From: Cymbomonas tetramitiformis
Lineage: Eukaryota; Chlorophyta; Pyramimonadophyceae; Pyramimonadales; Pyramimonadaceae
Direction of reading: 5' to 3'
Assembly (NCBI GenBank): GCA_001247695.2
Contig: LGRX02035499.1
Span: forward strand, 124,001-188,000
Length of the DNA: 64,000 bases
In this document: in pieces, positions 1-64,000 of the stretch
Layout of the letters: every line of letters starts with the position of its first letter
Position numbering within the stretch: position 1 is the first letter of the stretch
Notes under the pieces: model-generated
The model's input: the letters and a program-made list of their open reading frames with translations, nothing else
The model's database searches: none
What the model was told of the DNA's origin: nothing
Program-made: the position numbers and the translations under genes

Positions 1-1
1 G

Positions 2-844
2 ATGCAGAGGCAGCAGGCAGAGGATCATCGACTGCTGCGTGCTGAGCTTCAACGTCAAGCACAGATCAACGTTGAGCTGGAGGCGAAGGTGGCAGCGAAG
101 CCTGGGACTTCTGACCCGGAATCCGCAGCCAAGTCCGCCGAGCAACTTCTGGAGAGAAGGAAGAAGCTGGACTACGTGCCAGCAGCCTCCGTCAACCCGT
201 TCCCACCGAGGCCGGCGACACTGACAACGAGGATGCCGCAGTTGTACGACCTGCACGGCAGCAAGACGTACGACGCGCTCTCCAAGAAGTCCAACTCTTC
301 GATGAAGTACGAGTGCATGGTTCTGGCTCCAGCGCTGTCTTACTTGCACGACGTGGTGAACGCGTGCAACCAGGCGTTGGACGAGAACGAAGACTGCGGA
401 TTGACGCTGAGAGACTGGCAAAAACACTGCCACGAAGTTACCAACTCGGTCCACGGCATTTATGCGTTGCTTTGCAACCGCTGGACGATGCTGGAACTGC
501 GCGGGCAGCTGGAGCAGGAGCCTGGTTCTTCGCAGCGTGGAGGATCAGACGCTCTACGCGCAAAGCTGCAGTTCGTGGAGGACAGGGTGTACCAGGCAGC
601 AGACGGCGTGGTGGCGGACGAGGTGTTGCAGCAATGGCTGAACGACTTCGACAAGAACCGCGGCAGGGCGATGCTGAACATCACGTCGAAGAACGCAGCG
701 AGCGCGGAAACGCGGGTTGTAAAAGATCCACGGGACCGCGACCGCTGGAAGGAGCGTAAGAACAAAGAGAAGGACGGTACGAAGCAGCCTACCGACAAAG
801 GCGGCGGCAAAGGCCGGGGCGGAAAGCCCGCGGCCGATGCGTGA
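2..844 (+). CDS. gag: Gag-like protein of I-1 (5' partial)
   Basis: At least 280 residues, open to the left edge, so the true start is probably outside the window. The N-terminal part is Gln/Glu-rich and probably coiled coil. A conserved block (about 58-125) contains a Tyr-Val-Pro motif, an NPFP motif, a Pro-Gln-Leu-Tyr-Asp-Leu segment, SKKSNSSMKYE and LAPALSY. The same block recurs in the gag genes of I-5, I-6 and I-3. A second block (VHGIYALLCNR, about 150-160) also recurs. The C-terminus is Lys/Gly-rich and basic, suiting nucleic-acid binding. No zinc knuckle is present, unlike the Gags of families III and IV. The TGA stop (842-844) shares its last A with the ATG of pol (844-846), an overlap that could permit termination-reinitiation. 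The structural role is inferred from position. Confidence 0.75.
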   Translation: MQRQQAEDHRLLRAELQRQAQINVELEAKVAAKPGTSDPESAAKSAEQLLERRKKLDYVPAASVNPFPPRPATLTTRMPQLYDLHGSKTYDALSKKSNSSMKYECMVLAPALSYLHDVVNACNQALDENEDCGLTLRDWQKHCHEVTNSVHGIYALLCNRWTMLELRGQLEQEPGSSQRGGSDALRAKLQFVEDRVYQAADGVVADEVLQQWLNDFDKNRGRAMLNITSKNAASAETRVVKDPRDRDRWKERKNKEKDGTKQPTDKGGGKGRGGKPAADA

Positions 845-2907
845 TGTGCGTGCCGCCACCCCGTCCAGCGCAACAGCCCTCTCCGGGAGCTGGACGGGGG
901 AAACTCACCGTGCAACAGCAGGTGAGACAGCGGAGGGGAGCATGGCGCGCGGCGGGCGCCAGTTCCGAGGTGATGCAATGGATTACTCACGGGGTGAAGT
1001 TGAGGTGGAAGCGCAAGCCTCCGCCTCCGTTCGACCACGGGGTGTCACTGAGGGATGCTACGCGGCAGCAGCAGGTGTGGCTGGACGCGGAGAAGGAGAG
1101 GCTGCTGGAGAAAGGTGCCTGGACGAGAGCGACGAGAAGATCTCACGTTTCTCGCGCTTTTCTAGTGCCAAAACCGGGTACGAACAAGTGGAGACTGGTG
1201 GTGGACTTCCGATGGCTGAACCAGTGGTATGTAAAAAATCGTGTGAAGATGGAGATGCTGAAGAAACTAAGGAGACTGGCGAAACCGGGCGACTGGTGCT
1301 TCAGCTTCGACCTCCAGGACGGTTTTCACGCGCTGGGAATCCACCCGGACTTCCAGAAGTTCATGCAGTTCGACCTGCAAGGGGACCTGCTTCAATGTTC
1401 AGCGATGCCGTTCGGATGGAGCGACGCTCCGAGAGTTTTCTGCAAGTTCGTACGCGTGATGGTGGAGGCTTTGCGTTCTCCACAGGCAGCGGAGGATCGC
1501 AGAGAAATCAAGAGACTGCGGGACGGTTCCGCAGTACGACAGCGATGGTCAGTCCGTCGCAGGACCGGTGGTGCTGGCGGGGACGCGAACCGTCACAGCG
1601 GAATGCGAGTACTACCGTACATGGACGATTTTCTGGTGCTGGTCGACTCTCAGCGAGATGGCTTTCTGCGTCGAGAAAAAGTTCAACTGGTGCTTCATCG
1701 ACTTGGCCTACGGCGGAACGAGAAGAAGGGCCACTGGGAGCCTACGCAGGTGGTGGAGCACCTCGGGCTGGAGGTGGACCTGAAGCTGGGACAATTCCGT
1801 GTGACAGAACGACGGGTGCACAAAATCCACACCAAGGCGAAGGAGATCCTGTGCGACGCAGCGAGAAATCGGAGGTGGATTCCTGCCAGGAGACTGGCGT
1901 CCTTCACGGGACTCTGCCAATCCGTGTACTTGGCAGTACCAGCGGCGCGGCTCTACCTACGGGAGCTCTACTTCGTGCTGGCGGAGAAACGCAGCTGGGG
2001 AGCGAAGGTAAAAATCTCGCGTTCAGCTCGGGGGGACTTAGAATGGTGGTCCAGGCTGCCTGTGATGAGCAGGTGGAACGGGCGCAAGATCTGGAGATCC
2101 CCGACGAGAGCGAAGGTGCACACGGACTCTTCGATGACGGCGTGGGGAGGAGTGCTGAACCTGAAGTTCCCCGCGCGAGGTTTCTGGCCAGACGAGATGC
2201 GCTGCTGGCACATTACACACCTGGAGCTGGAGGCCGTGTACAAGACCGTACAGGCGTTCCTGCAGGAGCTGGAGGGCAAGGTCGTACGGCTCTACTGCGA
2301 CAACCAGGCGGTGGTGGCGATGCTGTCACACTTCACCTCCAGAAACCCGGACCTGATGAGGAGAATGAGGAGACTCTGGCTGCTACTGGATCTGCACGAC
2401 ATCGAGTTGCAGGCTCGGTACATCCGCAGCGAGGCCAACGTGTGGGCCGACAACCTTTCGCGTTGCGAGGATTTGGACGACTGGAGGCTGAATCGGGACT
2501 GGTTCGTGTGGGCCAACAAGCAGTGGGGGCCCTACACAGTCGACCGGTTCGCTTCCGAGATCTCCGCGCAGCTTCCTCGGTACTACGCTGCGTGGAAAGA
2601 CCCGAAGTGCGAAGGTGTGGACTCTCTGACGTACGACTGGCGGGGGGAGAACAATTGGGTGAACCCCCCGTGGGCGCTGCTGGACGAGGTGGCGCACAAG
2701 CTGCGGGAGGAGGGGGCCGCTGCTACGGTGGTGGCTCCGTACTGGCCGGGACAGTCCTGGTTCAGGGAGCTGGAAGCCCTGGCCACCGAGGTGGTGATCA
2801 TGCCACGGCGCAGGGACCTGTTCACTCCGAGCAGGCTGGGAGGGTCCGAGCTGCTCGGGCCCTCAAAATGGGACGCTGTGATGTTCTTCATCGAGGCGCG
2901 CCCGTGA
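844..2907 (+). CDS. pol: Pol of I-1: RT, RNase H and Dam-like methyltransferase-like domain
   Basis: 687 residues. The RT palm has the first Asp motif FSFDLQDGFHALG and the catalytic YMDD at residues 259-262 (DNA 1618-1629). RNase H follows with HTDSSMTAWGG, LELEAVYK, YCDNQAVVAML and YIRSEANVWADNLSR, giving the expected D-E-D-D series. The C-terminal domain contains TVDRFASE, YDWRGENNWVNPPW and VVAPYWPG; NPPW (607-610) resembles the catalytic motif of adenine-N6 methyltransferases, and a Dam-like domain in this position is known from DIRS/PAT elements. I chose ATG 844 because pol of I-5, I-3 and I-6 also begins at an ATG next to the gag stop, with Met-Cys in I-5 and I-6. The protein would copy element RNA into DNA. 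No break is visible. Confidence 0.9.
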   Translation: MCVPPPRPAQQPSPGAGRGKLTVQQQVRQRRGAWRAAGASSEVMQWITHGVKLRWKRKPPPPFDHGVSLRDATRQQQVWLDAEKERLLEKGAWTRATRRSHVSRAFLVPKPGTNKWRLVVDFRWLNQWYVKNRVKMEMLKKLRRLAKPGDWCFSFDLQDGFHALGIHPDFQKFMQFDLQGDLLQCSAMPFGWSDAPRVFCKFVRVMVEALRSPQAAEDRREIKRLRDGSAVRQRWSVRRRTGGAGGDANRHSGMRVLPYMDDFLVLVDSQRDGFLRREKVQLVLHRLGLRRNEKKGHWEPTQVVEHLGLEVDLKLGQFRVTERRVHKIHTKAKEILCDAARNRRWIPARRLASFTGLCQSVYLAVPAARLYLRELYFVLAEKRSWGAKVKISRSARGDLEWWSRLPVMSRWNGRKIWRSPTRAKVHTDSSMTAWGGVLNLKFPARGFWPDEMRCWHITHLELEAVYKTVQAFLQELEGKVVRLYCDNQAVVAMLSHFTSRNPDLMRRMRRLWLLLDLHDIELQARYIRSEANVWADNLSRCEDLDDWRLNRDWFVWANKQWGPYTVDRFASEISAQLPRYYAAWKDPKCEGVDSLTYDWRGENNWVNPPWALLDEVAHKLREEGAAATVVAPYWPGQSWFRELEALATEVVIMPRRRDLFTPSRLGGSELLGPSKWDAVMFFIEARP

Positions 2908-4268
2908 GTTACTACGCTGCTGAAGTACGAAGAAGCTCTGCTACGAGTACGACAGCAAGCAAGGTGACCGTGGGTACGAGAATCGAGGTGTTCTGGGAGG
3001 ACGATGACTGCTTCTACCCGGGTGTGGTGAAGGAGTTCAACGAGGACGGGAAGGCGCACGTGCTGTACGACGACGGCGACGAGGAGACGCTAGACTTGTC
3101 CGAAGAGAACTTCAAAATCATCAACAGCACGGACGAGACAACAGACGCGGACGGCGAGAACACCGAGCGGAGCAGCGGAGGCAACTACGAAGAGTACAAG
3201 CGCGGTGGTGCTGTACAAAATTTCCTCACGCGCTCACTTTGTGAGCGGTGGAGGGGTGAGTTGGGACCTTCCCGGCTCACCGAACTGGCGGTGTCGATGC
3301 AGCAAAAGGCACTGCTGGACACGACGAAGGACAACTACGGACCGAAGGCACGGCGATTCATTTTATTTTGTGAGCTGCACCAACGGCCGTGGCTGCCAGC
3401 GTCGGAGGCGACTGTGTTGCTGTACATCGCCTCTCTGTTGGAGGACGGGAACATCCAGTCGGCATCATTGCAGCCGTACCTGTCCGCCATCAACAACTAC
3501 CACGAGGACCTTGGTCATCCTGGACCAGCGAAGGGGCGCTCTGTGACCCGAGCTGTGAAGGGGATGGCGACCATCCAGGCGGAGCTGGCCGTGCAGGAGC
3601 AGAACATCGAGACCCAGCGGACGTGGCTGCCAGCAGCACACGTACGACGGGTGCACGAGGCAGCGCTGAAGTTAAATCCGAGATCGCCTGAGGAGCTGCA
3701 GCTACTGCGAGCCTTTACCTACGTGGTGGTGGCCTTCGTGACCTTCGGCAGACCGGACACGGGGACCTCGTTGTCACGGCAGCACGTTCATTGTGGCGAC
3801 GATGAGTTCTCAGTGGTGCTGCTGAAGGAGAAGGGACGGCGACACCATCGAGTGAAGCGACGCCTTACGATCCCCTGGAAGGGGGTGGCTCTGTTGAAGG
3901 AGCTGATCGAGCACTGGGAGTTCTACCGTGACACAGCTTGGAGCATTTCTGCGAAGACTCAACCTGACGGCTACTGGCTGCTACCCGAGGACCCGAAGAA
4001 CTTCAAGGCTTCCGTGGCAAACGACTGGATTGGTCTAGCTCTCAGCGAGCTGGACTGCAGACCTCCTGAAGGAGGTCACTTTTCTGCACACAGCACCCGG
4101 AAGGGTGCCACGACGTGTGCTCGAGCTGTGGGTGTTACAATGGAGAAAGTGTGCTTCCTGGGAGGCTGGTCACAGTTCTCTTCGGCAGTGCAACACTACA
4201 TCGACCCGACAGCTCTGAGGGACACAGACATGGACTACTACTTCGCTTGGTTAACATGGTCACAGTGA
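2868..4268 (+). CDS. Tudor-like domain fused to tyrosine recombinase (I-1)
   Basis: About 466 residues from ATG 2868, which overlaps the pol end by 40 nt in the -1 frame; initiation here is not proven. DNA 2964-3120 encodes a Tudor/Agenet-like fold signature: RIEVFW, then FYPGVV, then VLYDDGDEE and LDL, as in chromatin-binding Tudor domains. The recombinase follows: an N-terminal SAM-like core-binding region (KALLDTTKDNYGPKARRF to AINNYHEDLG) and a catalytic domain with Arg in FGRPDTG (about 295), HSTR (408-411), GGW and the Tyr nucleophile in HYIDP (about 444). The R-HxxR-W-Y set is complete. Its role is to recombine circular cDNA into the genome. Whether the Tudor part guides integration to marked chromatin is an inference. 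Confidence 0.85.
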   Translation: MGRCDVLHRGAPVSYYAAEVRRSSATSTTASKVTVGTRIEVFWEDDDCFYPGVVKEFNEDGKAHVLYDDGDEETLDLSEENFKIINSTDETTDADGENTERSSGGNYEEYKRGGAVQNFLTRSLCERWRGELGPSRLTELAVSMQQKALLDTTKDNYGPKARRFILFCELHQRPWLPASEATVLLYIASLLEDGNIQSASLQPYLSAINNYHEDLGHPGPAKGRSVTRAVKGMATIQAELAVQEQNIETQRTWLPAAHVRRVHEAALKLNPRSPEELQLLRAFTYVVVAFVTFGRPDTGTSLSRQHVHCGDDEFSVVLLKEKGRRHHRVKRRLTIPWKGVALLKELIEHWEFYRDTAWSISAKTQPDGYWLLPEDPKNFKASVANDWIGLALSELDCRPPEGGHFSAHSTRKGATTCARAVGVTMEKVCFLGGWSQFSSAVQHYIDPTALRDTDMDYYFAWLTWSQ

Positions 4269-4318
4269 CAGAGATCAGATTTCTTGTGTGTGCCTCACAG
4301 TTTCATCTTTGGTTTCAT

Positions 4319-4705
4319 GGCAAATGAGGATTCGAGCAAAAGAGAAATGTTCAAATTGGAGTGCAACAGAATTTTTGTGGTTTCAGACTTTCAGAATCCG
4401 TGACTCCTGCTGCAGTAGAGCCGAATGACACATGTAGCTCCGTGACACAAACAGGATGTACAAGTAGCCACGAAGCGACACGCCTGTTCAGCTCTGTTCC
4501 TTTTGCTCTTCCCACCGCTCCCGACCCAGAGGACTCTTTCCTTTTGGTGACGTGCACAGACAGTCTGGACATCTCATCAAAAACATGAATTTAGAAAGCA
4601 TGTAAAAAGCACAAAATGCATTTTAAACACTTTACAAAATCATTTTAATGAAATGTATTGCAGTGCCTGCCTTTGGCAAATGAGGATTCGAGCAAAAGAG
4701 AAATG
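4319..4705 (+). repeat. B1-A2-B2 3' terminal block of I-1
   Basis: B1 4319-4349 and B2 4675-4705 are the same 31 bases, ending in GAAATG. A2 starts at 4350 (TTCAAATTGG) and includes the family signature CTCTGTTCCTTTTGC near 4494. The A1 partner is outside the window. No gene lies in the block. Confidence 0.8.
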
Positions 4706-6078
4706 AGAAGTACACCCGGGCAGCGGACGAGTTGTTGGAGTCTGTGGGCGCTGGTGGCTCTGTGTCACGACGGGGCTTGGCTGCGGTGGTGGGCAAGTTC
4801 CAGTTCTTGGCCCCGTTGGTCAAAAGGGGTCAGAACCTCTTGGCACCCATTTATCGGGCTCGGGACTCCTTCAGGGAGCCCTTCGTGTCGGAATGGGACC
4901 CTGGTCGGCAGTGGGGCCCCGATGTGGAGGTTCAGATGGATGCTGCAGCCGGTGATGGTGTGCGGATGTTCTCTGAGGCCCTCCGCCGGGACCCTCTTCG
5001 ACGTTACTACCTATACGAGGGGAGCCCAGAGCTCTCGGGATGGTGGACTGGCCGTCACAGTGGTGACCGGCAGTATCTTCCCGAGCATTGGGCTACCCCG
5101 GAGGGGGTGCCTGCTCCGGTGATGGACGCCTCGGGCTGGCAAGGTGGCATTGCCTTGGAGGACTGGAGGCACATCGTCGACTTTCCCGAGCATGAGAGGG
5201 CTCCGCACAAGAGTTCCAACTTCCGGGAAGCCAGTACGGCGGCTTCGGCAGTTGAGCTGCTCGGTCCGTCACATCGGGGTGGTCGTCTCCTCTTGCGGAC
5301 GGACAACACCACCACGATGAGTTTGGTGAACAAGCAAGGCACCATGGTGCCGGACCTGTGGCCAGTCGGCCAGCGGATGTTTCAGGCTGCAGCTCAGTAC
5401 GACCTGGACTTGGCTGCAGAGCACATCCTGGGTGTAGAGAATGGTCTCTCCGATGGTCTCTCCCGTTATGTCCGGCGGAAGGACTACTCGGACTGGCAGT
5501 ACAGGAGGGATGAGTTTGAATCCATCCAGAACTTACTCACTGCTCCGTTCACGCTGGATGGTGGTGCCGACCCGGTGGGCACCAATGCACACTTGCCTCG
5601 TTATCGTTCGGTGGTGGACAGCTTCACGGGCCGTCCGGTGGATGGGGAGCATGTGTATTCCAACCCGGATTATGCTATCATTCGGGAGTACTTGGAGCAC
5701 TTCCTCAGGTGCCAGAGGCAGTCCCCGGGCACTACTTCGGGGACGTTCGTGTTGCCGGTTTGGGACACTTATGACTGGTGGCCGTTGCTTAAGGAGGCTC
5801 ACCTTCTCCGTCTGTATCCTGCTCGTTCTGACCTGTTCACGTCGCCTGAGTGGAGGCAGTTGGGCGCTGGGGATGGCACTTATGCCTTCGGCAGTGCTCG
5901 GGCGTTTCGTGGGTCGACTCATTGGCCAGTGGTTGTGGTGCACTTTCCCCCATTGTTGCCTGGTAGGAGCGACCGTACGGCTGCTGAGGGAGCTGGTGCA
6001 CCACCTTCACTTCGAGCTCGGAAGTCCGTGCCAGTGCTTACGGGGGACCCAGCACGTGACCGTGTCAAAATCATCTAG
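4706..6078 (+). pseudogene. pol: Pol of II-1, C-terminal part: RNase H and methyltransferase-like region
   Basis: The frame is open from the first base after I-1 (EKYTRAADELLESVG) to TAG at 6078. It lacks its own start because I-1 separates it from the RT palm. RNase H residues are visible: the DASGWQGG Asp, the Glu in the REASTAASAVELLG segment, RTDNTTTMS and ILGVENGLSDGLSR. After this comes the region equivalent to the methyltransferase-like domain (HVYSNPDYAIIREYLEHFLRC, then FVLPVWD and RSDLFTSPE). The NPPW-type motif is replaced by SNPD, so methyltransfer activity is doubtful. The block GTHWPVVVVH-like ending matches families III to V. Confidence 0.75.
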
Positions 6079-6154
6079 AATCGATTAAATCAAATAATTC
6101 GTGTCATTCTTTTTCAGAGCCGACTGTCATATCTTTGTATAATTTTTCATAAGC

Positions 6155-6225
6155 GAACCAAGGGGGAATCAAACCCACCGTCCACAGATGACCGGATTGT
6201 TGTGCTATCACTGCACCATTGGTTC
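6155..6225 (-). tRNA. tRNA-like sequence between pol and recombinase of II-1
   Basis: Read on the minus strand, 71 bases begin with GAACCAA and end with TTGGTTC, a perfect 7-bp acceptor stem. A GTGC/GCAC D-stem with an AGTGATA loop and a GTGGG/CCCCC T-stem with loop TTTGATT follow in the correct spacing. The internal promoter boxes A and B are recognisable. The anticodon stem pairs poorly, so the amino-acid identity cannot be assigned. It could be a decayed tRNA, a tRNA-derived SINE head or a remnant used by the element. No T-run terminator is seen just downstream. Confidence 0.4.
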
Positions 6226-6427
6226 TTTATATACATAGATAAATCCATCATCACTGTCCTTATGGGAGCAGCACTCAATTTTTTCATTACGACCCTTTCA
6301 GATCTCAGTCTTCCGATTCTTCAGTCTTCCTCTTCATCTTGGCACAATACAACCTGTAGGCTTATGTCTCGTGTGTCACCGGCTTCTGTGCCGAGTATGC
6401 GCCGGTGTTGATGGCGGACTCACTGGT

Positions 6428-7600
6428 ATGGTCTGCTGTATGGACGGCTGGCTACTGTCAGCGGGCTGGGGCACGAATGGTGACGGGCTTGCTCGGTTGG
6501 TGACGGGCTTGCTGGCCTTGCGGACCCGGCCGGCTACGGATGTTGTGCATGCCCGTGGGGTTTGGGACATGTCCTTCTTCCTCGGGCACTTTGGGGGGAC
6601 TACGTTACCGGCCACCCCTGAGGATGTGCTTGGGTATGTGGGCTATGCGGTGGAGCTTCGTGAGTTCCGTCTCGATTCGTCTACCGTGAGGACGTACCTC
6701 TCGGGGGTTTCGGCGTGGCACTCGGAGTTGGGTGAGATGTTGCGGTTGTGCGGTATCCGTGACGGTGCTGGCCAGCCTTGCGTCATCTCCAATCCGTGTA
6801 AGTCCTCCTTGGTGCTCGGTTTGCTCAAGGTCTTGGACAAGTACTACAAGAAGCCTTCGAAGGCGAAGTCGTGTTGGACTCTCGTTCAGTGGGTGACCAT
6901 CTTCCGTTACGGCTTCGTGGTGGCAGCTCGGCATGGCAGGCACAACAGGCTTCTGTTTGTGTTCTGCACCGTGGGCTGCCTCCGTCCGACGGGGACGAGG
7001 TACTTGAGAGTGTTCTACCGGCTCACTCGTGCCGGTACTGGTGTGTCCATCGAGTTCTATTCGCCTGCGGATGTCACTATCCCGCATGTCGTGGTGGTCC
7101 GGGGGGACGGAAACCTCCGGCCCTACGTGCGGGGGCGCTTGCAGCGGGACACGAACGTGGATGCACGGAAGCCCCGGTTCTTCTATCTCCCTGAGCATAT
7201 CCCGGGGCTCTGCTGCTCTCCGGTGGCTTTGTTCGAGGACTACGTGCTTCGGAAGAGGGTGCCCTCCGGTGGCCTGTTGTTTGCGGCTCCTAAGGGCGCC
7301 TCTGGATGGTACCCGGGGCCCTACATGGGTCACGGTGGGGCCTTCGTGCGGGCCTATGGCCGTGCCTACCCGACTGCTCGGGATGGGCATTTGTATGGCG
7401 GCGGCAGTGCCCGGAAGTCCCTTGGCCAGTGGCTGTGGACGTACGGGTGGGCCAGCCGCATGATTTCTGATGTTGGGGGTTGGTACACCCCCAAGACTGC
7501 TATGGACCTGTATTTCACCACACACCGCACTACCATTTTGCAGGCACTAGGGCAGCTTGGCAGCTCGACTCCGTTGGTGACGGTGTCTCATTTGCGTTGA
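6428..7600 (+). CDS. Tyrosine recombinase of family II
   Basis: 390 residues from ATG 6428, chosen as the first ATG before conserved sequence. The N-terminal half has the core-binding region (VRTYLSGVSAWHSELG) and an NPCKSSLVLGLLKVLDKYYKK helix. Catalytic features are Arg in GCLRPTGTRYLR, then GGGSARKSLGQ in place of HxxR, GGWYTPKTA and the Tyr in MDLYF. The His of HxxR is therefore replaced by Gly, although Arg, Trp and Tyr remain. No Tudor domain precedes it. The frame continues without another stop after the TGA to 7870. It should integrate family II cDNA, but activity is uncertain. Confidence 0.75.
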   Translation: MVCCMDGWLLSAGWGTNGDGLARLVTGLLALRTRPATDVVHARGVWDMSFFLGHFGGTTLPATPEDVLGYVGYAVELREFRLDSSTVRTYLSGVSAWHSELGEMLRLCGIRDGAGQPCVISNPCKSSLVLGLLKVLDKYYKKPSKAKSCWTLVQWVTIFRYGFVVAARHGRHNRLLFVFCTVGCLRPTGTRYLRVFYRLTRAGTGVSIEFYSPADVTIPHVVVVRGDGNLRPYVRGRLQRDTNVDARKPRFFYLPEHIPGLCCSPVALFEDYVLRKRVPSGGLLFAAPKGASGWYPGPYMGHGGAFVRAYGRAYPTARDGHLYGGGSARKSLGQWLWTYGWASRMISDVGGWYTPKTAMDLYFTTHRTTILQALGQLGSSTPLVTVSHLR

Positions 7601-7870
7601 GGTGCAAGGCAGTACGAGCAGGTGTGGCCGCCGGGGCTGGAGTCCCTGGTGCGGGCGGCCCTGTCAGCAGTTGGTGGAGAAGTGCAGAGCATGTCGGTGG
7701 GGGGATACTATCTGTGTAACCCGTATCGTATGGCTATGGCTACGGACTTGCCGGCTGGTGACACTGACTCGGATGACGTGGTGTCCTCGTGTGACTGTTC
7801 TGAGTGCCGTGCCGAGATGGACAGCTGGGGTTCGTGTAGTGGCAGTGACTTTGACGACGGTTACTTTTAG
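7601..7870 (+). other. In-frame extension after the family II recombinase stop
   Basis: After TGA 7598-7600 the same frame stays open for 89 codons to TAG 7868-7870. The encoded tail is acidic and Ser/Cys-rich (DTDSDDVVSSCDCSECRAEM, then SGSDFDDGYF). The stop could be a CGA-to-TGA mutation, a readthrough site, or the genuine end followed by chance coding. No similarity is recognised. Confidence 0.35.
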
Positions 7871-8940
7871 TGTGCTTGTTCCGTCACCCTTTGTCTTACA
7901 GTGCAGAGATGGTGAGACAGCTTGACCTTGCTGAACTGCATTCAGCTTGGTCCTGCTATTTGGGGTTACGGATTACAGCACACCGTCGATTGTAATCACA
8001 TTGGTACAGATGTATTGTTTCATTGCACAGAATCCTTGTTTGTTGGCACAGACTCGTTCGTTCGTGACACAGAATCATTCGGCCACCGACAACTTGCAAT
8101 ATTGTTTTGGAAAAGAGATTGATGCATAGAAATGTGCAAGAGCCAGGGCTGCTGAGATCTTTGTTCCATTCCTAGTAAGGGGTGACGGACGGTGTGCAGG
8201 AGCCAGAGCTGACTGACGGCGTGATGGCGCGGGGTGATCTGAGCTGTGCAAGAGCCAGGACTGGCTGACGGTGTGCACGAGTCAGGACTGACTGACGGCG
8301 TGATGGCACGGGTGCGCTGATCTAACGTGGATCCAGGGCTGACGATGTGCAGCATCTGCATTGACGGCGTAATGGCGCGGGGTGGGCTGATCTGTGCAGG
8401 AGCCGAGGCCAGCTGGCAGTATGAAGGATGTGACGCTTTTGACGATGTGATGACATGGTGTGGGCTCAGGTGTGCAGGGGCCCATGCCCCTACCGTTCAC
8501 TGCATCGTGCCGTGGGGGTTACAGTGCATCTGCAGCATCTGTGACCTTGGGCCACAGCGCACCCCCGTCGTTCATTTACCACATCCTGCCCAGAGCCGCG
8601 CAATGCAATATCTCTGCTAATTGATGTATCGTACGCCGAGGGCCCACGGGTGGAGAGAGCATTGCCCTTGCCATTCACTGCATTCTGCCTAAGGGGGCAC
8701 AGTGTACTCTCCCAGCCATTTACAGCATTCTTTGTGTACAGGGGCTACCAACAGCGCACTGCCCCTGCCATTCACCGCATCGCGCTCTGGGTGGCATAAT
8801 GTACCCTACTAAAACCCTACATATGGCATAATGTACTGGCCCTTCCATTCCATGCATCGTACCTTGGGGGGCGCAGTGCCCCTACCATTTACTGCATGGT
8901 GGGTGAGCATTTAAGTGCACACTCGGCTGCACCTTGCAAG
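7871..8940. other. Non-coding, degenerate repeats
   Basis: No credible gene. 8020-8080 has repeats of CACAGAATC-like words. 8160-8340 holds degenerate copies of a unit with GTGCA(A/G)GAGCCAGG and CTGACGGCGTGATGGC. 8480-8900 repeats words such as CATTCACTGCAT. The short frames here are repeat by-products. Confidence 0.5.
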
Positions 8941-9238
8941 ACGGGTCCTGAGGTCTCGTCTTGGCATCGTCGTCGGGCCCTGAGGTCTCGTCTTGGCATC
9001 GTCATCGGGCCCTGAGGTCTCGTCTTGGCATCGTCATGGGCCTGAGTCTCATCTTGGTATCGTCGTCGGGCCCTGAGGTCTCATCATCGTTCGGAGGCCA
9101 TGGCGTCGTCGGGCTGTCTCGTCTTGGCGTCGTCGTCTGGGTCTCCTTGTCGAGGTCTCGTCTTGGCATCGTCGTCGGGCCCTGAGGTCTCATCTTGGCA
9201 TCGTCGTCGGGCCCTGAGGTCTCATCTTGGTATCTGGC
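8941..9238. repeat. Minisatellite with about 32-bp unit
   Basis: About eight imperfect head-to-tail copies of a unit built from GGGCCCTGAGGTCTC and TTGGCATCGTCGTC. Some units are shortened or interrupted (9085-9140). Apparent reading frames across it are repeat-driven. Confidence 0.75.
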
Positions 9239-9307
9239 CGAGCTGAGCAGAGCTCAACTGAACATCACCCTTGTACTGCCTTGCCTCTTACAGGACATTC
9301 CGCAATC

Positions 9308-9634
9308 ATGCGTTCATGCATCGCCCCGCTCCTTCCTCTCACCGTTGTCTATGCTTTGCGTGCACCACAGATGGAGCACATCCTTCTGGCAAAGCAGCCC
9401 GACTTCGATGCCGCCTACCAAGCACAAGCCAAACGCTTGGAGGAAGTGAAGGCCGAAATGAGTTCTTGCCCCAATGCGCCAACTTGTGGCAAGTGCAAGA
9501 AGCCTTGCCACAAGCTCTGGTGCAAAGGGCTCTGTAAACCCTGCTACACCAAGAACCAAAACGACGCCGCCAAAGAACGCCAGCAGCATCATGGAGCCCC
9601 CGCTAAACTGGGCCGTCCGAAAACAAAGTGCTAA
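9308..9634 (+). CDS. Hypothetical small Cys-rich protein
   Basis: 108 residues from ATG 9308; an alternative start is ATG 9371 before the MEHILLAKQ segment. An amphipathic, probably helical stretch (FDAAYQAQAKRLEEVKAEM) is followed by a Cys-rich block with spacing CxxC-x3-C-x4-C-x4-C-x2-C (CGKCKKPC to CKGLCKPCY) that could bind zinc, and a basic Gly/Pro/Lys tail. I do not recognise the family. It may be an exon of a larger host gene or a captured fragment; no splice evidence was found. It lies between repeat-rich sequences and has no clear partner. Confidence 0.35.
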   Translation: MRSCIAPLLPLTVVYALRAPQMEHILLAKQPDFDAAYQAQAKRLEEVKAEMSSCPNAPTCGKCKKPCHKLWCKGLCKPCYTKNQNDAAKERQQHHGAPAKLGRPKTKC

Positions 9635-9871
9635 AAAGTGTTCACTCTTGTAGCAATCAGCTTTTGCCACCAATCTTCTTGCCGTCCGCTTGAATGCTAG
9701 TCATAGCTTGCTCCTAGACTTAGTCCCTTGTTTCACATCATGGATCAAGGCCAACTATACATGCCACATTTCTTATTTGTATTTGCATCATCCCCGCCTG
9801 ACATTCTAGCATACAAAGTAACTCGCATCTGTGCTAAACTCGCATCCGTGCTAAACTCGCTTTTGTGCTAC

Positions 9872-10770
9872 AATATATATATATATATGTTACGATATGA
9901 GCCCGCCGCTGGTATATACCGGCCGATTTCGGTACAGGCCCGCCTGTACCGATTTCATTGGTACAGGCCCGCCTGTACCGATTCCACTGGTACAGGCCCG
10001 CCTGTACCGATTGGCATGACCCCCTCGCGGTATGAGCCCGCCACCGGTACAGGCCCGCCTTTACCACCTGCAATTGGTACAGGCCAGCCTGTACCGGTTG
10101 TATGAGGGGTGTTGGGACATGGTTTGGGGGCGTTGTTCGGTGCATGGTTTAGGGGGTGTTGGGGGATGGTTTGAGGTGTAATGGGGGATGGTTTGGGGTG
10201 TAATNNNNNNNNNNNNNNNNNNNNNNNNNNNNNNNNNNNNNNNNNNNNNNNNNNNNNNNNNNNNNNNNNNNNNNNNNNNNNNNNNNNNNNNNNNNNNNNN
10301 NNNNNNNNNNNNNNNNNNNNNNNNNNNNNNNNNNNNNNNNNNNNNNNNNNNNNNNNNNNNNNNNNNNNNNNNNNNNNNNNNNNNNNNNNNNNNNNNNNNN
10401 NNNNNNNNNNNNNNNNNNNNNNNNNNNNNNNNNNNNNNNNNNNNNNNNNNNNNNNNNNNNNNNNNNNNNNNNNNNNNNNNNNNNNNNNNNNNNNNNNNNN
10501 NNNNNNNNNNNNNNNNNNNNNNNNNNNNNNNNNNNNNNNNNNNNNNNNNNNNNNNNNNNNNNNNNNNNNNNNNNNTACAGGCGGGCCTGTACCGGTTGCG
10601 GGCTCATACCGCGGGAGGGTCATGCCAATCGGTACAGGCGGGCCTGTACCATTGGAATCGGTACAGGCGGGCCTGTACCAGTGAAATCGGTACAGGCGGG
10701 CCTGTACCGAAATCGGCCGGTATATACCAGCGGCGGGCTCATATCGTAACATATATATGAGCGAGGCACT
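9872..10770. mobile_element. Large fold-back element interrupted by an assembly gap
   Basis: The left arm (about 9872-10120) and right arm (about 10576-10770) are inverted copies: both carry (TA)n, GTTACGATATGAGCCCGCCG, the GGTATATACC palindrome and several dyads GGTACAGGCCCGCCTGTACC at about 30-bp spacing. 10205-10575 is 371 N, presumably the loop. 10095-10204 is G-rich with roughly 22-bp repeats of GGGGGATGGTTT. No coding capacity is visible, so this is best called a non-autonomous fold-back/MITE-like repeat. Confidence 0.65.
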
Positions 10771-11401
10771 AGGAAGTGGCGATATATATATATATATATA
10801 TGTACATATAACCGTGCTTGGACAACCATTGAAAACATACAAACATGTTTAGCGGTTGAGATTGAGGGAATTGTGCAATCGGATGATGGACGCAAAGCAG
10901 CAGGATACCAGATGGGTGAGATGGGCTAATGGAGATCAGAGGGAGGTTGTCATTTTGAGATATACTGCGTGTTTGTCTTTGTGTATCTCAGCCTGTTTGT
11001 CTTTTGCATAAGCCGTATGACTATGTGATAGCGCCAGTTGCCGATAATGCATTCGGCTATACATGACGAGTTCACATAAATGTTGCTCAGAAAAGTTATA
11101 AAATTCATCAAGCTTGGAACCGGCGATACCCACTTTGCGGCTTAGTGCAATGGAGAAGTCGCAAATGAGTGCATCCAGATCATCGGTGCTGCACGTTTGC
11201 TATATAAGGTGCTCTTATAGTAGCGTTCCTAGGTGCATGCGGTCATTCAACTGAATGCTGTTTGCACCTATGTATCCGAGACAGAAAGTCATGTGGAAAC
11301 TATCCTGTTTACGCATGTGGCTGTATAGTTTTGCCGGTTTTAGTGAATCTCCTGACTATTCTGCTGACGGTTCGAGACTTTACTTGTCCAATCGTGTCTA
11401 T
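10771..11401. other. Probable host sequence with a possible minus-strand exon
   Basis: AT-richer than the elements. On the minus strand, about 11222 down to 10936, an open stretch encodes DDLDALICDFSIALSRKVG and ends at a stop; ICDFSIAL resembles a degenerate kinase DFG segment. A GTGCAG acceptor-like site precedes it. The phase does not fit the kinase exon at 15047-15182, so membership of that gene is unproven. Nothing else is seen. Confidence 0.25.
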
Positions 11402-11691
11402 CAATTAAAGCGTAGAGGAATTTTAGGGGTTTGGCTCAATTCAAAATCATTGTGACCAGTGACACGTGTGCCACTGTCGAGTGACTGTGACGGTGACGGT
11501 TCGAGAAGAGTGGCAAATGTACATAATGGCCACCGACAGTTGGTGCCACAACTCTGTTCCTTTTGCATTCGCAAAAAGAACCTCACGTGAACACCTGTTA
11601 AGAGTTCACTGTGTGGCACACTGCAATCTACTTTGAATGATTTCTACTTTCAGTTTTTACATTGCTTCTCCTAGGAACCTAAGTTTTCTAG

Positions 11692-12140
11692 ATGGCTGGT
11701 AGATCTACCAGGTCAGGCTATTCTCTCAAGTCCCCCAGGACCGGAGACGTCTTCGAGACCGAGTTTCCCTTCCCGGGACCTCCACTCCCACCCTCCACTT
11801 TTATGAAGGACAAGGGTCAAGTCAAGCTGCCGACCCCTGCAGAGGAAGTGAGGAACCTCGATGCAGCTACAGCAGCAACAGCCAAACGAAATGATGAAAA
11901 TACAGCAGTAACAGCCGCAACATCAAACCTTCTGATCACCACAATTAGTAGTAGATCGCTCAACTGACCACGGAGCTGGCAGAGAGCAAGTCTTCGAAGA
12001 TAGCAGACCCCGAACCGGGGGTCTCTATTAAGAAGAAGGGAGCCGACGCACAGATCGAGCTTCGCAAGAAGCCGTCGTATGTCCCGTTCGACAGCAAGAA
12101 CCCTTTCCCTTCACGTCCGGTACATCGCGATACATCGCGC
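11692..12140 (+). pseudogene. gag: Gag remnant of I-2
   Basis: Starts at ATG 11692 (MAGRSTRSGYSLKSPRTGD). The first frame ends at 11967; the conserved family I Gag motifs continue in another frame at about 12030-12120 (ELRKKPSYVPF, then NPFPSRP). After these the sequence jumps into pol, so the Gag C-terminal half is missing. Relation to other family I Gags rests on the YVP/NPFP block. Confidence 0.6.
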
Positions 12141-13152
12141 CGGCAGGGTTGAACGGGTTGTGCCAGTCGGTGTACCTTGCGGTACCGGCAGCACGACTGT
12201 ACCTTCGGGAGCTATATTTCGTGCTCGTCAGCAAGCGAAGTTGGGGCTCGAAACTGAAGCTCACCAGGCAGTCGATTCACGACCTCGACTGGTGGCTCCG
12301 TTTGCCGGTGATGAGCCGGTGGAACGGTCGGAAGATCGGGAGGAGTTCGACGAGAGTGAAGCTGCACATGGACGCCTTCCTCATGGCGTGGGGGGGTGTC
12401 CTAAATCTGGACAAGGAAGCGAGAGGCTTCTGGCCGGACAAGCTCTGGAACTTGCACATCACCCACCTCGAGCTCGAGGCGGTGTACAAGACGGTCAAGT
12501 CCTTCATGCGCGAGCTGGAGGGCAAGGTCGTACGGCTCTATTGCGTCAACCTGGCCGTAGTGGCCATGCTCTTCCACTTCACTTCAAGGAACCCCGAGTT
12601 GATGAGGAGGATGCGAAAGCTCTAGTCGCTGCTGGACCTCAACGACATCGAGTTCCGGGCAAAGTACATCCGCAGCAAGGCCAACGAGTGGGCAGACCGG
12701 CTGTCCAGGTGCCAGGACATCGACGACTAGCGGCTCAGCCGGAGGTGGTTCGAGTGGGCCAACGAGCAGCGGGGACCACACACGGTGGACCGCTTTGCTT
12801 CCGAGATCTCGGCGCAACTGCTGAGATATTTTATGGGGTGGCACAATCCCCACCGCGAGGGGGTCGACAGCCTGGCGTACAACTGGCGGGGGGAGAACAA
12901 CTGGGTAATCCCCCTTGGGAGCTCCTGGATGAGGTGGCGCTGAAGATCCGAGAAGAACGAGTGACGGCCACGGTGGTGGTTCCGTACTGGCCAGGACCGT
13001 CCTGGTTTAGGGAGCTAGTGCAGCTGGCGGACGAGGTGGTAATCGTCCCTTGCGGGAGGGGTCTCTTTACTCCGAGCATGTTGGGAGGGTCCGAGCTGCT
13101 CGGAGCCTCCAAGCGGGACGCGGTCATGTTTCGCATCCTGGCGTCACCGTGA
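12141..13152 (+). pseudogene. pol: Pol remnant of I-2: RNase H and methyltransferase-like region only
   Basis: Opens in the RT connection segment (NGLCQSVYLAVPAARLYLRE) and continues into RNase H (ELEAVYKTVKSF; the DNQ motif reads VNL here). Stops occur at 12623-12625 and 12728-12730, both at sites where other copies have Trp TGG preceded by C. A one-base loss near 12905-12915 breaks the NPPW motif. The last part (ATVVVPYWPGPSW to MFRILASP) returns to an open frame. The RT palm and YMDD are absent. Confidence 0.75.
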
Positions 13153-13190
13153 GTGTGTATAGCAACGGAGAGCACGAGCGACGATCGAGT

Positions 13191-14560
13191 ATGACGAGGG
13201 CCGAGATCCCGGCTGGGACGAGGCTCAAGGTGTTCTGGGAGCTGGATGATCCTTGGTACCCGGGTGTCGTACAAGGCTACAATGACGACGGCTGCGCGGA
13301 TCTCCTATACGATGACGGTGAGGAGGAGACAGTGGACCTCGCCGAGGAAGTTTTCAGCGTCATCACGAACGTTGAGAACCCCTACGGCGAGCGGAACATT
13401 AGAACGCCGAGGAGAAAACAGCGGACTTCCTCGATGAGTGTACGACGGGCATCGCGAGGACATCGGACCTCACTGTCGGCGACACGGTGAACAAGATCAA
13501 GGGATTTTTCCAGCAAGCTCCGCGACAACGGTGGAGAGCGGAGCTGGGGGCAGTAGAACACACCAAGCTGGCCGTGAAGATGCAAGAAAACGCCCTACAG
13601 CATGTCACAAAGGGCAACTACGAGCCGAAGGTGGAGAAGTTCGTGTTATATTGTCAACAACACGGGAGAGACTGGCTGCCAACGAGCACAGCCACGGTGT
13701 TGCTCTACCTGGCCTCGATCTTAGAGGCTGACCGGATCCAGGCAACGTTGTTGCAGCCATATTTGTTGGCGATTAATGGCTACCACGAGGACCTCGGCTG
13801 CGAGACGCCAGCAAGAGGCCAGAGTGTGATTCGTGCTGTAAAGGCATGGCTTTGCTCCAAGCGGATTGTGCGGCGGACACGGGGGACATCGTCACGGAGA
13901 GGACGTGGTTGCCGGCACAGCACGTGTGAACGGTGCAACAGACAACAGAGAGGATGACACCGAGCACGTCGGAGGAGCTGCGGCTACTCCAAGCCTACGT
14001 CTACACAGTGTTTGCGTTCGTCATGTTCGGCAGACCGGACACGGGCGTGGCAATGCAGCGGGAGCACATCAGCTCGACAGTGGACGTGCTGTCGGTGGTG
14101 CTGCTGAGAGAGAAAGGGAGAGAGTCATCACCAGGTGCAGATCCCCTCGGAGGGGGTCAAGAGACTCCAAGGATTGCTCGAGACCTGGCAGGTACAGTGG
14201 GACCTGACTTGCAGGAAGCACGACACTTCGTGATCTCCGAGGGACAATGTGAAAGGCCGCTACTGGAAGCGGACGGGCGATCGGGGTACTTTTGTGGGTG
14301 CCTCGTTTGCTAATGAATGGATCCAGCTTGCTCTGGACACACCGGGTGCCTTCCCCTGGAGGGAGGACACTTTACTGCATACAACACTCGAAAGGGAGCG
14401 GCCACCGTCGCTCGAGGTTGCTTTTGTGGACACAATGTTGGAGAAAGTTTGTTTTTTTGGGGGATGGTCACAGCTGTCAAGTGGTGTACACCGGTACATC
14501 GACCCTACGGCCGTGTTCGACGAGCACATGAAGCACTTCTTCGGGTGGATGGCACCGTAG
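13191..14560 (+). pseudogene. Tudor-recombinase pseudogene of I-2
   Basis: From ATG 13191 the Tudor-like block is intact (RLKVFW, WYPGVV, LLYDDGEEE, VDL; about 13207-13370). The core-binding region (NYEPKVEKFVLYC, AINGYHEDLG) follows after a frame change. The catalytic Arg (FGRPDTG) is at about 14028, but frameshifts separate it from GGWSQ-type and RYIDPTAV-type sequence at 14450-14510. The HSTR motif is scrambled (YNTRKGAATV in a different frame). The gene is clearly broken. Confidence 0.75.
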
Positions 14561-14609
14561 AGTAGGTGGGGGAAACGTTTTTAGTGCGCATAAATTATCT
14601 TTGATCATA

Positions 14610-15010
14610 GCAAATGAGTGTTTGTAGCAAAGGGAAATCTTCAAATTGAAGCCTAGTGGGATTTAAGCGGTTTGGCTCAATTCAAAATCATTGTGACCAG
14701 TGACACGAGTGACACTGACGAGTGACCGCAACGGTTCGAGTACAATGGCAAAACAATGACAAATGTATATGATGGCCACCGACGGTCGGGGCCACAAGTT
14801 TGTTCCTTTTGCATTGACTCCTCTCCCAACCGAAGTATCTCTGTAAGCCTTTTGTATGGTATGCCAGGTGAAATTAAATAGTGCCAGGTAGACAGTGGGA
14901 CTTTCAGTAAAATATGATTTGTGCCACCCATGAGCTGGTGGACACAAACTTTAATGAAAATCATAGCAGTGATACCTTTTGGCAAATGAGTGTTTGTAGC
15001 AAAGGGGAAT
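14610..15010 (+). repeat. B1-A2-B2 block of I-2
   Basis: B1 14610-14638, A2 about 14639-14812, spacer, B2 14982-15010. A1 and A2 stop matching just after CCTTTTGCATT, inside the loop of the A1 hairpin described separately. Confidence 0.8.
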
Positions 15011-15046
15011 CCATCCAAAAATATCGAGATATCGTGAGATCCATAC

Positions 15047-15182
15047 CTGTCCCACAACCATGCGAAGAAGAAGTCTGCCGAGAGCAAAGATGTCCGAGGA
15101 TTGGCTAGATCCATAGCCAAGGTGTTCTGATTTCTCTTCTCCTGCGTTCTTGATATCCACAAGCAGCTTGTTCACATCTCCC
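15047..15182 (-). CDS. Host protein-kinase exon (alpha-F region)
   Basis: An internal exon of 136 bp with acceptor ATGCAG before 15182 and donor CAG/GTATGG after 15047. It encodes GDVNKLLVDIKNAGEEK and then GYGSSQSSDIFALGRLLLRM, which resembles the kinase alpha-F segment (SDxxALGxxLxxM). It begins with the last base of a codon, and the exon at 36833-37062 ends with the first two, so they can splice in frame. Both donors read GTATGG. Downstream exons would lie left of I-2. Kinase class cannot be told; the protein is presumably cytosolic or the cytosolic part of a receptor. Confidence 0.5.
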
Positions 15183-15300
15183 CTGCATGGCACATCAAAC
15201 GGACGGCGTCACATACTGTCAAGAACTTCATGACGTTAGGTGTGGTAGATGCTTGATGGATAGCTCACGTCCGAGACAAGATTTGGGTATTTAAATTTAT

Positions 15301-15692
15301 TTTGCACACGGATTCTAATGCCAAAAGGCACACTGCCTGCTATCTATTACAAACAATAGCTTTTGTCTGACCAGTGCTGTCGAAGCTACCAGCTAGACTT
15401 ACCAAAGTTAGTGAAAGTCTATTATGACGGATCTTTTTTCGTCCATTCAAAGGAATAGAGATTCCTGGGTTGGGTGGGTTGGGAAGGCAAAAGGAACAGA
15501 GCTAAATCGACATCCGGCTCCCCGGGCTTTGCCGGTTCTCGAATTTCTAGAATGTTGAGTTTCGAACCGTCGTTACCGATGACTGTCGGACTCGTCCTAG
15601 CAAGAGTACAATGAGATTCACACGTGGCAAAAACCACTAAAGTTCCGCAAGCTCCACTTTTTACATTGCTTTTGCACACGGATTCTAATGCC
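15301..15692 (-). repeat. B2-A2-B1 terminal block of I-3
   Basis: On the plus strand: B2 15301-15322, spacer, A2 15483-15666, B1 15671-15692. A2 differs from A1 (19363-19545) at scattered sites, so the copy is not very recent. Confidence 0.75.
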
Positions 15693-15713
15693 ATGTCATA
15701 GAGATCGTCGTCC

Positions 15714-17010
15714 TCATTCTACACAATCTTGCACAACACTTCTACCTCGCCATCCCGGTGCTAACCACCCGAAGTAACAGACCATGTCGTTGTCCACCAC
15801 TGCTGTGGGTTCGATGTAAGCCAGCACTGTCGAAGATAACTGGCTCCACCCCCCGAAGTAGCACACCTTCTCCATCACCACACCCACTGCACGTGAGCAC
15901 GTTGTTACACCCTTCCGAGTGCTGTGAGCAGTGTAATGACCTCCCTCGGGAGGCAAACAGCCCACGTGTTGTAAGGCTCCTCTGATCCACACGTTGGCCA
16001 CGTCGGCCTTGATCTGCTTGCCAGATTCCCACAGCAGCCTCCAGTAGCTGTCCGTGCCTGCTGTCCTGGATGTCCTTGTCGGTGCACCCCGCAGCCATGC
16101 TTCCTCTCGAGCTGTCTCCCATAGCTCGAGAAGATCGTGCAGGCCCTCCACCCCGTCCACCGGGATGAAGAGCCGTCGTTTAATCAGTAGGTGATTCCTT
16201 CCTTTCTCCTTCTCCAGCACCACCGAGAGCCTACTGCTGTCATGCAGCAGACTCCCCCGTAACATCGCCGTACCTGTCTGCGGTCTGCTGACGGTCACAA
16301 AGGCCACCACTACGTACACACAAGCTCGCAAGAGCTCCACCTTCTCGTTCGTGTCTAGCACGATCCTCCTTGCTGCCTCGTGCACCCGTCTCACTGCCGC
16401 AACCGGCAGTCACGTCCTCAATGTCTCCATGCAGCCTTGCTCCTCTGCTGCCTCCGTTTGCCGCGCCGTCATCCCCTTCACAGCCCGTGTGACAGTACGC
16501 CCCTTCGCATGCCTTGCGTAGCTGAAGTCCTCGTGGTAATTGTGGACTATCGAGAGGTACGGTTGCAAGGATGAACCCTTGACCGTACCCCTCTTCAACG
16601 GGAAGGCGATGTACAACCGTATAGTCGCCTCCGTTGCTGGCAACCAGACTCGCCCTTCACTCACACAGAAGTCCACGAACTTACGCCAGTGCCCCTCGTA
16701 GTTGCCTGCTGCCGACAACTGTAAGGCTGCAACCTACATTCTCGCTTCTTCCCCCGCCAGAGAGCTGTCCCCCAACTTCCCTGCCCAGTGCTGCACCAAC
16801 GCCGTCCTCCGCGTCGTTCTTTGCACGGGGATCTCGGTGGTCAGCAGCCGATACTTCTCTTCTTTCAACTCGAGGTACTCCAAGTCTCCGTCGTCGTACT
16901 CGATTTTTCTTTTTCCATCAGAACCTGTCTCCCTCACCGTCCCGGGGTACTAAACCTGATCCACTAGCCAAAATATCTCTATTTTGTGGCCAGGTCTCAT
17001 CTCGTCGTTC
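15714..17010 (-). pseudogene. Tudor-recombinase pseudogene of I-3
   Basis: Reading right to left: KIEIFWLVDQV, a TAG (16950-16952) where I-5 has Trp, then YPGTV and KIEYDDGDLEYLEL complete the Tudor-like block. The core-binding part (NYEGHWRKFVDFCV to YLSIVHNYHEDF) and the catalytic domain follow, with Arg in VSRPQTG, AHSTRKG, GGWSQ and AYIEPTAV. The catalytic set R-HxxR-W-Y survives, but at least two stops or frame changes lie upstream of it (16720-16735 and 16394-16410). Confidence 0.75.
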
Positions 17011-17098
17011 TCCTCGATGGTCTCCATCATCGTCTCCACCCCCCTCTCACGTAAGTAGCAATTCACCGGGAGCTGGGGATGTGAAACATGACCGCGTC

Positions 17099-18315
17099 TC
17101 AGTCTGATGCTCCGAGCAGCACGGACCCGCCCAACCTGCTCGGAGTGAATAGATCTCGGTGCCGTGGCATGATCACCACCTCAGCTGACAGCGCCTCCAA
17201 CTCTCTGAACCAGACCTGCCCTGGCCAGTAAGGAGCTACCACCGTAGCCGCTGCATCCTCCTCTCTCAGCTTGTGGGCCACCTCGTCCAGCAGCTCCCAC
17301 GGCGGATTCACCCAGCTGATCTCCCCCCGCCAATCAGCGAGTCCACGCCTTCGCACCCCGGGTCGTGCCACCCGCTGTAATACCTCTCGACTTGCCAGGA
17401 GAGCTCCGAGGCGAAGCGGTCCACGGTGTGCTCCCAGTGTCCCTTCTTCTCGTTTCGGGTTAACCCAAGACGAACAAGAAGCCGGACACTCGATCTCTCG
17501 ACATGAAGGCTTCGTCCGACGTCCTACGTCTTCGCAATCACCAAGAAATCGTCCATGTACGGCAACACCCTCGCCCCAGCCTGATCCGCGCCACGACAAA
17601 GTCCAGCTTCTCCCCCAACGTCGTCGTATAGCTTGACCCCCGAGCTTCTTGATCTCCCGTCGATCCTCTCCTGCTTGAGGGGACCGAAGCAACTGCACGA
17701 GTGTCTTCATGAACTTGACAAATACCCGTGCTGAATCTTACCACACAAAAGGGAGTGCTCCGCACTGGAACAACTCCCCCCCGATGTCGAACTGCATGAA
17801 CTTTAGAAAGTCCGGGTTGGTCCCCACCGCGTGATAACCGTCCTCGAGATCGAAGGAGAAGCACCAGTCTCCGCTGCTCGCCAGCCGCTGCAGCTTCTTC
17901 AAGGTCTCCATCTTGCACCTTGACTTTACGCAGAAGAAGTGTAGCCACCGCAGATCCATCACCAGCCGCCACTTGTTCGTGCCGAGCTTCGGCACCAAGA
18001 ACACCCGCGAAACGTGGCCTCTTCGGTGTGCCCGTACCCGCGCACCAGACTCCAAAGCCTGCTTCTTCTCGATGAATAACCATTGCTGCTGCCCCTCCGT
18101 CAGATCCCGTAGCGAGGTGCCGTGATCGAACTTCGGTGGTCGGCCTTTCACCCACCGCATCTTCGCTCCTCGCGCGCGATTCATTGCAGTGCTTCGCTGC
18201 TCGCGCCCCCTGCGCGCCATGCTCCCTTGCGAGTGCGTACCTCCTCCTGCATCGTATGCCTCTTGACTCGAACCCCCGGAGGAACAGGGGTTAGGTCAGG
18301 TACCGATAGGCTCAT
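17099..18315 (-). pseudogene. pol: Pol pseudogene of I-3, RNase H deleted
   Basis: ATG 18315-18313 follows the gag TAA by one base (TAAAATG), as in I-5. The RT N-terminal part is readable (SRVFLVPKLGTNKWRLVMDLRW, FSFDLEDGYHAVG) up to a stop near 17738. YMDD is encoded in a shifted frame near 17555. At about 17445 the sequence jumps from the NEKKGHWE segment directly to HTVDRFASE, deleting the whole RNase H domain. The methyltransferase-like part retains ISWVNPPW and VVAPYWPGQVW. Confidence 0.75.
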
Positions 18316-18316
18316 T

Positions 18317-19237
18317 TTACTGTACGAGTCTAGTGCCCTTGGCACCCTTACCTGCTAGATGAGGCGTCGGCGTCGATGGCGCTCCTCTCCCTCGGCCTAC
18401 ACCAAGCTGACCGATGCGATTGTTGCTCCGAGTAAACGACGCCTTTGCTGACACCGCCGCCTGCTTCGCCGTCGCCGTCATCCCCGCACAAGACTTCGTC
18501 GCGTCGAACTCCTCCAGCCACTTCTTCATCACAATGTCACCGACGACCCCCTCGGCTCCGGCATTCACCTTTTCCTTCATGAAGCCTAGCTTGGCGCGCA
18601 CCGTATCCGTGCCTCCGCCCTCCGTGTCGAGCGAAGCCCGCAACGTCAGCATCGTGTAACGGTTGCAAAGCATCGCATACACACTTTTCTAGGTGGTATG
18701 CGCCCTAGCAAGCCGGTCGTAGAGCTCGTCGACATTGTGGCTGCCCCACTGGCAAAGCCTACAACCAGTCCATCGTCACCTCCTCGTCGACTACCGCGTC
18801 GTGGAAGTATGCGAGGCCCGGACCCAAGATCATCTGCTCGTACTTCATAGACGAGTTCGACTTCTTGCTCAGAAGAGCGTGGGTCTTGTAACCATGCACG
18901 TCGTAGACCTTGGGCATCAGATCGGTCGGTGTGTCCGGCCGCGCCGGGAAAGGTTGACCTGAGCGTAGGGGAACGTAGGGAGCTTTTTCTTCAGTTCTAG
19001 CTCCGCGTTCCCTGTCGTCTTCGCGGCCTCCTTGTCGCCTTTAGAGGTGCTTGCGCCCTCTTGCAACTCAGACCACTTCATCGCAGCCGCGTGCTGTTCT
19101 TGTTGATTCGCGAATTTTAAATTCATCAGCTGCACCTCCGTCTGTTGAGGCGCGAGCTCAGGCGAGTTAGGCACTGGAGCAGGCGTGGTGCTGTCCGTGG
19201 ATGTGTCTGGCTCGTCCGCGTTACCGTCACCAGTCAT
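18317..19237 (-). pseudogene. gag: Gag pseudogene of I-3
   Basis: ATG 19237 (MTGDGNADEPDTSTDSTTPA) starts an acidic, Thr/Pro-rich N-terminus followed by a Gln-rich, probably coiled-coil segment. A frameshift in the NPFP motif (near 18950) ends the first frame. The second half (MYAMLCNRYTMLTLRASLD to GKGAKGTR) is open to TAA 18319-18317. It is very similar to the I-5 Gag. Confidence 0.75.
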
Positions 19238-19362
19238 TGTGCTGGATCGATTCCGGTAAAAGTCCTAGTAATCTTAATTCTGTGTAGAGTGTAAGTGTCG
19301 TTAATTTGCAGTGTGCCGCACAGGAAAATTCCTCAGAATATTTCCGTGAAGGTCCTTTTTCC

Positions 19363-19545
19363 GAAGGCAAAAGGAACAGAGCTGAACCGACATCCGGCTC
19401 CCCGGGCTTTGTCGGTTTTCGGATTTCTAGAATGTCGAGTTCCGAACCGTCGTTACCGACGACTGTCAGACTCGTCCTAGGAAGAGTAAAGTGAGATTCA
19501 CACGTGGCACAAACCACTAAAGTTCCGCAAGCTCCACTTTTAAAC
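19363..19545 (-). repeat. A1 terminal repeat of I-3
   Basis: Matches A2 at 15483-15666. The end next to the leader (19363) lies in the loop of an imperfect hairpin GTTCCTTTT...AAAAGGACC read on the minus strand. Confidence 0.75.
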
Positions 19546-19710
19546 ATTCCTTTTTGCTTGCACTTGAGTTTGCCAAAAGGCACACAGCTCCCATCCGCTA
19601 CAGTGATAGTGTTTTAAAATTTTACATAAGAAGGTCGCGAATCCCTCATTCCTCTCGTGTGTCTCCAATATAAGTTAACTTCTACACCTAGGATGTCTCC
19701 TCAAAAAAAT

Positions 19711-19888
19711 GGTTAAATTGGAGCCTGCGAAAATCTAGTGGTTTCTGCCACGTGTGAATCTCACTGTAGTTCCCTAGAACGAGCCCGACAGTCGTCACAC
19801 GACGGTTCGAGGCTCGTGTCCAGGAAATCCGAAACTGACTAAGTCTCGAAAACCGACCATCGGTTCAGCTCTGTTCCTTTTGCCTTCC
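19711..19888 (+). repeat. A1 repeat of I-5
   Basis: 178 bp, matched by A2 24421-24598 with two transitions (in the AAGTCTCGAA segment). Identity stops at GCCTTCC, in the loop of the hairpin at 19873-19899. It should include the 5' end of the element RNA, but no promoter motif was identified. Confidence 0.9.
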
Positions 19889-19899
19889 GGAAAAGGAAC
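19873..19899 (+). promoter_or_regulatory. Hairpin straddling the A1/leader boundary (I-5)
   Basis: GTTCCTTTT (19873-19881) pairs perfectly with AAAAGGAAC (19891-19899) over a 9-nt loop. The left arm belongs to the A repeat, the right arm to the unique leader, so A2 lacks the structure. Equivalent hairpins occur in I-2 (11556-11581) and I-3. Confidence 0.6.
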
Positions 19900-20013
19900 T
19901 TCACGAAAATATTTTACTAAGTATTTTCTGTGCGGCACACTGCAAATTTAAACACACTTTCACTCTACTCAGGGTAAAGATTAACTAGTAATCCTCACCG
20001 AATCAATCCAGAT

Positions 20014-20970
20014 ATGGCTGAAGACGGTGACGCGGGCAAGGCAGGCAAGTCAGGGGAGGGTCCCACACCCGTCCCAATGCCTACTGAGCCCGAACTCACG
20101 ACCGAACAAGTCGAGAAGAAGTTACTCGACCAGAAATTCGAGAATCAACAGCTGCAGCACGCGGCTGTGATGCAACAGCACGCCCTTTCAATCGCGTTGC
20201 TCACGGAGCAAGTGAAAGGCCTGAGGGAGAGCGCGAGCTCTTCCAAAGGCGAGGCTGCGACCACGAAGACGACGGGCGACGCGGAGCTTGAGGCCAAGAA
20301 GCAGCTCCCCTACGTCCCCTACGCCCCTGTCAACCCGTTCCCCTTGCGTCCTTCGACGCTGGAGGACTTGATGCCCAAGGTCTACGACCTCTACGGCGAC
20401 AAGACTCACGCACTCCTGTGCAAGAAGTCGAACTCGACAATGAGGTACGAGCAAGCGACCCTGGGACCTGCCCTCGCCTACTTCCACGACGCGGTCGTGT
20501 ACGAGGAGGAGGCCATGGACTGGATGCAGGGGGCGCCTCGGGCGCCAATGTCTGTCAGCGAGTGCGACGAGCTCTGGGATCGGATGGTGAGGTCGCATAA
20601 CACCAAGAAAGGTGTGTATGCGATCCTCTGTAACCGGTACACGATGCTGACGCTGAGGGCCTCGCTCGACGCGGAGGGCGGAGGCACTGACGCCGTGAGG
20701 GCAAAGCTGGCCTTCATGGAGGAGAAGGTGAACGCCGGAACCGAGGGCGTTGTTGGCGACTCAGTGATGAAGAAGTGGCTTGAGGAATTCGACTCCTCCA
20801 AATCGCGCTCATTGATGACGGCGACAGCGAAGCAGGCGGCGCTGGCGGCCAAGGCGACCCTGGGTGGGCGCAGCGACTCCCGTATCGGCCAAGGACGAGG
20901 AGGACGAGCGCCATCGACGCCCAGTACAGCAACGGGTAAGGGTGCTAAGGGCTCCCAACCCGCCAAGTAA
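20014..20970 (+). CDS. gag: Gag-like protein of I-5
   Basis: 318 residues from ATG 20014, the first ATG after the leader. Residues 1-30 are acidic and Pro-rich; about 30-75 is a Gln-rich probable coiled coil (VEKKLLDQKFENQQLQHAAV). The conserved family I block follows (YVPYAPVNPFPLRP, PKVYDLYGDKTHALLCKKSN, LGPALAYFHD), then KKGVYAILCNRYTMLTLRAS and a basic Gly/Lys tail (GQGRGGRAPS). No zinc knuckle or protease motif is seen. It presumably forms the nucleoprotein particle in which reverse transcription occurs. The TAA stop (20968-20970) is one base before the ATG of pol. Confidence 0.85.
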   Translation: MAEDGDAGKAGKSGEGPTPVPMPTEPELTTEQVEKKLLDQKFENQQLQHAAVMQQHALSIALLTEQVKGLRESASSSKGEAATTKTTGDAELEAKKQLPYVPYAPVNPFPLRPSTLEDLMPKVYDLYGDKTHALLCKKSNSTMRYEQATLGPALAYFHDAVVYEEEAMDWMQGAPRAPMSVSECDELWDRMVRSHNTKKGVYAILCNRYTMLTLRASLDAEGGGTDAVRAKLAFMEEKVNAGTEGVVGDSVMKKWLEEFDSSKSRSLMTATAKQAALAAKATLGGRSDSRIGQGRGGRAPSTPSTATGKGAKGSQPAK

Positions 20971-20971
20971 A

Positions 20972-23029
20972 ATGTGCCTATCGGCACCAGACCTGACCCC
21001 TGTTGCTCCGGGGGTTCAGGTCAAGAGGCGTACCCTCCAGGAGGAGGTACGCTCTCGGCGGGGAGCATGGCGCGCAGGTGGCGCGAGCAGCGAAGTGCTG
21101 CAATGGATCGCTCGTGGAGCGAAGATGCGGTGGGTGAAAGGCCCACCACCCAAGTTCGACCACGGTACGTCGTTGAAGGACTTGACGGTGGCGCAGCAGC
21201 AATGGTTGTCCATCGAGAAGGAGCGAGCGCTGCTGTCGGGCGCTTGGGTGAGAGCACATCACCGAAGCCACGTATCCCGCGTCTTCTTGGTGAAGAAGCC
21301 CGGCGAGAACAAGTGGCGGCTCGTGATGGATCTGAGGTGGCTAAACTTCTTTTGCGTGAGGTCGCACTGCATGATGGAGACTCTGAAGAAGCTGCGGAGG
21401 CTGGCGAGCGAGGGCGACTGGTGCTTCACCTTCGATCTCAAGGACGGCTACCACGCAGTGGGGATCGACCCGGAGTTCCAGAAGTTCATGCAGTTCGACA
21501 TCCAAGGGGAGTTGTTCCAGTGCGGAGCACTCCCCTTCGGGTGGTCGGATGCACCGAGGGTCTTCGTCAAGTTCATGAAGACGCTCGTGGAGTTGCTCCG
21601 GTCTCCTCAGGCGGGAGAAGATCGGCGAGAGATCAAGAAGATGCTCGGGGGAAAAGCTGTTCAGCGACGATGGGCTGTGAGGAGGCGCGAAGGTGGACTT
21701 TACCGAGGAGCGGACCAGGCTGAGGCGAGGGTACTGCCGTACATGGACGACTTCATGGTGATTACGAAGACGAGAGACGAGGCCTACTTTCAGCGAGATC
21801 GCGTTACTCGTCTTCTTTCTCGACTCGGGCTGAGTCGAAACGAGAAGAAGGGAGTTTGGGAGCCGACGCAAGTGGCCGTGCACCTGGGGCTGGAGGTGGA
21901 CTTGAAGGACGGGTTGTTCCGCGTGACGGAGGATCGTCTACAGAAAATCCACGCGAAAGCCAAGGGGCTGATCTGTCGAGCTGCTCGAGAGAAGCGATGG
22001 GTGCAAGCTCGGGAGCCGGCGGGGTTCAACGGCCTCTGTCAGTCAGTGTATCTGGCGGTACCAGCGGCGAGGCTGTACCTCCGCGAGCTCTATTTCGTCC
22101 TGGGCACGAAAAAGAGCTGGGGATCCAAGGTGAAGCTGACAAGGCAAGCCTGGGGAGACCTGGAATGGTGGGCGCGACTGCCGGCTTCGAGCCGGTGGAA
22201 CGGGCGCAAGATCTGGAGAAGCCCGACGAGGGCGAAGTTGCACACGGACTCCTCGATGTACGCTTGGGGAGGTGTGCTCAACCTGAAGAAGGAAGCGAGG
22301 GGCTTCTGGCCGGACGAGCTCAGGGAGTGCCACATCACGCACTTGGAGCTCGAGGCCGTGCACAAGACGGTGAGATCCTTCCTGACCGAGCTGGAAGGGA
22401 AGGTCGTGCGGCTTTACTGCGACAACCAGGCGGTGGTGGCGATGCTTTCGCACTTCACGTCGCGGAATCCCGAGCTAATGAGGAGGATGAGGAGACTCTG
22501 GAAGCTGCTGGACCTGCACGACATCGAGTTGCAAGCCCGGTACATCCGCAGCGAGGCGAACGAGTGGGCAGACCGTCTGTCCAGGGACAAAGACTTAGAC
22601 GACTGGAGGATCAACCGCAAGTGGTTCGACTACGCCGAGACGGCTTGGGGCAAGCACACGGTGGACCGCTTCGCTTCGGAGTTATCTCGGCAAGTCGCGA
22701 GGTACTACAGCGGGTGGCACGATCCGGAGTGCGAGGGCGTGGATTCGCTGGCGTACGACTGGCGGGGAGAGACCAACTGGGTCAACCCGCCGTGGCGGCT
22801 ACTGGACGAGGTGGCCCACAAGCTGCGGGAAGAAGGAGCAGCAGCAACGGTGGTGGCGCCCTACTGGCCAGGGCAGGCGTGGTTCCGAGAGCTGGAGGCG
22901 CTGTCAGCCGAGGTGGTGATCATGCCCCGACAGCGAGATCTGTTCACTCCGAGCAGGCTGGGAGGGTCCGTGCTGCTCGGAGCCTCCGGCTGGGACGCAG
23001 TCATGTTTCATATCCCCAGCTCCCAGTGA
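20972..23029 (+). CDS. pol: Pol of I-5: RT, RNase H and Dam-like methyltransferase-like domain
   Basis: 685 residues from ATG 20972, one base after the gag stop (TAAAATG); Met-Cys also starts pol in I-1 and I-6. RT motifs: SRVFLVKKPGENKWRLVMDL, FTFDLKDGYHAVGID and YMDD at 257-260. RNase H: HTDSSMYAWGG, LELEAVHKTV, YCDNQAVVAML and IRSEANEWADRLSR. The C-terminal methyltransferase-like domain has TVDRFASELS, YDWRGETNWVNPPW (NPPW 605-608) and VVAPYWPGQAWF. All catalytic residues expected for RT and RNase H are present. It overlaps no stop, and termination-reinitiation from gag is plausible. The end overlaps the -1 frame used by the recombinase. Confidence 0.92.
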   Translation: MCLSAPDLTPVAPGVQVKRRTLQEEVRSRRGAWRAGGASSEVLQWIARGAKMRWVKGPPPKFDHGTSLKDLTVAQQQWLSIEKERALLSGAWVRAHHRSHVSRVFLVKKPGENKWRLVMDLRWLNFFCVRSHCMMETLKKLRRLASEGDWCFTFDLKDGYHAVGIDPEFQKFMQFDIQGELFQCGALPFGWSDAPRVFVKFMKTLVELLRSPQAGEDRREIKKMLGGKAVQRRWAVRRREGGLYRGADQAEARVLPYMDDFMVITKTRDEAYFQRDRVTRLLSRLGLSRNEKKGVWEPTQVAVHLGLEVDLKDGLFRVTEDRLQKIHAKAKGLICRAAREKRWVQAREPAGFNGLCQSVYLAVPAARLYLRELYFVLGTKKSWGSKVKLTRQAWGDLEWWARLPASSRWNGRKIWRSPTRAKLHTDSSMYAWGGVLNLKKEARGFWPDELRECHITHLELEAVHKTVRSFLTELEGKVVRLYCDNQAVVAMLSHFTSRNPELMRRMRRLWKLLDLHDIELQARYIRSEANEWADRLSRDKDLDDWRINRKWFDYAETAWGKHTVDRFASELSRQVARYYSGWHDPECEGVDSLAYDWRGETNWVNPPWRLLDEVAHKLREEGAAATVVAPYWPGQAWFRELEALSAEVVIMPRQRDLFTPSRLGGSVLLGASGWDAVMFHIPSSQ

Positions 23030-23031
23030 GC

Positions 23032-24372
23032 TGCCACTTACGTGGGAGGGGAAATGAAACGGTGGTGGAGAACCTCGACGATCATGAAGAGGTGAGATCT
23101 GGCTGCAAAATAGAAATATTTTGGCCGGATGATCAGCTCTGGTACCCTGGGACAGTGGGGGTGACAGGAGCTAACGGTAAGAGAAAAATCGAGTACGACG
23201 ACGGGGACATCGAGTTCCTCGAGCTGAGCAAGGAGAAGTATCGGCTGCCGACAGCCGAGGCTCCGACGTTGGAGCCAACGTGGAGAACGGCAATGTTAGC
23301 GCACTGGTCAGCCAAGTTGGGAGACGGAGCCCTGGCGGACGAGGCAGCAGAGATGCAGGCGGCGGCGCTGCGGCCTTCTACGGCAGGGAATTACGAAGCC
23401 CACTGGAAGACCTTCGTGGACTTCTGTGTGGAAGAAGGATTGCCCTGGTTGCCGGCAACTGAGGGCACCGTACTGAAGTACATCGCCTTCCAGAAGCGGC
23501 GAGGAACGGTGAGAGGATCTTCTCTGCAGCCGTACCTCTCAGCAATCAACAATTTTCACGAAGACTTTGGGCACGACGGGCCAGCTAAAGGGCGTGCTGT
23601 CACTAGGGCCGTGAGAGGCATGACGGCGATGCAGACAGAGGCAGAGGAGGAGCAAGGTTGCTCGGCAACGGAGAGGACGTGGCTGCCGGCTGCGGCAGTA
23701 CGTCGGGTGCACCAGGCAGCAGATGAGATCGTGGTGGACAGTCGTGAGAGCCTGGAGCTCTTACGATCCTGTGTGTACGTGGTGGTGGCCTTTGTAACCT
23801 TCGGCAGACCTCAGACAGGTACGGCAATGCTGAGGGAGAGTCTACTGCGGGACGGCAGTGGGCTCTCGGTGGTGCTGCAGAAGGAGAAAGGGAGGAACCA
23901 CACGAGAACAAAACGGAGGCTCCGAATCCCGGTGGACGGGGTGAAGGGCCTCCACGAACTGCTCGAGCTGTGGGAAACGGCTCGAGATGACGCATGGCTG
24001 AACGATGCACCGACGAGGACATCAAGGACAGCAGGCACGGCCAGCTACTGGAGGCTGCCGTGGGAATCTGGCAAGCACATCAAGGCCTCGGAGGCCAACG
24101 TGTGGATCGGAGAGGCTTTACAACACGTGGGCTGTGTGCCTCCGGAAGGAGGGCACTACTCAGCCCACAGCACTCGGAAAGGTACAGCAACGTGTGCACG
24201 TGCAGTGGGGGTGACGATGGAGAAGGTGTGCTTCTTCGGGGGGTGGAGCCAGCTGTCATCAGCAGTGCTGGCTTACATCGACCCCACTGCAGTGGCGGAC
24301 AATGACATGACCTACTACTTCGGGTGGTTAGCACCGGGATGGAAAAGTGCTCTGCAAGATTCAGTAGAGTGA
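23032..24372 (+). CDS. Tudor-like domain fused to tyrosine recombinase (I-5)
   Basis: About 446 residues. The frame is -1 relative to pol and has no ATG between the pol end and the Tudor domain; the first ATG is downstream of the Tudor block. Expression could use -1 frameshifting, a non-AUG start or an upstream ATG inside pol (the frame is open from 21856). The given start is simply the first codon after the pol stop. Tudor block: KIEIFWPDDQLWYPGTV and KIEYDDGDIEFLEL (about 23095-23250). Recombinase: core-binding region (NYEAHWKTFVDFC, AINNFHEDFG), Arg in FGRPQTG, AHSTRKG, GGWSQLSSAV and the Tyr in AYIDPTAV. The set R-HxxR-W-Y is complete. Confidence 0.85.
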   Translation, partial: CHLRGRGNETVVENLDDHEEVRSGCKIEIFWPDDQLWYPGTVGVTGANGKRKIEYDDGDIEFLELSKEKYRLPTAEAPTLEPTWRTAMLAHWSAKLGDGALADEAAEMQAAALRPSTAGNYEAHWKTFVDFCVEEGLPWLPATEGTVLKYIAFQKRRGTVRGSSLQPYLSAINNFHEDFGHDGPAKGRAVTRAVRGMTAMQTEAEEEQGCSATERTWLPAAAVRRVHQAADEIVVDSRESLELLRSCVYVVVAFVTFGRPQTGTAMLRESLLRDGSGLSVVLQKEKGRNHTRTKRRLRIPVDGVKGLHELLELWETARDDAWLNDAPTRTSRTAGTASYWRLPWESGKHIKASEANVWIGEALQHVGCVPPEGGHYSAHSTRKGTATCARAVGVTMEKVCFFGGWSQLSSAVLAYIDPTAVADNDMTYYFGWLAPGWKSALQDSVE

Positions 24373-24390
24373 CGACAATCTCGGGGAAAT

Positions 24391-24789
24391 GGCAATTAGA
24401 ATCCGTGTGCAAAAAGAAATGGTTAAATTGGAGCCTGCGAAAATCTAGTGGTTTCTGCCACGTGTGAATCTCACTGTAGTTCCCTAGAACGAGCCCGACA
24501 GTCGTCACACGACGGTTCGAGGCTCGTGTCCAGGAAATCCGAAACTGACTAAGTCTTGGAAACCGACCATCGGTTCAGCTCTGTTCCTTTTGCCTTCCCA
24601 ACCCACCCAACCCAGGAATCTCTGTTCCTTTTGAATGGACTGAAACATATCCATCAATAATAGACATTTCCTAACTTTCGTAAGTCTGGCTGGGAACTCA
24701 GACAGCCCTGGTCAGACAAATGCTATTCTTTGTAATGGATGGCAGGCAGTGTGCCTTTTGGCAATTAGAATCCGTGTGCAAAAAGAAAT
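24391..24789 (+). repeat. B1-A2-B2 terminal block of I-5
   Basis: B1 24391-24420, A2 24421-24598, spacer 24599-24759, B2 24760-24789. B1 and B2 are identical over 30 bp. The spacer contains a second CTCTGTTCCTTTTG word at about 24620. Confidence 0.9.
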
Positions 24790-24823
24790 ATAGATATCTT
24801 GGGCTGGGAGGGTTGGGGGCAAA

Positions 24824-25165
24824 ATAAACAGAGCTGCAGATTCGAAGCGTCACCGGCGACTTGTAGGGTCTGTCTGCGTTTTCGAATCTACCGGCACGTG
24901 TTTGTGCGTGTCTCACAAACCACGCAATCTACTGGTATAGTGCCAAGGAGCTCGAAGTAGTAATCATGGCTTGTACCCGAGCCCACTTTGGAAATGTGGG
25001 CCAGGGTACAGAGGCCAGACAGTGCCACGTCTAGATGCAACGGTCCAAGGAGTCCCGATCTGTCACATCTCGATCTGAATGGTAAAGTGACGGTGGTAGG
25101 AAACCACGAAAACTACGCGGCTCTTCGATTTATAGATTTCTTTCATGCACTTGAGTTTGCCATGC
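24824..25165 (-). repeat. A2 and B1 of I-4
   Basis: 24900-25134 matches 35938-36171 closely (about 235 bp). The left part keeps a diverged GGCAAAATAAACAGAGCT, equivalent to the family signature read in reverse. B1 core at 25146-25161. Confidence 0.65.
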
Positions 25166-25336
25166 CCCCAATGATGCATCGCACACTGCAGTCACACTTT
25201 ACACGCATCATTGCTACTAAAATTATCTCTACTTTTTACATCTACCCATATTTTGGCAGCAGCCAGCCGAACTACCGCCTCATGCCAATCTCCACCCTGG
25301 CTGCTAGGTCAATATACCTGTGCATCGACTCAGATC

Positions 25337-26020
25337 CCTGAGCCCTGCCACCCAAGAAACACACTCGTTCCATCCGCACTCCGATTGCCCAAGTTGCAGT
25401 CATTGCACCCTTCCTGGTGCTATGTCCAGAAAAATGTCCACCCTATGGGGGAACACAGGTTGGGTGCAGCAGGGCCAGCTTCATCCTGGCATTATCCATC
25501 GATCCACTCCAACTTGTCGAAGTCTCTCCAGGCAACTTCCAGTAGCGCTCTCCCTCAGTAACTGTCCTCGAGCTGCCTCCCACACTCTGAGACGCTCCAC
25601 CAATCCACATACTGCATTCTCCGGGAACACTGGTCGTCTCTTCTCCTTGAGATGGCTGCTTCTCTTCTCCTTCCGGAGCACAAAGGAAACCTCAACACCA
25701 TCCAAACACACATCCTCACCTCGCAGACCCACTCCAGTGTCCGGTCTGCCCAATGTGACAAAGGCCACCACCATGTAGATGCATGCCCTCAACAACTTCC
25801 TTGTAACCTCTCCTTGCACAGCCTGCTCGTGAATTTTCTCTACGTTCCGAGCTGGCAACCACGTCCTCTCCGTGCACCTTCCAACATCTCCTACGGAGCC
25901 GCCGTCTGCAAAGCCTCCATGCCTTTCACAGCCCTGCTGACAACTCTGCCTTTAGTAGCCGGTCCCAGAAATTCCATGTTATCATAGTAATTGTTGACGG
26001 CCGACAAGGGAATGAAAAGG
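25337..26020 (-). pseudogene. Tyrosine-recombinase remnant of I-4
   Basis: Reading right to left: AVNNYYDNMEFLGPATKGRV, KGMEALQT, LPARNVEKIHEQ, LLRACIYMVVAFVTLGRPDTGV with the catalytic Arg, a diverged HSTRKG-type motif near 25420 and HRYID near 25340. The Trp of GGW reads Arg. Stops and shifts separate the segments. The Tudor and core-binding N-terminal parts are missing: a deletion joins pol directly to the AVNNYY segment. Confidence 0.65.
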
Positions 26021-27851
26021 TCCGCTTGCTCTGGCATGACGACTACCTCGTCCGCGAGCGCCTCGCGCTCCCATGCTAGTACAGAGCCGCCACCGTGGCC
26101 GTGACTCCCTCCTCCCGAAACTTGCGAGCAACCTCGTCGAGCACCGACCACGGAGGATTCATCCAGTTCACTTCTCCTCCCCACTGATACATCAGTGCAT
26201 CTATCCCCTCGGCTCCTGGCTCCCGCAGAGCCGAGTAATAACGGGGAAGCTGTGCCGAAAACTCGTGAAGCAAATCTGTCCACCAAGTCCGCCCACCGGA
26301 ACCACCGATCACACAGTCGCATAGCCTCCAGTCGTCGATGGCCCACATATGTGACAGCCGACCTGCCCACTCGTTGGCCTCCCTGTGGATGTACGCTCGC
26401 AAGTCGATGTCGTGAAAGTCCAGTAGCAGCTGCAACCTTTTCATCCCGCGCATCAACTCCGGTTCCCTCGAGGTGAAGTGGCCGAGCATCGCTACCACCG
26501 CTTGGTTGTCGCACCGTAGCTCGGCCACCTTCTCATTGAGCTATTTGATGAAAACTTTGACCGTCGTGTACACGGTTTTGAGCTCCAAGTGAATGATTTG
26601 GTACCCACGTTCCACTGTCAGCCAGAAGCCTCTGGCCTTGTCCAGGAGGTTGAGGATTCCTCCTCAGCCGTATAGCGAGGAGTCCGAGTGCAACCACGTC
26701 CTCGTCGGACTCCTCCAAATACTACGACTATTCCAAGGACACGCCGCCTGCAGTCTGCTCCAGCATCGAAGGTCTTGCCACGAATGCCTCATAACCTTGA
26801 CCTTCGCTTCCTAGCTCCTTTTGCACAAGAGTGCGAAATAGAGTTCTCGAAGGTTGAGCCTCGCCGGCGGGACAACCAGATAAACTGATTGGCACAGAAC
26901 GTTGAAAGCGGCCAATGCCCTCGCCGGTACCCACCGTTTCTGCCAAGCTGCCTCCCCCCAAAAATGCCTCACCTGCTGGTTGATGTTCTCGAGCCGTTGC
27001 TCCGTCACTGGAAACACTCCCTCGCACGTGTCGATCTCGAGGCCCAGGTGAACCGTCACTTGCACCGGCTCCCATATCCCCTGCTTCTCGTTCTGCTCCA
27101 AGCCGAGTCCGTTGAGCAACTTCGTGATGAGGTCTCGCGTCACCATCGCCTCCTCCTTGGTGTCTGCTAACATCAGAGAGTCGTCCATGTACGACAGGAC
27201 CCACACTCCTCTTCGTGCTGCACTCTCTCCGAATCTTCCACCACGATGTCTGGCTTCCCATCTTGCCCGCACTCGTCCGCTCTTCGTCAGCTTCTTCAGC
27301 TCTTGACGGTCTGTGTCTGCATGTACTTGCGGTGCTCATAGGTACTCGACCGAGACCTTCATGCTCGTCACGAACACCCATGAGCTGTCGTTCCATCCGA
27401 AAGGCAAGACCGTAATTTGCAGAAGATATCCTAAGATATCGAACTGCATGAATTGCTAGAGGTCTCGGTGAATCCCAATGTTGAAGCAGGCCTCCTTCAG
27501 GCCGAAGTTGAACATCCAATCATTCTTCTTGACAAGTCGTCGAAGCTTCTTCAACGACTCCATCTTGCACCTTAATTTCACAAAAAAGGGATTCAGCCAG
27601 CGAAAATCCAGCATCAGACACCACACTCCCTTCTCCGGCTTTGGGACCAGAAACATTTTCAACACATATTTCTCGGTCCAGTCATCTCCCTCCACACGCC
27701 TGCTTCCAAGCACCATAAGGTCTCCTTCTTGATTAAAGCAATCTCCTCCTCCGTTGCATCCATCGGGCTCGTTCCATGATCGAACGCATTGGGGGATCCG
27801 TGCACCTACCACATATTTACCCCGTGCCGGATCCAGTCCATTAACACGCAA
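26021..27851 (-). pseudogene. pol: Pol pseudogene of I-4
   Basis: Segments in several frames: KMFLVPKPEKGVWCLMLDFRWLN (RT fingers), FNFGLKEACFNIGIH in place of the FDLxDG Asp motif, YMDDSLMLADTKEEA (about 27190), the connection region (LCQSVYLVVPPARLNLRE), RNase H pieces (LRCDNQAVVAMLGH, REANEWAGRLS) and the methyltransferase-like WMNPPWSVLDEVA. The first catalytic Asp appears replaced by Gly. It is an old, inactive copy. Confidence 0.7.
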
Positions 27852-28520
27852 TTGGCTCCTGCAGCCTTCCCCGCCTTCTGTCTGCGCCTACTGCTTCCCG
27901 CATAGTGGGGCATCTCGGACACGCTGCGTTCGGCAATGTCACGGCGTTTCACAAAAGCAAGCACATCAACCTTGATGGGTGTCTCCGGCGCCTCTCCCTT
28001 TACCTCGTCCTCATCTGAAAGGCAGTTGTTGTTGCTGCTGTCACTGTCACTGCTGCTGCGGAAAGGGCTGTCCACCTCCTCTCCCCTGGTTCTGCTGGTG
28101 CTGCTGATAAGTGTAGCCTCCCGCTGCCCGCTTCGCTGTTGCCGTCATCACTGCCCGCGGCTTGCTAGCGCTGAACTTCTCTAGCCATGCGCCGTGAGGT
28201 TGTCAGACACATTGTGATCCGAGGCCCCGTGAATTTTCTGCCCCAGAAATGTCGGCTGGGCCACATTATTCCATGCCGAAGCACCAGTCTACAACCCCAG
28301 CGTTGCGTGCAGTTTTACCGACGCAAAGCATCCCGTCATCAACCTCTTCACTCCTGTAAGGAAGTTGAAGATTGCAAAAAGCCGCTTCGTCATCTACTCT
28401 GCCGGAATACCTCCGGTGCCTGCAAGAGGCATCGTGCTCGCCCGGCAAGCCTGCGAAGCACTCCATGACGTCGTGAAAATAACTTAACGCCGGCGCCAGC
28501 TTCTGGTACTCGTACTACAG
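27852..28520 (-). pseudogene. gag: Gag remnant of I-4
   Basis: Near 28515-28440 the minus strand reads YEYQKLAPALSYFHDVMECF, equivalent to the conserved Gag segment of I-6 and I-1. The rest is scattered over frames down to an ATG-rich stretch near 28075 (MDSPFRSSSDSDSSNNN). The N-terminal Gag block is not found upstream. A polypyrimidine tract ending in TGTAG directly precedes the YEY codons. Confidence 0.5.
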
Positions 28521-28991
28521 AAAAAAAGAAAAAGCTACGCCCTTCTGGGCGTATGAGTAAATTAATAATAGGCCCTACTCTGGGCCGAGCCACCACAATT
28601 AAATGAGTGGCTCATTTTCACAAGTTACTAGGGATTCAACACAGATAATTGCTTATCAGATGGCGACGTGCGTGCAGTCTGACTGCTAGTTATTACTAGT
28701 TAGCACTAAGATGTGGCCAGATGCTCCTATCACGTGTGCGACAGATGCTTCTACTCAGATCCGGCTGCTGCCTCTTTTGTGTAGGCATATGATTCTATTT
28801 TTCGGATTGCTTCCTGCCAGCGGTCTGCTATCCTGCTTGATTTCGGTGCAGGAAACCTATCTAACAGCTTGAAGGACTTTTCTTTAATGTCCCCAATGCG
28901 GTTCGCAGCTGAAGGCCCACTGAAAACCATTTCAGGGAAAAGTGGATCTCTTGCGCGGCGCCCCTCCGTATTCTTCACAAGGCATTGACAC
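28521..28991 (-). other. Structured segment and orphan open frame upstream of I-4 gag
   Basis: 28536-28613 holds three adjacent hairpins (TACGCCC/GGGCGTA, GGCCC/GGGCC, GAGCCAC/GTGGCTC). Next to them, on the minus strand, a pyrimidine-rich tract ends in TGTAG, like a 3' splice site. Farther up, 28991-28750 encodes an open stretch (CQCLVKNTEGRRARDPLF to IESYAYTKE) that stays open across the III-1 insertion into 35672-35727. It matches no family I Gag I know and may be captured host sequence. Confidence 0.35.
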
Positions 28992-29232
28992 TTCACAATT
29001 ATCGCTCGCGATAATTTCGGTTATTCCGAATCAGAAATCGAGCAGAGGCGACTTTTGTCGCTCAGGGTTTGCCCCCGATCGAGATACGACACAGCTCGTG
29101 TGGCGTCCCGATCGGGAGTGTCACGGGGTGGCGTGAGGCCACAGTTGGTTGACAACGGCGGATGTTGTCGGAGAGTCAGTTTCCACACTTCCGAACCCCG
29201 AAAGCCCTGCTTTCTGCTCGAAGTCTGTAAAA
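28992..29232 (+). repeat. A1 repeat of III-1 with terminal dyad
   Basis: Starts TTCACAATTATCGC. A perfect dyad ATTATCG-CTCG-CGATAAT lies at 28998-29015. A longer hairpin (29074-29116) and GACAAC/GTTGTC follow. AAAGCCCTG (29201-29209) pairs with CAGGGCTTT (29237-29245) in the leader, so A1 ends inside that loop. Confidence 0.8.
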
Positions 29233-29623
29233 AATCCAGGGCTTTCTCTCTTGTTTGGTACTTTCTAATTATTTTTCGCGTAGAATTGTAGTTTGAATGC
29301 CGCCAATCTGGGAGATTCAGTTGAAGCTGGGGAAACGCAACGGGAACACGGGCAAGCTTGAGAAAAACGCTTCTACACAGACCGAGATTTCTTGCCCTCC
29401 CGTACGGGTTACTGTGACGCCAATTTTTGTTCAGTGCGCTTGCAAGGAGAACTGTCATTTTTGGTTGCCTCGTTTTCCGGTGGACTACACGGTCCCCAAG
29501 CACTGAGCGCGTACGGTTCAGTTGGTGAGATCGGCGGTGACAGTTGGGATATTTTTGCCGTGGCTCTTGGGATCTGCGTTGCTAGTCGATTGCTTCAGTT
29601 AATTCTCTTTTTCGGGCAAAAAT

Positions 29624-30836
29624 ATGGCAACTTCGGCGGGCAGTTTGGCAGTTTGGACGGAGCCGAGAATGAAGGTGCAGCTGCAGAAGCTGCTAAAATT
29701 GTCAGAGCTTACGGCTCGCACGCGGGTGGCGACCGGGGTCCAAGGGAAGCCGTTCTCACTACTCCTGCTGCGACTCCTGGTGCTCCTGCTGGGGGGGGCC
29801 CTGGTGGCGGCGTCCCTGCGGGGGCGGCCGGGGTCCAAGGGGCCTTGGGTGCCGGGACTATCGCTTCTGCGATAGCGGCCCCAGGGGGGCGCGTCGGACG
29901 CTCACCACATCGCTCACGGCTACGACAGTGGGCACAGGCGCGACCATGGGGTCGGCTGCTGGGGGGGGTTCCGGTGGCGGCGTCCCTGCGGGGGCGGCCG
30001 GAGCCCATGGGGCCTTGGGTGTCGGGACTGTCGCTCCTGCGGCAGCGGCCCCAGGCGCGGGGACACATGTGGTGGACCCGCAGTCGATAGCGGCGGCTAT
30101 CGCAGCGGCAGTGGGTGCGAAGCTGGACGCTTTGGGAGATCGTTCGGCTACGCTGGAGGCACAGCGGTCAGCGGCGGGAGGTGCACCTACGGTGGTATCG
30201 CCAGTTCAGCGCCTTCTGCAGGAGGATGAGGGGCGGCTTAAGCTGAAGGATGGGGAGCTTACCATGGTCCCCAAGAAGAAGAAGTGCAAGAACTTCGCCG
30301 AATGGGAGCGGGGCTTCTTGCGCATTCTGTGCGAGGCGCCGGCGGAGGCTAGGGACGATCTCATGGACTTCGTCGAGTGGGCGAGAACGATTGCGGCGGA
30401 GTTCTCGTTCTACCATTTCAGCAAGTTCTACGAGCATCTGGTTCGGCAGGTGCAGCGGTCGGCGACGGGCATCTCGCTGGACGGCTACGATCGCGTGTGG
30501 CGGGTGTACAAGCAGATGGCGGAAGTGAAGGAGAAGGTTAAGGAAGTGACCAAGAAGCCTTACTCATGGAAGCGTGATTTGGGATTTGAGCAGCCGAAGC
30601 AGACTGCCCCGGAGGATGCTGGGGGGGGCAGGGGCAAAGGCAAAGGCGCTGGCGGTCGTGGTGGCCGCGGGGGCCGCGGTGGCGGCCGTGGGGGCCGTGG
30701 AGGCATTTCGGATGCGTGCTACGGGCACAACGAGGGCAACTGCAAGCATCAGCCTAACTGCCATTTCAGGCACGTGTGTAGTGCGTGTGGTGCGGAGGGG
30801 CATGTGAGGGGCGACGCCTCGTGCCCAGGCCCGTGA
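29624..30836 (+). pseudogene. gag: Gag pseudogene of III-1
   Basis: ATG 29624 (MATSAGSLAVWTEPRMKVQ) matches the start of the III-2 gag. An internal deletion removes the TWQKQRDQIMAWV region and shifts the frame. A Gly/Ala/Pro-rich low-complexity part is followed, in the final frame (open from 29928), by KKCKNFAEWERGFLRILCEA, the SFYHFSKFYEHLVRQV segment, a long Gly/Arg-rich run and a zinc-finger array: a CCCH-like C-x8-C-x5-C-x3-H followed by CxxC-x4-H-x6-C (ACYGHNEGNCKHQPNCHF, then HVCSACGAEGHVRGDASC). RNA binding is inferred. The TGA stop is in frame with pol. Confidence 0.75.
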
Positions 30837-30941
30837 GGCGAAGGGCTGATCCCGGCGGTAGCTGTGCCGCTGGGGGAGCCTAGGAGCAGCAGTGAGGCCC
30901 CGGCGGGGGCAGCGGGGGTTCCGGTGGCGGCGCCGGGCCCC

Positions 30942-33449
30942 ATGGTGGAGGCAGATGCGGAGCTGGAGTTTGGGCAGCCGATAGCCGTGGAGGATATCGG
31001 TGCCGTTGATGCACATGAGGGATGTGGGCCTCCGGATGTGGAGGATGGCGGTGGTGTGCCGCTAGTGTCGCCGGGCGGGGCGGACACTTCAGGCAGATGG
31101 TGGGCGGACCTGAGAGAGGACGAGTTCATCCCGGTTTGGGACGTGCTTGGGGGCCCTCGTAGGCACACTCGGGTGCCCATGGCATGGGAGATGGAGCGCT
31201 TGGCGCCGTTGCCGGTCACGCAGCTGCGCCCGGAGACCTGGGCGTCGCCTTCAGAGCCATGGCGGACGCGTTGCTCGGCGAGATGGCCACAGCTGCGGGC
31301 GGATATTTTGCTCAGGGCGACGATCGAGACCATGGAGGCATGCGGCACGAGCGAGGGCGAACGGAGGTGCTACGAGGAGGAGTGCGTGCGGGTTGGGTGC
31401 GCCATTCCCACTCTCACTAGCCATGCTCACTTGGTGGCGGCCGCATTTCAGGGATGGCACGACGTGGACTTCCTCGTCAGGTGTGCGGCGTGCGGGGCGG
31501 GATGGCCATCCGAGGTGATCGACCTCGACGAGCCGTACCGGGTCCCCAACTACGTGGGCCCGGAGCACATGGACGTGATGCGGGAGGATATCAGACGTGA
31601 GAGCGGGGACGGGCACATCTTCCTGGCCGGGTGGCGGCTGCCGCTTGGGGTCATCGCCCTTGGCATGGTGGAGAAGGTGCGCAAAGGCAAGGTCAAGTAC
31701 CGGCCGGTGAGCGATTATTCCCGGCCGGCTGACGTAAGGGTGAACGCGAGGATTGAGCTGGAGCGTGACGAGTTCACTACCGTCAGGGAGGCCTACGGCA
31801 TGATGCGGCCCGGCTACTGGATGGTGAAGGTGGACTTGGAGTCGGCCTACAGGAGCTTGGGGATCTCCAGTCAGTTCTGGCCGCACCAGTGCTTCGAGTT
31901 CGACGGGGTCAGATGGATGGACGCACGGGCCCCGTTCGGGAACCGGGCGCTCCCGGGCATCTTCATGCGGTGGACGAGAGCGATCGTGGCTTGGATGCGG
32001 GCTCGGGGGATCCCGACGGTCGGGTACCTCGACGACTTCTTTTGCGTTCTGGAGACGAAGGAGCAGGCGGAGGAGGCGATGATGCTGCTGGTCGAGTTCG
32101 TGACTTTCCTGGGCTTCAAGGTGAACAGTGCGAAGTGTGAGGGTCCCGCACAGGTGCTGTAGTTCCTTGGTGTGCTGCTGGACACGTCGGGGGAGGTGTG
32201 CACCGCCTCCATCGACGAGGAGAGGATTGCGGTGGTGGTGCAGAAGGCGGGGGACCTGCGGGCGCAAGCGGCGCGAGGGATGGTGGCCAGGCGGCGGCTG
32301 GAGTCCCTCCTGGGGTTGCTTGCTTTCTGCAGCCACGTGGTGTGGGGCCTCTCCCTCTATACGAGGAGGGGCTTCAGCTTCCTGACGGCCACGACGGGCA
32401 GGAGGATGGTGCGGCTGCCACGTCCAGTGCTGGACGACTTGTCTGTGTTGGAGCAGGTGGTGCGGCGGTACAATGGCAGGAGGGTGCTGCTAGAGCGGCG
32501 CTTGGTGGACCAGCGCCATTTCGCCACGGACGCCTCAGGCACATTGGGATTCGGCGGAGTCTGGGAGCATCTCTTCTTCATGCTCAGCTGGGATGACTTG
32601 GCACGGTTGCCCCAGCGCCCATGGTTCCCGAGGAGGAGTGACTGCCGCAGCAGCTGGAGCATTAACTACATGGAGCTCTTCGCCGTTTGGTGGGCGATGG
32701 TGCTGTGGGGGCACAGGATGAGCGGGACCACGGTGGTGGTGAAGATCGACAACCAGTCCGCCATGTACCAGGTGGGGAGCTGGTGGGGGCCGGTGGCCTA
32801 CTTGCCTCTGCTGAGGCAAATCTTCTTTGTGTGCGCGCAGCACGATATCCGCCTTCAGCCCGTGTACATCAACACCAAGGACAACCTCCTCGCGGACTTG
32901 TTGTCCAGGCTGGACATGCCGAGGTTCCTGGCAGAGCACAAAGCTTTCTTGCGGGCGGATATCTGGCGCCAAGACCGGGACGACTGGATGGTGTGCCCGG
33001 TGCGGTGGGCGGCGCTGGATCAGGAGTTCGGGCCCTTCACGGTGGACTCGTGTGTGGCGGTGTCGAGGGCTAACGCCTACTGTTACCACAGCTGGAGTGC
33101 GGTGGAGGATGCTCGGGTGCAGAAGTTCGACGGCCACAACGCTTGGGGGAACCTTCCTTTCAGCATCATGTTCGCCATCCTCAAGAATTTCCTGAAGTGC
33201 AAGCGGCGGCAGCAGTGGGGCACGTCGGCGTGCTTTCTGGTGCCCGTGTGGGATGGGGATGCCGGCTGGGAGCTCGTGAAAAGCCTTCCCCAGGTGTTCA
33301 GAGTGGTGCGGGAGTGGGGGAAGGGCACTCACTTGTTCACGGCCCCAGACCTTCGTGGTCATGGCAGGACTGCTTGGGGGCCCACCAGGTGGCCAGTGGT
33401 GGTGGTGAGGGTTGGGCCAGAGCCCGTAGCCCTCCCTGACTGGGCTTGA
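30942..33449 (+). pseudogene. pol: Pol of III-1 with one in-frame TAG
   Basis: The frame is open from the gag TGA (30834-30836); ATG 30942 is the first Met. RT: VKYRPVSDYSRPADV, MVKVDLESAYRSLGI and YLDD in VGYLDDFFCVLE. TAG 32160-32162 interrupts after the thumb; III-2 has Glu here. RNase H: FATDASGTLGFGG, INYMELFAVWW, VKIDNQSAMYQ and KDNLLADLLSR. The methyltransferase-like part has FTVDSCVAVSRAN, HNAWGNLPFS in place of NPPW, and ACFLVPVWDG. The domain order equals family I, but the putative catalytic motif has changed. Ends TGA 33447-33449. Confidence 0.8.
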
Positions 33450-34477
33450 GGGTTGGGCAGAGGAGCTGGTGCAAGAGCTGCAGCGGGAGGCGGAGCGCTA
33501 CCGGGCGGAGGCCCTGGCACCGGAGCTGGTGCTACGGCACGGGGGTGCGGGCCTTCGTCACATTCTGCATCACCTTCGCATGCTTGGGGTGTCTGGAACC
33601 CCTGCTGCCGGCCACGGATGTGACGTTGTGCATGTTCATCACCTACTGCAGCTGGTTTGTTCAGCCCGGCACCATCAAGAACTACCTGGCAGGTGTGCGG
33701 CAGCTGCACCTACAGCGGGGGCACGAGTGGGTGCCGGTGGCGGCCAGGCATGCGGTGGCAGCCACCCTACAGGGGGTGAAGAGGTGCTGGGGGAGGCCCC
33801 CTAAGCCGGTCATGCCCCTCACGTTGGCGGACCTGGCCAGGATGGCGGTGCTCATTTCATCGCACGACCTCGGGCAGGAGGCTCTGTGGGCAGCCATTCT
33901 CGTTGGTTTCTTCGGTTTGTTCCGCAAGGACAACCTGACCACGGGGAAGGCAGGTGCCCGGAACACCAGGGGGGCCCTGGTGAGAGATGATGTGTTGTTC
34001 CACGAGGATGGCTCGGTGGTGTGGATCAGGGTGCGGCACTCGAAGACGATCCAGTGTGGCGAGCGGCACCATTGGGTGCCCCTGCGGGCGGTGCCGGGGT
34101 CCCTGCTGTGCCCGGTGCGGGCACTTATGCGCCTCATGGAGTGCACGGCGGGGCGGCCGGGGGACTCGGCTCTCTTCGTCATGGAGAAGGTTACGGGCCG
34201 GCGGGCAACGGTGGTGCCCATCACCCACGATGCTCTGGTGGCGGGCATTAAGTCCCTGGCGGAGAGGGTGGGGCTGGACCCATCCAGCTACGCGGGGCAC
34301 TCGCTGCGGCGGGGCGGAGCCACTGCGGCAATGCGCCTGGACGTGGCCTCCATCTACATCAAGATGCAGGGTGACTGGAAGAGCGACTGCTTCGAGCGTT
34401 ACTGCGAGCTCGACACCGAGCAGAAGCTCATTCTTCCCGGGGCCATGGCAGAGGCCGCAGCTGCTGCGGACAGGTGA
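33450..34477 (+). pseudogene. Tyrosine recombinase of III-1, 5' frameshift
   Basis: The N-terminal helix (LVQELQREAERYRAEALAPE) is in one frame, and the rest (CYGTGVRAFVTFCITFACL onward) in another; III-2 has five more bases at about 33527, which restores continuity there. The remainder is intact: Arg in FFGLFRKDNLTTG, GHSLRRGGATAAM as HxxR, GDWKSDC and the Tyr in FERYCELD. No Tudor domain precedes it. No ATG starts the conserved N-terminus, so reinitiation after the pol TGA or frameshifting is likely. Confidence 0.8.
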
Positions 34478-34557
34478 CTCACTCGTGCTTTTGGCCCTCC
34501 CATGCCCCCGTTGGGTGAGTGTGTCCAGGGTGGCTCCAGGGCCTGCTGTCCAGGGTG

Positions 34558-35671
34558 GAGGCTGCTGCTGAAGAAGCTGCCGAGTTCCAGCGAGGAAGCT
34601 GCTTTCCGGCTGCCGTGAAGCCAGCGAGGCTCAGCCAGAGAGGCTTAGGCACGGAAGTAGCAGGGTAGCTTCAAAGCAGTAGCCTGCTCCCTGACAGACT
34701 GAGAGACACTCATTCAGCCAAAGGCTCGGGAGTAAATGGGACAGACAGAGAAGACTCGCCAGAGAGGCTAGAGCATTGGGAGAGACTCGCCAGAGAGGCT
34801 AGAGCACCGGAGAGAAAGCTAGCCAGAGAGGCCGTAGCTGGGAGAAGAGAGAAGTAAGACTTGCTGAGTAAATGTAATCTAATCAGACTGGCAAGCATTC
34901 ATTCCTGCTCGTTCTTGCAGTGTGTTGTGTGTGCACCCTGCTTGCATTTCGATTCGAGAATAATTCACAATTATCGCTCGCGATAATTTCGGTTATTCCG
35001 AATCAGAAATCGAGCAGAGGCGACTTTTGTCGCTCAGGGTTTGCCCCCGATCGAGATACGACACAGCTCGTGTGGCGTCCCGATCGGGAGTATCACGGGG
35101 TGGCGTGAGGCCACAGTGGGTTGACAACGGCGGACGTTGTCGGAGAGTCAGTTTCCACACTTCCGAACCCCGAAAGCCCTGCTTTCTGCTCGAAGTCTGT
35201 AAAACCCTCCCTCCCTACCCAGGCTGACTCCGTTGGTTCTTTGTTTTGGGGGAAGGGTCAGGTGAGAGGCTGCTGCTGAAGAAGCTGCCGAGTTCCAGCG
35301 AGGAAGCTGCTTTCCGGCTGCCGTGAAGCCAGCGAGGCTCAGCCAGAGAGGCTCAGGCACGGAAGTAGCAGGGTAGCTTCAAAGCAGTAGCCTGCTCCCT
35401 ATCAGACTGAGAGACACTCATTCAGCCAAAGGCTCGGGAGTAAATGGGACAGACAGAGAAGACTCGCCAGAGAGGCTAGAGCATTGGGAGAGACTCGCCA
35501 GAGAGGCTAGAGCACCGGAGAGAAAGCTAGCCAGAGAGACCGTAGCTGGGAGAAGAGAGAAGTAAGACTTGCTGAGTAAATGTAATTTAATCAGACTGGC
35601 AAGCATTCATTCCTGCTCGTTCTTGCAGTGTGTTGTGTGTGCACCCTGCTTGCATTTCGATTCGAGAATAA
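34558..35671 (+). repeat. B1-A2-B2 block of III-1
   Basis: B1 34558-34963 and B2 35266-35671 are 406-bp direct repeats ending in CGAGAATAA. A2 34964-35204 lies between. B contains a doubled 28-bp unit (ACTCGCCAGAGAGGCTAGAG). Spacer 35205-35265 is unique. Minus-strand frames inside B are repeat by-products. Confidence 0.9.
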
Positions 35672-35937
35672 TGATGAGTTAACTTCTGAGCGGCAACAAG
35701 TTCCGGATTACTAAAAGGGCGTCTTTAGATGCTAGCTCTTGCTAGCTAATGGGCCTCGGAATTTGTAAAATAGCACTGTATGTGCCCAGCTCCTGAGATC
35801 CCGGGCGTTTCTTTGACTTGCAAGATGGCTTCGAAGCTGGAGGAACTGACTCTGAGCGTTTGCATGTTTGTAAATACTTGTGCTCCTCCAAATGGATCCT
35901 GCCACTACAGTCGCTAGAGATGGCGTTATTCTGCTGT

Positions 35938-36171
35938 TTGCGCGTGTCTCACAAACCACGCAATCTACTGGTACAGTGCTAAGAAGCTCGAAGTGGTAAT
36001 CATGGCTTGTACCCGGGCCCACTTTGGAAATGTGGACCGGGGTACAGAGGCCAGACAGTGCCACGTCTAGATGCAACGGTCCAAGGAGTCCCGATCTGTC
36101 ACATCTCGATCTGAATGGTAAAGTGACAATGGTAGGAAACCACGAAAACTACGCGGCTCTTCGATTTAAAC
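35938..36171 (-). repeat. A copy, probable A1 of I-4
   Basis: Matches 24900-25134 over about 235 bp with a few substitutions. It ends at CTCTTCGATTTA, as does the A2 copy, and beyond it the sequence is unrelated, as expected for the element's 5' end. It could also be a solo A. Confidence 0.6.
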
Positions 36172-36832
36172 ATACTTGCTTTGTGTGTAGAAACATATGT
36201 CTTGTTGGACAAACTTGGCTGTGATCACTGTAGTTCTTAGCTTTTTGAGAAACTCCCATCTAGAAATGCATTGGATAGATGGATCTATCGGCTACCAAGC
36301 TGCTATTAAGGAACTGCGCGCCGAGACTTTGAGGGAAGATAGATGGAGACTGATTCAAACTTGTCTCAAAGGGTATGGCAGATGGGGGCCTCCTGCTCTG
36401 CATCAGCGGTTGGCCGGGATGGTAGCATATGATTGTATACCACAGTGGTTTGAGGGCTGAGGTGTCCTCTGTGAAAGAAGACTCCTATGCGCACCTCCTC
36501 AAAGTTAATGTGGAGAATGAGAGCGTGAGCGGCATGGTGTTGTTCCACTGCATGTAGTAGATTAATGATGCAATCATAGTAACTATCTTAAACGGGTGGG
36601 GGTAAATAGATTAGGCAAGGGGCACACCACCACAATCCAAGATGGCTTGCAGTGGAGTTTTTGGAGTTACTCGCAGTGTGGTAGTGTTGCGCCACTAACC
36701 CATAATAAGCCAGAATGGCCTACACTTCTACTTAGCATTGCATTATATGCCAACAGGGTGGCCGAAATCCTGGGAGATTTAGTGGACACAAATGGTGGTC
36801 GCCTTCGTGTTTCGTGGGCTGATTTGCCATAC

Positions 36833-37062
36833 CTTCGGTCTGCAAAGGAGGGCGGAAGGGCCTCCAACAACATTTCCCCCAGGTCGATCTCGTATTCTTC
36901 ACAGTATTTCAAGTAATTGAACGCACGGGTCTTTAGAACCTCAGGTGCCATGCAGCCAATAGTTCCAGCAATCTTGTAAGACCTGCGCTTGCCGTCCTCA
37001 AGTACGGTCGCTGAACCAAAATCTGCGATGACACTTTCGAGTCTCCCTCCATCTGCACCCCC
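36833..37062 (-). CDS. Host protein-kinase exon (DFG to APE segment)
   Basis: 230 bp on the minus strand. The acceptor is TTTTGTAG before 37062 and the donor is GAAG/GTATGG after 36833. It encodes VIADFGSATVLEDGKRRSYK and IAGTIGCMAPEVLKTRAFN: the magnesium-binding DFG loop, activation segment and APE motif of a eukaryotic protein kinase. It ends two bases into a codon; the exon at 15047-15182 starts with the third base. The catalytic-loop exon should lie to the right but I could not identify it. The enzyme would phosphorylate Ser/Thr or Tyr; class unknown. Confidence 0.6.
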
Positions 37063-37800
37063 CTACAAAAGATAACCCCCATGTAGGAAGCTTAGATTTC
37101 ACGCCTCTCTGCAAATATAAATTATAATTCCATTTGAACATTCCGTCGGGACACTATATTGCATTATACTATCTGCAATATATGATGGTATTCCATAGAA
37201 GAAAATGCCGCGAATACCGACTCGGTGGCTCAGGCGCGGGCAGTACGTGAACATAGACGGGCTATGACAAATGATGAACGACGACCTCGATCGGATAGAC
37301 ACATTAAGGCGAGACAACATGCACTCTGGCGAGGCGGTTGAGATACGGACATAATAGCTATCCTGGCGCGATCTACACTTAAAAGGTCACATAACAATTT
37401 ATTCTTGTCGTAAGTAATATGGCACAAGGCATGTTTGAACCGTGAGGGCGGATCTTCCTATTTGGTTGTCAATTAAGACTGCAACGGTTAATTAAGTTTA
37501 TTGTGGGGACAAATAACCCCCTTAGTTCCCTAGCCTGCCTTGAAGGAACCCTAAAAAAATGAGACAGAAAGCTCTTGAACTGAGGCTTGAGCTCTCAGTC
37601 AAAGACTTTCTCATTTTGTCTCTAGTTGGGGCCAAACACCCGAGGCACGGACAACCCTCAGATACAGATAAGAAATGCAACGGGAGGGGGACCACTAGAT
37701 CAACAGTGACGACACCCACCCAAGGAAGGGCTGGCCATGAGGAGTCACAACTTGGCTAAGTTGTGGCCACGTAGCTGGGCCTATCAAATAGAGCCCAGTC

Positions 37801-37877
37801 CTCTCCACCCATTGGGGGAAATGGAGAGTGAATCCATAGAATGGATTCTGATGGATGGCTATTGGACAGCCACCATC
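37801..37877. other. Cluster of three adjacent hairpins
   Basis: CTCTCCA (37801-37807)/TGGAGAG (37822-37828); GAATCCA (37830-37836)/TGGATTC (37842-37848); and GATGG-TGGCT (37850-37860)/AGCCA-CATC (37868-37877), ten pairs with one bulge. They follow with almost no spacing. Function unknown. Confidence 0.45.
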
Positions 37878-38959
37878 CTAGAACTCTTAGAAGCAGCTTT
37901 CCTAGGAATAGTAGCTCACTTTTGGATGAGCTGCAATCATTCTGACCCCTTACACTACTAGTGGAGAGCACAGAGTAAAGGTTTCAACCTGACTAGTGTC
38001 TCAGATTTGTTACCTGCTGAGGTCAGGATTTATTCTCTCTGGATTGACGAGGACTCCTTAGAGTTCTCTTTCCTAGGCCTAAAACTGGCTTCCAACAGTG
38101 AAACTGAATTGCAGTTTTCGAGGTCTGCAATCCGTGCAGCCCGAAACTTCAACAACTTTTCAGCTCATCCCGACGCGAAGGACGTTTACAATGACCTTCT
38201 TCAGAAGTTTGAGGAGACCAGGACTTTCCCAGGTCCCCACATTTGGAAATTTTGCCCGAAGGGAAGATTTCACCAGTGTTGCTGTAACTCATCTCCACGG
38301 AGATACTTCTGCCCGTGCTCTGCTTGTGGCAACAAGCCCCCTTTCAGCTCTTTCTGTGCTTTGGTGGCACACTGCAACGACCCACCTAAACGGGATGTTA
38401 TCATTGAAGGAGACACCTTCACGGGGGAGTCTATCTATTCCTTTGGAGTCTAACTGAGTCTCTCAACTAGCTCACCACCAACCTGATTTTCGGAGTCGGC
38501 TCTAACAACAACTTCTGCAACCAACTACGCAGCCGAGGAGGACATGTCTTTGCCAATGAATGTGAATCTCTTGCTCGACTTCGCCGGGAAACTGGCGAGA
38601 CTCAAGCATGGACCTACGACTACGGCACCAAACACAAGTGCCGAGGATACGAGGTCCCGAGGACCTGAGTTTGCGAAAACAATATGTGTAAAACATTTGT
38701 CACCACTACAAGGGACCCATGAATACAATAACCTAAAACTGCCGTTAAATTGTTGAGTTTTTAGAGTATTTGTTTCCGAGGACATTAAATTTACAGCACG
38801 CGGTTGATATATTTCGTGGCGTGCTTTACTATCTGCCTGCCCTACGTGAAAAACACAAAAGTTTCAATGTAAACCGAGGCCAACACCAAGGCTCTTGATC
38901 AGGGCTGTCGGCGCAGGGGCCATTGAACAATATATTCATAGTTATAGACCAATCCAGTT

Positions 38960-39097
38960 GGCAATTTTTGCACCTCAACACTGACACAGCAAAGCTAAAC
39001 CTTCTCGACTCACACAAAACTTTCCTAAGGCAATTCTTACACCTCAATACTAACGCAGTGGAACCGTCCCTTCTCGACTCGCGTAAGACTTTCCTGT
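38960..39097. repeat. 69-bp tandem duplication
   Basis: Two diverged copies (38960-39028, 39029-39097), each beginning GGCAATT and containing CACCTCAA, CTTCTCGACTC and GACTTTCCT-like words. No coding function seen. Confidence 0.6.
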
Positions 39098-39427
39098 TGG
39101 GTTTCTGTATTTAGCAATCTACATCTACAACGGCTGCCGGCAAACTTGTGCCACGGTAAAAACTGGAGTCTGCAGCTCTTCATCCTCTGGGACCTTCCCG
39201 CTTACACATTGCCAAATGGCTAACAAGTTCCTAAGGGGTCTCATACTTGAATAGCACAAAGTCGTCATCTCCATCAATCATCTTGTGTAGTGCACAACTG
39301 AGATGGAAAACCGCCGAGAAGAAGTTGATCTGCTTCTGTTTGTAGCCCAGGAAGCAGGGGGAGTGGGGACACATTGATCTTAGCGCCCACGGGGTCTCAT
39401 GGTCTGATCTAACGAAGTTTAAGACGG

Positions 39428-39804
39428 CCCCTGAAGCCATTGGGGCCGAAGTCCCGCAGGTCACAAAGTTAGCTCACCGTTGGGCAATGATTTTCCGTGA
39501 TGATCCGAACGTGACTGCTCTTCTTCGTTCGGTGTCGGTAGGAGCCGGATGGGCTTTCGAGGCGGGAGATGTGACAATGGTGGGGGAGAACTACGTGAAG
39601 AAGGGATTCGAGCACAAGGTGGACAAGCTGCACGCCGAGGAGGTGCGCCACAGGCGTGTGGTGCCCATTCCCGATCACATTGCGGCAACGGTGCACGGGG
39701 TAGGTGTTGTTGACAAGGACCACTCAAAATTTGAGAAGGTCCGTGTGGTGCACAACTATTTAGAGAATGAAGACGCCTCAGTGAACTCTGCTACGGAGCT
39801 ATAA
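39428..39804 (+). pseudogene. pol: Family V pol, N-terminal fragment (V-1)
   Basis: Open from about 39428 to TAA 39802-39804. Segments AGWAFEAGDVTM, VVPIPDHIAATVHGVGVVDK and KVRVVHNYLENEDASVN align by eye with AGWPSE, LPLGVIALGMVEK and KYRPVSDYSRPADVRVN of III-1, the fingers of RT. The palm is missing. I-6 starts at 39805 and family V sequence resumes at 49667, so this is probably the same old element, with about 200 codons lost. Confidence 0.6.
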
Positions 39805-40505
39805 CTTCACGACAATATTCTACTCAATATTTTCTGTGTGTCACACTGCTTTTTTACTAACACTCTTCGTATTTCTCAGTTTTAGTTCTTAGTTAGTACT
39901 TCACATTGGTACAAACCCAAATTATGGTCGGAACACGTAGTTCAAACGACTCAAACGATCCCTGGACAGAGGACGAATTTCCTGTCCTAGGAAGTGGTCA
40001 ACTCCCACCCAACCCACTCCGGCCGAGTACGAGTCCGAGTCCGGGACCGAGACCGAGACCTACTCCAACACCTCCTGTGGTCGACCCGTCGGCAATGATG
40101 ATGGAGATGATGAGAAAGTAGCAGCAAATGCAGACCGAGTTCGCGGAGGAACGTCGTCAACTGCAGCCGCAACATCAACAGTTGATTGCGACAATGACCG
40201 GGCAAATTGCTACCCTCAGGGCAGAGGTGGCAGCCGGCAAGGTGGCAGATCCCTCTTCGTCAAGTGCACGTGCGGCGACGAAGAAGAAGGGTGTGGAGGC
40301 AGAGCTGGAACGTCGCAAACGCCTGACGTACGTTCCACAGGATCTGGACAACCCCTTCCCGAGCAGACCGAAGAACCTGGACTCCAAGATGCCCCAACTA
40401 TTTGCAATCTACGGGGACAAGTCTTACGACTCCCTGTCCAAGAAGTCGGCGTCATTAATGAAGTACGAGTACGTCGTACTGGCGCCAGCCCTCTCCTACT
40501 TTTGT

Positions 40506-40852
40506 AAATTATTGCGAGCTATAATTTTGGTTATTCGAAGGTAGCCAGAGTACGCCACCCCCCCCTTTCTGTCGACTGTAGACGTCCCGCGACACCGGGA
40601 GGGCAGCGTCCGTAGGACGCCCGTCAGATCACAGATCTGACTTTTCGATCCGACGATTCAGCAGATCGATTCTCGAGTGTCGAGCTTATTCGTAACCGAA
40701 CAGATCCGCTCCGGTGTCATCCTATGGCACCCACTGCTGATCCGAATCGATTTCGTGACAAACCGTTTCTGTCGGTTTGTCGAAGCGCTAAAACTGGTTG
40801 TGACGGCCTCACAATCAGTTTTCTCACTTCAAGCCCACAGGTGCCTAGCACC
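40506..40852 (+). promoter_or_regulatory. Leader hairpin array of IV-1
   Basis: Terminal dyad AAATTAT (40506-40512)/ATAATTT (40521-40527), then GCGTCC/GGACGC (40606-40620), GTCAGATC/GATCTGAC (40623-40641), GACAAACCG/CGGTTTGTC (40757-40781), GGTTGTGA/TCACAATC (40796-40816) and GGTGC/GCACC (40840-40852). All recur in IV-2, one with a compensatory change. Confidence 0.6.
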
Positions 40853-43112
40853 GTTCGCACTTTCTTTTAGGTCTTTGGCTTCCTTTTTGAGAATTTTTGA
40901 GAAGTGAAGAGTCGCTGTTTGCTGACGTTCGTTTACGTTGATTCTACGCGCGGACGTTTTGTTTTCTTTTTCACTCGCTAGCAGCTTTCGGTTTTTTGCG
41001 CCATGGTCTGTGACCTCACAGAGCTCCTTTCTTTGATTGTTTCGAGTCTTGATCTGAGAGACTGTTCGTTGGCATTTTTCCCGTGAGCATTGACACCTTT
41101 CACCTAGAGATTGTTCGCTTCTTGCTTGACAGTTTCTCGAGGTTTTGCGGTGTTGTTTGTTCGCAAGTCCGATCGACCGGTTTTCTATCGTAACTTTTTG
41201 CCCTGCAGGGCGAAGACACTGCCTAGGATTTCAGTTGCCTTATTTCATGAACCCAAGTGACAGTGGCCCCTTCATTTTGTTGCTCCTATTGGTTTCCAAT
41301 TTGTGCTGCAATTTTGCAGCTTCGCCTTTTTCCTTTTGTTTCGCGATTTGGCAACTCCTTGGTACTCGTTTTAGCTCTTTTAGAGCTAAGTGCCCTCTGA
41401 CTTCCGGGATCGTTTTCGCTTGCGGGTGGTTGGACACGTTTTCTGTTTTGTTTCAACGTTTTTTCGCTTCGCTGAGCATTTGCTGTTCTTTGTTGCAACT
41501 GCGTGCCTGCAAATGTTGTTGGCTTCGCTTAAGCAGGCCGTGGGTATTCCTAGTCACTCGCAACTGGAATACATTTATTGCGACAATTTGCCTGGCTCAC
41601 TAGTCCTCCTCGCGCAACCAGGTTGTGGCAGATATAACCAAAGTGCTTTGCGATTTGCCCCATTGCCTTTGAAGACTTTTCTCACTTGATGTTTGATTCC
41701 AGGTTGCTAGGGTTTTCAGCATTTCTTCGCGTTGCTTCGCGCTCGGCCTGGTTGTGACGTTGTGTCAAATGTGCAGCTTGTGAGGCGCTCGAGTAGGCTG
41801 GAAGGCCGGCTTTGTGCGCAGTTTGTTGGGAGAGAATGTTGTTTCCAGGTGGTTTTCCTCAGGCAGTTTTTGTAGAGACCATTATCTGGAGACTGTTTGC
41901 GCGGCGGAAATATTCTCCGACAGGCGTTTTCTCTTCTTGGGCCCGAGGGAGGTGGTTGTTGTCCCCCACTCTTTCGCATGACACCGGCATCCTTGCCCTT
42001 TGTTTTTTCCCTCGGATCTTGGACGTTGCAGCAGACGGAGCAACCAGCTTTCAAGATGCAGATTTGCAACTTGCATTAGTTTACATTCTCGTGGTTGTTG
42101 CCGCCCGTGGTAGATGTGGTGGTTGTTGCCGCCCATATGGTGGTGGTTGCCACCTTTTTGGGCTTGTGGCGGTGGTTGTTGCCCCTCTCTCTTTGGCATG
42201 TCCACTTGCATCCTTATCCTCTAGTTTGGTCCCTCCGATTTAGGATCGTTTTCTGCTGACCGTTTTTGACAGCAGCTGTTCCTGGTGACACCGTCGAGAA
42301 GCCTAGGGGAGGGTGAAAAGACTTGGTATGGGCCTTTCTTGTGTCGGGAGCGGTTTTGTGCTAGTCGATTTAGGTTCGTTTTCTGGCACGTCTTGCTTGA
42401 TCCTGTTCAGGGTTCAGATGGCTCACTGTTTTGCATTGGGTTTGGTTTGAAGTTAGGGTTTCCCTAGCAATAGGCACCTAGGGCAGGTGGTTATTGTCAC
42501 CGGCGGCTTCCCTTTGCTTTTGTTTTTTGTACTTCTCGGCGTCCCATTGCAGTTGTCTCTGGGTTTGAGTCTAGTGGGCATGATTTGAGCGATTGTGTTG
42601 TGCGTAGGGTTTCTGGGCCGTTGGCCCGGTACCGCTAGGTGCCGGTCCTTTGGAGATTTGTGATTTCCTAATAGTGGCCACTGTGGCCGCTAGTATCAGC
42701 GGCTTGTGGTTGTGGCCTTTCCCTTCTTTGGAGAGCTCTCCGGTGTGTTTTGCATGTCCTTGATTTGAGTTTGGATGGCCCACTGTTTTCACACGGAGTT
42801 GTTTCCCTTGTAGCAGGATTCTAGGGCCGGTGCTTTGGTCGCCGGCGGGTCCCTTTGCTTTTGCCTTGTGGATTTCTCGGAGTCCCATCGCCTTTGTATC
42901 GTGTGAGTCTTGTTTAGCCCTGTTTTTGGCCGTCTGAGGTTAGAGAACCGGCTCATTGAGGTTACACTTACCTCTTGTTTCAAAGGGGTGTGCTTGGTGC
43001 CGTAGTTTCCTGCACGGAACGGTGCCTAGGTTTTGGTTACCTACCTCTTTGAGGTTGGGTGCCTGCCTCTTTTTTAGCGGGGCTTGCCTAGTGCCCTTGT
43101 TACCTTAACATG

Positions 43113-43560
43113 GCATTTTTCTTGGTTTGTGGCCGCTGTGGCCACTCCTTGTCCCCGGCGGCCTCCGGCTGTGGCCTCTCCTAGTGTAGAGGGGGTCCCT
43201 TTGGTGGTCCCTCAGGCCCGGCAGAGGGCCCTTATAGGGCATTTTTCTTGGTTTGCGGCCACTGTGGCCACTACTTGTCCCCAGCAGCCTCTGGCTGCTA
43301 CCTCTCCTAGTGCGGAAGGGGTCCTGTTGGTGGACCCTCAGGCCCGGGGAGGGGCCCTTGTAGGGCATTTTTTCCTTGGTTTGTGGCCACTGTGGCCACT
43401 CCTTGTCCCCGACAGCCTCCGGCTGTGACCTCTCTTGGTGTGGAGGGGGTCCCTTTGGTGGCCACCAAGGCCCGGGAGAGGGCCCATTGTAGGGCAACTT
43501 TTCTAGATATGTTGCCACTGTGGCCACTGCTGGTCCCCGGCAGCCTCTGGTTGCTGCCTT
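43113..43560. repeat. About 130-bp tandem repeat inside IV-1
   Basis: Three full copies and part of a fourth. Each contains TTGGTTTGTGGCC, ACTGTGGCCACT, TTGTCCCC and a CCCTCAGGCCCGG-like word. Confidence 0.75.
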
Positions 43561-43805
43561 TGTCCCGGGAGGCGGGTCCCTGGTGGGATCTGGGCGGATT
43601 CCGTTTTTCAGCTTTCTTGTGCTTCAGGTTGTCATGTTTTTGCGACTTGGGTGCAGCATTCAGACTGCTTCTCCCCTCGGCGGTGGCAGCCGGCACAACA
43701 TCTGCCACGACAGTACATGCCCCTTCCGCTGTGCACATTTTCCCTTCTCTTTGGCTTGCCTTCGGGGTTGGGTGCGTGTGGCTGAACTCGGTTTGCAGTC
43801 CCAGG

Positions 43806-44063
43806 TCTCGAAGTCTTGGACCCCCTGGGTCCCGGTGTGCACCTGCCTCTTCGTTAGGCCTTAGTTAGGTGCCTAGCTTCTAGGTCCCAATGCAGTGTTG
43901 TCTCTAGAAGTCTTGGACCCCCTGGGTCCCGGTGTGCACTCGCCTCTTGGTTAGGCCTTAGTTAGGTGCCTATCTCTGGGCCCCACTGCAGTGTTGTCTC
44001 TAGAGGCCTTGGACCCCCTGGGTCCCGGTGTGCACTCGCCTCTTGGTTAGGCCTTAGTTAGAT
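43806..44063. repeat. About 105-bp tandem repeat inside IV-1
   Basis: Three copies of a unit with GTCTTGGACCCCCTGGGTCC, CGGTGTGCACTCGCCTCTTG and TTAGGCCTTAGTTAG. Confidence 0.75.
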
Positions 44064-44906
44064 GTTTTGGTCTCAGTTGTAGTGCTTCTCCAGCAGCAGT
44101 CACCTTGTCATTGTTTTCGGAATTTCCGGCCTGTTCTTGGTGAGAGCCTCTCGGCCAGTGTGCCATTTTGGGGTATTCCTCGAGCAGCAGTCAGCTAGAC
44201 CGTTGTTGTCATGATTTTTGGCATGGTCCTAGTTGAGGGATTTGTGGGTACCGGCGTTGAGTGCCGTGCGTTCTTAGAAAAGTACTCGGCAGCACTATTG
44301 TCGTGCTGTGTTTGAGGACTAGGATTGTCGTTGTGCTATTGGATTTGTGGCCCCTTTTGTCTGGTACTGGGCTTGCCCTTCTGTGATTTGTAGGCTGCCT
44401 AGAAGTGACCATTGTGGCTACTTTCGTTTCTTTTTGGCAGCTTGCGATTGTGGCCTCTTCGTTTTTGGAGGGCTCCTCGGTCTGTCATGCTGGCCCTGGT
44501 TTGAGTTCGGCTGGCCCATGCTTTTGCGGCCCTTGCGGCAAGCACCCAGGGCCGGGGCCTTTGTCACCGGCGGGTCGCCCCCTTTTTCTTTTGCTGATGG
44601 GACTTCTCAGTATCCCATTGCTTTGTCTCTGGGCCTAAGCCCTATGCGATCTGAATGCAGCCCAGCGGCTGATCCTCCCCTCGGCCATGGCAGCCGGCGC
44701 CGCAGCTGCCACGGCGGCCTTTCGAATGTTGCAGTAACTCCCGGGTGTGTCCTTCGTGCCCCCGCCCTCCCTCCCGCCTCCCTCACTCTCATGCCTACCG
44801 AGGGGTTGGGTGTTGTGTCTCAGCCTGCAGTGTCTCCCTAGCAGCACGAGCCTAAGGCCTCACCTAGTGCCTTGTTGTGTTTCGGGACTTGAGGTTTTGT
44901 GTAGGT

Positions 44907-45110
44907 GCTTGCCCCCTGTGCGGGGAATGTGCCAAGTCCTAGCCTCTCCTGAGGCCTTTATGGGCTTGAGCCTTAGTAGGCCCTCGTGGCCTTAGGTACT
45001 TGCCCCCTTTGGTTGCCTGCCCCCTGTGTGGGACTGCGCCAAGTTCCAGCCTCTATTTTGAGGCCTTTGCGGGCTTGACCTTAGTAGGCTCTAGTGGCCT
45101 TAGGTACCTG
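44907..45110. repeat. About 105-bp duplication inside IV-1
   Basis: Two copies containing TGCCCCCTGTG, GCCAAGT(C/T)CTAGCCTCT-like sequence, GGGCTTGA and GTGGCCTTAGGTAC. Related dispersed pieces occur at 42470-42900 and 44520-44640. Confidence 0.6.
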
Positions 45111-45970
45111 CCTCTAGTTGGGTGAGAGGAAGCTTCTTTGCCCCCAGGTCCTTGGCCTGAAGCCTAGCTGGAGCCTAGCTAGAGCCAGCAGTTGCCTTGC
45201 AGCTGCCCAGAAGCTTCCTTGTTGTCACCACTGCAGAGAGCCACATTTCGACACTTAGTAGATGTTGTGAGATTGAGAGTAGTGTTTCGAGACGAGCCCT
45301 TCAGAGAACTTTACACCCGACGGTACCTTCTGGCTAGCAGACGTGAGTGACCAGCAGTACTGGTAAACTAGCTAGAAAGAGAGTAACCAATATATATATT
45401 TCATTTGCAACATATATTGCTCGGTACCTTCAGTGCTTGTTCCCTGCTTTGGTGTACCTTGCTACCTGGCCAGAATAATCACGACTTCTTGAAGTACGCG
45501 TCGCAGACTGTCGAGGGCTTCGAGGATTTCGAGCCCGATGATATGTACGATAGGCTGGTGCGGTTGGAGAACTCCATCCACGGGGTGTACACCCTGCTCT
45601 GCAACCGTTTCACGGTTTTGCAGTTGCGTGCGAGCCTCGACGGGGAGGGTGCGAGCAAGTCGGACGCCGATTCCCTGCGAGCGAAGCTCAAGTTCGTCGA
45701 GGACTGTGTCTACCAGGGCACGGAAGGTCTCGTCACCCATTCCCTCCTAAAGGAGTACCTTGACGAGTTCGACAAGGGCAAGAACAAGGCCGTGATGTAC
45801 GCGAATATGAAGCACGCGGCCTTGGTGGAGACGGGAAACACGCGTGGTGGAGGTCGTGGAGTTGGCGGTCGCTGGCGCGACGAGAAGAAGGAGCAAAGTC
45901 CCGCTGGAGGAAAGGGCAAGGGCAAGGGTCGCGGCAAGCCATTGGGCAACGACGGGGCTGATGTCTAGGG

Positions 45971-47825
45971 ATGTGCGTGGCACCCCGCTGTCCGGCACCT
46001 GCGCCTCTTGGCGTCGGACAGAAGAACCGCACTATTCAACAGAAAGTGCGGAGCAGAAGAGGGGCGTGGCGCGCGGCAGGCGCCAATGCGGAGGTCCTGC
46101 AGTGGATCTCCAGGGGAGCCAAGATGCGTTGGGTTCGACAACCTCCCCCACGGTTCGACCATGGTGTATCGCTACTCGACGCGAGTCCTTTGCAGCAGAT
46201 CTGGCCGGACAAGGAGATCGAGAGGGCGCTGGGGACCGGTGCTTGGAAGAAACCATCGCGGAGGCAGCACATGTCTCGGGCGTTCTTGGTGAAGAAGCCG
46301 GGCGAGAACTAGTGGCGCCTTGTTTTGGACTTCCGATGGCTGAACAATTTCTGTGTGAAGTCAATGGTGAAAGTGGAGATACTAAAAAAGCTGTGCAGGC
46401 TGGCAGACCCGGGCGACTGGTGCTTCAGCTTCGATCTCCAGGACGGCTACCACGCCGTTGGAATAGACCCCGACTTCCAGAAGTACATGCAGTTCGACCT
46501 GCAGGGGCAGCTATTGCAATGCACAGCCTTACCTTTCGGGTGGTCAGACTCACCGAGAATTTTCGTGAAGTTTATGAAGGCGATGGTAGAGCCCCTTCGC
46601 TCGCCAGGCGCAGCGGAGGATCGTCGAGAGCTTCTGAAGCTCAAAAACGGACGGGTCGCGACACCCCGTGACGAAGTATGACGACGCGCTGGAGGTGTTC
46701 ATCGAGACCTACAGCGCCGAGGAGCACGGGTGCTCCCGTACATGGACGACTTCTTGATCCTGGCGTCCACCGAGGAGGAGGCCTTCGTGCAGCGAGAACG
46801 TGTACGACGGGTGCTGGCGAGACTAGGGCTCTCCCGGAACGAAAAGAAGGGTCAATGGGAGCCGGGAAAACTGAGCGAGCACCTCGGTCTGGAGGTAGAC
46901 TTGCGAGATGGGTTGTTCCGGGTGACAGAGGCGAGGGTCAACAAGTTCCACGTCCAGGCGAAGAGCATAATCTGCGACGCCTCTCGAGAGAAGAGGTGGC
47001 TTGCGGCGAGGAGGCTGGCGGCCTTCAACGGGCTTTGCCAATCGGTTTACCTTGCGGTGCCGGCGGCGAGGCTGTAACTGCGCAAGCTGTATTTCATGCG
47101 GACGACCAAGCGGAGCTGGGGGGCGAAATTGAAGCTGACACGACAAGCCCTCCACGATCTGGAGTGGTGGCTCCGTCTGCCGGTGATGAGCAGGTGGAAT
47201 GGTCGGAAGATCTGGAAGAGTCCGACGAGAGCGAAGCTCCACACGGACAGTTCTTTGAGGGCGTGGGGCGGTGTCTTGAACCTCGACAAGGAAGCGAGAA
47301 GCTACGGCACTTGCACATCACGCACCTCGAGTTGGAGGTAGTATTCAAGACGGTGCAGTCTTTCATGCGCGAGCTGGAAGGCAAGGTGGTGAGGCTCTAT
47401 TGCGACAACCAAGCGGTGGTGGCCATGCTATCGCACTTCACGTCAAGGAACCCGGAGCTGATGCGGAGAATGCGCAAGCTGTGGCTGCTGCTAGACTTGC
47501 ACGACATCGAGTTGCAGGCGAGGTACATCCGCAGCGAGGCGAATGAGTGAGCGGACAGGCTGTCCAGGTGCGAGGACATCGACGACTGGCGACTCAACCG
47601 ACGCTGGTTCAAGTGGGCCAACAACAATCGGGGCCCACAATTGGCCGTGGCGCCGTACTGGCCGGGCCAATCTTGGTTCCGGGAGCTGGAGCAGCTGTCC
47701 GACGAGGTGGTGATTGTGCCTCACAAAAGAGAACTCCGATCGTGCCGAGCAGGCTCGTAGGATCGCAGCTGCTGGGAACGTCGAAGTGGAACGTGATCAT
47801 GTTCCACATCCTGCCAAGACCGTGA
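45971..47825 (+). pseudogene. pol: Pol pseudogene of I-6
   Basis: ATG 45971 (MCVAPRCPAP) is two bases after the gag stop. TAG at 46310-46312 replaces the Lys of the GENKWRL motif. RT continues (FSFDLQDGYHAVGID), then a frame change before YMDD (about 46738). TAA at 47075-47077 replaces Tyr. RNase H motifs follow (HTDSSLRAWGG, YCDNQAVVAML, RSEANE), with TGA 47548-47550 at a Trp site. A deletion near 47640 removes most of the methyltransferase-like domain including NPPW. Final frame ends KWNVIMFHILPRP. Confidence 0.8.
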
Positions 47826-47857
47826 ACAGCGACGGCAGCGTGGAGCTGCAGCAGCCG

Positions 47858-49224
47858 ATGAGTTCAACGACAGAGGCAGTTCCAGCTGGGACGAGACTGA
47901 AAATCTACTGGAAGCTGGACGATGCCTGTTACCCGGGTGTCGTATTGCTCTACGACAACGACGGTTTCGCGAACATCGTGTACGACGACGGTGACAAGGA
48001 GGTGGTGGATCTCGCCGAGGAGATATTCAGCGTCATCGGCGACGTTGAGACCACCATCGGTGAGAAGACTTTCTTCGGTGAGAAGAGTTCTTTGTTGACG
48101 GACGAGGTGGGGACATCGGACCCCCCTACCGTCACGAAAGAGAACAAGATAAAAAAGGCGAGCTTTTTGGAGCAGGCTTTCTGTCTTTGGTGGAGGACGG
48201 AGCTCGGGACCTCCGAGCACAGTGAGCTGGCAATGCAGATGCAGGAGGCAGCGCTGCAGCCATCGACGAAGAGCAACTACGAGCCGAAGGTGAAGAAGTT
48301 CGTTTTATTTTGCCAATAGCAACAACGTGAGTGGCTGCCGGCGACCACACCGACGGTCCTACTCTACCTTGCCTCGTTGCTCGAGGCCGGTGGAATTTAG
48401 GCGTCATCCCTACAGCCGTACCTCTCGGCGATCAACAACTACCATGAGGACCTCGGTTACGAGGCACCGGCGAAGGGAAGGAGTGTGACCCGTGCGGAAA
48501 AAGGCATGACCGTGCTCCAGACGAACCAGGGGGTGATCTCGGATGACGTCCTCACGGAGAGGACGTATTTACCAGCGCAACACGTGTGGGCAGCGCAGAA
48601 GGCAGCAACAGCATTGACACCGAGGACTTCCGAGGAGCTACGGCATCTACGAGCCTACGTCTACACGGTGGTCGCCTACGTCACGTTCGGGAGACTGGAC
48701 ACGGGTGTGGCGATGCAGCGAGGGTACATCAGCTCGACGGAAGACGTGCTGTCGGTGGTGTTGCTGAAGGAGAAGGGCAGACGCCATCACCAGGTGAAGA
48801 GGCGGCTGCAGATCCCCTAGAAAGGGGTGAGAGGGCTTCGAGGAGTGCTCGAAACTTGGCAGGTACATCGGGACCCGGCTTGGAGGAGTTCCACCTCTTC
48901 GAGGACTCCGACGGACAATGTAACCGGTAGCTACTGGAGGCTGCCAGGAGAACGAGGGGCCTTCCAGGGAGCCTCCTTGGCCAACGAGTGGATCCAACTA
49001 GCCCTCGGCTTGTTGGGATGCCTCCCCTTGGAGGGAGGGCATTTTCTGCACACAGCACGAGGAAAGGTGCAGCCACCGGAGCACGAGCTGTGGGCACGGT
49101 GCTAGAGAGATTCTGCTTTTTCGGAGGCTGGGCTCAGACCTCCATTGCTGTACATCGTTACATCGACACCACGGCCGTCCCCGACGAGTACATGAAACAC
49201 TACTTCGGGTGGATGGCGCCGTAG
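47858..49224 (+). pseudogene. Tudor-recombinase pseudogene of I-6
   Basis: ATG 47858 just precedes the Tudor-like block: RLKIYWKLDDACYPGVV, IVYDDGDKE and VDLAEE (47877-48030). The core-binding part (SNYEPKVKKFVLFCQ, AINNYHEDLG) and the catalytic part (FGRLDTGVA, EKGRRHHQVKRR, HSTRKGAATGA, GGWAQTSIAV, RYIDTTAV) are recognisable. Arg in the FGRPDTG motif is kept, with Pro to Leu. TAG stops at 48317-48319, 48398-48400 and 48818-48820 and a frameshift after them break it. The end is WMAP then TAG. Confidence 0.8.
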
Positions 49225-49271
49225 AGTTATTGTGGGTGGAGGCGGCAATGCACCAAGTCATCTCTGATCAT

Positions 49272-49666
49272 GGCATATTTGTGTTTTGCAGCAAAGAGGA
49301 AATGTGTGAATTGGAATGCAGTGTAATTTTTGTGGTTTAGTCTGATTAAAAAATCATTGACCAGTGACACGTAGGCACGGTAGGTGACAGTAACGTCCCA
49401 AGAGACTGTGACAATGTATATAATGGCCATGAACTGTCGGGGCCGCAGCTCTGTTCCTTTTGCTGATTCCCTCCGCTCCCATCCCAGCTAACTCTGTAAG
49501 CCTTTTGGGGTAAGTCTGGCCGGTAACTTAAACAGTGCCGGCATACCATGGACTTTCACTAAAATGTGATTCATGCAACCAGCAAGCTGGTGGACATGAA
49601 CTTTATTAAAATCATATAGCAGTGTAGCCTTTTGGCATATTTGTGTGTTGCAGCAAAGAGGAAATG
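49272..49666 (+). repeat. B1-A2-B2 block of I-6
   Basis: B1 49272-49304, A2 from 49305 (TGTGAATTGG) to about 49475, spacer, B2 49634-49666. B1 and B2 are 33 bp with one difference. The same B type ends the solo copy at 52361. Confidence 0.8.
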
Positions 49667-50381
49667 GGGGGTTTCTTGGATGGGAGATACTTTGCAGTAT
49701 CCTGGATGGAGCTATTGGCCCTCCCACAAGAACCTTTCTACCCTTTCAGAGATAGGGCGTCATCTGCTCCGGGCAGTGTGTGAAGTTTGACATCAGATTG
49801 GTGGTGGAGTGGGTTCCCTCCGAAGAGAATCAGTTTGCTGATGCTCTGAGTAGGAAGGAAATTCGCCTGTTCTTTGAGCTCCACAAAGAATGGAAGGCGG
49901 AGTCCTTGTGGCGAAAGGACAGAGATGCCTTGAAAATATTTGCAGAAGTGTTTGAGAAACTGGACCGGAGGTTCGGTCCTTTCTCGGTGGACACCTGCTG
50001 TGATGCATTTGGGGCCATCCGGCAGACTTTGGTCTGTTGGACGGTGAGACAGGATTGCACTACACAGGATTGGGCGGGGCACACGGCTTGGTGTAACCCC
50101 CCTTTTCTCGCATCCTGAGCATCTTGTTGCACTTTCTGGCCTGCAAGCGCAGGCAGAATGGCACCTCGGCCTGTTTTGTGATCCCTGTGCGGCCCACGGC
50201 GGACTTTTACAAGTTCATTGTGGCAAGGCCCTCGGTGTTCATCCCGGTTGAGAGATTTGAGGCAGAAACTGATCTGTTCTCAGCCCCGGACTGTGGGGGA
50301 GGAGACAGCAAGTTTTATGGTCCCACTAGGTGGCCGGTAGTTGTCTACCGAGTGCCACCTTGCTTTGCGCTACTTGACTGA
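49667..50381 (+). pseudogene. pol: Family V pol, C-terminal fragment
   Basis: RYFAVSWMELLALPQEPFYP matches the RNase H middle of III and IV. A deletion then jumps to KFDIRLVVEWVPSEENQFAD with ADALSRKE. The methyltransferase-like part has FSVDTCCDAFGA, HTAWCNPPF (an NPPF motif, closer to family I than to III), a stop after LAS near 50118, and then LACKRRQNGTSACFVIPV and ETDLFSAPD. The frame ends at TGA 50379-50381. Confidence 0.65.
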
Positions 50382-50391
50382 GGAGGTGGGT

Positions 50392-51414
50392 GCCGTGCAG
50401 ATCAAGAACGGCGGGAGCTTGAGGACAGGGTGGCCTACTTCGAACTCAATGCGGTGGACCGCGACACCCGCTCTTCGGATGACACGGGAGGTAAGCAGCA
50501 CTGCCGCTTTGCTGTGTGGGCGGATGTTTGCCCAGTGTTTCCGGCTTCGGAACATACCATGGAATTGTGGTCCACCTTCCTGGCTAGGACGGTGAAATAC
50601 TCCACAATCAAAGCCTACCTTGCAGCGCTTCGGGACCTTCATCTTGAGTTGGGTTACACTATGCCGGGGTTCGAAGAACTGAAAAGACTTCGCCGGACCA
50701 ATCAAGAGGTTGAAGGGCAATCCCAAGTGTAAGAATTTGGGCATTGGCCAAAAGGAGCTACTGCGCATTTTCTTTAAAGGAAAGATTGACCTGTCACAAG
50801 AGAATGACTTGACCTGTTGGACGGGGTACCTCCTCTCATTTGGTGGTTGCTTCAGGAAGGCCAACATCACAGCCAAAAAGCAGGCTTGCTTTGCCCAATC
50901 CGGAGTCATGCTCCGAGGGGGTGTGAAGTTCCTTGGAAAGGATCAAATAGAGGTAGCAGCTGGTTTCTCAAAGACCAACCAGTTTGCTGAGAGGGAGCAC
51001 AAGGTGCTTTTCCAAACGGTGAGATACCCAACCTTTTGTGCTGTGACTCTCACTAGGAAGGTGCTTGCTCTGAACAAGCTGCCCGGGGGCCCGAAGGCAC
51101 CAGTGCTGAGCTACCGCAAGGCTGATGGTCAGCAGGTAGCCCTTACTCATTCGGTCTCTGACCACTGGTTAAAAGACAAGTATAAAACTGCAGGCCTGCA
51201 GCCTGATCTGTACTCTGGACATTGTTATCGGAGGGGGGCAGCCACTCTCACCTTTGCAGAGAGGATGCCCCGGAACCTAGTTAAACACTAAGGTCCAGGG
51301 TGATTGGGTGTCTGATGCAGTTGATGAGTACCATGAGATGACTCAAGAGCAGCGCTTGGCCATCCCCAAGCTGGTGGCGGATTCCATGGAGGCAGCCGTG
51401 GACGCCTTTTGTTA
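50392..51414 (+). pseudogene. Tyrosine recombinase of family V, frameshifted
   Basis: First part: HTMELWSTFLARTVKYSTIK and AALRDLHLELGY, ending at TAA 50730-50732. Second part from about 50710: Arg in FGGCFRKANITAKK, YSGHCYRRGAATLT as HxxR. A frameshift near 51290 puts VQGDWVSDAVDEYHEMT, with the Trp and Tyr, in another frame, ending TAG 51412-51414. All catalytic residues exist but not in one frame. No Tudor domain. Confidence 0.65.
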
Positions 51415-51765
51415 GTTCCAGGGTGGATGGTGTAGCTAGTTTCCTTGCCCGGCAAAGCACTGTGTGGTGGGGGAGGGGTACCCAGGACTTTAGGGCCAGA
51501 CAACCCCCTAGGCTTAGGGAGGGGGGTAGTTCTGACCCCCTGGGACCCCTTTGACTGTCAAGTCTGACAGATCACCACCGAAGGAACTAGAATGAACTCC
51601 GCTCGAGAGTAACATTTCATTTGCAAAGAATGCTTTCGTGTATGTGTGTTTGGTGTACCTTGCTCACCCTAGCAATAAACATTGGGTATTGTTCAACTCT
51701 TTCAATATATATTTTCCTCTCTACTACTACTTCAATTAATGTACAATATCACAAAACTGGACAAT

Positions 51766-51988
51766 ATAGGCAACTTTGACATCAAGTTCCCCAGATTGTG
51801 TGAGAACTATGACAATGTTTGCGTTTCTGATTGGTGGATTGTCATAGTTCTTCCAAATGCCATCGAAATTCTTGATGTCAAAGTCGCACTCGTGAGAACT
51901 ATGACAATTTTCGTGATTCTGATTGGTGGATTGTCATAGTTCTTCCAAACTTCTTCCTAGAAGAACTTGATGTCAAAGTTTTGCCTAT
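51766..51988. mobile_element. MITE with 24-26 bp terminal inverted repeats
   Basis: Left end ATAGGCAACTTTGACATCAA (51766 on) is the inverse of the right end up to 51988, with two extra bases in the right copy. Inside, the unit GAGAACTATGACAATTTT-like, TTCTGATTGGTGG, ATTGTCATAGTTCTTCC occurs twice and is itself palindromic. There is no coding capacity; transposase source unknown. No clear target duplication. Confidence 0.7.
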
Positions 51989-52001
51989 GTTTCTGAGTTT
52001 T

Positions 52002-52361
52002 GTTTAAATTGTAACCTAGAGGAATTTTAGGGGTTTGGTCTCAATTCAACATCACTTGGCCCTGTGACACGTCGGCACAGCCGAGTGACAGTGACGGTTT
52101 GAGAACTGTGGCAATGTATAAAATGGCCACGCACCGTCGAGGCCCTAGCTCTGTTCCTTTTGCAATTCCCTCCTCTCCCGACCCAAGATTCTCTGTAAGC
52201 CTTTTGTATGGTCTGTTTGGTCAAATTAAATAGTGCCAGGCAGACAAGGGACTTTCAGTAAATTATGATTCATGCGACCAGTGAGCTGGTGGACATGAAC
52301 TTTAATGAAAATCATAGCCGTGTCCTTTTGGCATATTTGTGTGTGTAGCAAAGAGGAAATG
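52002..52361 (+). mobile_element. I-7: solo A-B terminus of family I
   Basis: Starts GTTTAAATTG as A repeats do, carries CTCTGTTCCTTTTGC, the usual A2-B2 spacer words (CCTTTTGTATGGT, AGCTGGTGGACATGAACTTT) and ends with a B repeat (52330-52361) nearly identical to those of I-6. No genes. It is analogous to a solo LTR and probably arose by recombination between repeats. Confidence 0.75.
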
Positions 52362-52426
52362 CCATATGTATATGCTACACACCACGAATTTAGCTTCACG
52401 TCCACCATTGGTAGTCAGATATTTGT

Positions 52427-52749
52427 AAATTATTGCGAGCTATAATTTTGGTTATTCGAAGGTAGCCAGAGTACACTTTCCGCCCCCCCTCCTGTCGACT
52501 GTAGGCGTCTCCTGACGCGGGGGGGACAGCGTCCGTAGGACGCCCGTCGGATCACAGATCCGACTTCGATCCGTTTCGATCCGACGATACTGGTCTGACC
52601 CGTATTGATTCGGGACTGACCCGTTTTGATTTCGTGACCGGATCTCTTTGTGACAAACCGCTTTTCCAGCGGTTTGTCGAAGTACTAAAACCGGTTGTGA
52701 CGGCATCACAACCAGTTTTCTCACTTCAAGCCCACAGGTGCTTAGCACC
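52427..52749 (+). promoter_or_regulatory. Leader hairpin array of IV-2
   Basis: Dyad AAATTAT (52427-52433)/ATAATTT (52442-52448); GCGTCC/GGACGC (52529-52543); GTCGGATC/GATCCGAC (52546-52564); GACAAACCGC/GCGGTTTGTC (52652-52678); GGTTGTGA/TCACAACC (52693-52713); GGTGC/GCACC (52737-52749). The third has G-C where IV-1 has A-T. Confidence 0.6.
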
Positions 52750-52859
52750 GTTTCTTGCTTTCTTTTTTGCTCCGGCAATAATTAAGCTGCAATTGTTAAT
52801 TGCTAAATTCTGGCTTGAAGTAGGAGACTTTCTTGCTTTCCTGTTCTTTCTTTGCTAAC

Positions 52860-54586
52860 ATGGCTGCTGTCGCGCTTCCTGCCCCTGATTGGGGGACTCC
52901 TGCTGTTCTTCATGCTCTGGAGGACCTCCTCGCGTATCATGCCACGGTGATGTCTGGCAGGTGGTCGCGAGCTACTGCCACCACGGCTGTGGCAGATTTC
53001 TTTGGGCGGGTTGACCCTATTCGCGACGCGATTTCTGCCCTCTTGCCCCCTGTGATGTTAGGGGAGATTGTCGCGCTCCAAGCTGCTCATTTTGTGGTTG
53101 CTGATCCGGCTTCGCCTAGTGGTTTCTCTTTGCCTGCGTCGTGGGATCTTTTTCCCGCTGGCGTGTGGGGCCCTCTTAAGGGTAGGGCCACTCTAGATTG
53201 GCGACTTGTTGGCAGGATTTTCGTTGGTTTGCGCGCCTTTTCACTGGCAAATGTTCCTGCTCCTGCAGTGGATCCGCTGGTTGCGTTGCAGCAGCAGCTT
53301 GTCGCCCTTCAGCAGCAGTTGGCGGTGCAGCAAGCGCCGATTGACGCCTCTGCTGCAGCCGCCTTGGCCAGGGCGCCGGTGCTTCCGGTGATTTCGCCTG
53401 CTATGCCTCTTCAGCAGTTGGCCCTTGGTCTTTGGAGACTGCGGAGAGGATTGTTGCTGTCTTGTCTGTCCATGCGCGTAGGCTTTCGGCGATGTTGGTC
53501 GCTGCTGGGGCGGATATTTTTGGTGCTGACCCTCTTCAGGGGATTAGGCCCGCCTCTTTTCCGCTCTTGGTGCATCTTTGCCCGGAGCTCAGCGCTGAGG
53601 ACCCGGCTGTTTTGACAGGTGTTAGGAAGACCGCTGAGCTGATGCGGGCTCTTGCTTTTTGTTTGCAGAAGAGTTTGATTCCTTGGCAGGAGTTTGTGTG
53701 CCTGATTGAGTCGACGTTTGTACCGGCTGATTTGCATGCGTTGATTCCTCCTGCTGAGCTGGGGGTGGCTCCTGGTGTCTTGCTGCCTGATCCCCTTTTG
53801 GCTTCCCCCCCAGCTTTGTTGCCCGCGCCAGTTTTGCCCCCAGTTCCTCTGACCTCTCCTACGGCTTTTAGGCAGAAGGAAGAGGATGTGGTCGCCGCTG
53901 TGCGAGGCGAGAACGTCTCCCCCGATGCTCTGGCGCTCTCTGGTGGGTCCCTCCTCACACGTCTAACTCCTGTTAGACCTGTTTCCGGTTTGCACAGGGG
54001 GCTTAACCTTCGGGTTACCCCTAGGCAGTCGTTTGCGGAGGATGAGTCTCCAGCCTGGGAGATTGGAGTGGACGGGCGCTCCCACCTTAAGATTAACTCC
54101 AAGTGTAAGACACTGGAGGAGTGGGAGCAAGGGTTCTTGCAGATTGCACTCACAGCTCCCTCTAAGGAGGGGGGGCAGGTGCTCTTGCACTTTCATTCAT
54201 GGTTTCGCCTTAGAGCGCTCCAGTTTGGCTTTAAAGTCATGCTGGAGCTCTACGACTTCCTCCTCAGATTGATTGGGGAGGATCGTGCGTCCATGGATGA
54301 GTCTAGAGTTCAGACCGTCTGGCAGGATTTCCAACTTCGGAAGTTCCAGCTGGGCACTGACCTCTATTCTCCTGCGGCACCTAAGTCGGCGTCCTCAGAA
54401 CGTCCGACGAAGGTGCCAAAGGTCGCTGATGCTGTGAGCAAGCCTCCTGCTGTGCCTAAGTTTAAAGGCAAATTTTGCTTTAACTTTAACATGGCTAAGG
54501 GGTGCAGCAGGGTTGATTGTGCACACCCACATGTGTGTAAGAAGTGTGGGGGGGCCCACACTGTTGCCAAGTGTGGCAAGGTCTGA
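52860..54586 (+). pseudogene. gag: Gag of IV-2, one frame change
   Basis: ATG 52860 (MAAVALPAPDWGTPAV). The N-terminal domain includes SGRWSRATATTAVADFFGRV and a Gln-rich run (LVALQQQLVALQQQLAVQQ). At about 53425 the sense moves to a frame shifted by one, open to TGA 54584-54586. The second part has KCKTLEEWEQGFLQIALTAP, equivalent to the Gag core of family III, and a zinc-finger array FCFNFNMAKGCSRVDCAHPH with VCKKCGGAHTVAKC (CCCH plus CxxC-x3-H-x4-C). The frame change may be a mutation or programmed; III-2 gag also changes frame. The stop is in frame with pol. Confidence 0.7.
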
Positions 54587-56903
54587 GGGTGCAGGCTGCA
54601 GCCCGTGCAGTTCACAGCACGGGCCGGGCAGCAGGAGGGTGTTTCTCTCGAGGACTTTCCCTCGAACCGTGTTGTTGATTCCCCCCTCTCTTCGTTTGTT
54701 CCTGTTCCTCCTTCTCAGAAGGACCTTCTGGGGGCTTTTGTTTCCTCTTGCCCAGCATTGCCGGTTTCAGACCCGTCGGTGGGATTCGTTCCCTCGGCCG
54801 TAGTAGATTTGCATGATGTAGAAGTTAGGGTTTCTGGATTTTCGGCCACCATGGAGCCGGATTACATTGATGCACCTCTAGATTTGCCTGCTGTGACCCC
54901 CACCCCCTCTTCGGAGCCTGTCTCTAGCCTCGAGAGTGCACATGCATTAGTTAGTACAGAGTTTGGGTCACAGGCCATCATTGCGCCTTGTGAGTCTCGT
55001 GTTTCTAGGGATTCAGGGCCCTTTCGGCCCAACACTGCTGTGACCCTTGTTGTTCCGTTGCCGACTCCGCCCTCGGCGGCTTTGTTGGACCCTGCCTTTT
55101 CGGATGGCAGTTTGTCTCGTGTTCGTAGGCCTGGTCGGGCTAAACGGTCGGGGGCACCGTCCGTGACGGTCCCCAGCCGTCCGGCCAAGGCCTTGAGAGG
55201 TGTTCTGGAACCCCCTGTTTCTGGGGGGTTCCATGTTTTCCAGGAGGCTTGGGACTCTTTCGGGGAGCCCAAGCATTTCTCCACTTTTGTGGGGGGGCCA
55301 ATGGACGTCGGTGACAAGCCCGTGCCTGTCACCAAGTCCACAAGATGGCCTGCACTCCTGGACCGGCTTTGGGCAGAGACTTCTGCTGCTTCTCTTGAGT
55401 CGGCCGGGACTTCTGTCACTCAGTGGCAGGAGTTCTTGTCCGAGCTCTCTGATGCCGGGGCTTCAGTTCCCGGCATGACTTCGCATGCTTGCCGCATGGC
55501 AGCAGCTTTCCAGGGTGACCCGGATTATGACTTCCTCGTTCGTGGGGCGGCCTGTGGAGTCGGGTTTCCCTTTTCACAAGTTCCTGAGGACACTTTCTAC
55601 ACAGTAGAAAACTATGTGTCGGATGAGCAGTGGCCGGCTATGCAAGCCGAAATCCTCAAAGAGAGGTCGGCTGGCAATATAGTTCCGGTCCTCCCGCACT
55701 GGAAAGTGCAAGGGGTCTCTGCTGTGGGGATTGTGGAAAAGGAACGGAAGGGAGTAGTTAAGTTCCGCCCAGTGTGGGACTACTCTCGTCCGGAGGATGT
55801 GGGAGTGAACTCCCGGATCGACCTGGTGAAGGAAAGGTTTTCCTCTGTGAAGGATGCCTACTCCCTTCTTCGGCCGGGTTTGTGGATGGCGAAGGTCGAC
55901 CTCACCGCTGCATACCGTAGTGTGCCTGTGGCAGCTCGGTATTGGATGGCCCACGTTTTCGAGTGGGACGGTGTGGTTTTGGCTGACACCCGAGCTCCCT
56001 TTGGGAACTCGGCCATGCCAGGGATCTTCACCAGGTTCACTCGGGCAATTGTCCGGTGGATGCAGGGCCAGGGTGCCTCCATTGTGGGGTACCTGGATGA
56101 TTTCTTTCTGGTTGGTTCTTTTGAGGAAGTTCAGGAGTTCATGTGGCTCCTCCACGAGTTTGTTGTTTTCCTCGGCTTCGAGGTCAATGCAGACAAGTGT
56201 GAGGGCCCTGGGCAGTGCTTGGAGTTCCTTGGGATCGAACTCTCTACTGCCGATGAAGTTTGCACAGCCAGCATTTCCGCAGACCGGATGCTAGTGGTGC
56301 AGGCCAAGGTGGATGAGATTCGCCGTTTGGGCTCCCTTGGTGGAGCCCAGGTGCCCAGAACCAAGCTAGAAGGCCTCCTTGGCCTGCTTGCGTTCTGTGG
56401 CCAGGTGGTACACGGACTTTCCTGTACACCAGGTACTCCCATGCACTGCTTTCCCAGTGCAAGGCGAGGTTCCTCCACCTTTCATACAAGGTGGTGCAGG
56501 ACCTGAAAGTCATCTGCACAGTCATGAGGCTGTACAATGGCCGAAAGGTCCGCTTGGACCGGTTGGAGGTGAAGTGGGAATGGTTTTCCACCGATGCCTC
56601 CACCGGAGTTGGGATGGGGGCCGTGCTTGACAAGCGCTGGTTCGCCGTCACCTGGGACTAGCTCAGAAGCCAGCCCCAGGAGGTTTTCTTCCCTTTCCGG
56701 CCTGGCTGCCCACAGTCCTCGGACATTGGGTACCTCGAGTTGTTCACCCTCTACTGGGCCCTGGTCCTGTGGGGGAAGTACATCGAGGGTAAGTCTGTTG
56801 TTGTTCACATCGACAACACTTGTGTCAACGGTCAGTTAGAGAAGTGGTGGGGACCGTCTGAGTACATTCCGTTACTCAGGCAGATTTTCTTCTTGTGTGT
56901 TCA
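54587..56903 (+). pseudogene. pol: Pol of IV-2, part before the III-2 insertion
   Basis: The frame is open straight after the gag TGA; the first ATG is 54851 within GCCACCATGG, a full Kozak context. RT: VVKFRPVWDYSRPEDVGVN, MAKVDLTAAYRSVPV and YLDD in VGYLDDFFLVGS. A one-base change near 56425 shifts the frame; RNase H continues in the other frame (FSTDASTGVGMG, IGYLELFTLYW, VHIDNTCVNGQ). TAG 56659-56661 replaces a Trp. The coding sequence stops at 56903 (FFLCV plus two bases) where III-2 begins and resumes at 63580. Confidence 0.8.
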
Positions 56904-57144
56904 TTCACAATTATCGCTCGCGATAATTTCGGTTATTCCGAATCAGAAATCGAGCAGAGGCGACTTTGGTCGCTCAGGGTTTGCCCCCGATCGGGATATG
57001 ACACAGCTCGTGTGGCATCCCGATCGGGAGTGTCACGGGGTGGCGTGAAGCCACAGTTGGTTGACAACGGCGAACGTTGTCGGAGAGTCAGTTTCCACAC
57101 TTCCGAACCCCGAAAGCCCTGCTTTCTGCTCGAAGTCTGTAAAA
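56904..57144 (+). repeat. A1 repeat of III-2
   Basis: Equivalent to 28992-29232. The dyad ATTATCG-CTCG-CGATAAT is at 56910-56927. AAAGCCCTG (57113-57121) pairs with CAGGGCTTT (57149-57157) across the A1 end. The long hairpin differs from III-1 by a T-A pair (56999/57017) in place of C-G. Confidence 0.8.
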
Positions 57145-57539
57145 AATCCAGGGCTTTCTCTCTTGATTGGTACTTCTTAATTATTTTTCGCGTAGAATTG
57201 TAGTTTGAATGCCGCCAATCTGGGAGATTCAGTTGAAGCTGGGGAAACGCAACGGGTACACGGGCAAGCTTGAGAAAAACGCTTCGACACAGACCGAGAT
57301 TTCTTGCCCTCCCGTACGAGTTACTGTGACGCCAACTTTTGTTTAGTGCGCATGCAAAGAGAATTGTAATTTTTGGTTACCGCGTTTTCCAGTGGACTAC
57401 TCTGTTCCGAAGCACTGAGCGCTGTGCGGTTCGAGCTGGTAAGATCATCGAGGACGGTTGGGACCTGTTTGCCGCGACTCTTTAGACCTGCGGTGACGAT
57501 TAATTATTTTCGTTGATTTCTTTTTCGAGCGGAGAAATT

Positions 57540-59467
57540 ATGGCAGCTGCGACGGGCAATGTGGCGCTTTGGACGGAGCCGAGGATGAAGGTGCAGCTGC
57601 AGAAGCTGCGAAAATCGTCAGACCTTGGGGCACGCACGCGGGTGGCAACGTGGCAGAAGCAGAGAGATCAGATCATGGCGTGGGTGGCAGAGCATGTTTC
57701 TGAATTGCAGGAGGTTCCCGCGGCGGTGGAGGATCTTACGGAGGAGTTAATTGAGGCGGAACTCTTTACCGTTGATGTCGCGGGTGCGCTGACGCCCGGT
57801 CCATGGACCGTCAGTGCTGGAACGTGGGCAGCTAGGAAGGACATTGAGGCCGAGAGATTCAGCGCAGTGGCGGAGTGGGCGCGTGCGATTTTGGCGCTTC
57901 GAATGCCAACGCCCACAACGGCAGCCCCTGGTGCGATTGCGGGAGGCAGCAGTGGTGCGGTGCAGTCGGGTGTTGTTACAACTCATGCTGCGACTGCTGG
58001 AGGTTCAGGAGCTGGTGCTCCTGCTGGGGGGGGCCCTGGTGGCGGCGTCCCCGCAGGGGCGGCCGGGGCCCAGGGGGGCCTGGGTGCCGGGACTATCGCT
58101 GCTGCGATAGCGGCCCCAGGGGTAGGCGCGGCGACGCTTGCTACATCGCTCACGGCTACATCAGCGGGCGCGAGCGCGGCCATGGGGTCGGCTGTTGGGG
58201 GGGGTTCCGGTGGCGGCGTCCCTGCGGGGGCGGCCGGAGCCCATTGGTCCTTGGGCGTCGGGACTGTCGCTCCTGCGGCAGCGGCCCCAAGCGCGGGAGC
58301 ACAAGTGGACCCGCAGTCGATAGCAACGGCATGCCCATGCCCATCGCAGCCCATGCGTTTGAGCCGCTCGTATTCGTTCTGCCGGAGCTGCGGGCCGAGG
58401 AGTGCGAGTTGGACGAGCTGCCGCCAGGGGCCGAAGCTACGTTGGAGCATTGGAGGGCTTTCGTGCACCTCTTGCAGGCGCGGGTGGGGGAAATCCAGAG
58501 ATTCGTGAAGTCCCAGAGACCCACCGTTCCGATATCGGACGTCATGGCAGCGTCCTTCTTTCGGAAACGCAAGAGGGTGACCTTCGAGGGCGAGGAGGAG
58601 GAGGTTCGGGCTGCGGGTGGAGGCCATGGAGCCCTTCCTCCATTGGATGCGGCCCGCCGCGATCGGCTGGCGACCCTCGGCGCGGGGTTCCGGACGGTCG
58701 ATGAGGAGCAGCTGGCGCGGGCGTTGCGTGGAGAGCTAGCTCCAGAGGATGTTGTTCGACCTCCAGGTGGCGGCCCCCCACTCACTGCGGTTCCGAGTAG
58801 GGGCCCCCTGGCAGGGATTGATCTGGTGGTCTCGCCAGTTCAGCGCCTTCTGCAGGAGGATGAGGGGCGGCTTAAGCTGAAGGATGGGGAGCTCACCATG
58901 GTCGCCAAGAAGAAGAAGTGCAAGGATTTCGCCGAGTGGGGGAGAGTTTTCTTGTGCATTCTGTGCGAGGCGCCGGCGGAGGCACGGGACGACCTCATGG
59001 ACTTCGTTGAGTGGGCGAGAACGATTGCCGCGGAATTCTCGTTTTACCATTTCAACGAGTTCTACGAGCATCTGGTTCGGCAGGTGCAGCGGTCGGCGAC
59101 GGGCATCTCGCTGGATGGCTACGATCGGGTCTGGCGAGTGTACACGCAAACGACGGGCCTGAAGGAGAAGGGGGTGAAGAAGCCCAGGGATCGCTACTCG
59201 TGGCGGCGGGATGCAGAGGAGCAGCCTAGGCCGACTGTCCCAGGGGATGCTGGTGGGGGCAAAGGCAAGGGCAAGGGCGCTGGAGGTCGTGGAGGCCGCG
59301 GAGGCCGCGGTGGTGGCCGTGGAGGCCGCGGGGGCAACTCGGACGCGTGCTACGGGCACAACGAGGGCAACAGTAGGCATCAGCCTAACTGCCTCTTCAG
59401 ACATGTGTGCAGTGCGTGTGGTGCAGAGGGGCATGTGAGGGGCGACGCCTCGTGCCCGGGCCCGTGA
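57540..59467 (+). pseudogene. gag: Gag of III-2, one frame change
   Basis: ATG 57540 (MAAATGNVALWTEPRMKVQ). The N-terminal part (TWQKQRDQIMAWVAEHVSEL) is helical; a Gly/Ala/Pro-rich stretch repeats the GGGVPAGAAGAxxxLGxGT motif twice. Near 58320 the coding sense moves to another frame (MPIAAHAFEPLVFVLPELRA onward), with FRKRKRVTFEGEEEEV, KKCKDFAEWGRVFLCILCEA, FYHFNEFYEHLVRQVQRSA, a Gly/Arg-rich run and the zinc-finger array ending HVCSACGAEGHVRGDASC. TGA 59465-59467 is in frame with pol. The frame change may be a small indel. Confidence 0.75.
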
Positions 59468-59572
59468 GGCGAAGGGCTGATCCCGGCGGTGGCTGTGCCG
59501 CTGGGGGAGCCTAGGAGCAGCAGTGAGGCCCCGGTGGGGGCAGAGAGGGTTCCGGTGACGGCGCCGGACCCC

Positions 59573-62080
59573 ATGGTGGAGGCAGATGCGGAGCTGGAGT
59601 TTGGGCAGCCGATAGCCGTGGAGGATATCGGTGCCGTTGATGCGCATGTGGGATGTGGGCCTCCGGATGTGGAGGATGGCGGTGATGTGCCGCTGGTGTC
59701 GCCGGGCGGGGCAGACACTTCGGGCAGATGGTGGGCGGATCTGAGGGAGGACGAGTTCATCCCGGTTTGGGACGTGCTTGGAGGCCCGTGTAGACACACT
59801 CGGGTGCCCATGGCATGGGAGGTGGAGCGCCGGGCGCCGTTGCCAGTCACACAGATGAGCCCGGGAGCTTGGGCATCGGCTTTGGAGCCAGGAAGAACGC
59901 GTTGCTCGACGAGATGGCCGCAGTTGCGGGCGGACATCGTGCTCATGGCGACGATCGAGGCCATGGAGGCTTGCGGCACGAGCGAGAACGAGCGGAGGTG
60001 CTACGAGGAGGAGTGCTTGCGGGTTGGGTTTGCCGTTCCTACTCTCACCAGCCGTGCACACCTGGTGGCGGCTGCCTTTCGGGGATGGCACGACGTGGAC
60101 TTCCTTGTCAGGTGTGCAGCATGCGGGGCGGGATGGCCGTCTGAGGAGATCGACCTCGACGTGCCGTACCGGGTCCCCAACTACGTGGGCCCGGAGCACA
60201 TGGACGTGATGCGGGAGGAGATCCGGCGGGAGAGCACAGACGGGCACATCTTCTTGGCTGGTTGGCGGCTGCCACTTGGGGTCATCGCCCTTGGCATGGT
60301 GGAGAAGGTGCGCAAGGGCAAGGTCAAGTACCGGCCGGTGAGCGATTATTCCCGGCCGGTGGACGTGGGGGTGAACGCGAGGATTCAGCTGGAGCATGAG
60401 GAGTTCACCACTGTGAAGGAAGCCTACGGCATGATGCGGCCCGGCTACTGGATGGTGAAGGTGGACTTGGAGTCGGCCTACAGAAGCTTGGGGATTGCCA
60501 GCCAGTTCTGGCCGCACCAGTGCTTCGAGTTCGATGGGGTCAAGTGGATGGATGCACGAGCGCCTTTCGGGAACCGGGCGCTACCAGGCATCTTCATGAG
60601 GTGGACGAGAGCGATCGTAGCTTGGATGCGGGCACAGGGGATTCCGACGGTAGGCTACCTCGATGACTTCTTCTGCGTGCTGGAGACGAGGGAGCAGGCG
60701 GAGGAGGCGATGATGCTGCTGGTGGAGTTCGTGACCTTCTTGGGCTTCAAGGTCAACAGTGCAAAGTGTGAGGGCCCTGCACAGATCATGGAGTTCCTGG
60801 GCGTTCTGCTGGACACGTCGGGGGCAGTGTGCACCGCCTCCATCGACGAGGAGCGCATTGCGGTGGTGGTGCAGAAGGCGGGGGACCTGCGGACACAGGC
60901 GGCGCGGGGGATGGTGGCTAGGCGGCGGCTGGAGTCACTGCTGGGACTGCTTGCCTTCTGCAGCCACGTAGTGTGGGGCCTCTCCCTCTACACGAGGAGG
61001 GGCTTCAATTTCCTGGCGGCCACAACGGGCAGGAGGATGGTGCGCCTGCCACGTCCGGTACTGGACGACTTGGCTGTGCTCGAGCAGGTCGTGCGGCGGT
61101 ACAATGGCAGGAGGGTGCTGCTGGAGAGACGCTTGGTGGACCAGCGGCACTTCGCCACGGACGCCTCGGGCACATTGGGGTTCGGCGGGGTCTGGGAGAG
61201 GCTTTTCTTCATGCTCAGCTGGGGGGACCTGGCACGGTTGCCCCAGCGCCCGTGGTTCCCCAGGAGGAGCGACTGCCGCAGTAGCTGGAGCATCAATTAC
61301 ATGGAGCTCTTCGCGGTTTGGTGGGCATTGGTGCTGTGGGGGCACAAGATGAGCGGGACCACAGTGGTGGTCAGGATTGACAACCAGTCGGCCATGTACC
61401 AGGTGGGGAGCTGGTGGGGGCCGGTGGCTTACCTGCCTCTGCTGAGGCAAATTTTCTTTGTGTGCACTCAGCATGACATCCGACTTCAGCCGGTGTACAT
61501 CGGCACCAAGGACAACCTCCTCGTAGACTTGTTGTCCAGGCTGGACATGCCGCGCTTTCTGGTGGAGCACAGAGCCTTCCTGCGGGCGGACATCTGGCGC
61601 CAGGACCGAGATGACTAGATGGTGTGCCCGGTGCGGTGGGCGGCGCTGGACCAGGAGTTTGGTCCCTTCACTGTGGACTCGTGCGTTGCGGTGTCCAGGG
61701 CCAACTCTTACTGTTACCACAGCTGGAGCCAGAAAGAGGATGCACGGGTGCAGAGGTTCGACGGCCACAATGCTTGGGGGAACCTGCCCTTCAGCATCAT
61801 GGTGGAGATCATCAAGAACTTCTTGCGGTGCAAGCGGCGGCAGCAGTGGGGCACAGCGGCGTGCTTCCTCGTCCCAGTGTGGGATGGGAACGATGGCTGG
61901 GAGCTCGTGAAGAGCCTGCCGGGTGTGTTCAAGGTGGTGCGGAGATGGGAGAAGGGCACTCACTTGTTCACGGCCCCTGACCTGCGGGGGCATGGCGGGA
62001 CCGCCTGGGGGCCCACCAGGTGGCCGGTGGTGGTTGTGAGGGTGGGGCCGGAGCCAGTGGCCCTCCCTGACTGGGCTTGA
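59573..62080 (+). pseudogene. pol: Pol of III-2 with one in-frame TAG
   Basis: Open from the gag TGA; the first Met is ATG 59573. RT: VKYRPVSDYSRPVDVGVN, MVKVDLESAYRSLGIA, YLDD. RNase H: FATDASGTLGFGG, INYMELFAVWW, VRIDNQSAMYQV, KDNLLVDLLSR. TAG 61616-61618 replaces the Trp of the RDDWMV motif, after the complete RNase H. The methyltransferase-like region (61619-62080) has HNAWGNLPFS instead of NPPW. This copy keeps Glu where III-1 has TAG 32160, so the two stops arose independently. Confidence 0.85.
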
Positions 62081-63090
62081 GGGTTGGGCAGAGGAGCTGG
62101 TGCAGGAGCTGCAGAGAGAGGCGGAGCGCTACCGGGCGGAGGCCCTGGCACCGGAGACGAGGAGATGCTACGGCACAGGGGTGCGGGCCTTCGTCACATT
62201 CTGCATCACCTTCGCTTGCTTGGGGTGCCTGATGCCCCTGCTGCCGGCAACGGACGTGACGTTGTGCATGTTCATCACCTACTGCAGCTAGTTCGTTCAG
62301 CCCGGCACCATCAAGAACTACCCTGCAGCGAGGGCACGAGTGGGTGCCGGTGGCAGCCAGACATTCGGTGGCAGCCACCCTACAGGGGGTGAAGAGGTGC
62401 TGGGGGAGGCCCCCTAAGCCGGTCATGCCCCTCACACTGGCGGACCTGGCCAAGATGGCGGTGCTCATTTCGTCGCACGACCTCGGGCAGGAGGCTCTGT
62501 GGGCAGCCATTCTCGTTGGTTTCTTCGGTTTGTTCCGCAAGGACAACCTGACCACGGGGAAGGCAGGTGCCTGGAACACCAGGGGGGCCCTGGTGAGAGA
62601 TGATGTTTTGTTCCACGAGGATGGCTCAGTGGTGTGGATCAGGGTGCGGTACTCGAAGACGATCCAGTGTGGCGAGCGGCACCATTGGGTGCCCCTGCGG
62701 GCGGTGCCGGAGTCCATGCTGTGCCCGGTGCGGGCACTTATGCGCCTCATGGAGCGCACGGCGGGGCGGCCGGGGGACTCGGCTCTCTTTGTCATGGAGA
62801 AGGTGACGGGTCGGCGGGCAACGGTGGTGCCCATGACCCACGATGCTCTGGTGGCGGGCATCAAGTCCCTGGCGGAGAAGGTGGGGCTGGACCCATCCAG
62901 CTACGCGGGGCACTCGTTGCGGCGGGGCGGGGCCACTGCGGCAATGCGCCTGGACGTGGCCTCCATCTACATCAAGATGCAGGGCGATTGGAAGAGCGAC
63001 TGCTTCGAGCGTTACTGCGAGCTCGACACCGAGCAGAAGCTCATTCTTCTCGGGGCCATGGCAGAGGCCGCAGCTGCTGCGACCAAGTGA
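62079..63090 (+). pseudogene. Tyrosine recombinase of III-2
   Basis: Overlaps the pol stop in the +1 frame: EGWAEELVQELQREAERYRA, APETRRCYGTGVRAFVTFC, then TAG 62289-62291 where III-1 has Trp, and a 23-bp deletion near 62322 that shifts the frame. From 62344 the rest is open: Arg in FFGLFRKDNLTTG, GHSLRRGGATAAM, GDWKSDC, FERYCELD. Catalytic residues are intact but the N-terminal core-binding region is damaged. Confidence 0.8.
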
Positions 63091-63200
63091 CTCACTCGTG
63101 CTTTTGGCCCTCCCATGCCCCCGTTGGGTGAGTGTGTCCAGGGCTCAGAGAGTGCCCAGGACTCTGTCAGGTGAGCCCCTGCTAGGTGCAGGATTGGGTG

Positions 63201-63579
63201 GAGGCTGCTGCTGGAGAAGCTGCCGAGTTCCAGAGAGGAACCTGCTTTCCGGCTGCCGTGAAGCCAGCGAGGCTCAGCCAGAGAGGCTTAGGCACGGAAG
63301 TAGCAGGGTAGCTTCAAAGCAGTAGCCTGCTCCCTGACAGACTGAGAGACACTCATTCAGCCAAAGGCTCGGGAGTAAATGGGACAGACAGAGAAGACTC
63401 GCCAGAGAGGCTAGAGCACCGGAGAGAAAGCTGGCCAGAGAGGCCGTAGCTGGGAGAAGAGAGAAGTAAGACTTGCTGAGTAAATGTGATTTAATCAAAC
63501 TAGCAAGCATTCATTCACTCCTGCTCGTTCTTGCAATGTGTTGTGTTTGCACCCTGCTTGCATTTCGATTCGAGAATAA
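63201..63579 (+). repeat. Single B repeat of III-2
   Basis: Equivalent to B1 and B2 of III-1, ending CGAGAATAA. It has one copy of the 28-bp ACTCGCCAGAG unit where III-1 has two. Confidence 0.85.
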
Positions 63580-64000
63580 GCACGACATCCGTCTGCTCCC
63601 GACCTACATCACCTCGAAGGACAATGTCTATTCTGACCTCCTCTCGAGGGGCCAGGTAGCAGAGTTCAAGAGGCGGTTCAGGGAGGACAGGCAGGTGTCC
63701 GCTTGGATCGAGGACAGGGATGATTGGATGCTCCTGCCCAACTTGTGGGCACCTTTGGACGTCCAGTTCGGCCCTTTCTCGGTGGACTGTTGTGTTTCTC
63801 GGCATGGTGCCAACTCCTTCTGCAGAGTCGGTTGGACAAAGGAGGACGATGCCAGGGTTATGGACTTTCGGGGCCATAACGCCTGGGGAAATCTTCCTTT
63901 CTCCGATTTCCTTGCTATCCTCCAGAACTTTCTGAGGTGCAAACGACGGCAGCAGAATGGCACCTCCGGAACCTTCTTGGTCCCTTGTTGGGAGGGAAAC
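63580..64000 (+). pseudogene. pol: Pol of IV-2, part after the III-2 insertion
   Basis: Resumes exactly where 56903 stopped: the codon split by III-2 becomes Gln and gives a Val-Gln-His-Asp-Ile join, as in VCAQHDIRL of III-1. RNase H end (KDNVYSDLLSRG) and the methyltransferase-like part follow (FSVDCCVSRHGANSF, HNAWGNLPFSDFLAI, CKRRQQNGTSGTFLVP). The frame is open to the window end. The motif is NLPF, as in family III. Confidence 0.85.

Follow-up and report, generated by a model that had tools for sequence, protein, structure and literature searches.

A Tudor-like domain fused to the tyrosine recombinase of PAT-type retrotransposons in the green alga Cymbomonas tetramitiformis

Introduction

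Split direct repeats are reported to be the mark of the PAT group of retrotransposons, which holds TOC and Kangaroo (PMC3266345). These elements of green algae encode a tyrosine recombinase, and their published descriptions, by which they are compared here, mention no Tudor domain in the parts available. In the DIRS/PAT scheme an RT-RNase H with a methyltransferase domain is also found. To our knowledge, the choice of insertion sites by tyrosine-recombinase retrotransposons is poorly known.

Fusions of a chromatin reader with an enzyme of insertion are described for another class. Chromodomain Gypsy elements (chromoviruses) carry a Royal-family reader fused to the inserting enzyme, and they insert with target duplication. 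Their chromodomains are thought to guide LTR element insertion (PMC6696364). Gypsy-10_Ec32, a Ty3/Gypsy element of the brown alga Ectocarpus, has a Tudor domain at the C-terminus of its polyprotein; its authors know of no transposable element with such a domain reported earlier (PMC12477816). Tudor domains in many cases recognize marks on histones. Among host proteins, the Tudor domain of Arabidopsis RDM15, a protein of RNA-directed DNA methylation, was solved with an H3K4me1 peptide (7DE9). It has an aromatic cage of W616, Y623 and Y641; the two protons on the monomethylated amine are bound by D643 and D645, and H3R2 is bound by E647 and Q654 (PMC8184781).

Here we analyze a 64,000-base stretch of Cymbomonas tetramitiformis DNA (contig LGRX02035499.1, positions 124,001 to 188,000; hereafter the window), which contains several copies of a retrotransposon family, family I, with a predicted Tudor domain on the recombinase. 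This domain is similar to that of RDM15 in fold, in sequence (about 40% identity), in the aromatic cage and in the two acidic residues for monomethyl-lysine, but it is located at the N-terminus of a retrotransposon recombinase and has E in the place of Q654. Compared with Gypsy-10_Ec32, which is likewise an algal transposable element with a Tudor domain, family I has a tyrosine recombinase, an N-terminal domain and a green algal host. The chromodomain Gypsy elements, which offer a model of how the fusion may work, differ in the reader, in the enzyme class and in the end of the protein that carries the reader.

Results

Tudor matches in the window

In a six-frame scan of the window with an 11-seed Tudor profile (filters off), five matches were obtained (i-E 5.9e-30 to 3.2e-20), while the next-ranked entry had an E-value of 0.29. 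Every one of the five is directly upstream of a family I recombinase detected by tblastn. The copies, named a to e, and a sixth copy are as follows.

2964..3119, plus strand: copy a, Tudor domain (i-E 5.9e-30; 7DE9 match)
2868..4268, plus strand: copy a, open frame of Tudor and tyrosine recombinase with Cre-like fold
13209..13358, plus strand: copy b, Tudor domain, in a different frame from the decayed recombinase at 13403-14551
16845..16997, minus strand: copy c, Tudor domain with one internal stop codon (i-E 4.8e-21)
23092..23247, plus strand: copy d, Tudor domain (i-E 9.2e-28)
23248..24372, plus strand: copy d, tyrosine recombinase in one open frame with the Tudor domain (profile and tblastn)
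47879..48031, plus strand: copy e, Tudor domain; the recombinase downstream extends to about 49215 and is interrupted by stops and a late frameshift
25260..27889, minus strand: sixth, decayed family I copy, without Tudor match

A preliminary description of this DNA had placed the same block in five family I copies, in frame with the recombinase, and had found it lacking in families II to V. All five places were recovered by the profile scan. The common frame held for two of the five copies, a (2868-4268) and d (to 24372), and did not hold for the other three: the Tudor and recombinase of copy b are out of frame with each other, copy c has stop codons, one of them within the Tudor, and copy e has stops as well as the frameshift. 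The scan agrees with the restriction to family I in that it found no Tudor match beside the other recombinase-like frames of the window (33440-34474, 62260-63087 and 6239-7597), which match the family I recombinase profile weakly (E = 7e-4, 5e-4 and 0.028, respectively). In the sixth copy no match was obtained where the RT frame ends and the recombinase begins. A chance motif was ruled out by the profile E-values and by there being only five matches in the window.

Element architecture and genomic copies

The repeats and RT frames of the window copies were located as follows.

Contig position about 123418, outside the window: copy a, repeat A1 (A1 in L001 418-580)
760..2907, plus strand: copy a, RT - RNase H - Dam-like methyltransferase ORF (Pfam RVT_1 8.4e-12, RT_RNaseH 2e-5, Dam 1.1e-5; Dam at 25.6 bits, under the gathering score of 28.1)
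4318..4349, plus strand: copy a, repeat B1, 32/32 identical to B2; A2 begins at its 3' end
4674..4705, plus strand: copy a, repeat B2, the right element end (from junctions)
11403..11569, plus strand: copy b, repeat A1, the left end (80% to A2 14644-14815)
14610..14639, 14644..14815 and 14982..15011, plus strand: copy b, right repeats B1, A2 and B2 (B1/B2 97%)
15289..19556, minus strand: copy c, with decayed RT, Tudor and recombinase
Near 19350-19556, 15482-15660, near 15670-15693 and near 15289-15323, minus strand: copy c, repeats A1, A2, B1 and B2
19703..19888, plus strand: copy d, repeat A1, the left end (98% to A2 24413-24598)
20819..23029, plus strand: copy d, RT - RNase H - Dam-like frame (72% to the copy a protein across 683 aa)
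24390..24420, 24413..24598 and 24759..24789, plus strand: copy d, repeats B1, A2 and B2, the last being the right end (B1/B2 31/31 identical)
49271..49304 and 49633..49666, plus strand: copy e, repeats B1 and B2 (97% identical)

Copy d thus has the order A1 - coding region - B1 - A2 - B2, which is that of split direct repeats. Within the window the repeats are complete in copies b, c and d, and A1 of copy e was not found. The DIRS1 type, with inverted terminal repeats and an internal complementary region, was ruled out since copy d ends in direct repeats; long inverted arms in the window lie between two oppositely placed copies. The chromodomain Gypsy type, with a DDE integrase and a C-terminal reader, was ruled out by the tyrosine recombinase with its N-terminal Tudor.

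The genome of the alga (852 Mb assembly) was searched for further copies, and 97 of 3491 first-look candidates were scored. All 97 scored matches include the Tudor domain, 88 of them are free of stops, and they are 97-100% identical across Tudor and recombinase, which indicates that family I is young and recently active. In this search the window lies at 124001-188000 of contig C25309, and one further observation is a 99% identical Tudor-recombinase copy with one stop at C25309:117440-118732, about 9.5 kb upstream of copy a. From the 97 matches 20 genomic copies were chosen, mostly on long contigs, and 16 of these are stop-free over the full 1305 bases. B1 and B2 were detected in all 20 (B2 partial in L013) and A1 in 18 (partial in L009), and the 18 copies with A1 have an element length of 5245-5457 bases. 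No flank repeat longer than 2 bases was found in the 18 copies with both ends, 16 of which are clean on both sides, so these insertions are without target duplication. The split direct repeats, the RT - RNase H - Dam-like ORF and the lack of target duplication identify family I, as far as its sequence can indicate, as a PAT-type tyrosine-recombinase retrotransposon of the DIRS order. Furthermore, the insertion flanks vary between copies, which, together with the lack of target duplication, suggests a recombinase with little site specificity.

Other repeats and frames were observed in the window. Two arrays of a 29-base unit (9931-10012 and 10627-10708), about 0.6 kb apart, are mutual reverse complements (28/29 bases) and could be the ends of a foldback element. 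A 234-base segment is repeated at 24899-25132 and 35935-36168 with 95.7% identity, and at 32163-33446 an RT-RNase H frame of another family resembles Dam weakly (3.2e-5, under the gathering score).

Fold and conserved residues

A PDB profile search with the fused proteins retrieved the RDM15 Tudor structure 7DE9 at E = 1.8e-11, and one sequence alone retrieved it at 5.3e-8. By Foldseek, the AlphaFold model of the full protein matched 7DE9 with a TM score of 0.84, an rmsd of 0.8 Å and 40% identity, and with the domain-only model 7DE9 was the sole match under 1e-3. In the model, five strands (39-44, 49-58, 64-68, 73-76 and 83-85) form a barrel, which is placed shortly before the core-binding domain. 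The Pfam Tudor models remained below their gathering scores for copy a (22.6/28, 20.9/31 and 18.8/27.2 bits), these scores being thresholds for naming and not a defining feature of Tudor domains. Out of 12 members, 8 were matched by PTM_DIR17_Tudor with E-values up to 0.01, the relative P0087 has PF18359 in its precomputed annotation, and some of these hypothetical proteins are already labelled automatically as 'Tudor domain-containing' in public databases.

The residues of RDM15 were then compared with the proteins listed by the homolog searches (120 of 147 and 120 of 154, mostly from Cymbomonas). Among the matches listed, 107 of 150 homologs had a Tudor match, 67 had at most 8 gaps, and 62 of these were distinct. 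In these 62 listed rows the cage aromatics are kept in 59 (W616), 55 (Y623) and 59 (Y641). In the acidic pair, D643 is D in 55/62, and D645 is D in 55/62 and E in 6/62 of the listed rows. At the H3R2-pocket positions E647 is E in 57/62, and Q654 is replaced by E in 59/62 among the same matches. The methyl-lysine residues of RDM15 are preserved in most of these homologs. P0072 keeps the Tudor profile match, yet two of its cage aromatics are lost, with V at the Y623 position and D at that of Y641.

Recombinase, translation start and selection

The recombinase has the core-binding and catalytic fold with the HxxR and Tyr motifs. The best protein match obtained was CYMTET_46881 (97% identity), in agreement with the source of the window in Cymbomonas. 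In copy a, the ATG of the recombinase frame at 2868 overlaps the end of the RT ORF, which is in another frame. An ATG at this position is found in 19 of the 20 genomic copies, these being near-identical to one another, and copy d has no ATG within the 144 bases scanned.

Between copies c and d, the Tudor domain has dN 0.161 and dS 0.548, and the recombinase dN 0.182 and dS 0.646. The Tudor of copies b and e has dN 0.194 and dS 0.981, and for the remaining eight Tudor pairs dS is above 1.1 or undefined. Across 19 young genomic copies the pooled pairwise pN/pS (from pairs that are not independent) is 0.27 for the Tudor, 0.23 for the linker, and 0.36 and 0.21 for the core-binding and the catalytic domain, respectively. 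The Tudor value comes from no more than 6 synonymous and 6 nonsynonymous changes. Because the linker is equally constrained, a low pN/pS in young copies is not special to the Tudor. Over longer distances the two diverge in conservation: among 10 diverse proteins the Tudor aligns in 45 pairs (coverage 0.96, mean identity 0.43), while the linker is comparable in 6 pairs only (coverage 0.55, identity 0.27). These values indicate purifying selection on the Tudor domain comparable to that on the recombinase, and a fusion that is selectively maintained. The sequence profile and the structure models, as well as the conserved residues and the signs of selection, strongly support the proposal of the preliminary description that the block is a Tudor-like domain on a tyrosine recombinase.

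Distribution of the fusion

A tree was built from the 29 rows that covered at least 85% of the recombinase among the matches listed, three of them window copies. A Tudor match (E up to 0.01) is present in 21 of the 29 listed rows, which belong to several subclades, and is partial in P0021 and P0026; the presence label changes four times on the recombinase tree. The family I group has 22 rows (support 90/99, not starred), and 19 of them have the Tudor among the matches listed. Within this group P0123 retains the end of the domain and P0037 is without it. P0008 begins downstream of the Tudor, which is located in the preceding gene model, P0060 (CYMTET_31407/31408), on a contig of equal length. 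The distant metagenome proteins P0072 and P0087 are also Tudor-bearing, and their grouping may be a long-branch effect; five other metagenome relatives have no Tudor in their predicted proteins. With the Tudor region alone as a query, 36 proteins were obtained, and all those with an organism name are from Cymbomonas. No relatives were confirmed in IMG/VR or GTDB contigs, where 13 and 19 stretches fitted a pattern, and none was found in phage records.

Insertion sites and clustering

In L005, the point at which a young family I copy (937-6192) is inserted is precisely the B1/A2 junction of an element from a different family I subfamily, and rejoining of the flanks gives a continuous junction of the kind seen in copy d. 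This is the arrangement that recombination of a circle junction with a similar site would produce. Similarly, copy c (minus strand) has a left flank (19557-19590) that resembles the right end of a further family I element. Family I copies thus seem to stack at each other's ends, and in a hand-picked sample of 20 genomic copies with no random control, a second family I element lies within 2.5 kb in the flanks of four (L005, L006, L007 and L017). Only one pair among the 97 scored matches is on a common contig. Given L005 and the left flank of copy c, such clustering can come from recombination at element ends and not from targeting.

Two other flanking regions were observed. The right flank of copy a (4706-6078) enters an open frame resembling the RT-RNase H of another retroelement family, which suggests that copy a is nested in another retroelement. 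The segment 52001-52257, with 74% similarity to the copy e A2 region, may be a solo fragment from a further family I element.

A Tudor domain on a hAT-type transposase

A search of the same genome with PTM_DIR17_Tudor (PF21743), in which 150 of 1611 candidates were scored, gave 123 matches at E up to 1e-3, of which 8 loci were examined. None of the 8 has a family I recombinase. Seven (L021-L023 and L025-L028) belong to one related family, with 63-100% identity to L022. L022 and L028 exceed the Pfam cut-off of PTM_DIR17_Tudor (40.9 and 38.5 vs 27.2 bits) and also that of the hAT dimerisation region (33.2 and 25.0 vs 21.4 bits). The representative is the following.

L022 1-2202, same genome, outside the window: hAT-type transposase with the Tudor in the middle

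No such transposase was found in the window. Like the family I recombinase, it is a mobile-element enzyme with a Tudor; it differs in belonging to a DNA transposon and in its mid-protein Tudor of PTM/DIR17 type, which reaches the Pfam cut-off. Two of the three RDM15 cage aromatics differ in the hAT Tudor (pairwise alignment), so we take it to be a separate capture. The sequences indicate that Tudor capture occurred in more than one element class of this genome. In the literature searched, no Tudor on a hAT transposase was found. In addition, L024 has a 568-aa open frame (970-2676) with a Tudor over the Pfam cut-off (41.0 vs 27.2 bits) and a low-complexity tail.

Discussion

We propose, with a probability of about 0.58, that the selectively kept, RDM15-type Tudor domain of family I reads methyl-lysine and guides the recombinase to marked chromatin; histone binding, the identity of the mark and the effect on target choice are the parts of this reading that we infer. 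The Tudor domain would bind a methylated lysine on a histone tail, for which H3K4me1 is the first candidate because the nearest solved relative reads this mark with residues that are kept here. This binding would tether the recombinase, together with the circular DNA intermediate, to marked chromatin, and the recombinase, having little DNA-site specificity, would then insert wherever the mark lies. With so little site specificity something else may choose the targets, and steering of integration by the Tudor domain is plausible by analogy with the chromodomain elements. The finding that a hAT-type transposase of the same genome also has a Tudor gives slightly more confidence in this reading. 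Against it count the E found at Q654, the H3R2 contact, in 59/62 rows among the matches listed, P0072, which is without two cage aromatics, and the failure of copy a to reach any Pfam Tudor gathering score.

The barrel might read no histone and be part of the recombination machine, with Gag, the DNA of the element or a further recombinase subunit as its contact. Binding to DNA or to proteins is common among SH3-like barrels, and such a role would fit both the position of the domain shortly before the core-binding domain and P0072, where the fused domain persists despite the loss of two cage aromatics. We regard it as unlikely, since it is the methyl-lysine residues of RDM15 that are preserved, and since this histone reader is the best match by structure, far ahead of other barrels by Foldseek E-value. 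Rather improbable, in our view, is that histones are read for another step than target choice, such as chromatin retention, nuclear retention of the circle or the countering of silencing. RDM15 is reported to connect H3K4me1 to an RNA-directed silencing complex (PMC8184781), and the element is likely to be under silencing pressure in a genome whose published assembly consists to 68.3% of interspersed repeats (PMC10675990); however, the Tudor is fused to the integrating enzyme itself, like the chromodomains on Gypsy integrases, and this points to the insertion step. That the Tudor is an accidental passenger, untranslated with the recombinase or functionless, is very improbable, for although three of the five window copies are broken and the recombinase, whose translation may start by reinitiation, frameshift or splicing, is encoded in a different frame that overlaps the RT ORF, the domain is under purifying selection like that of the recombinase, occurs in 21 of the 29 near-complete recombinase rows among the matches listed, in several subclades, and lies in an open frame in 88 of the 97 scored genomic matches.

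If the Tudor domain guides insertion by reading H3K4me1, the outcome would depend on what this mark labels. In Chlamydomonas, H3K4me1 is reported at the promoters of silent genes, and a lower level of the SET1 methyltransferase leads to lower H3K4me1 and to release of TOC1 (PMC6952782). In a green alga the mark may thus label silent chromatin that already carries related elements, and if Cymbomonas resembles Chlamydomonas, new copies would go into already silenced chromatin around the kin of the element. For land plants, H3K4me1 is associated with gene bodies and promoters and with repair (PMC13361950), which predicts a different target and speaks against homing to silent chromatin. It is doubtful, though conceivable, that a captured H3K4me1-type reader homes the element to the silenced chromatin of its kin, with the silencing mark as insertion address, and that capture of readers by unrelated element classes may recur in this host.

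Reader-fused integration enzymes are known from another class, and what appears to be new is the reader on a tyrosine recombinase. In the literature searched, which included few subscription papers, no Tudor or chromodomain on a tyrosine recombinase was found, in line with the earlier statement that such a fusion is undescribed; the Tudor on a Gypsy element of Ectocarpus, reported in 2025, concerns another class of transposable element. If the proposed reading is true, the capture of chromatin readers would have taken place not only with DDE integrases but also with tyrosine recombinases and with a hAT transposase of this same alga. For the study of recombinase targeting, a Cre-type enzyme on which a small module for reading methyl-lysine works would also be of interest. 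Because its cage residues are preserved and a single genome contains many young copies, family I makes chromatin-based target choice testable in this class of retrotransposons.
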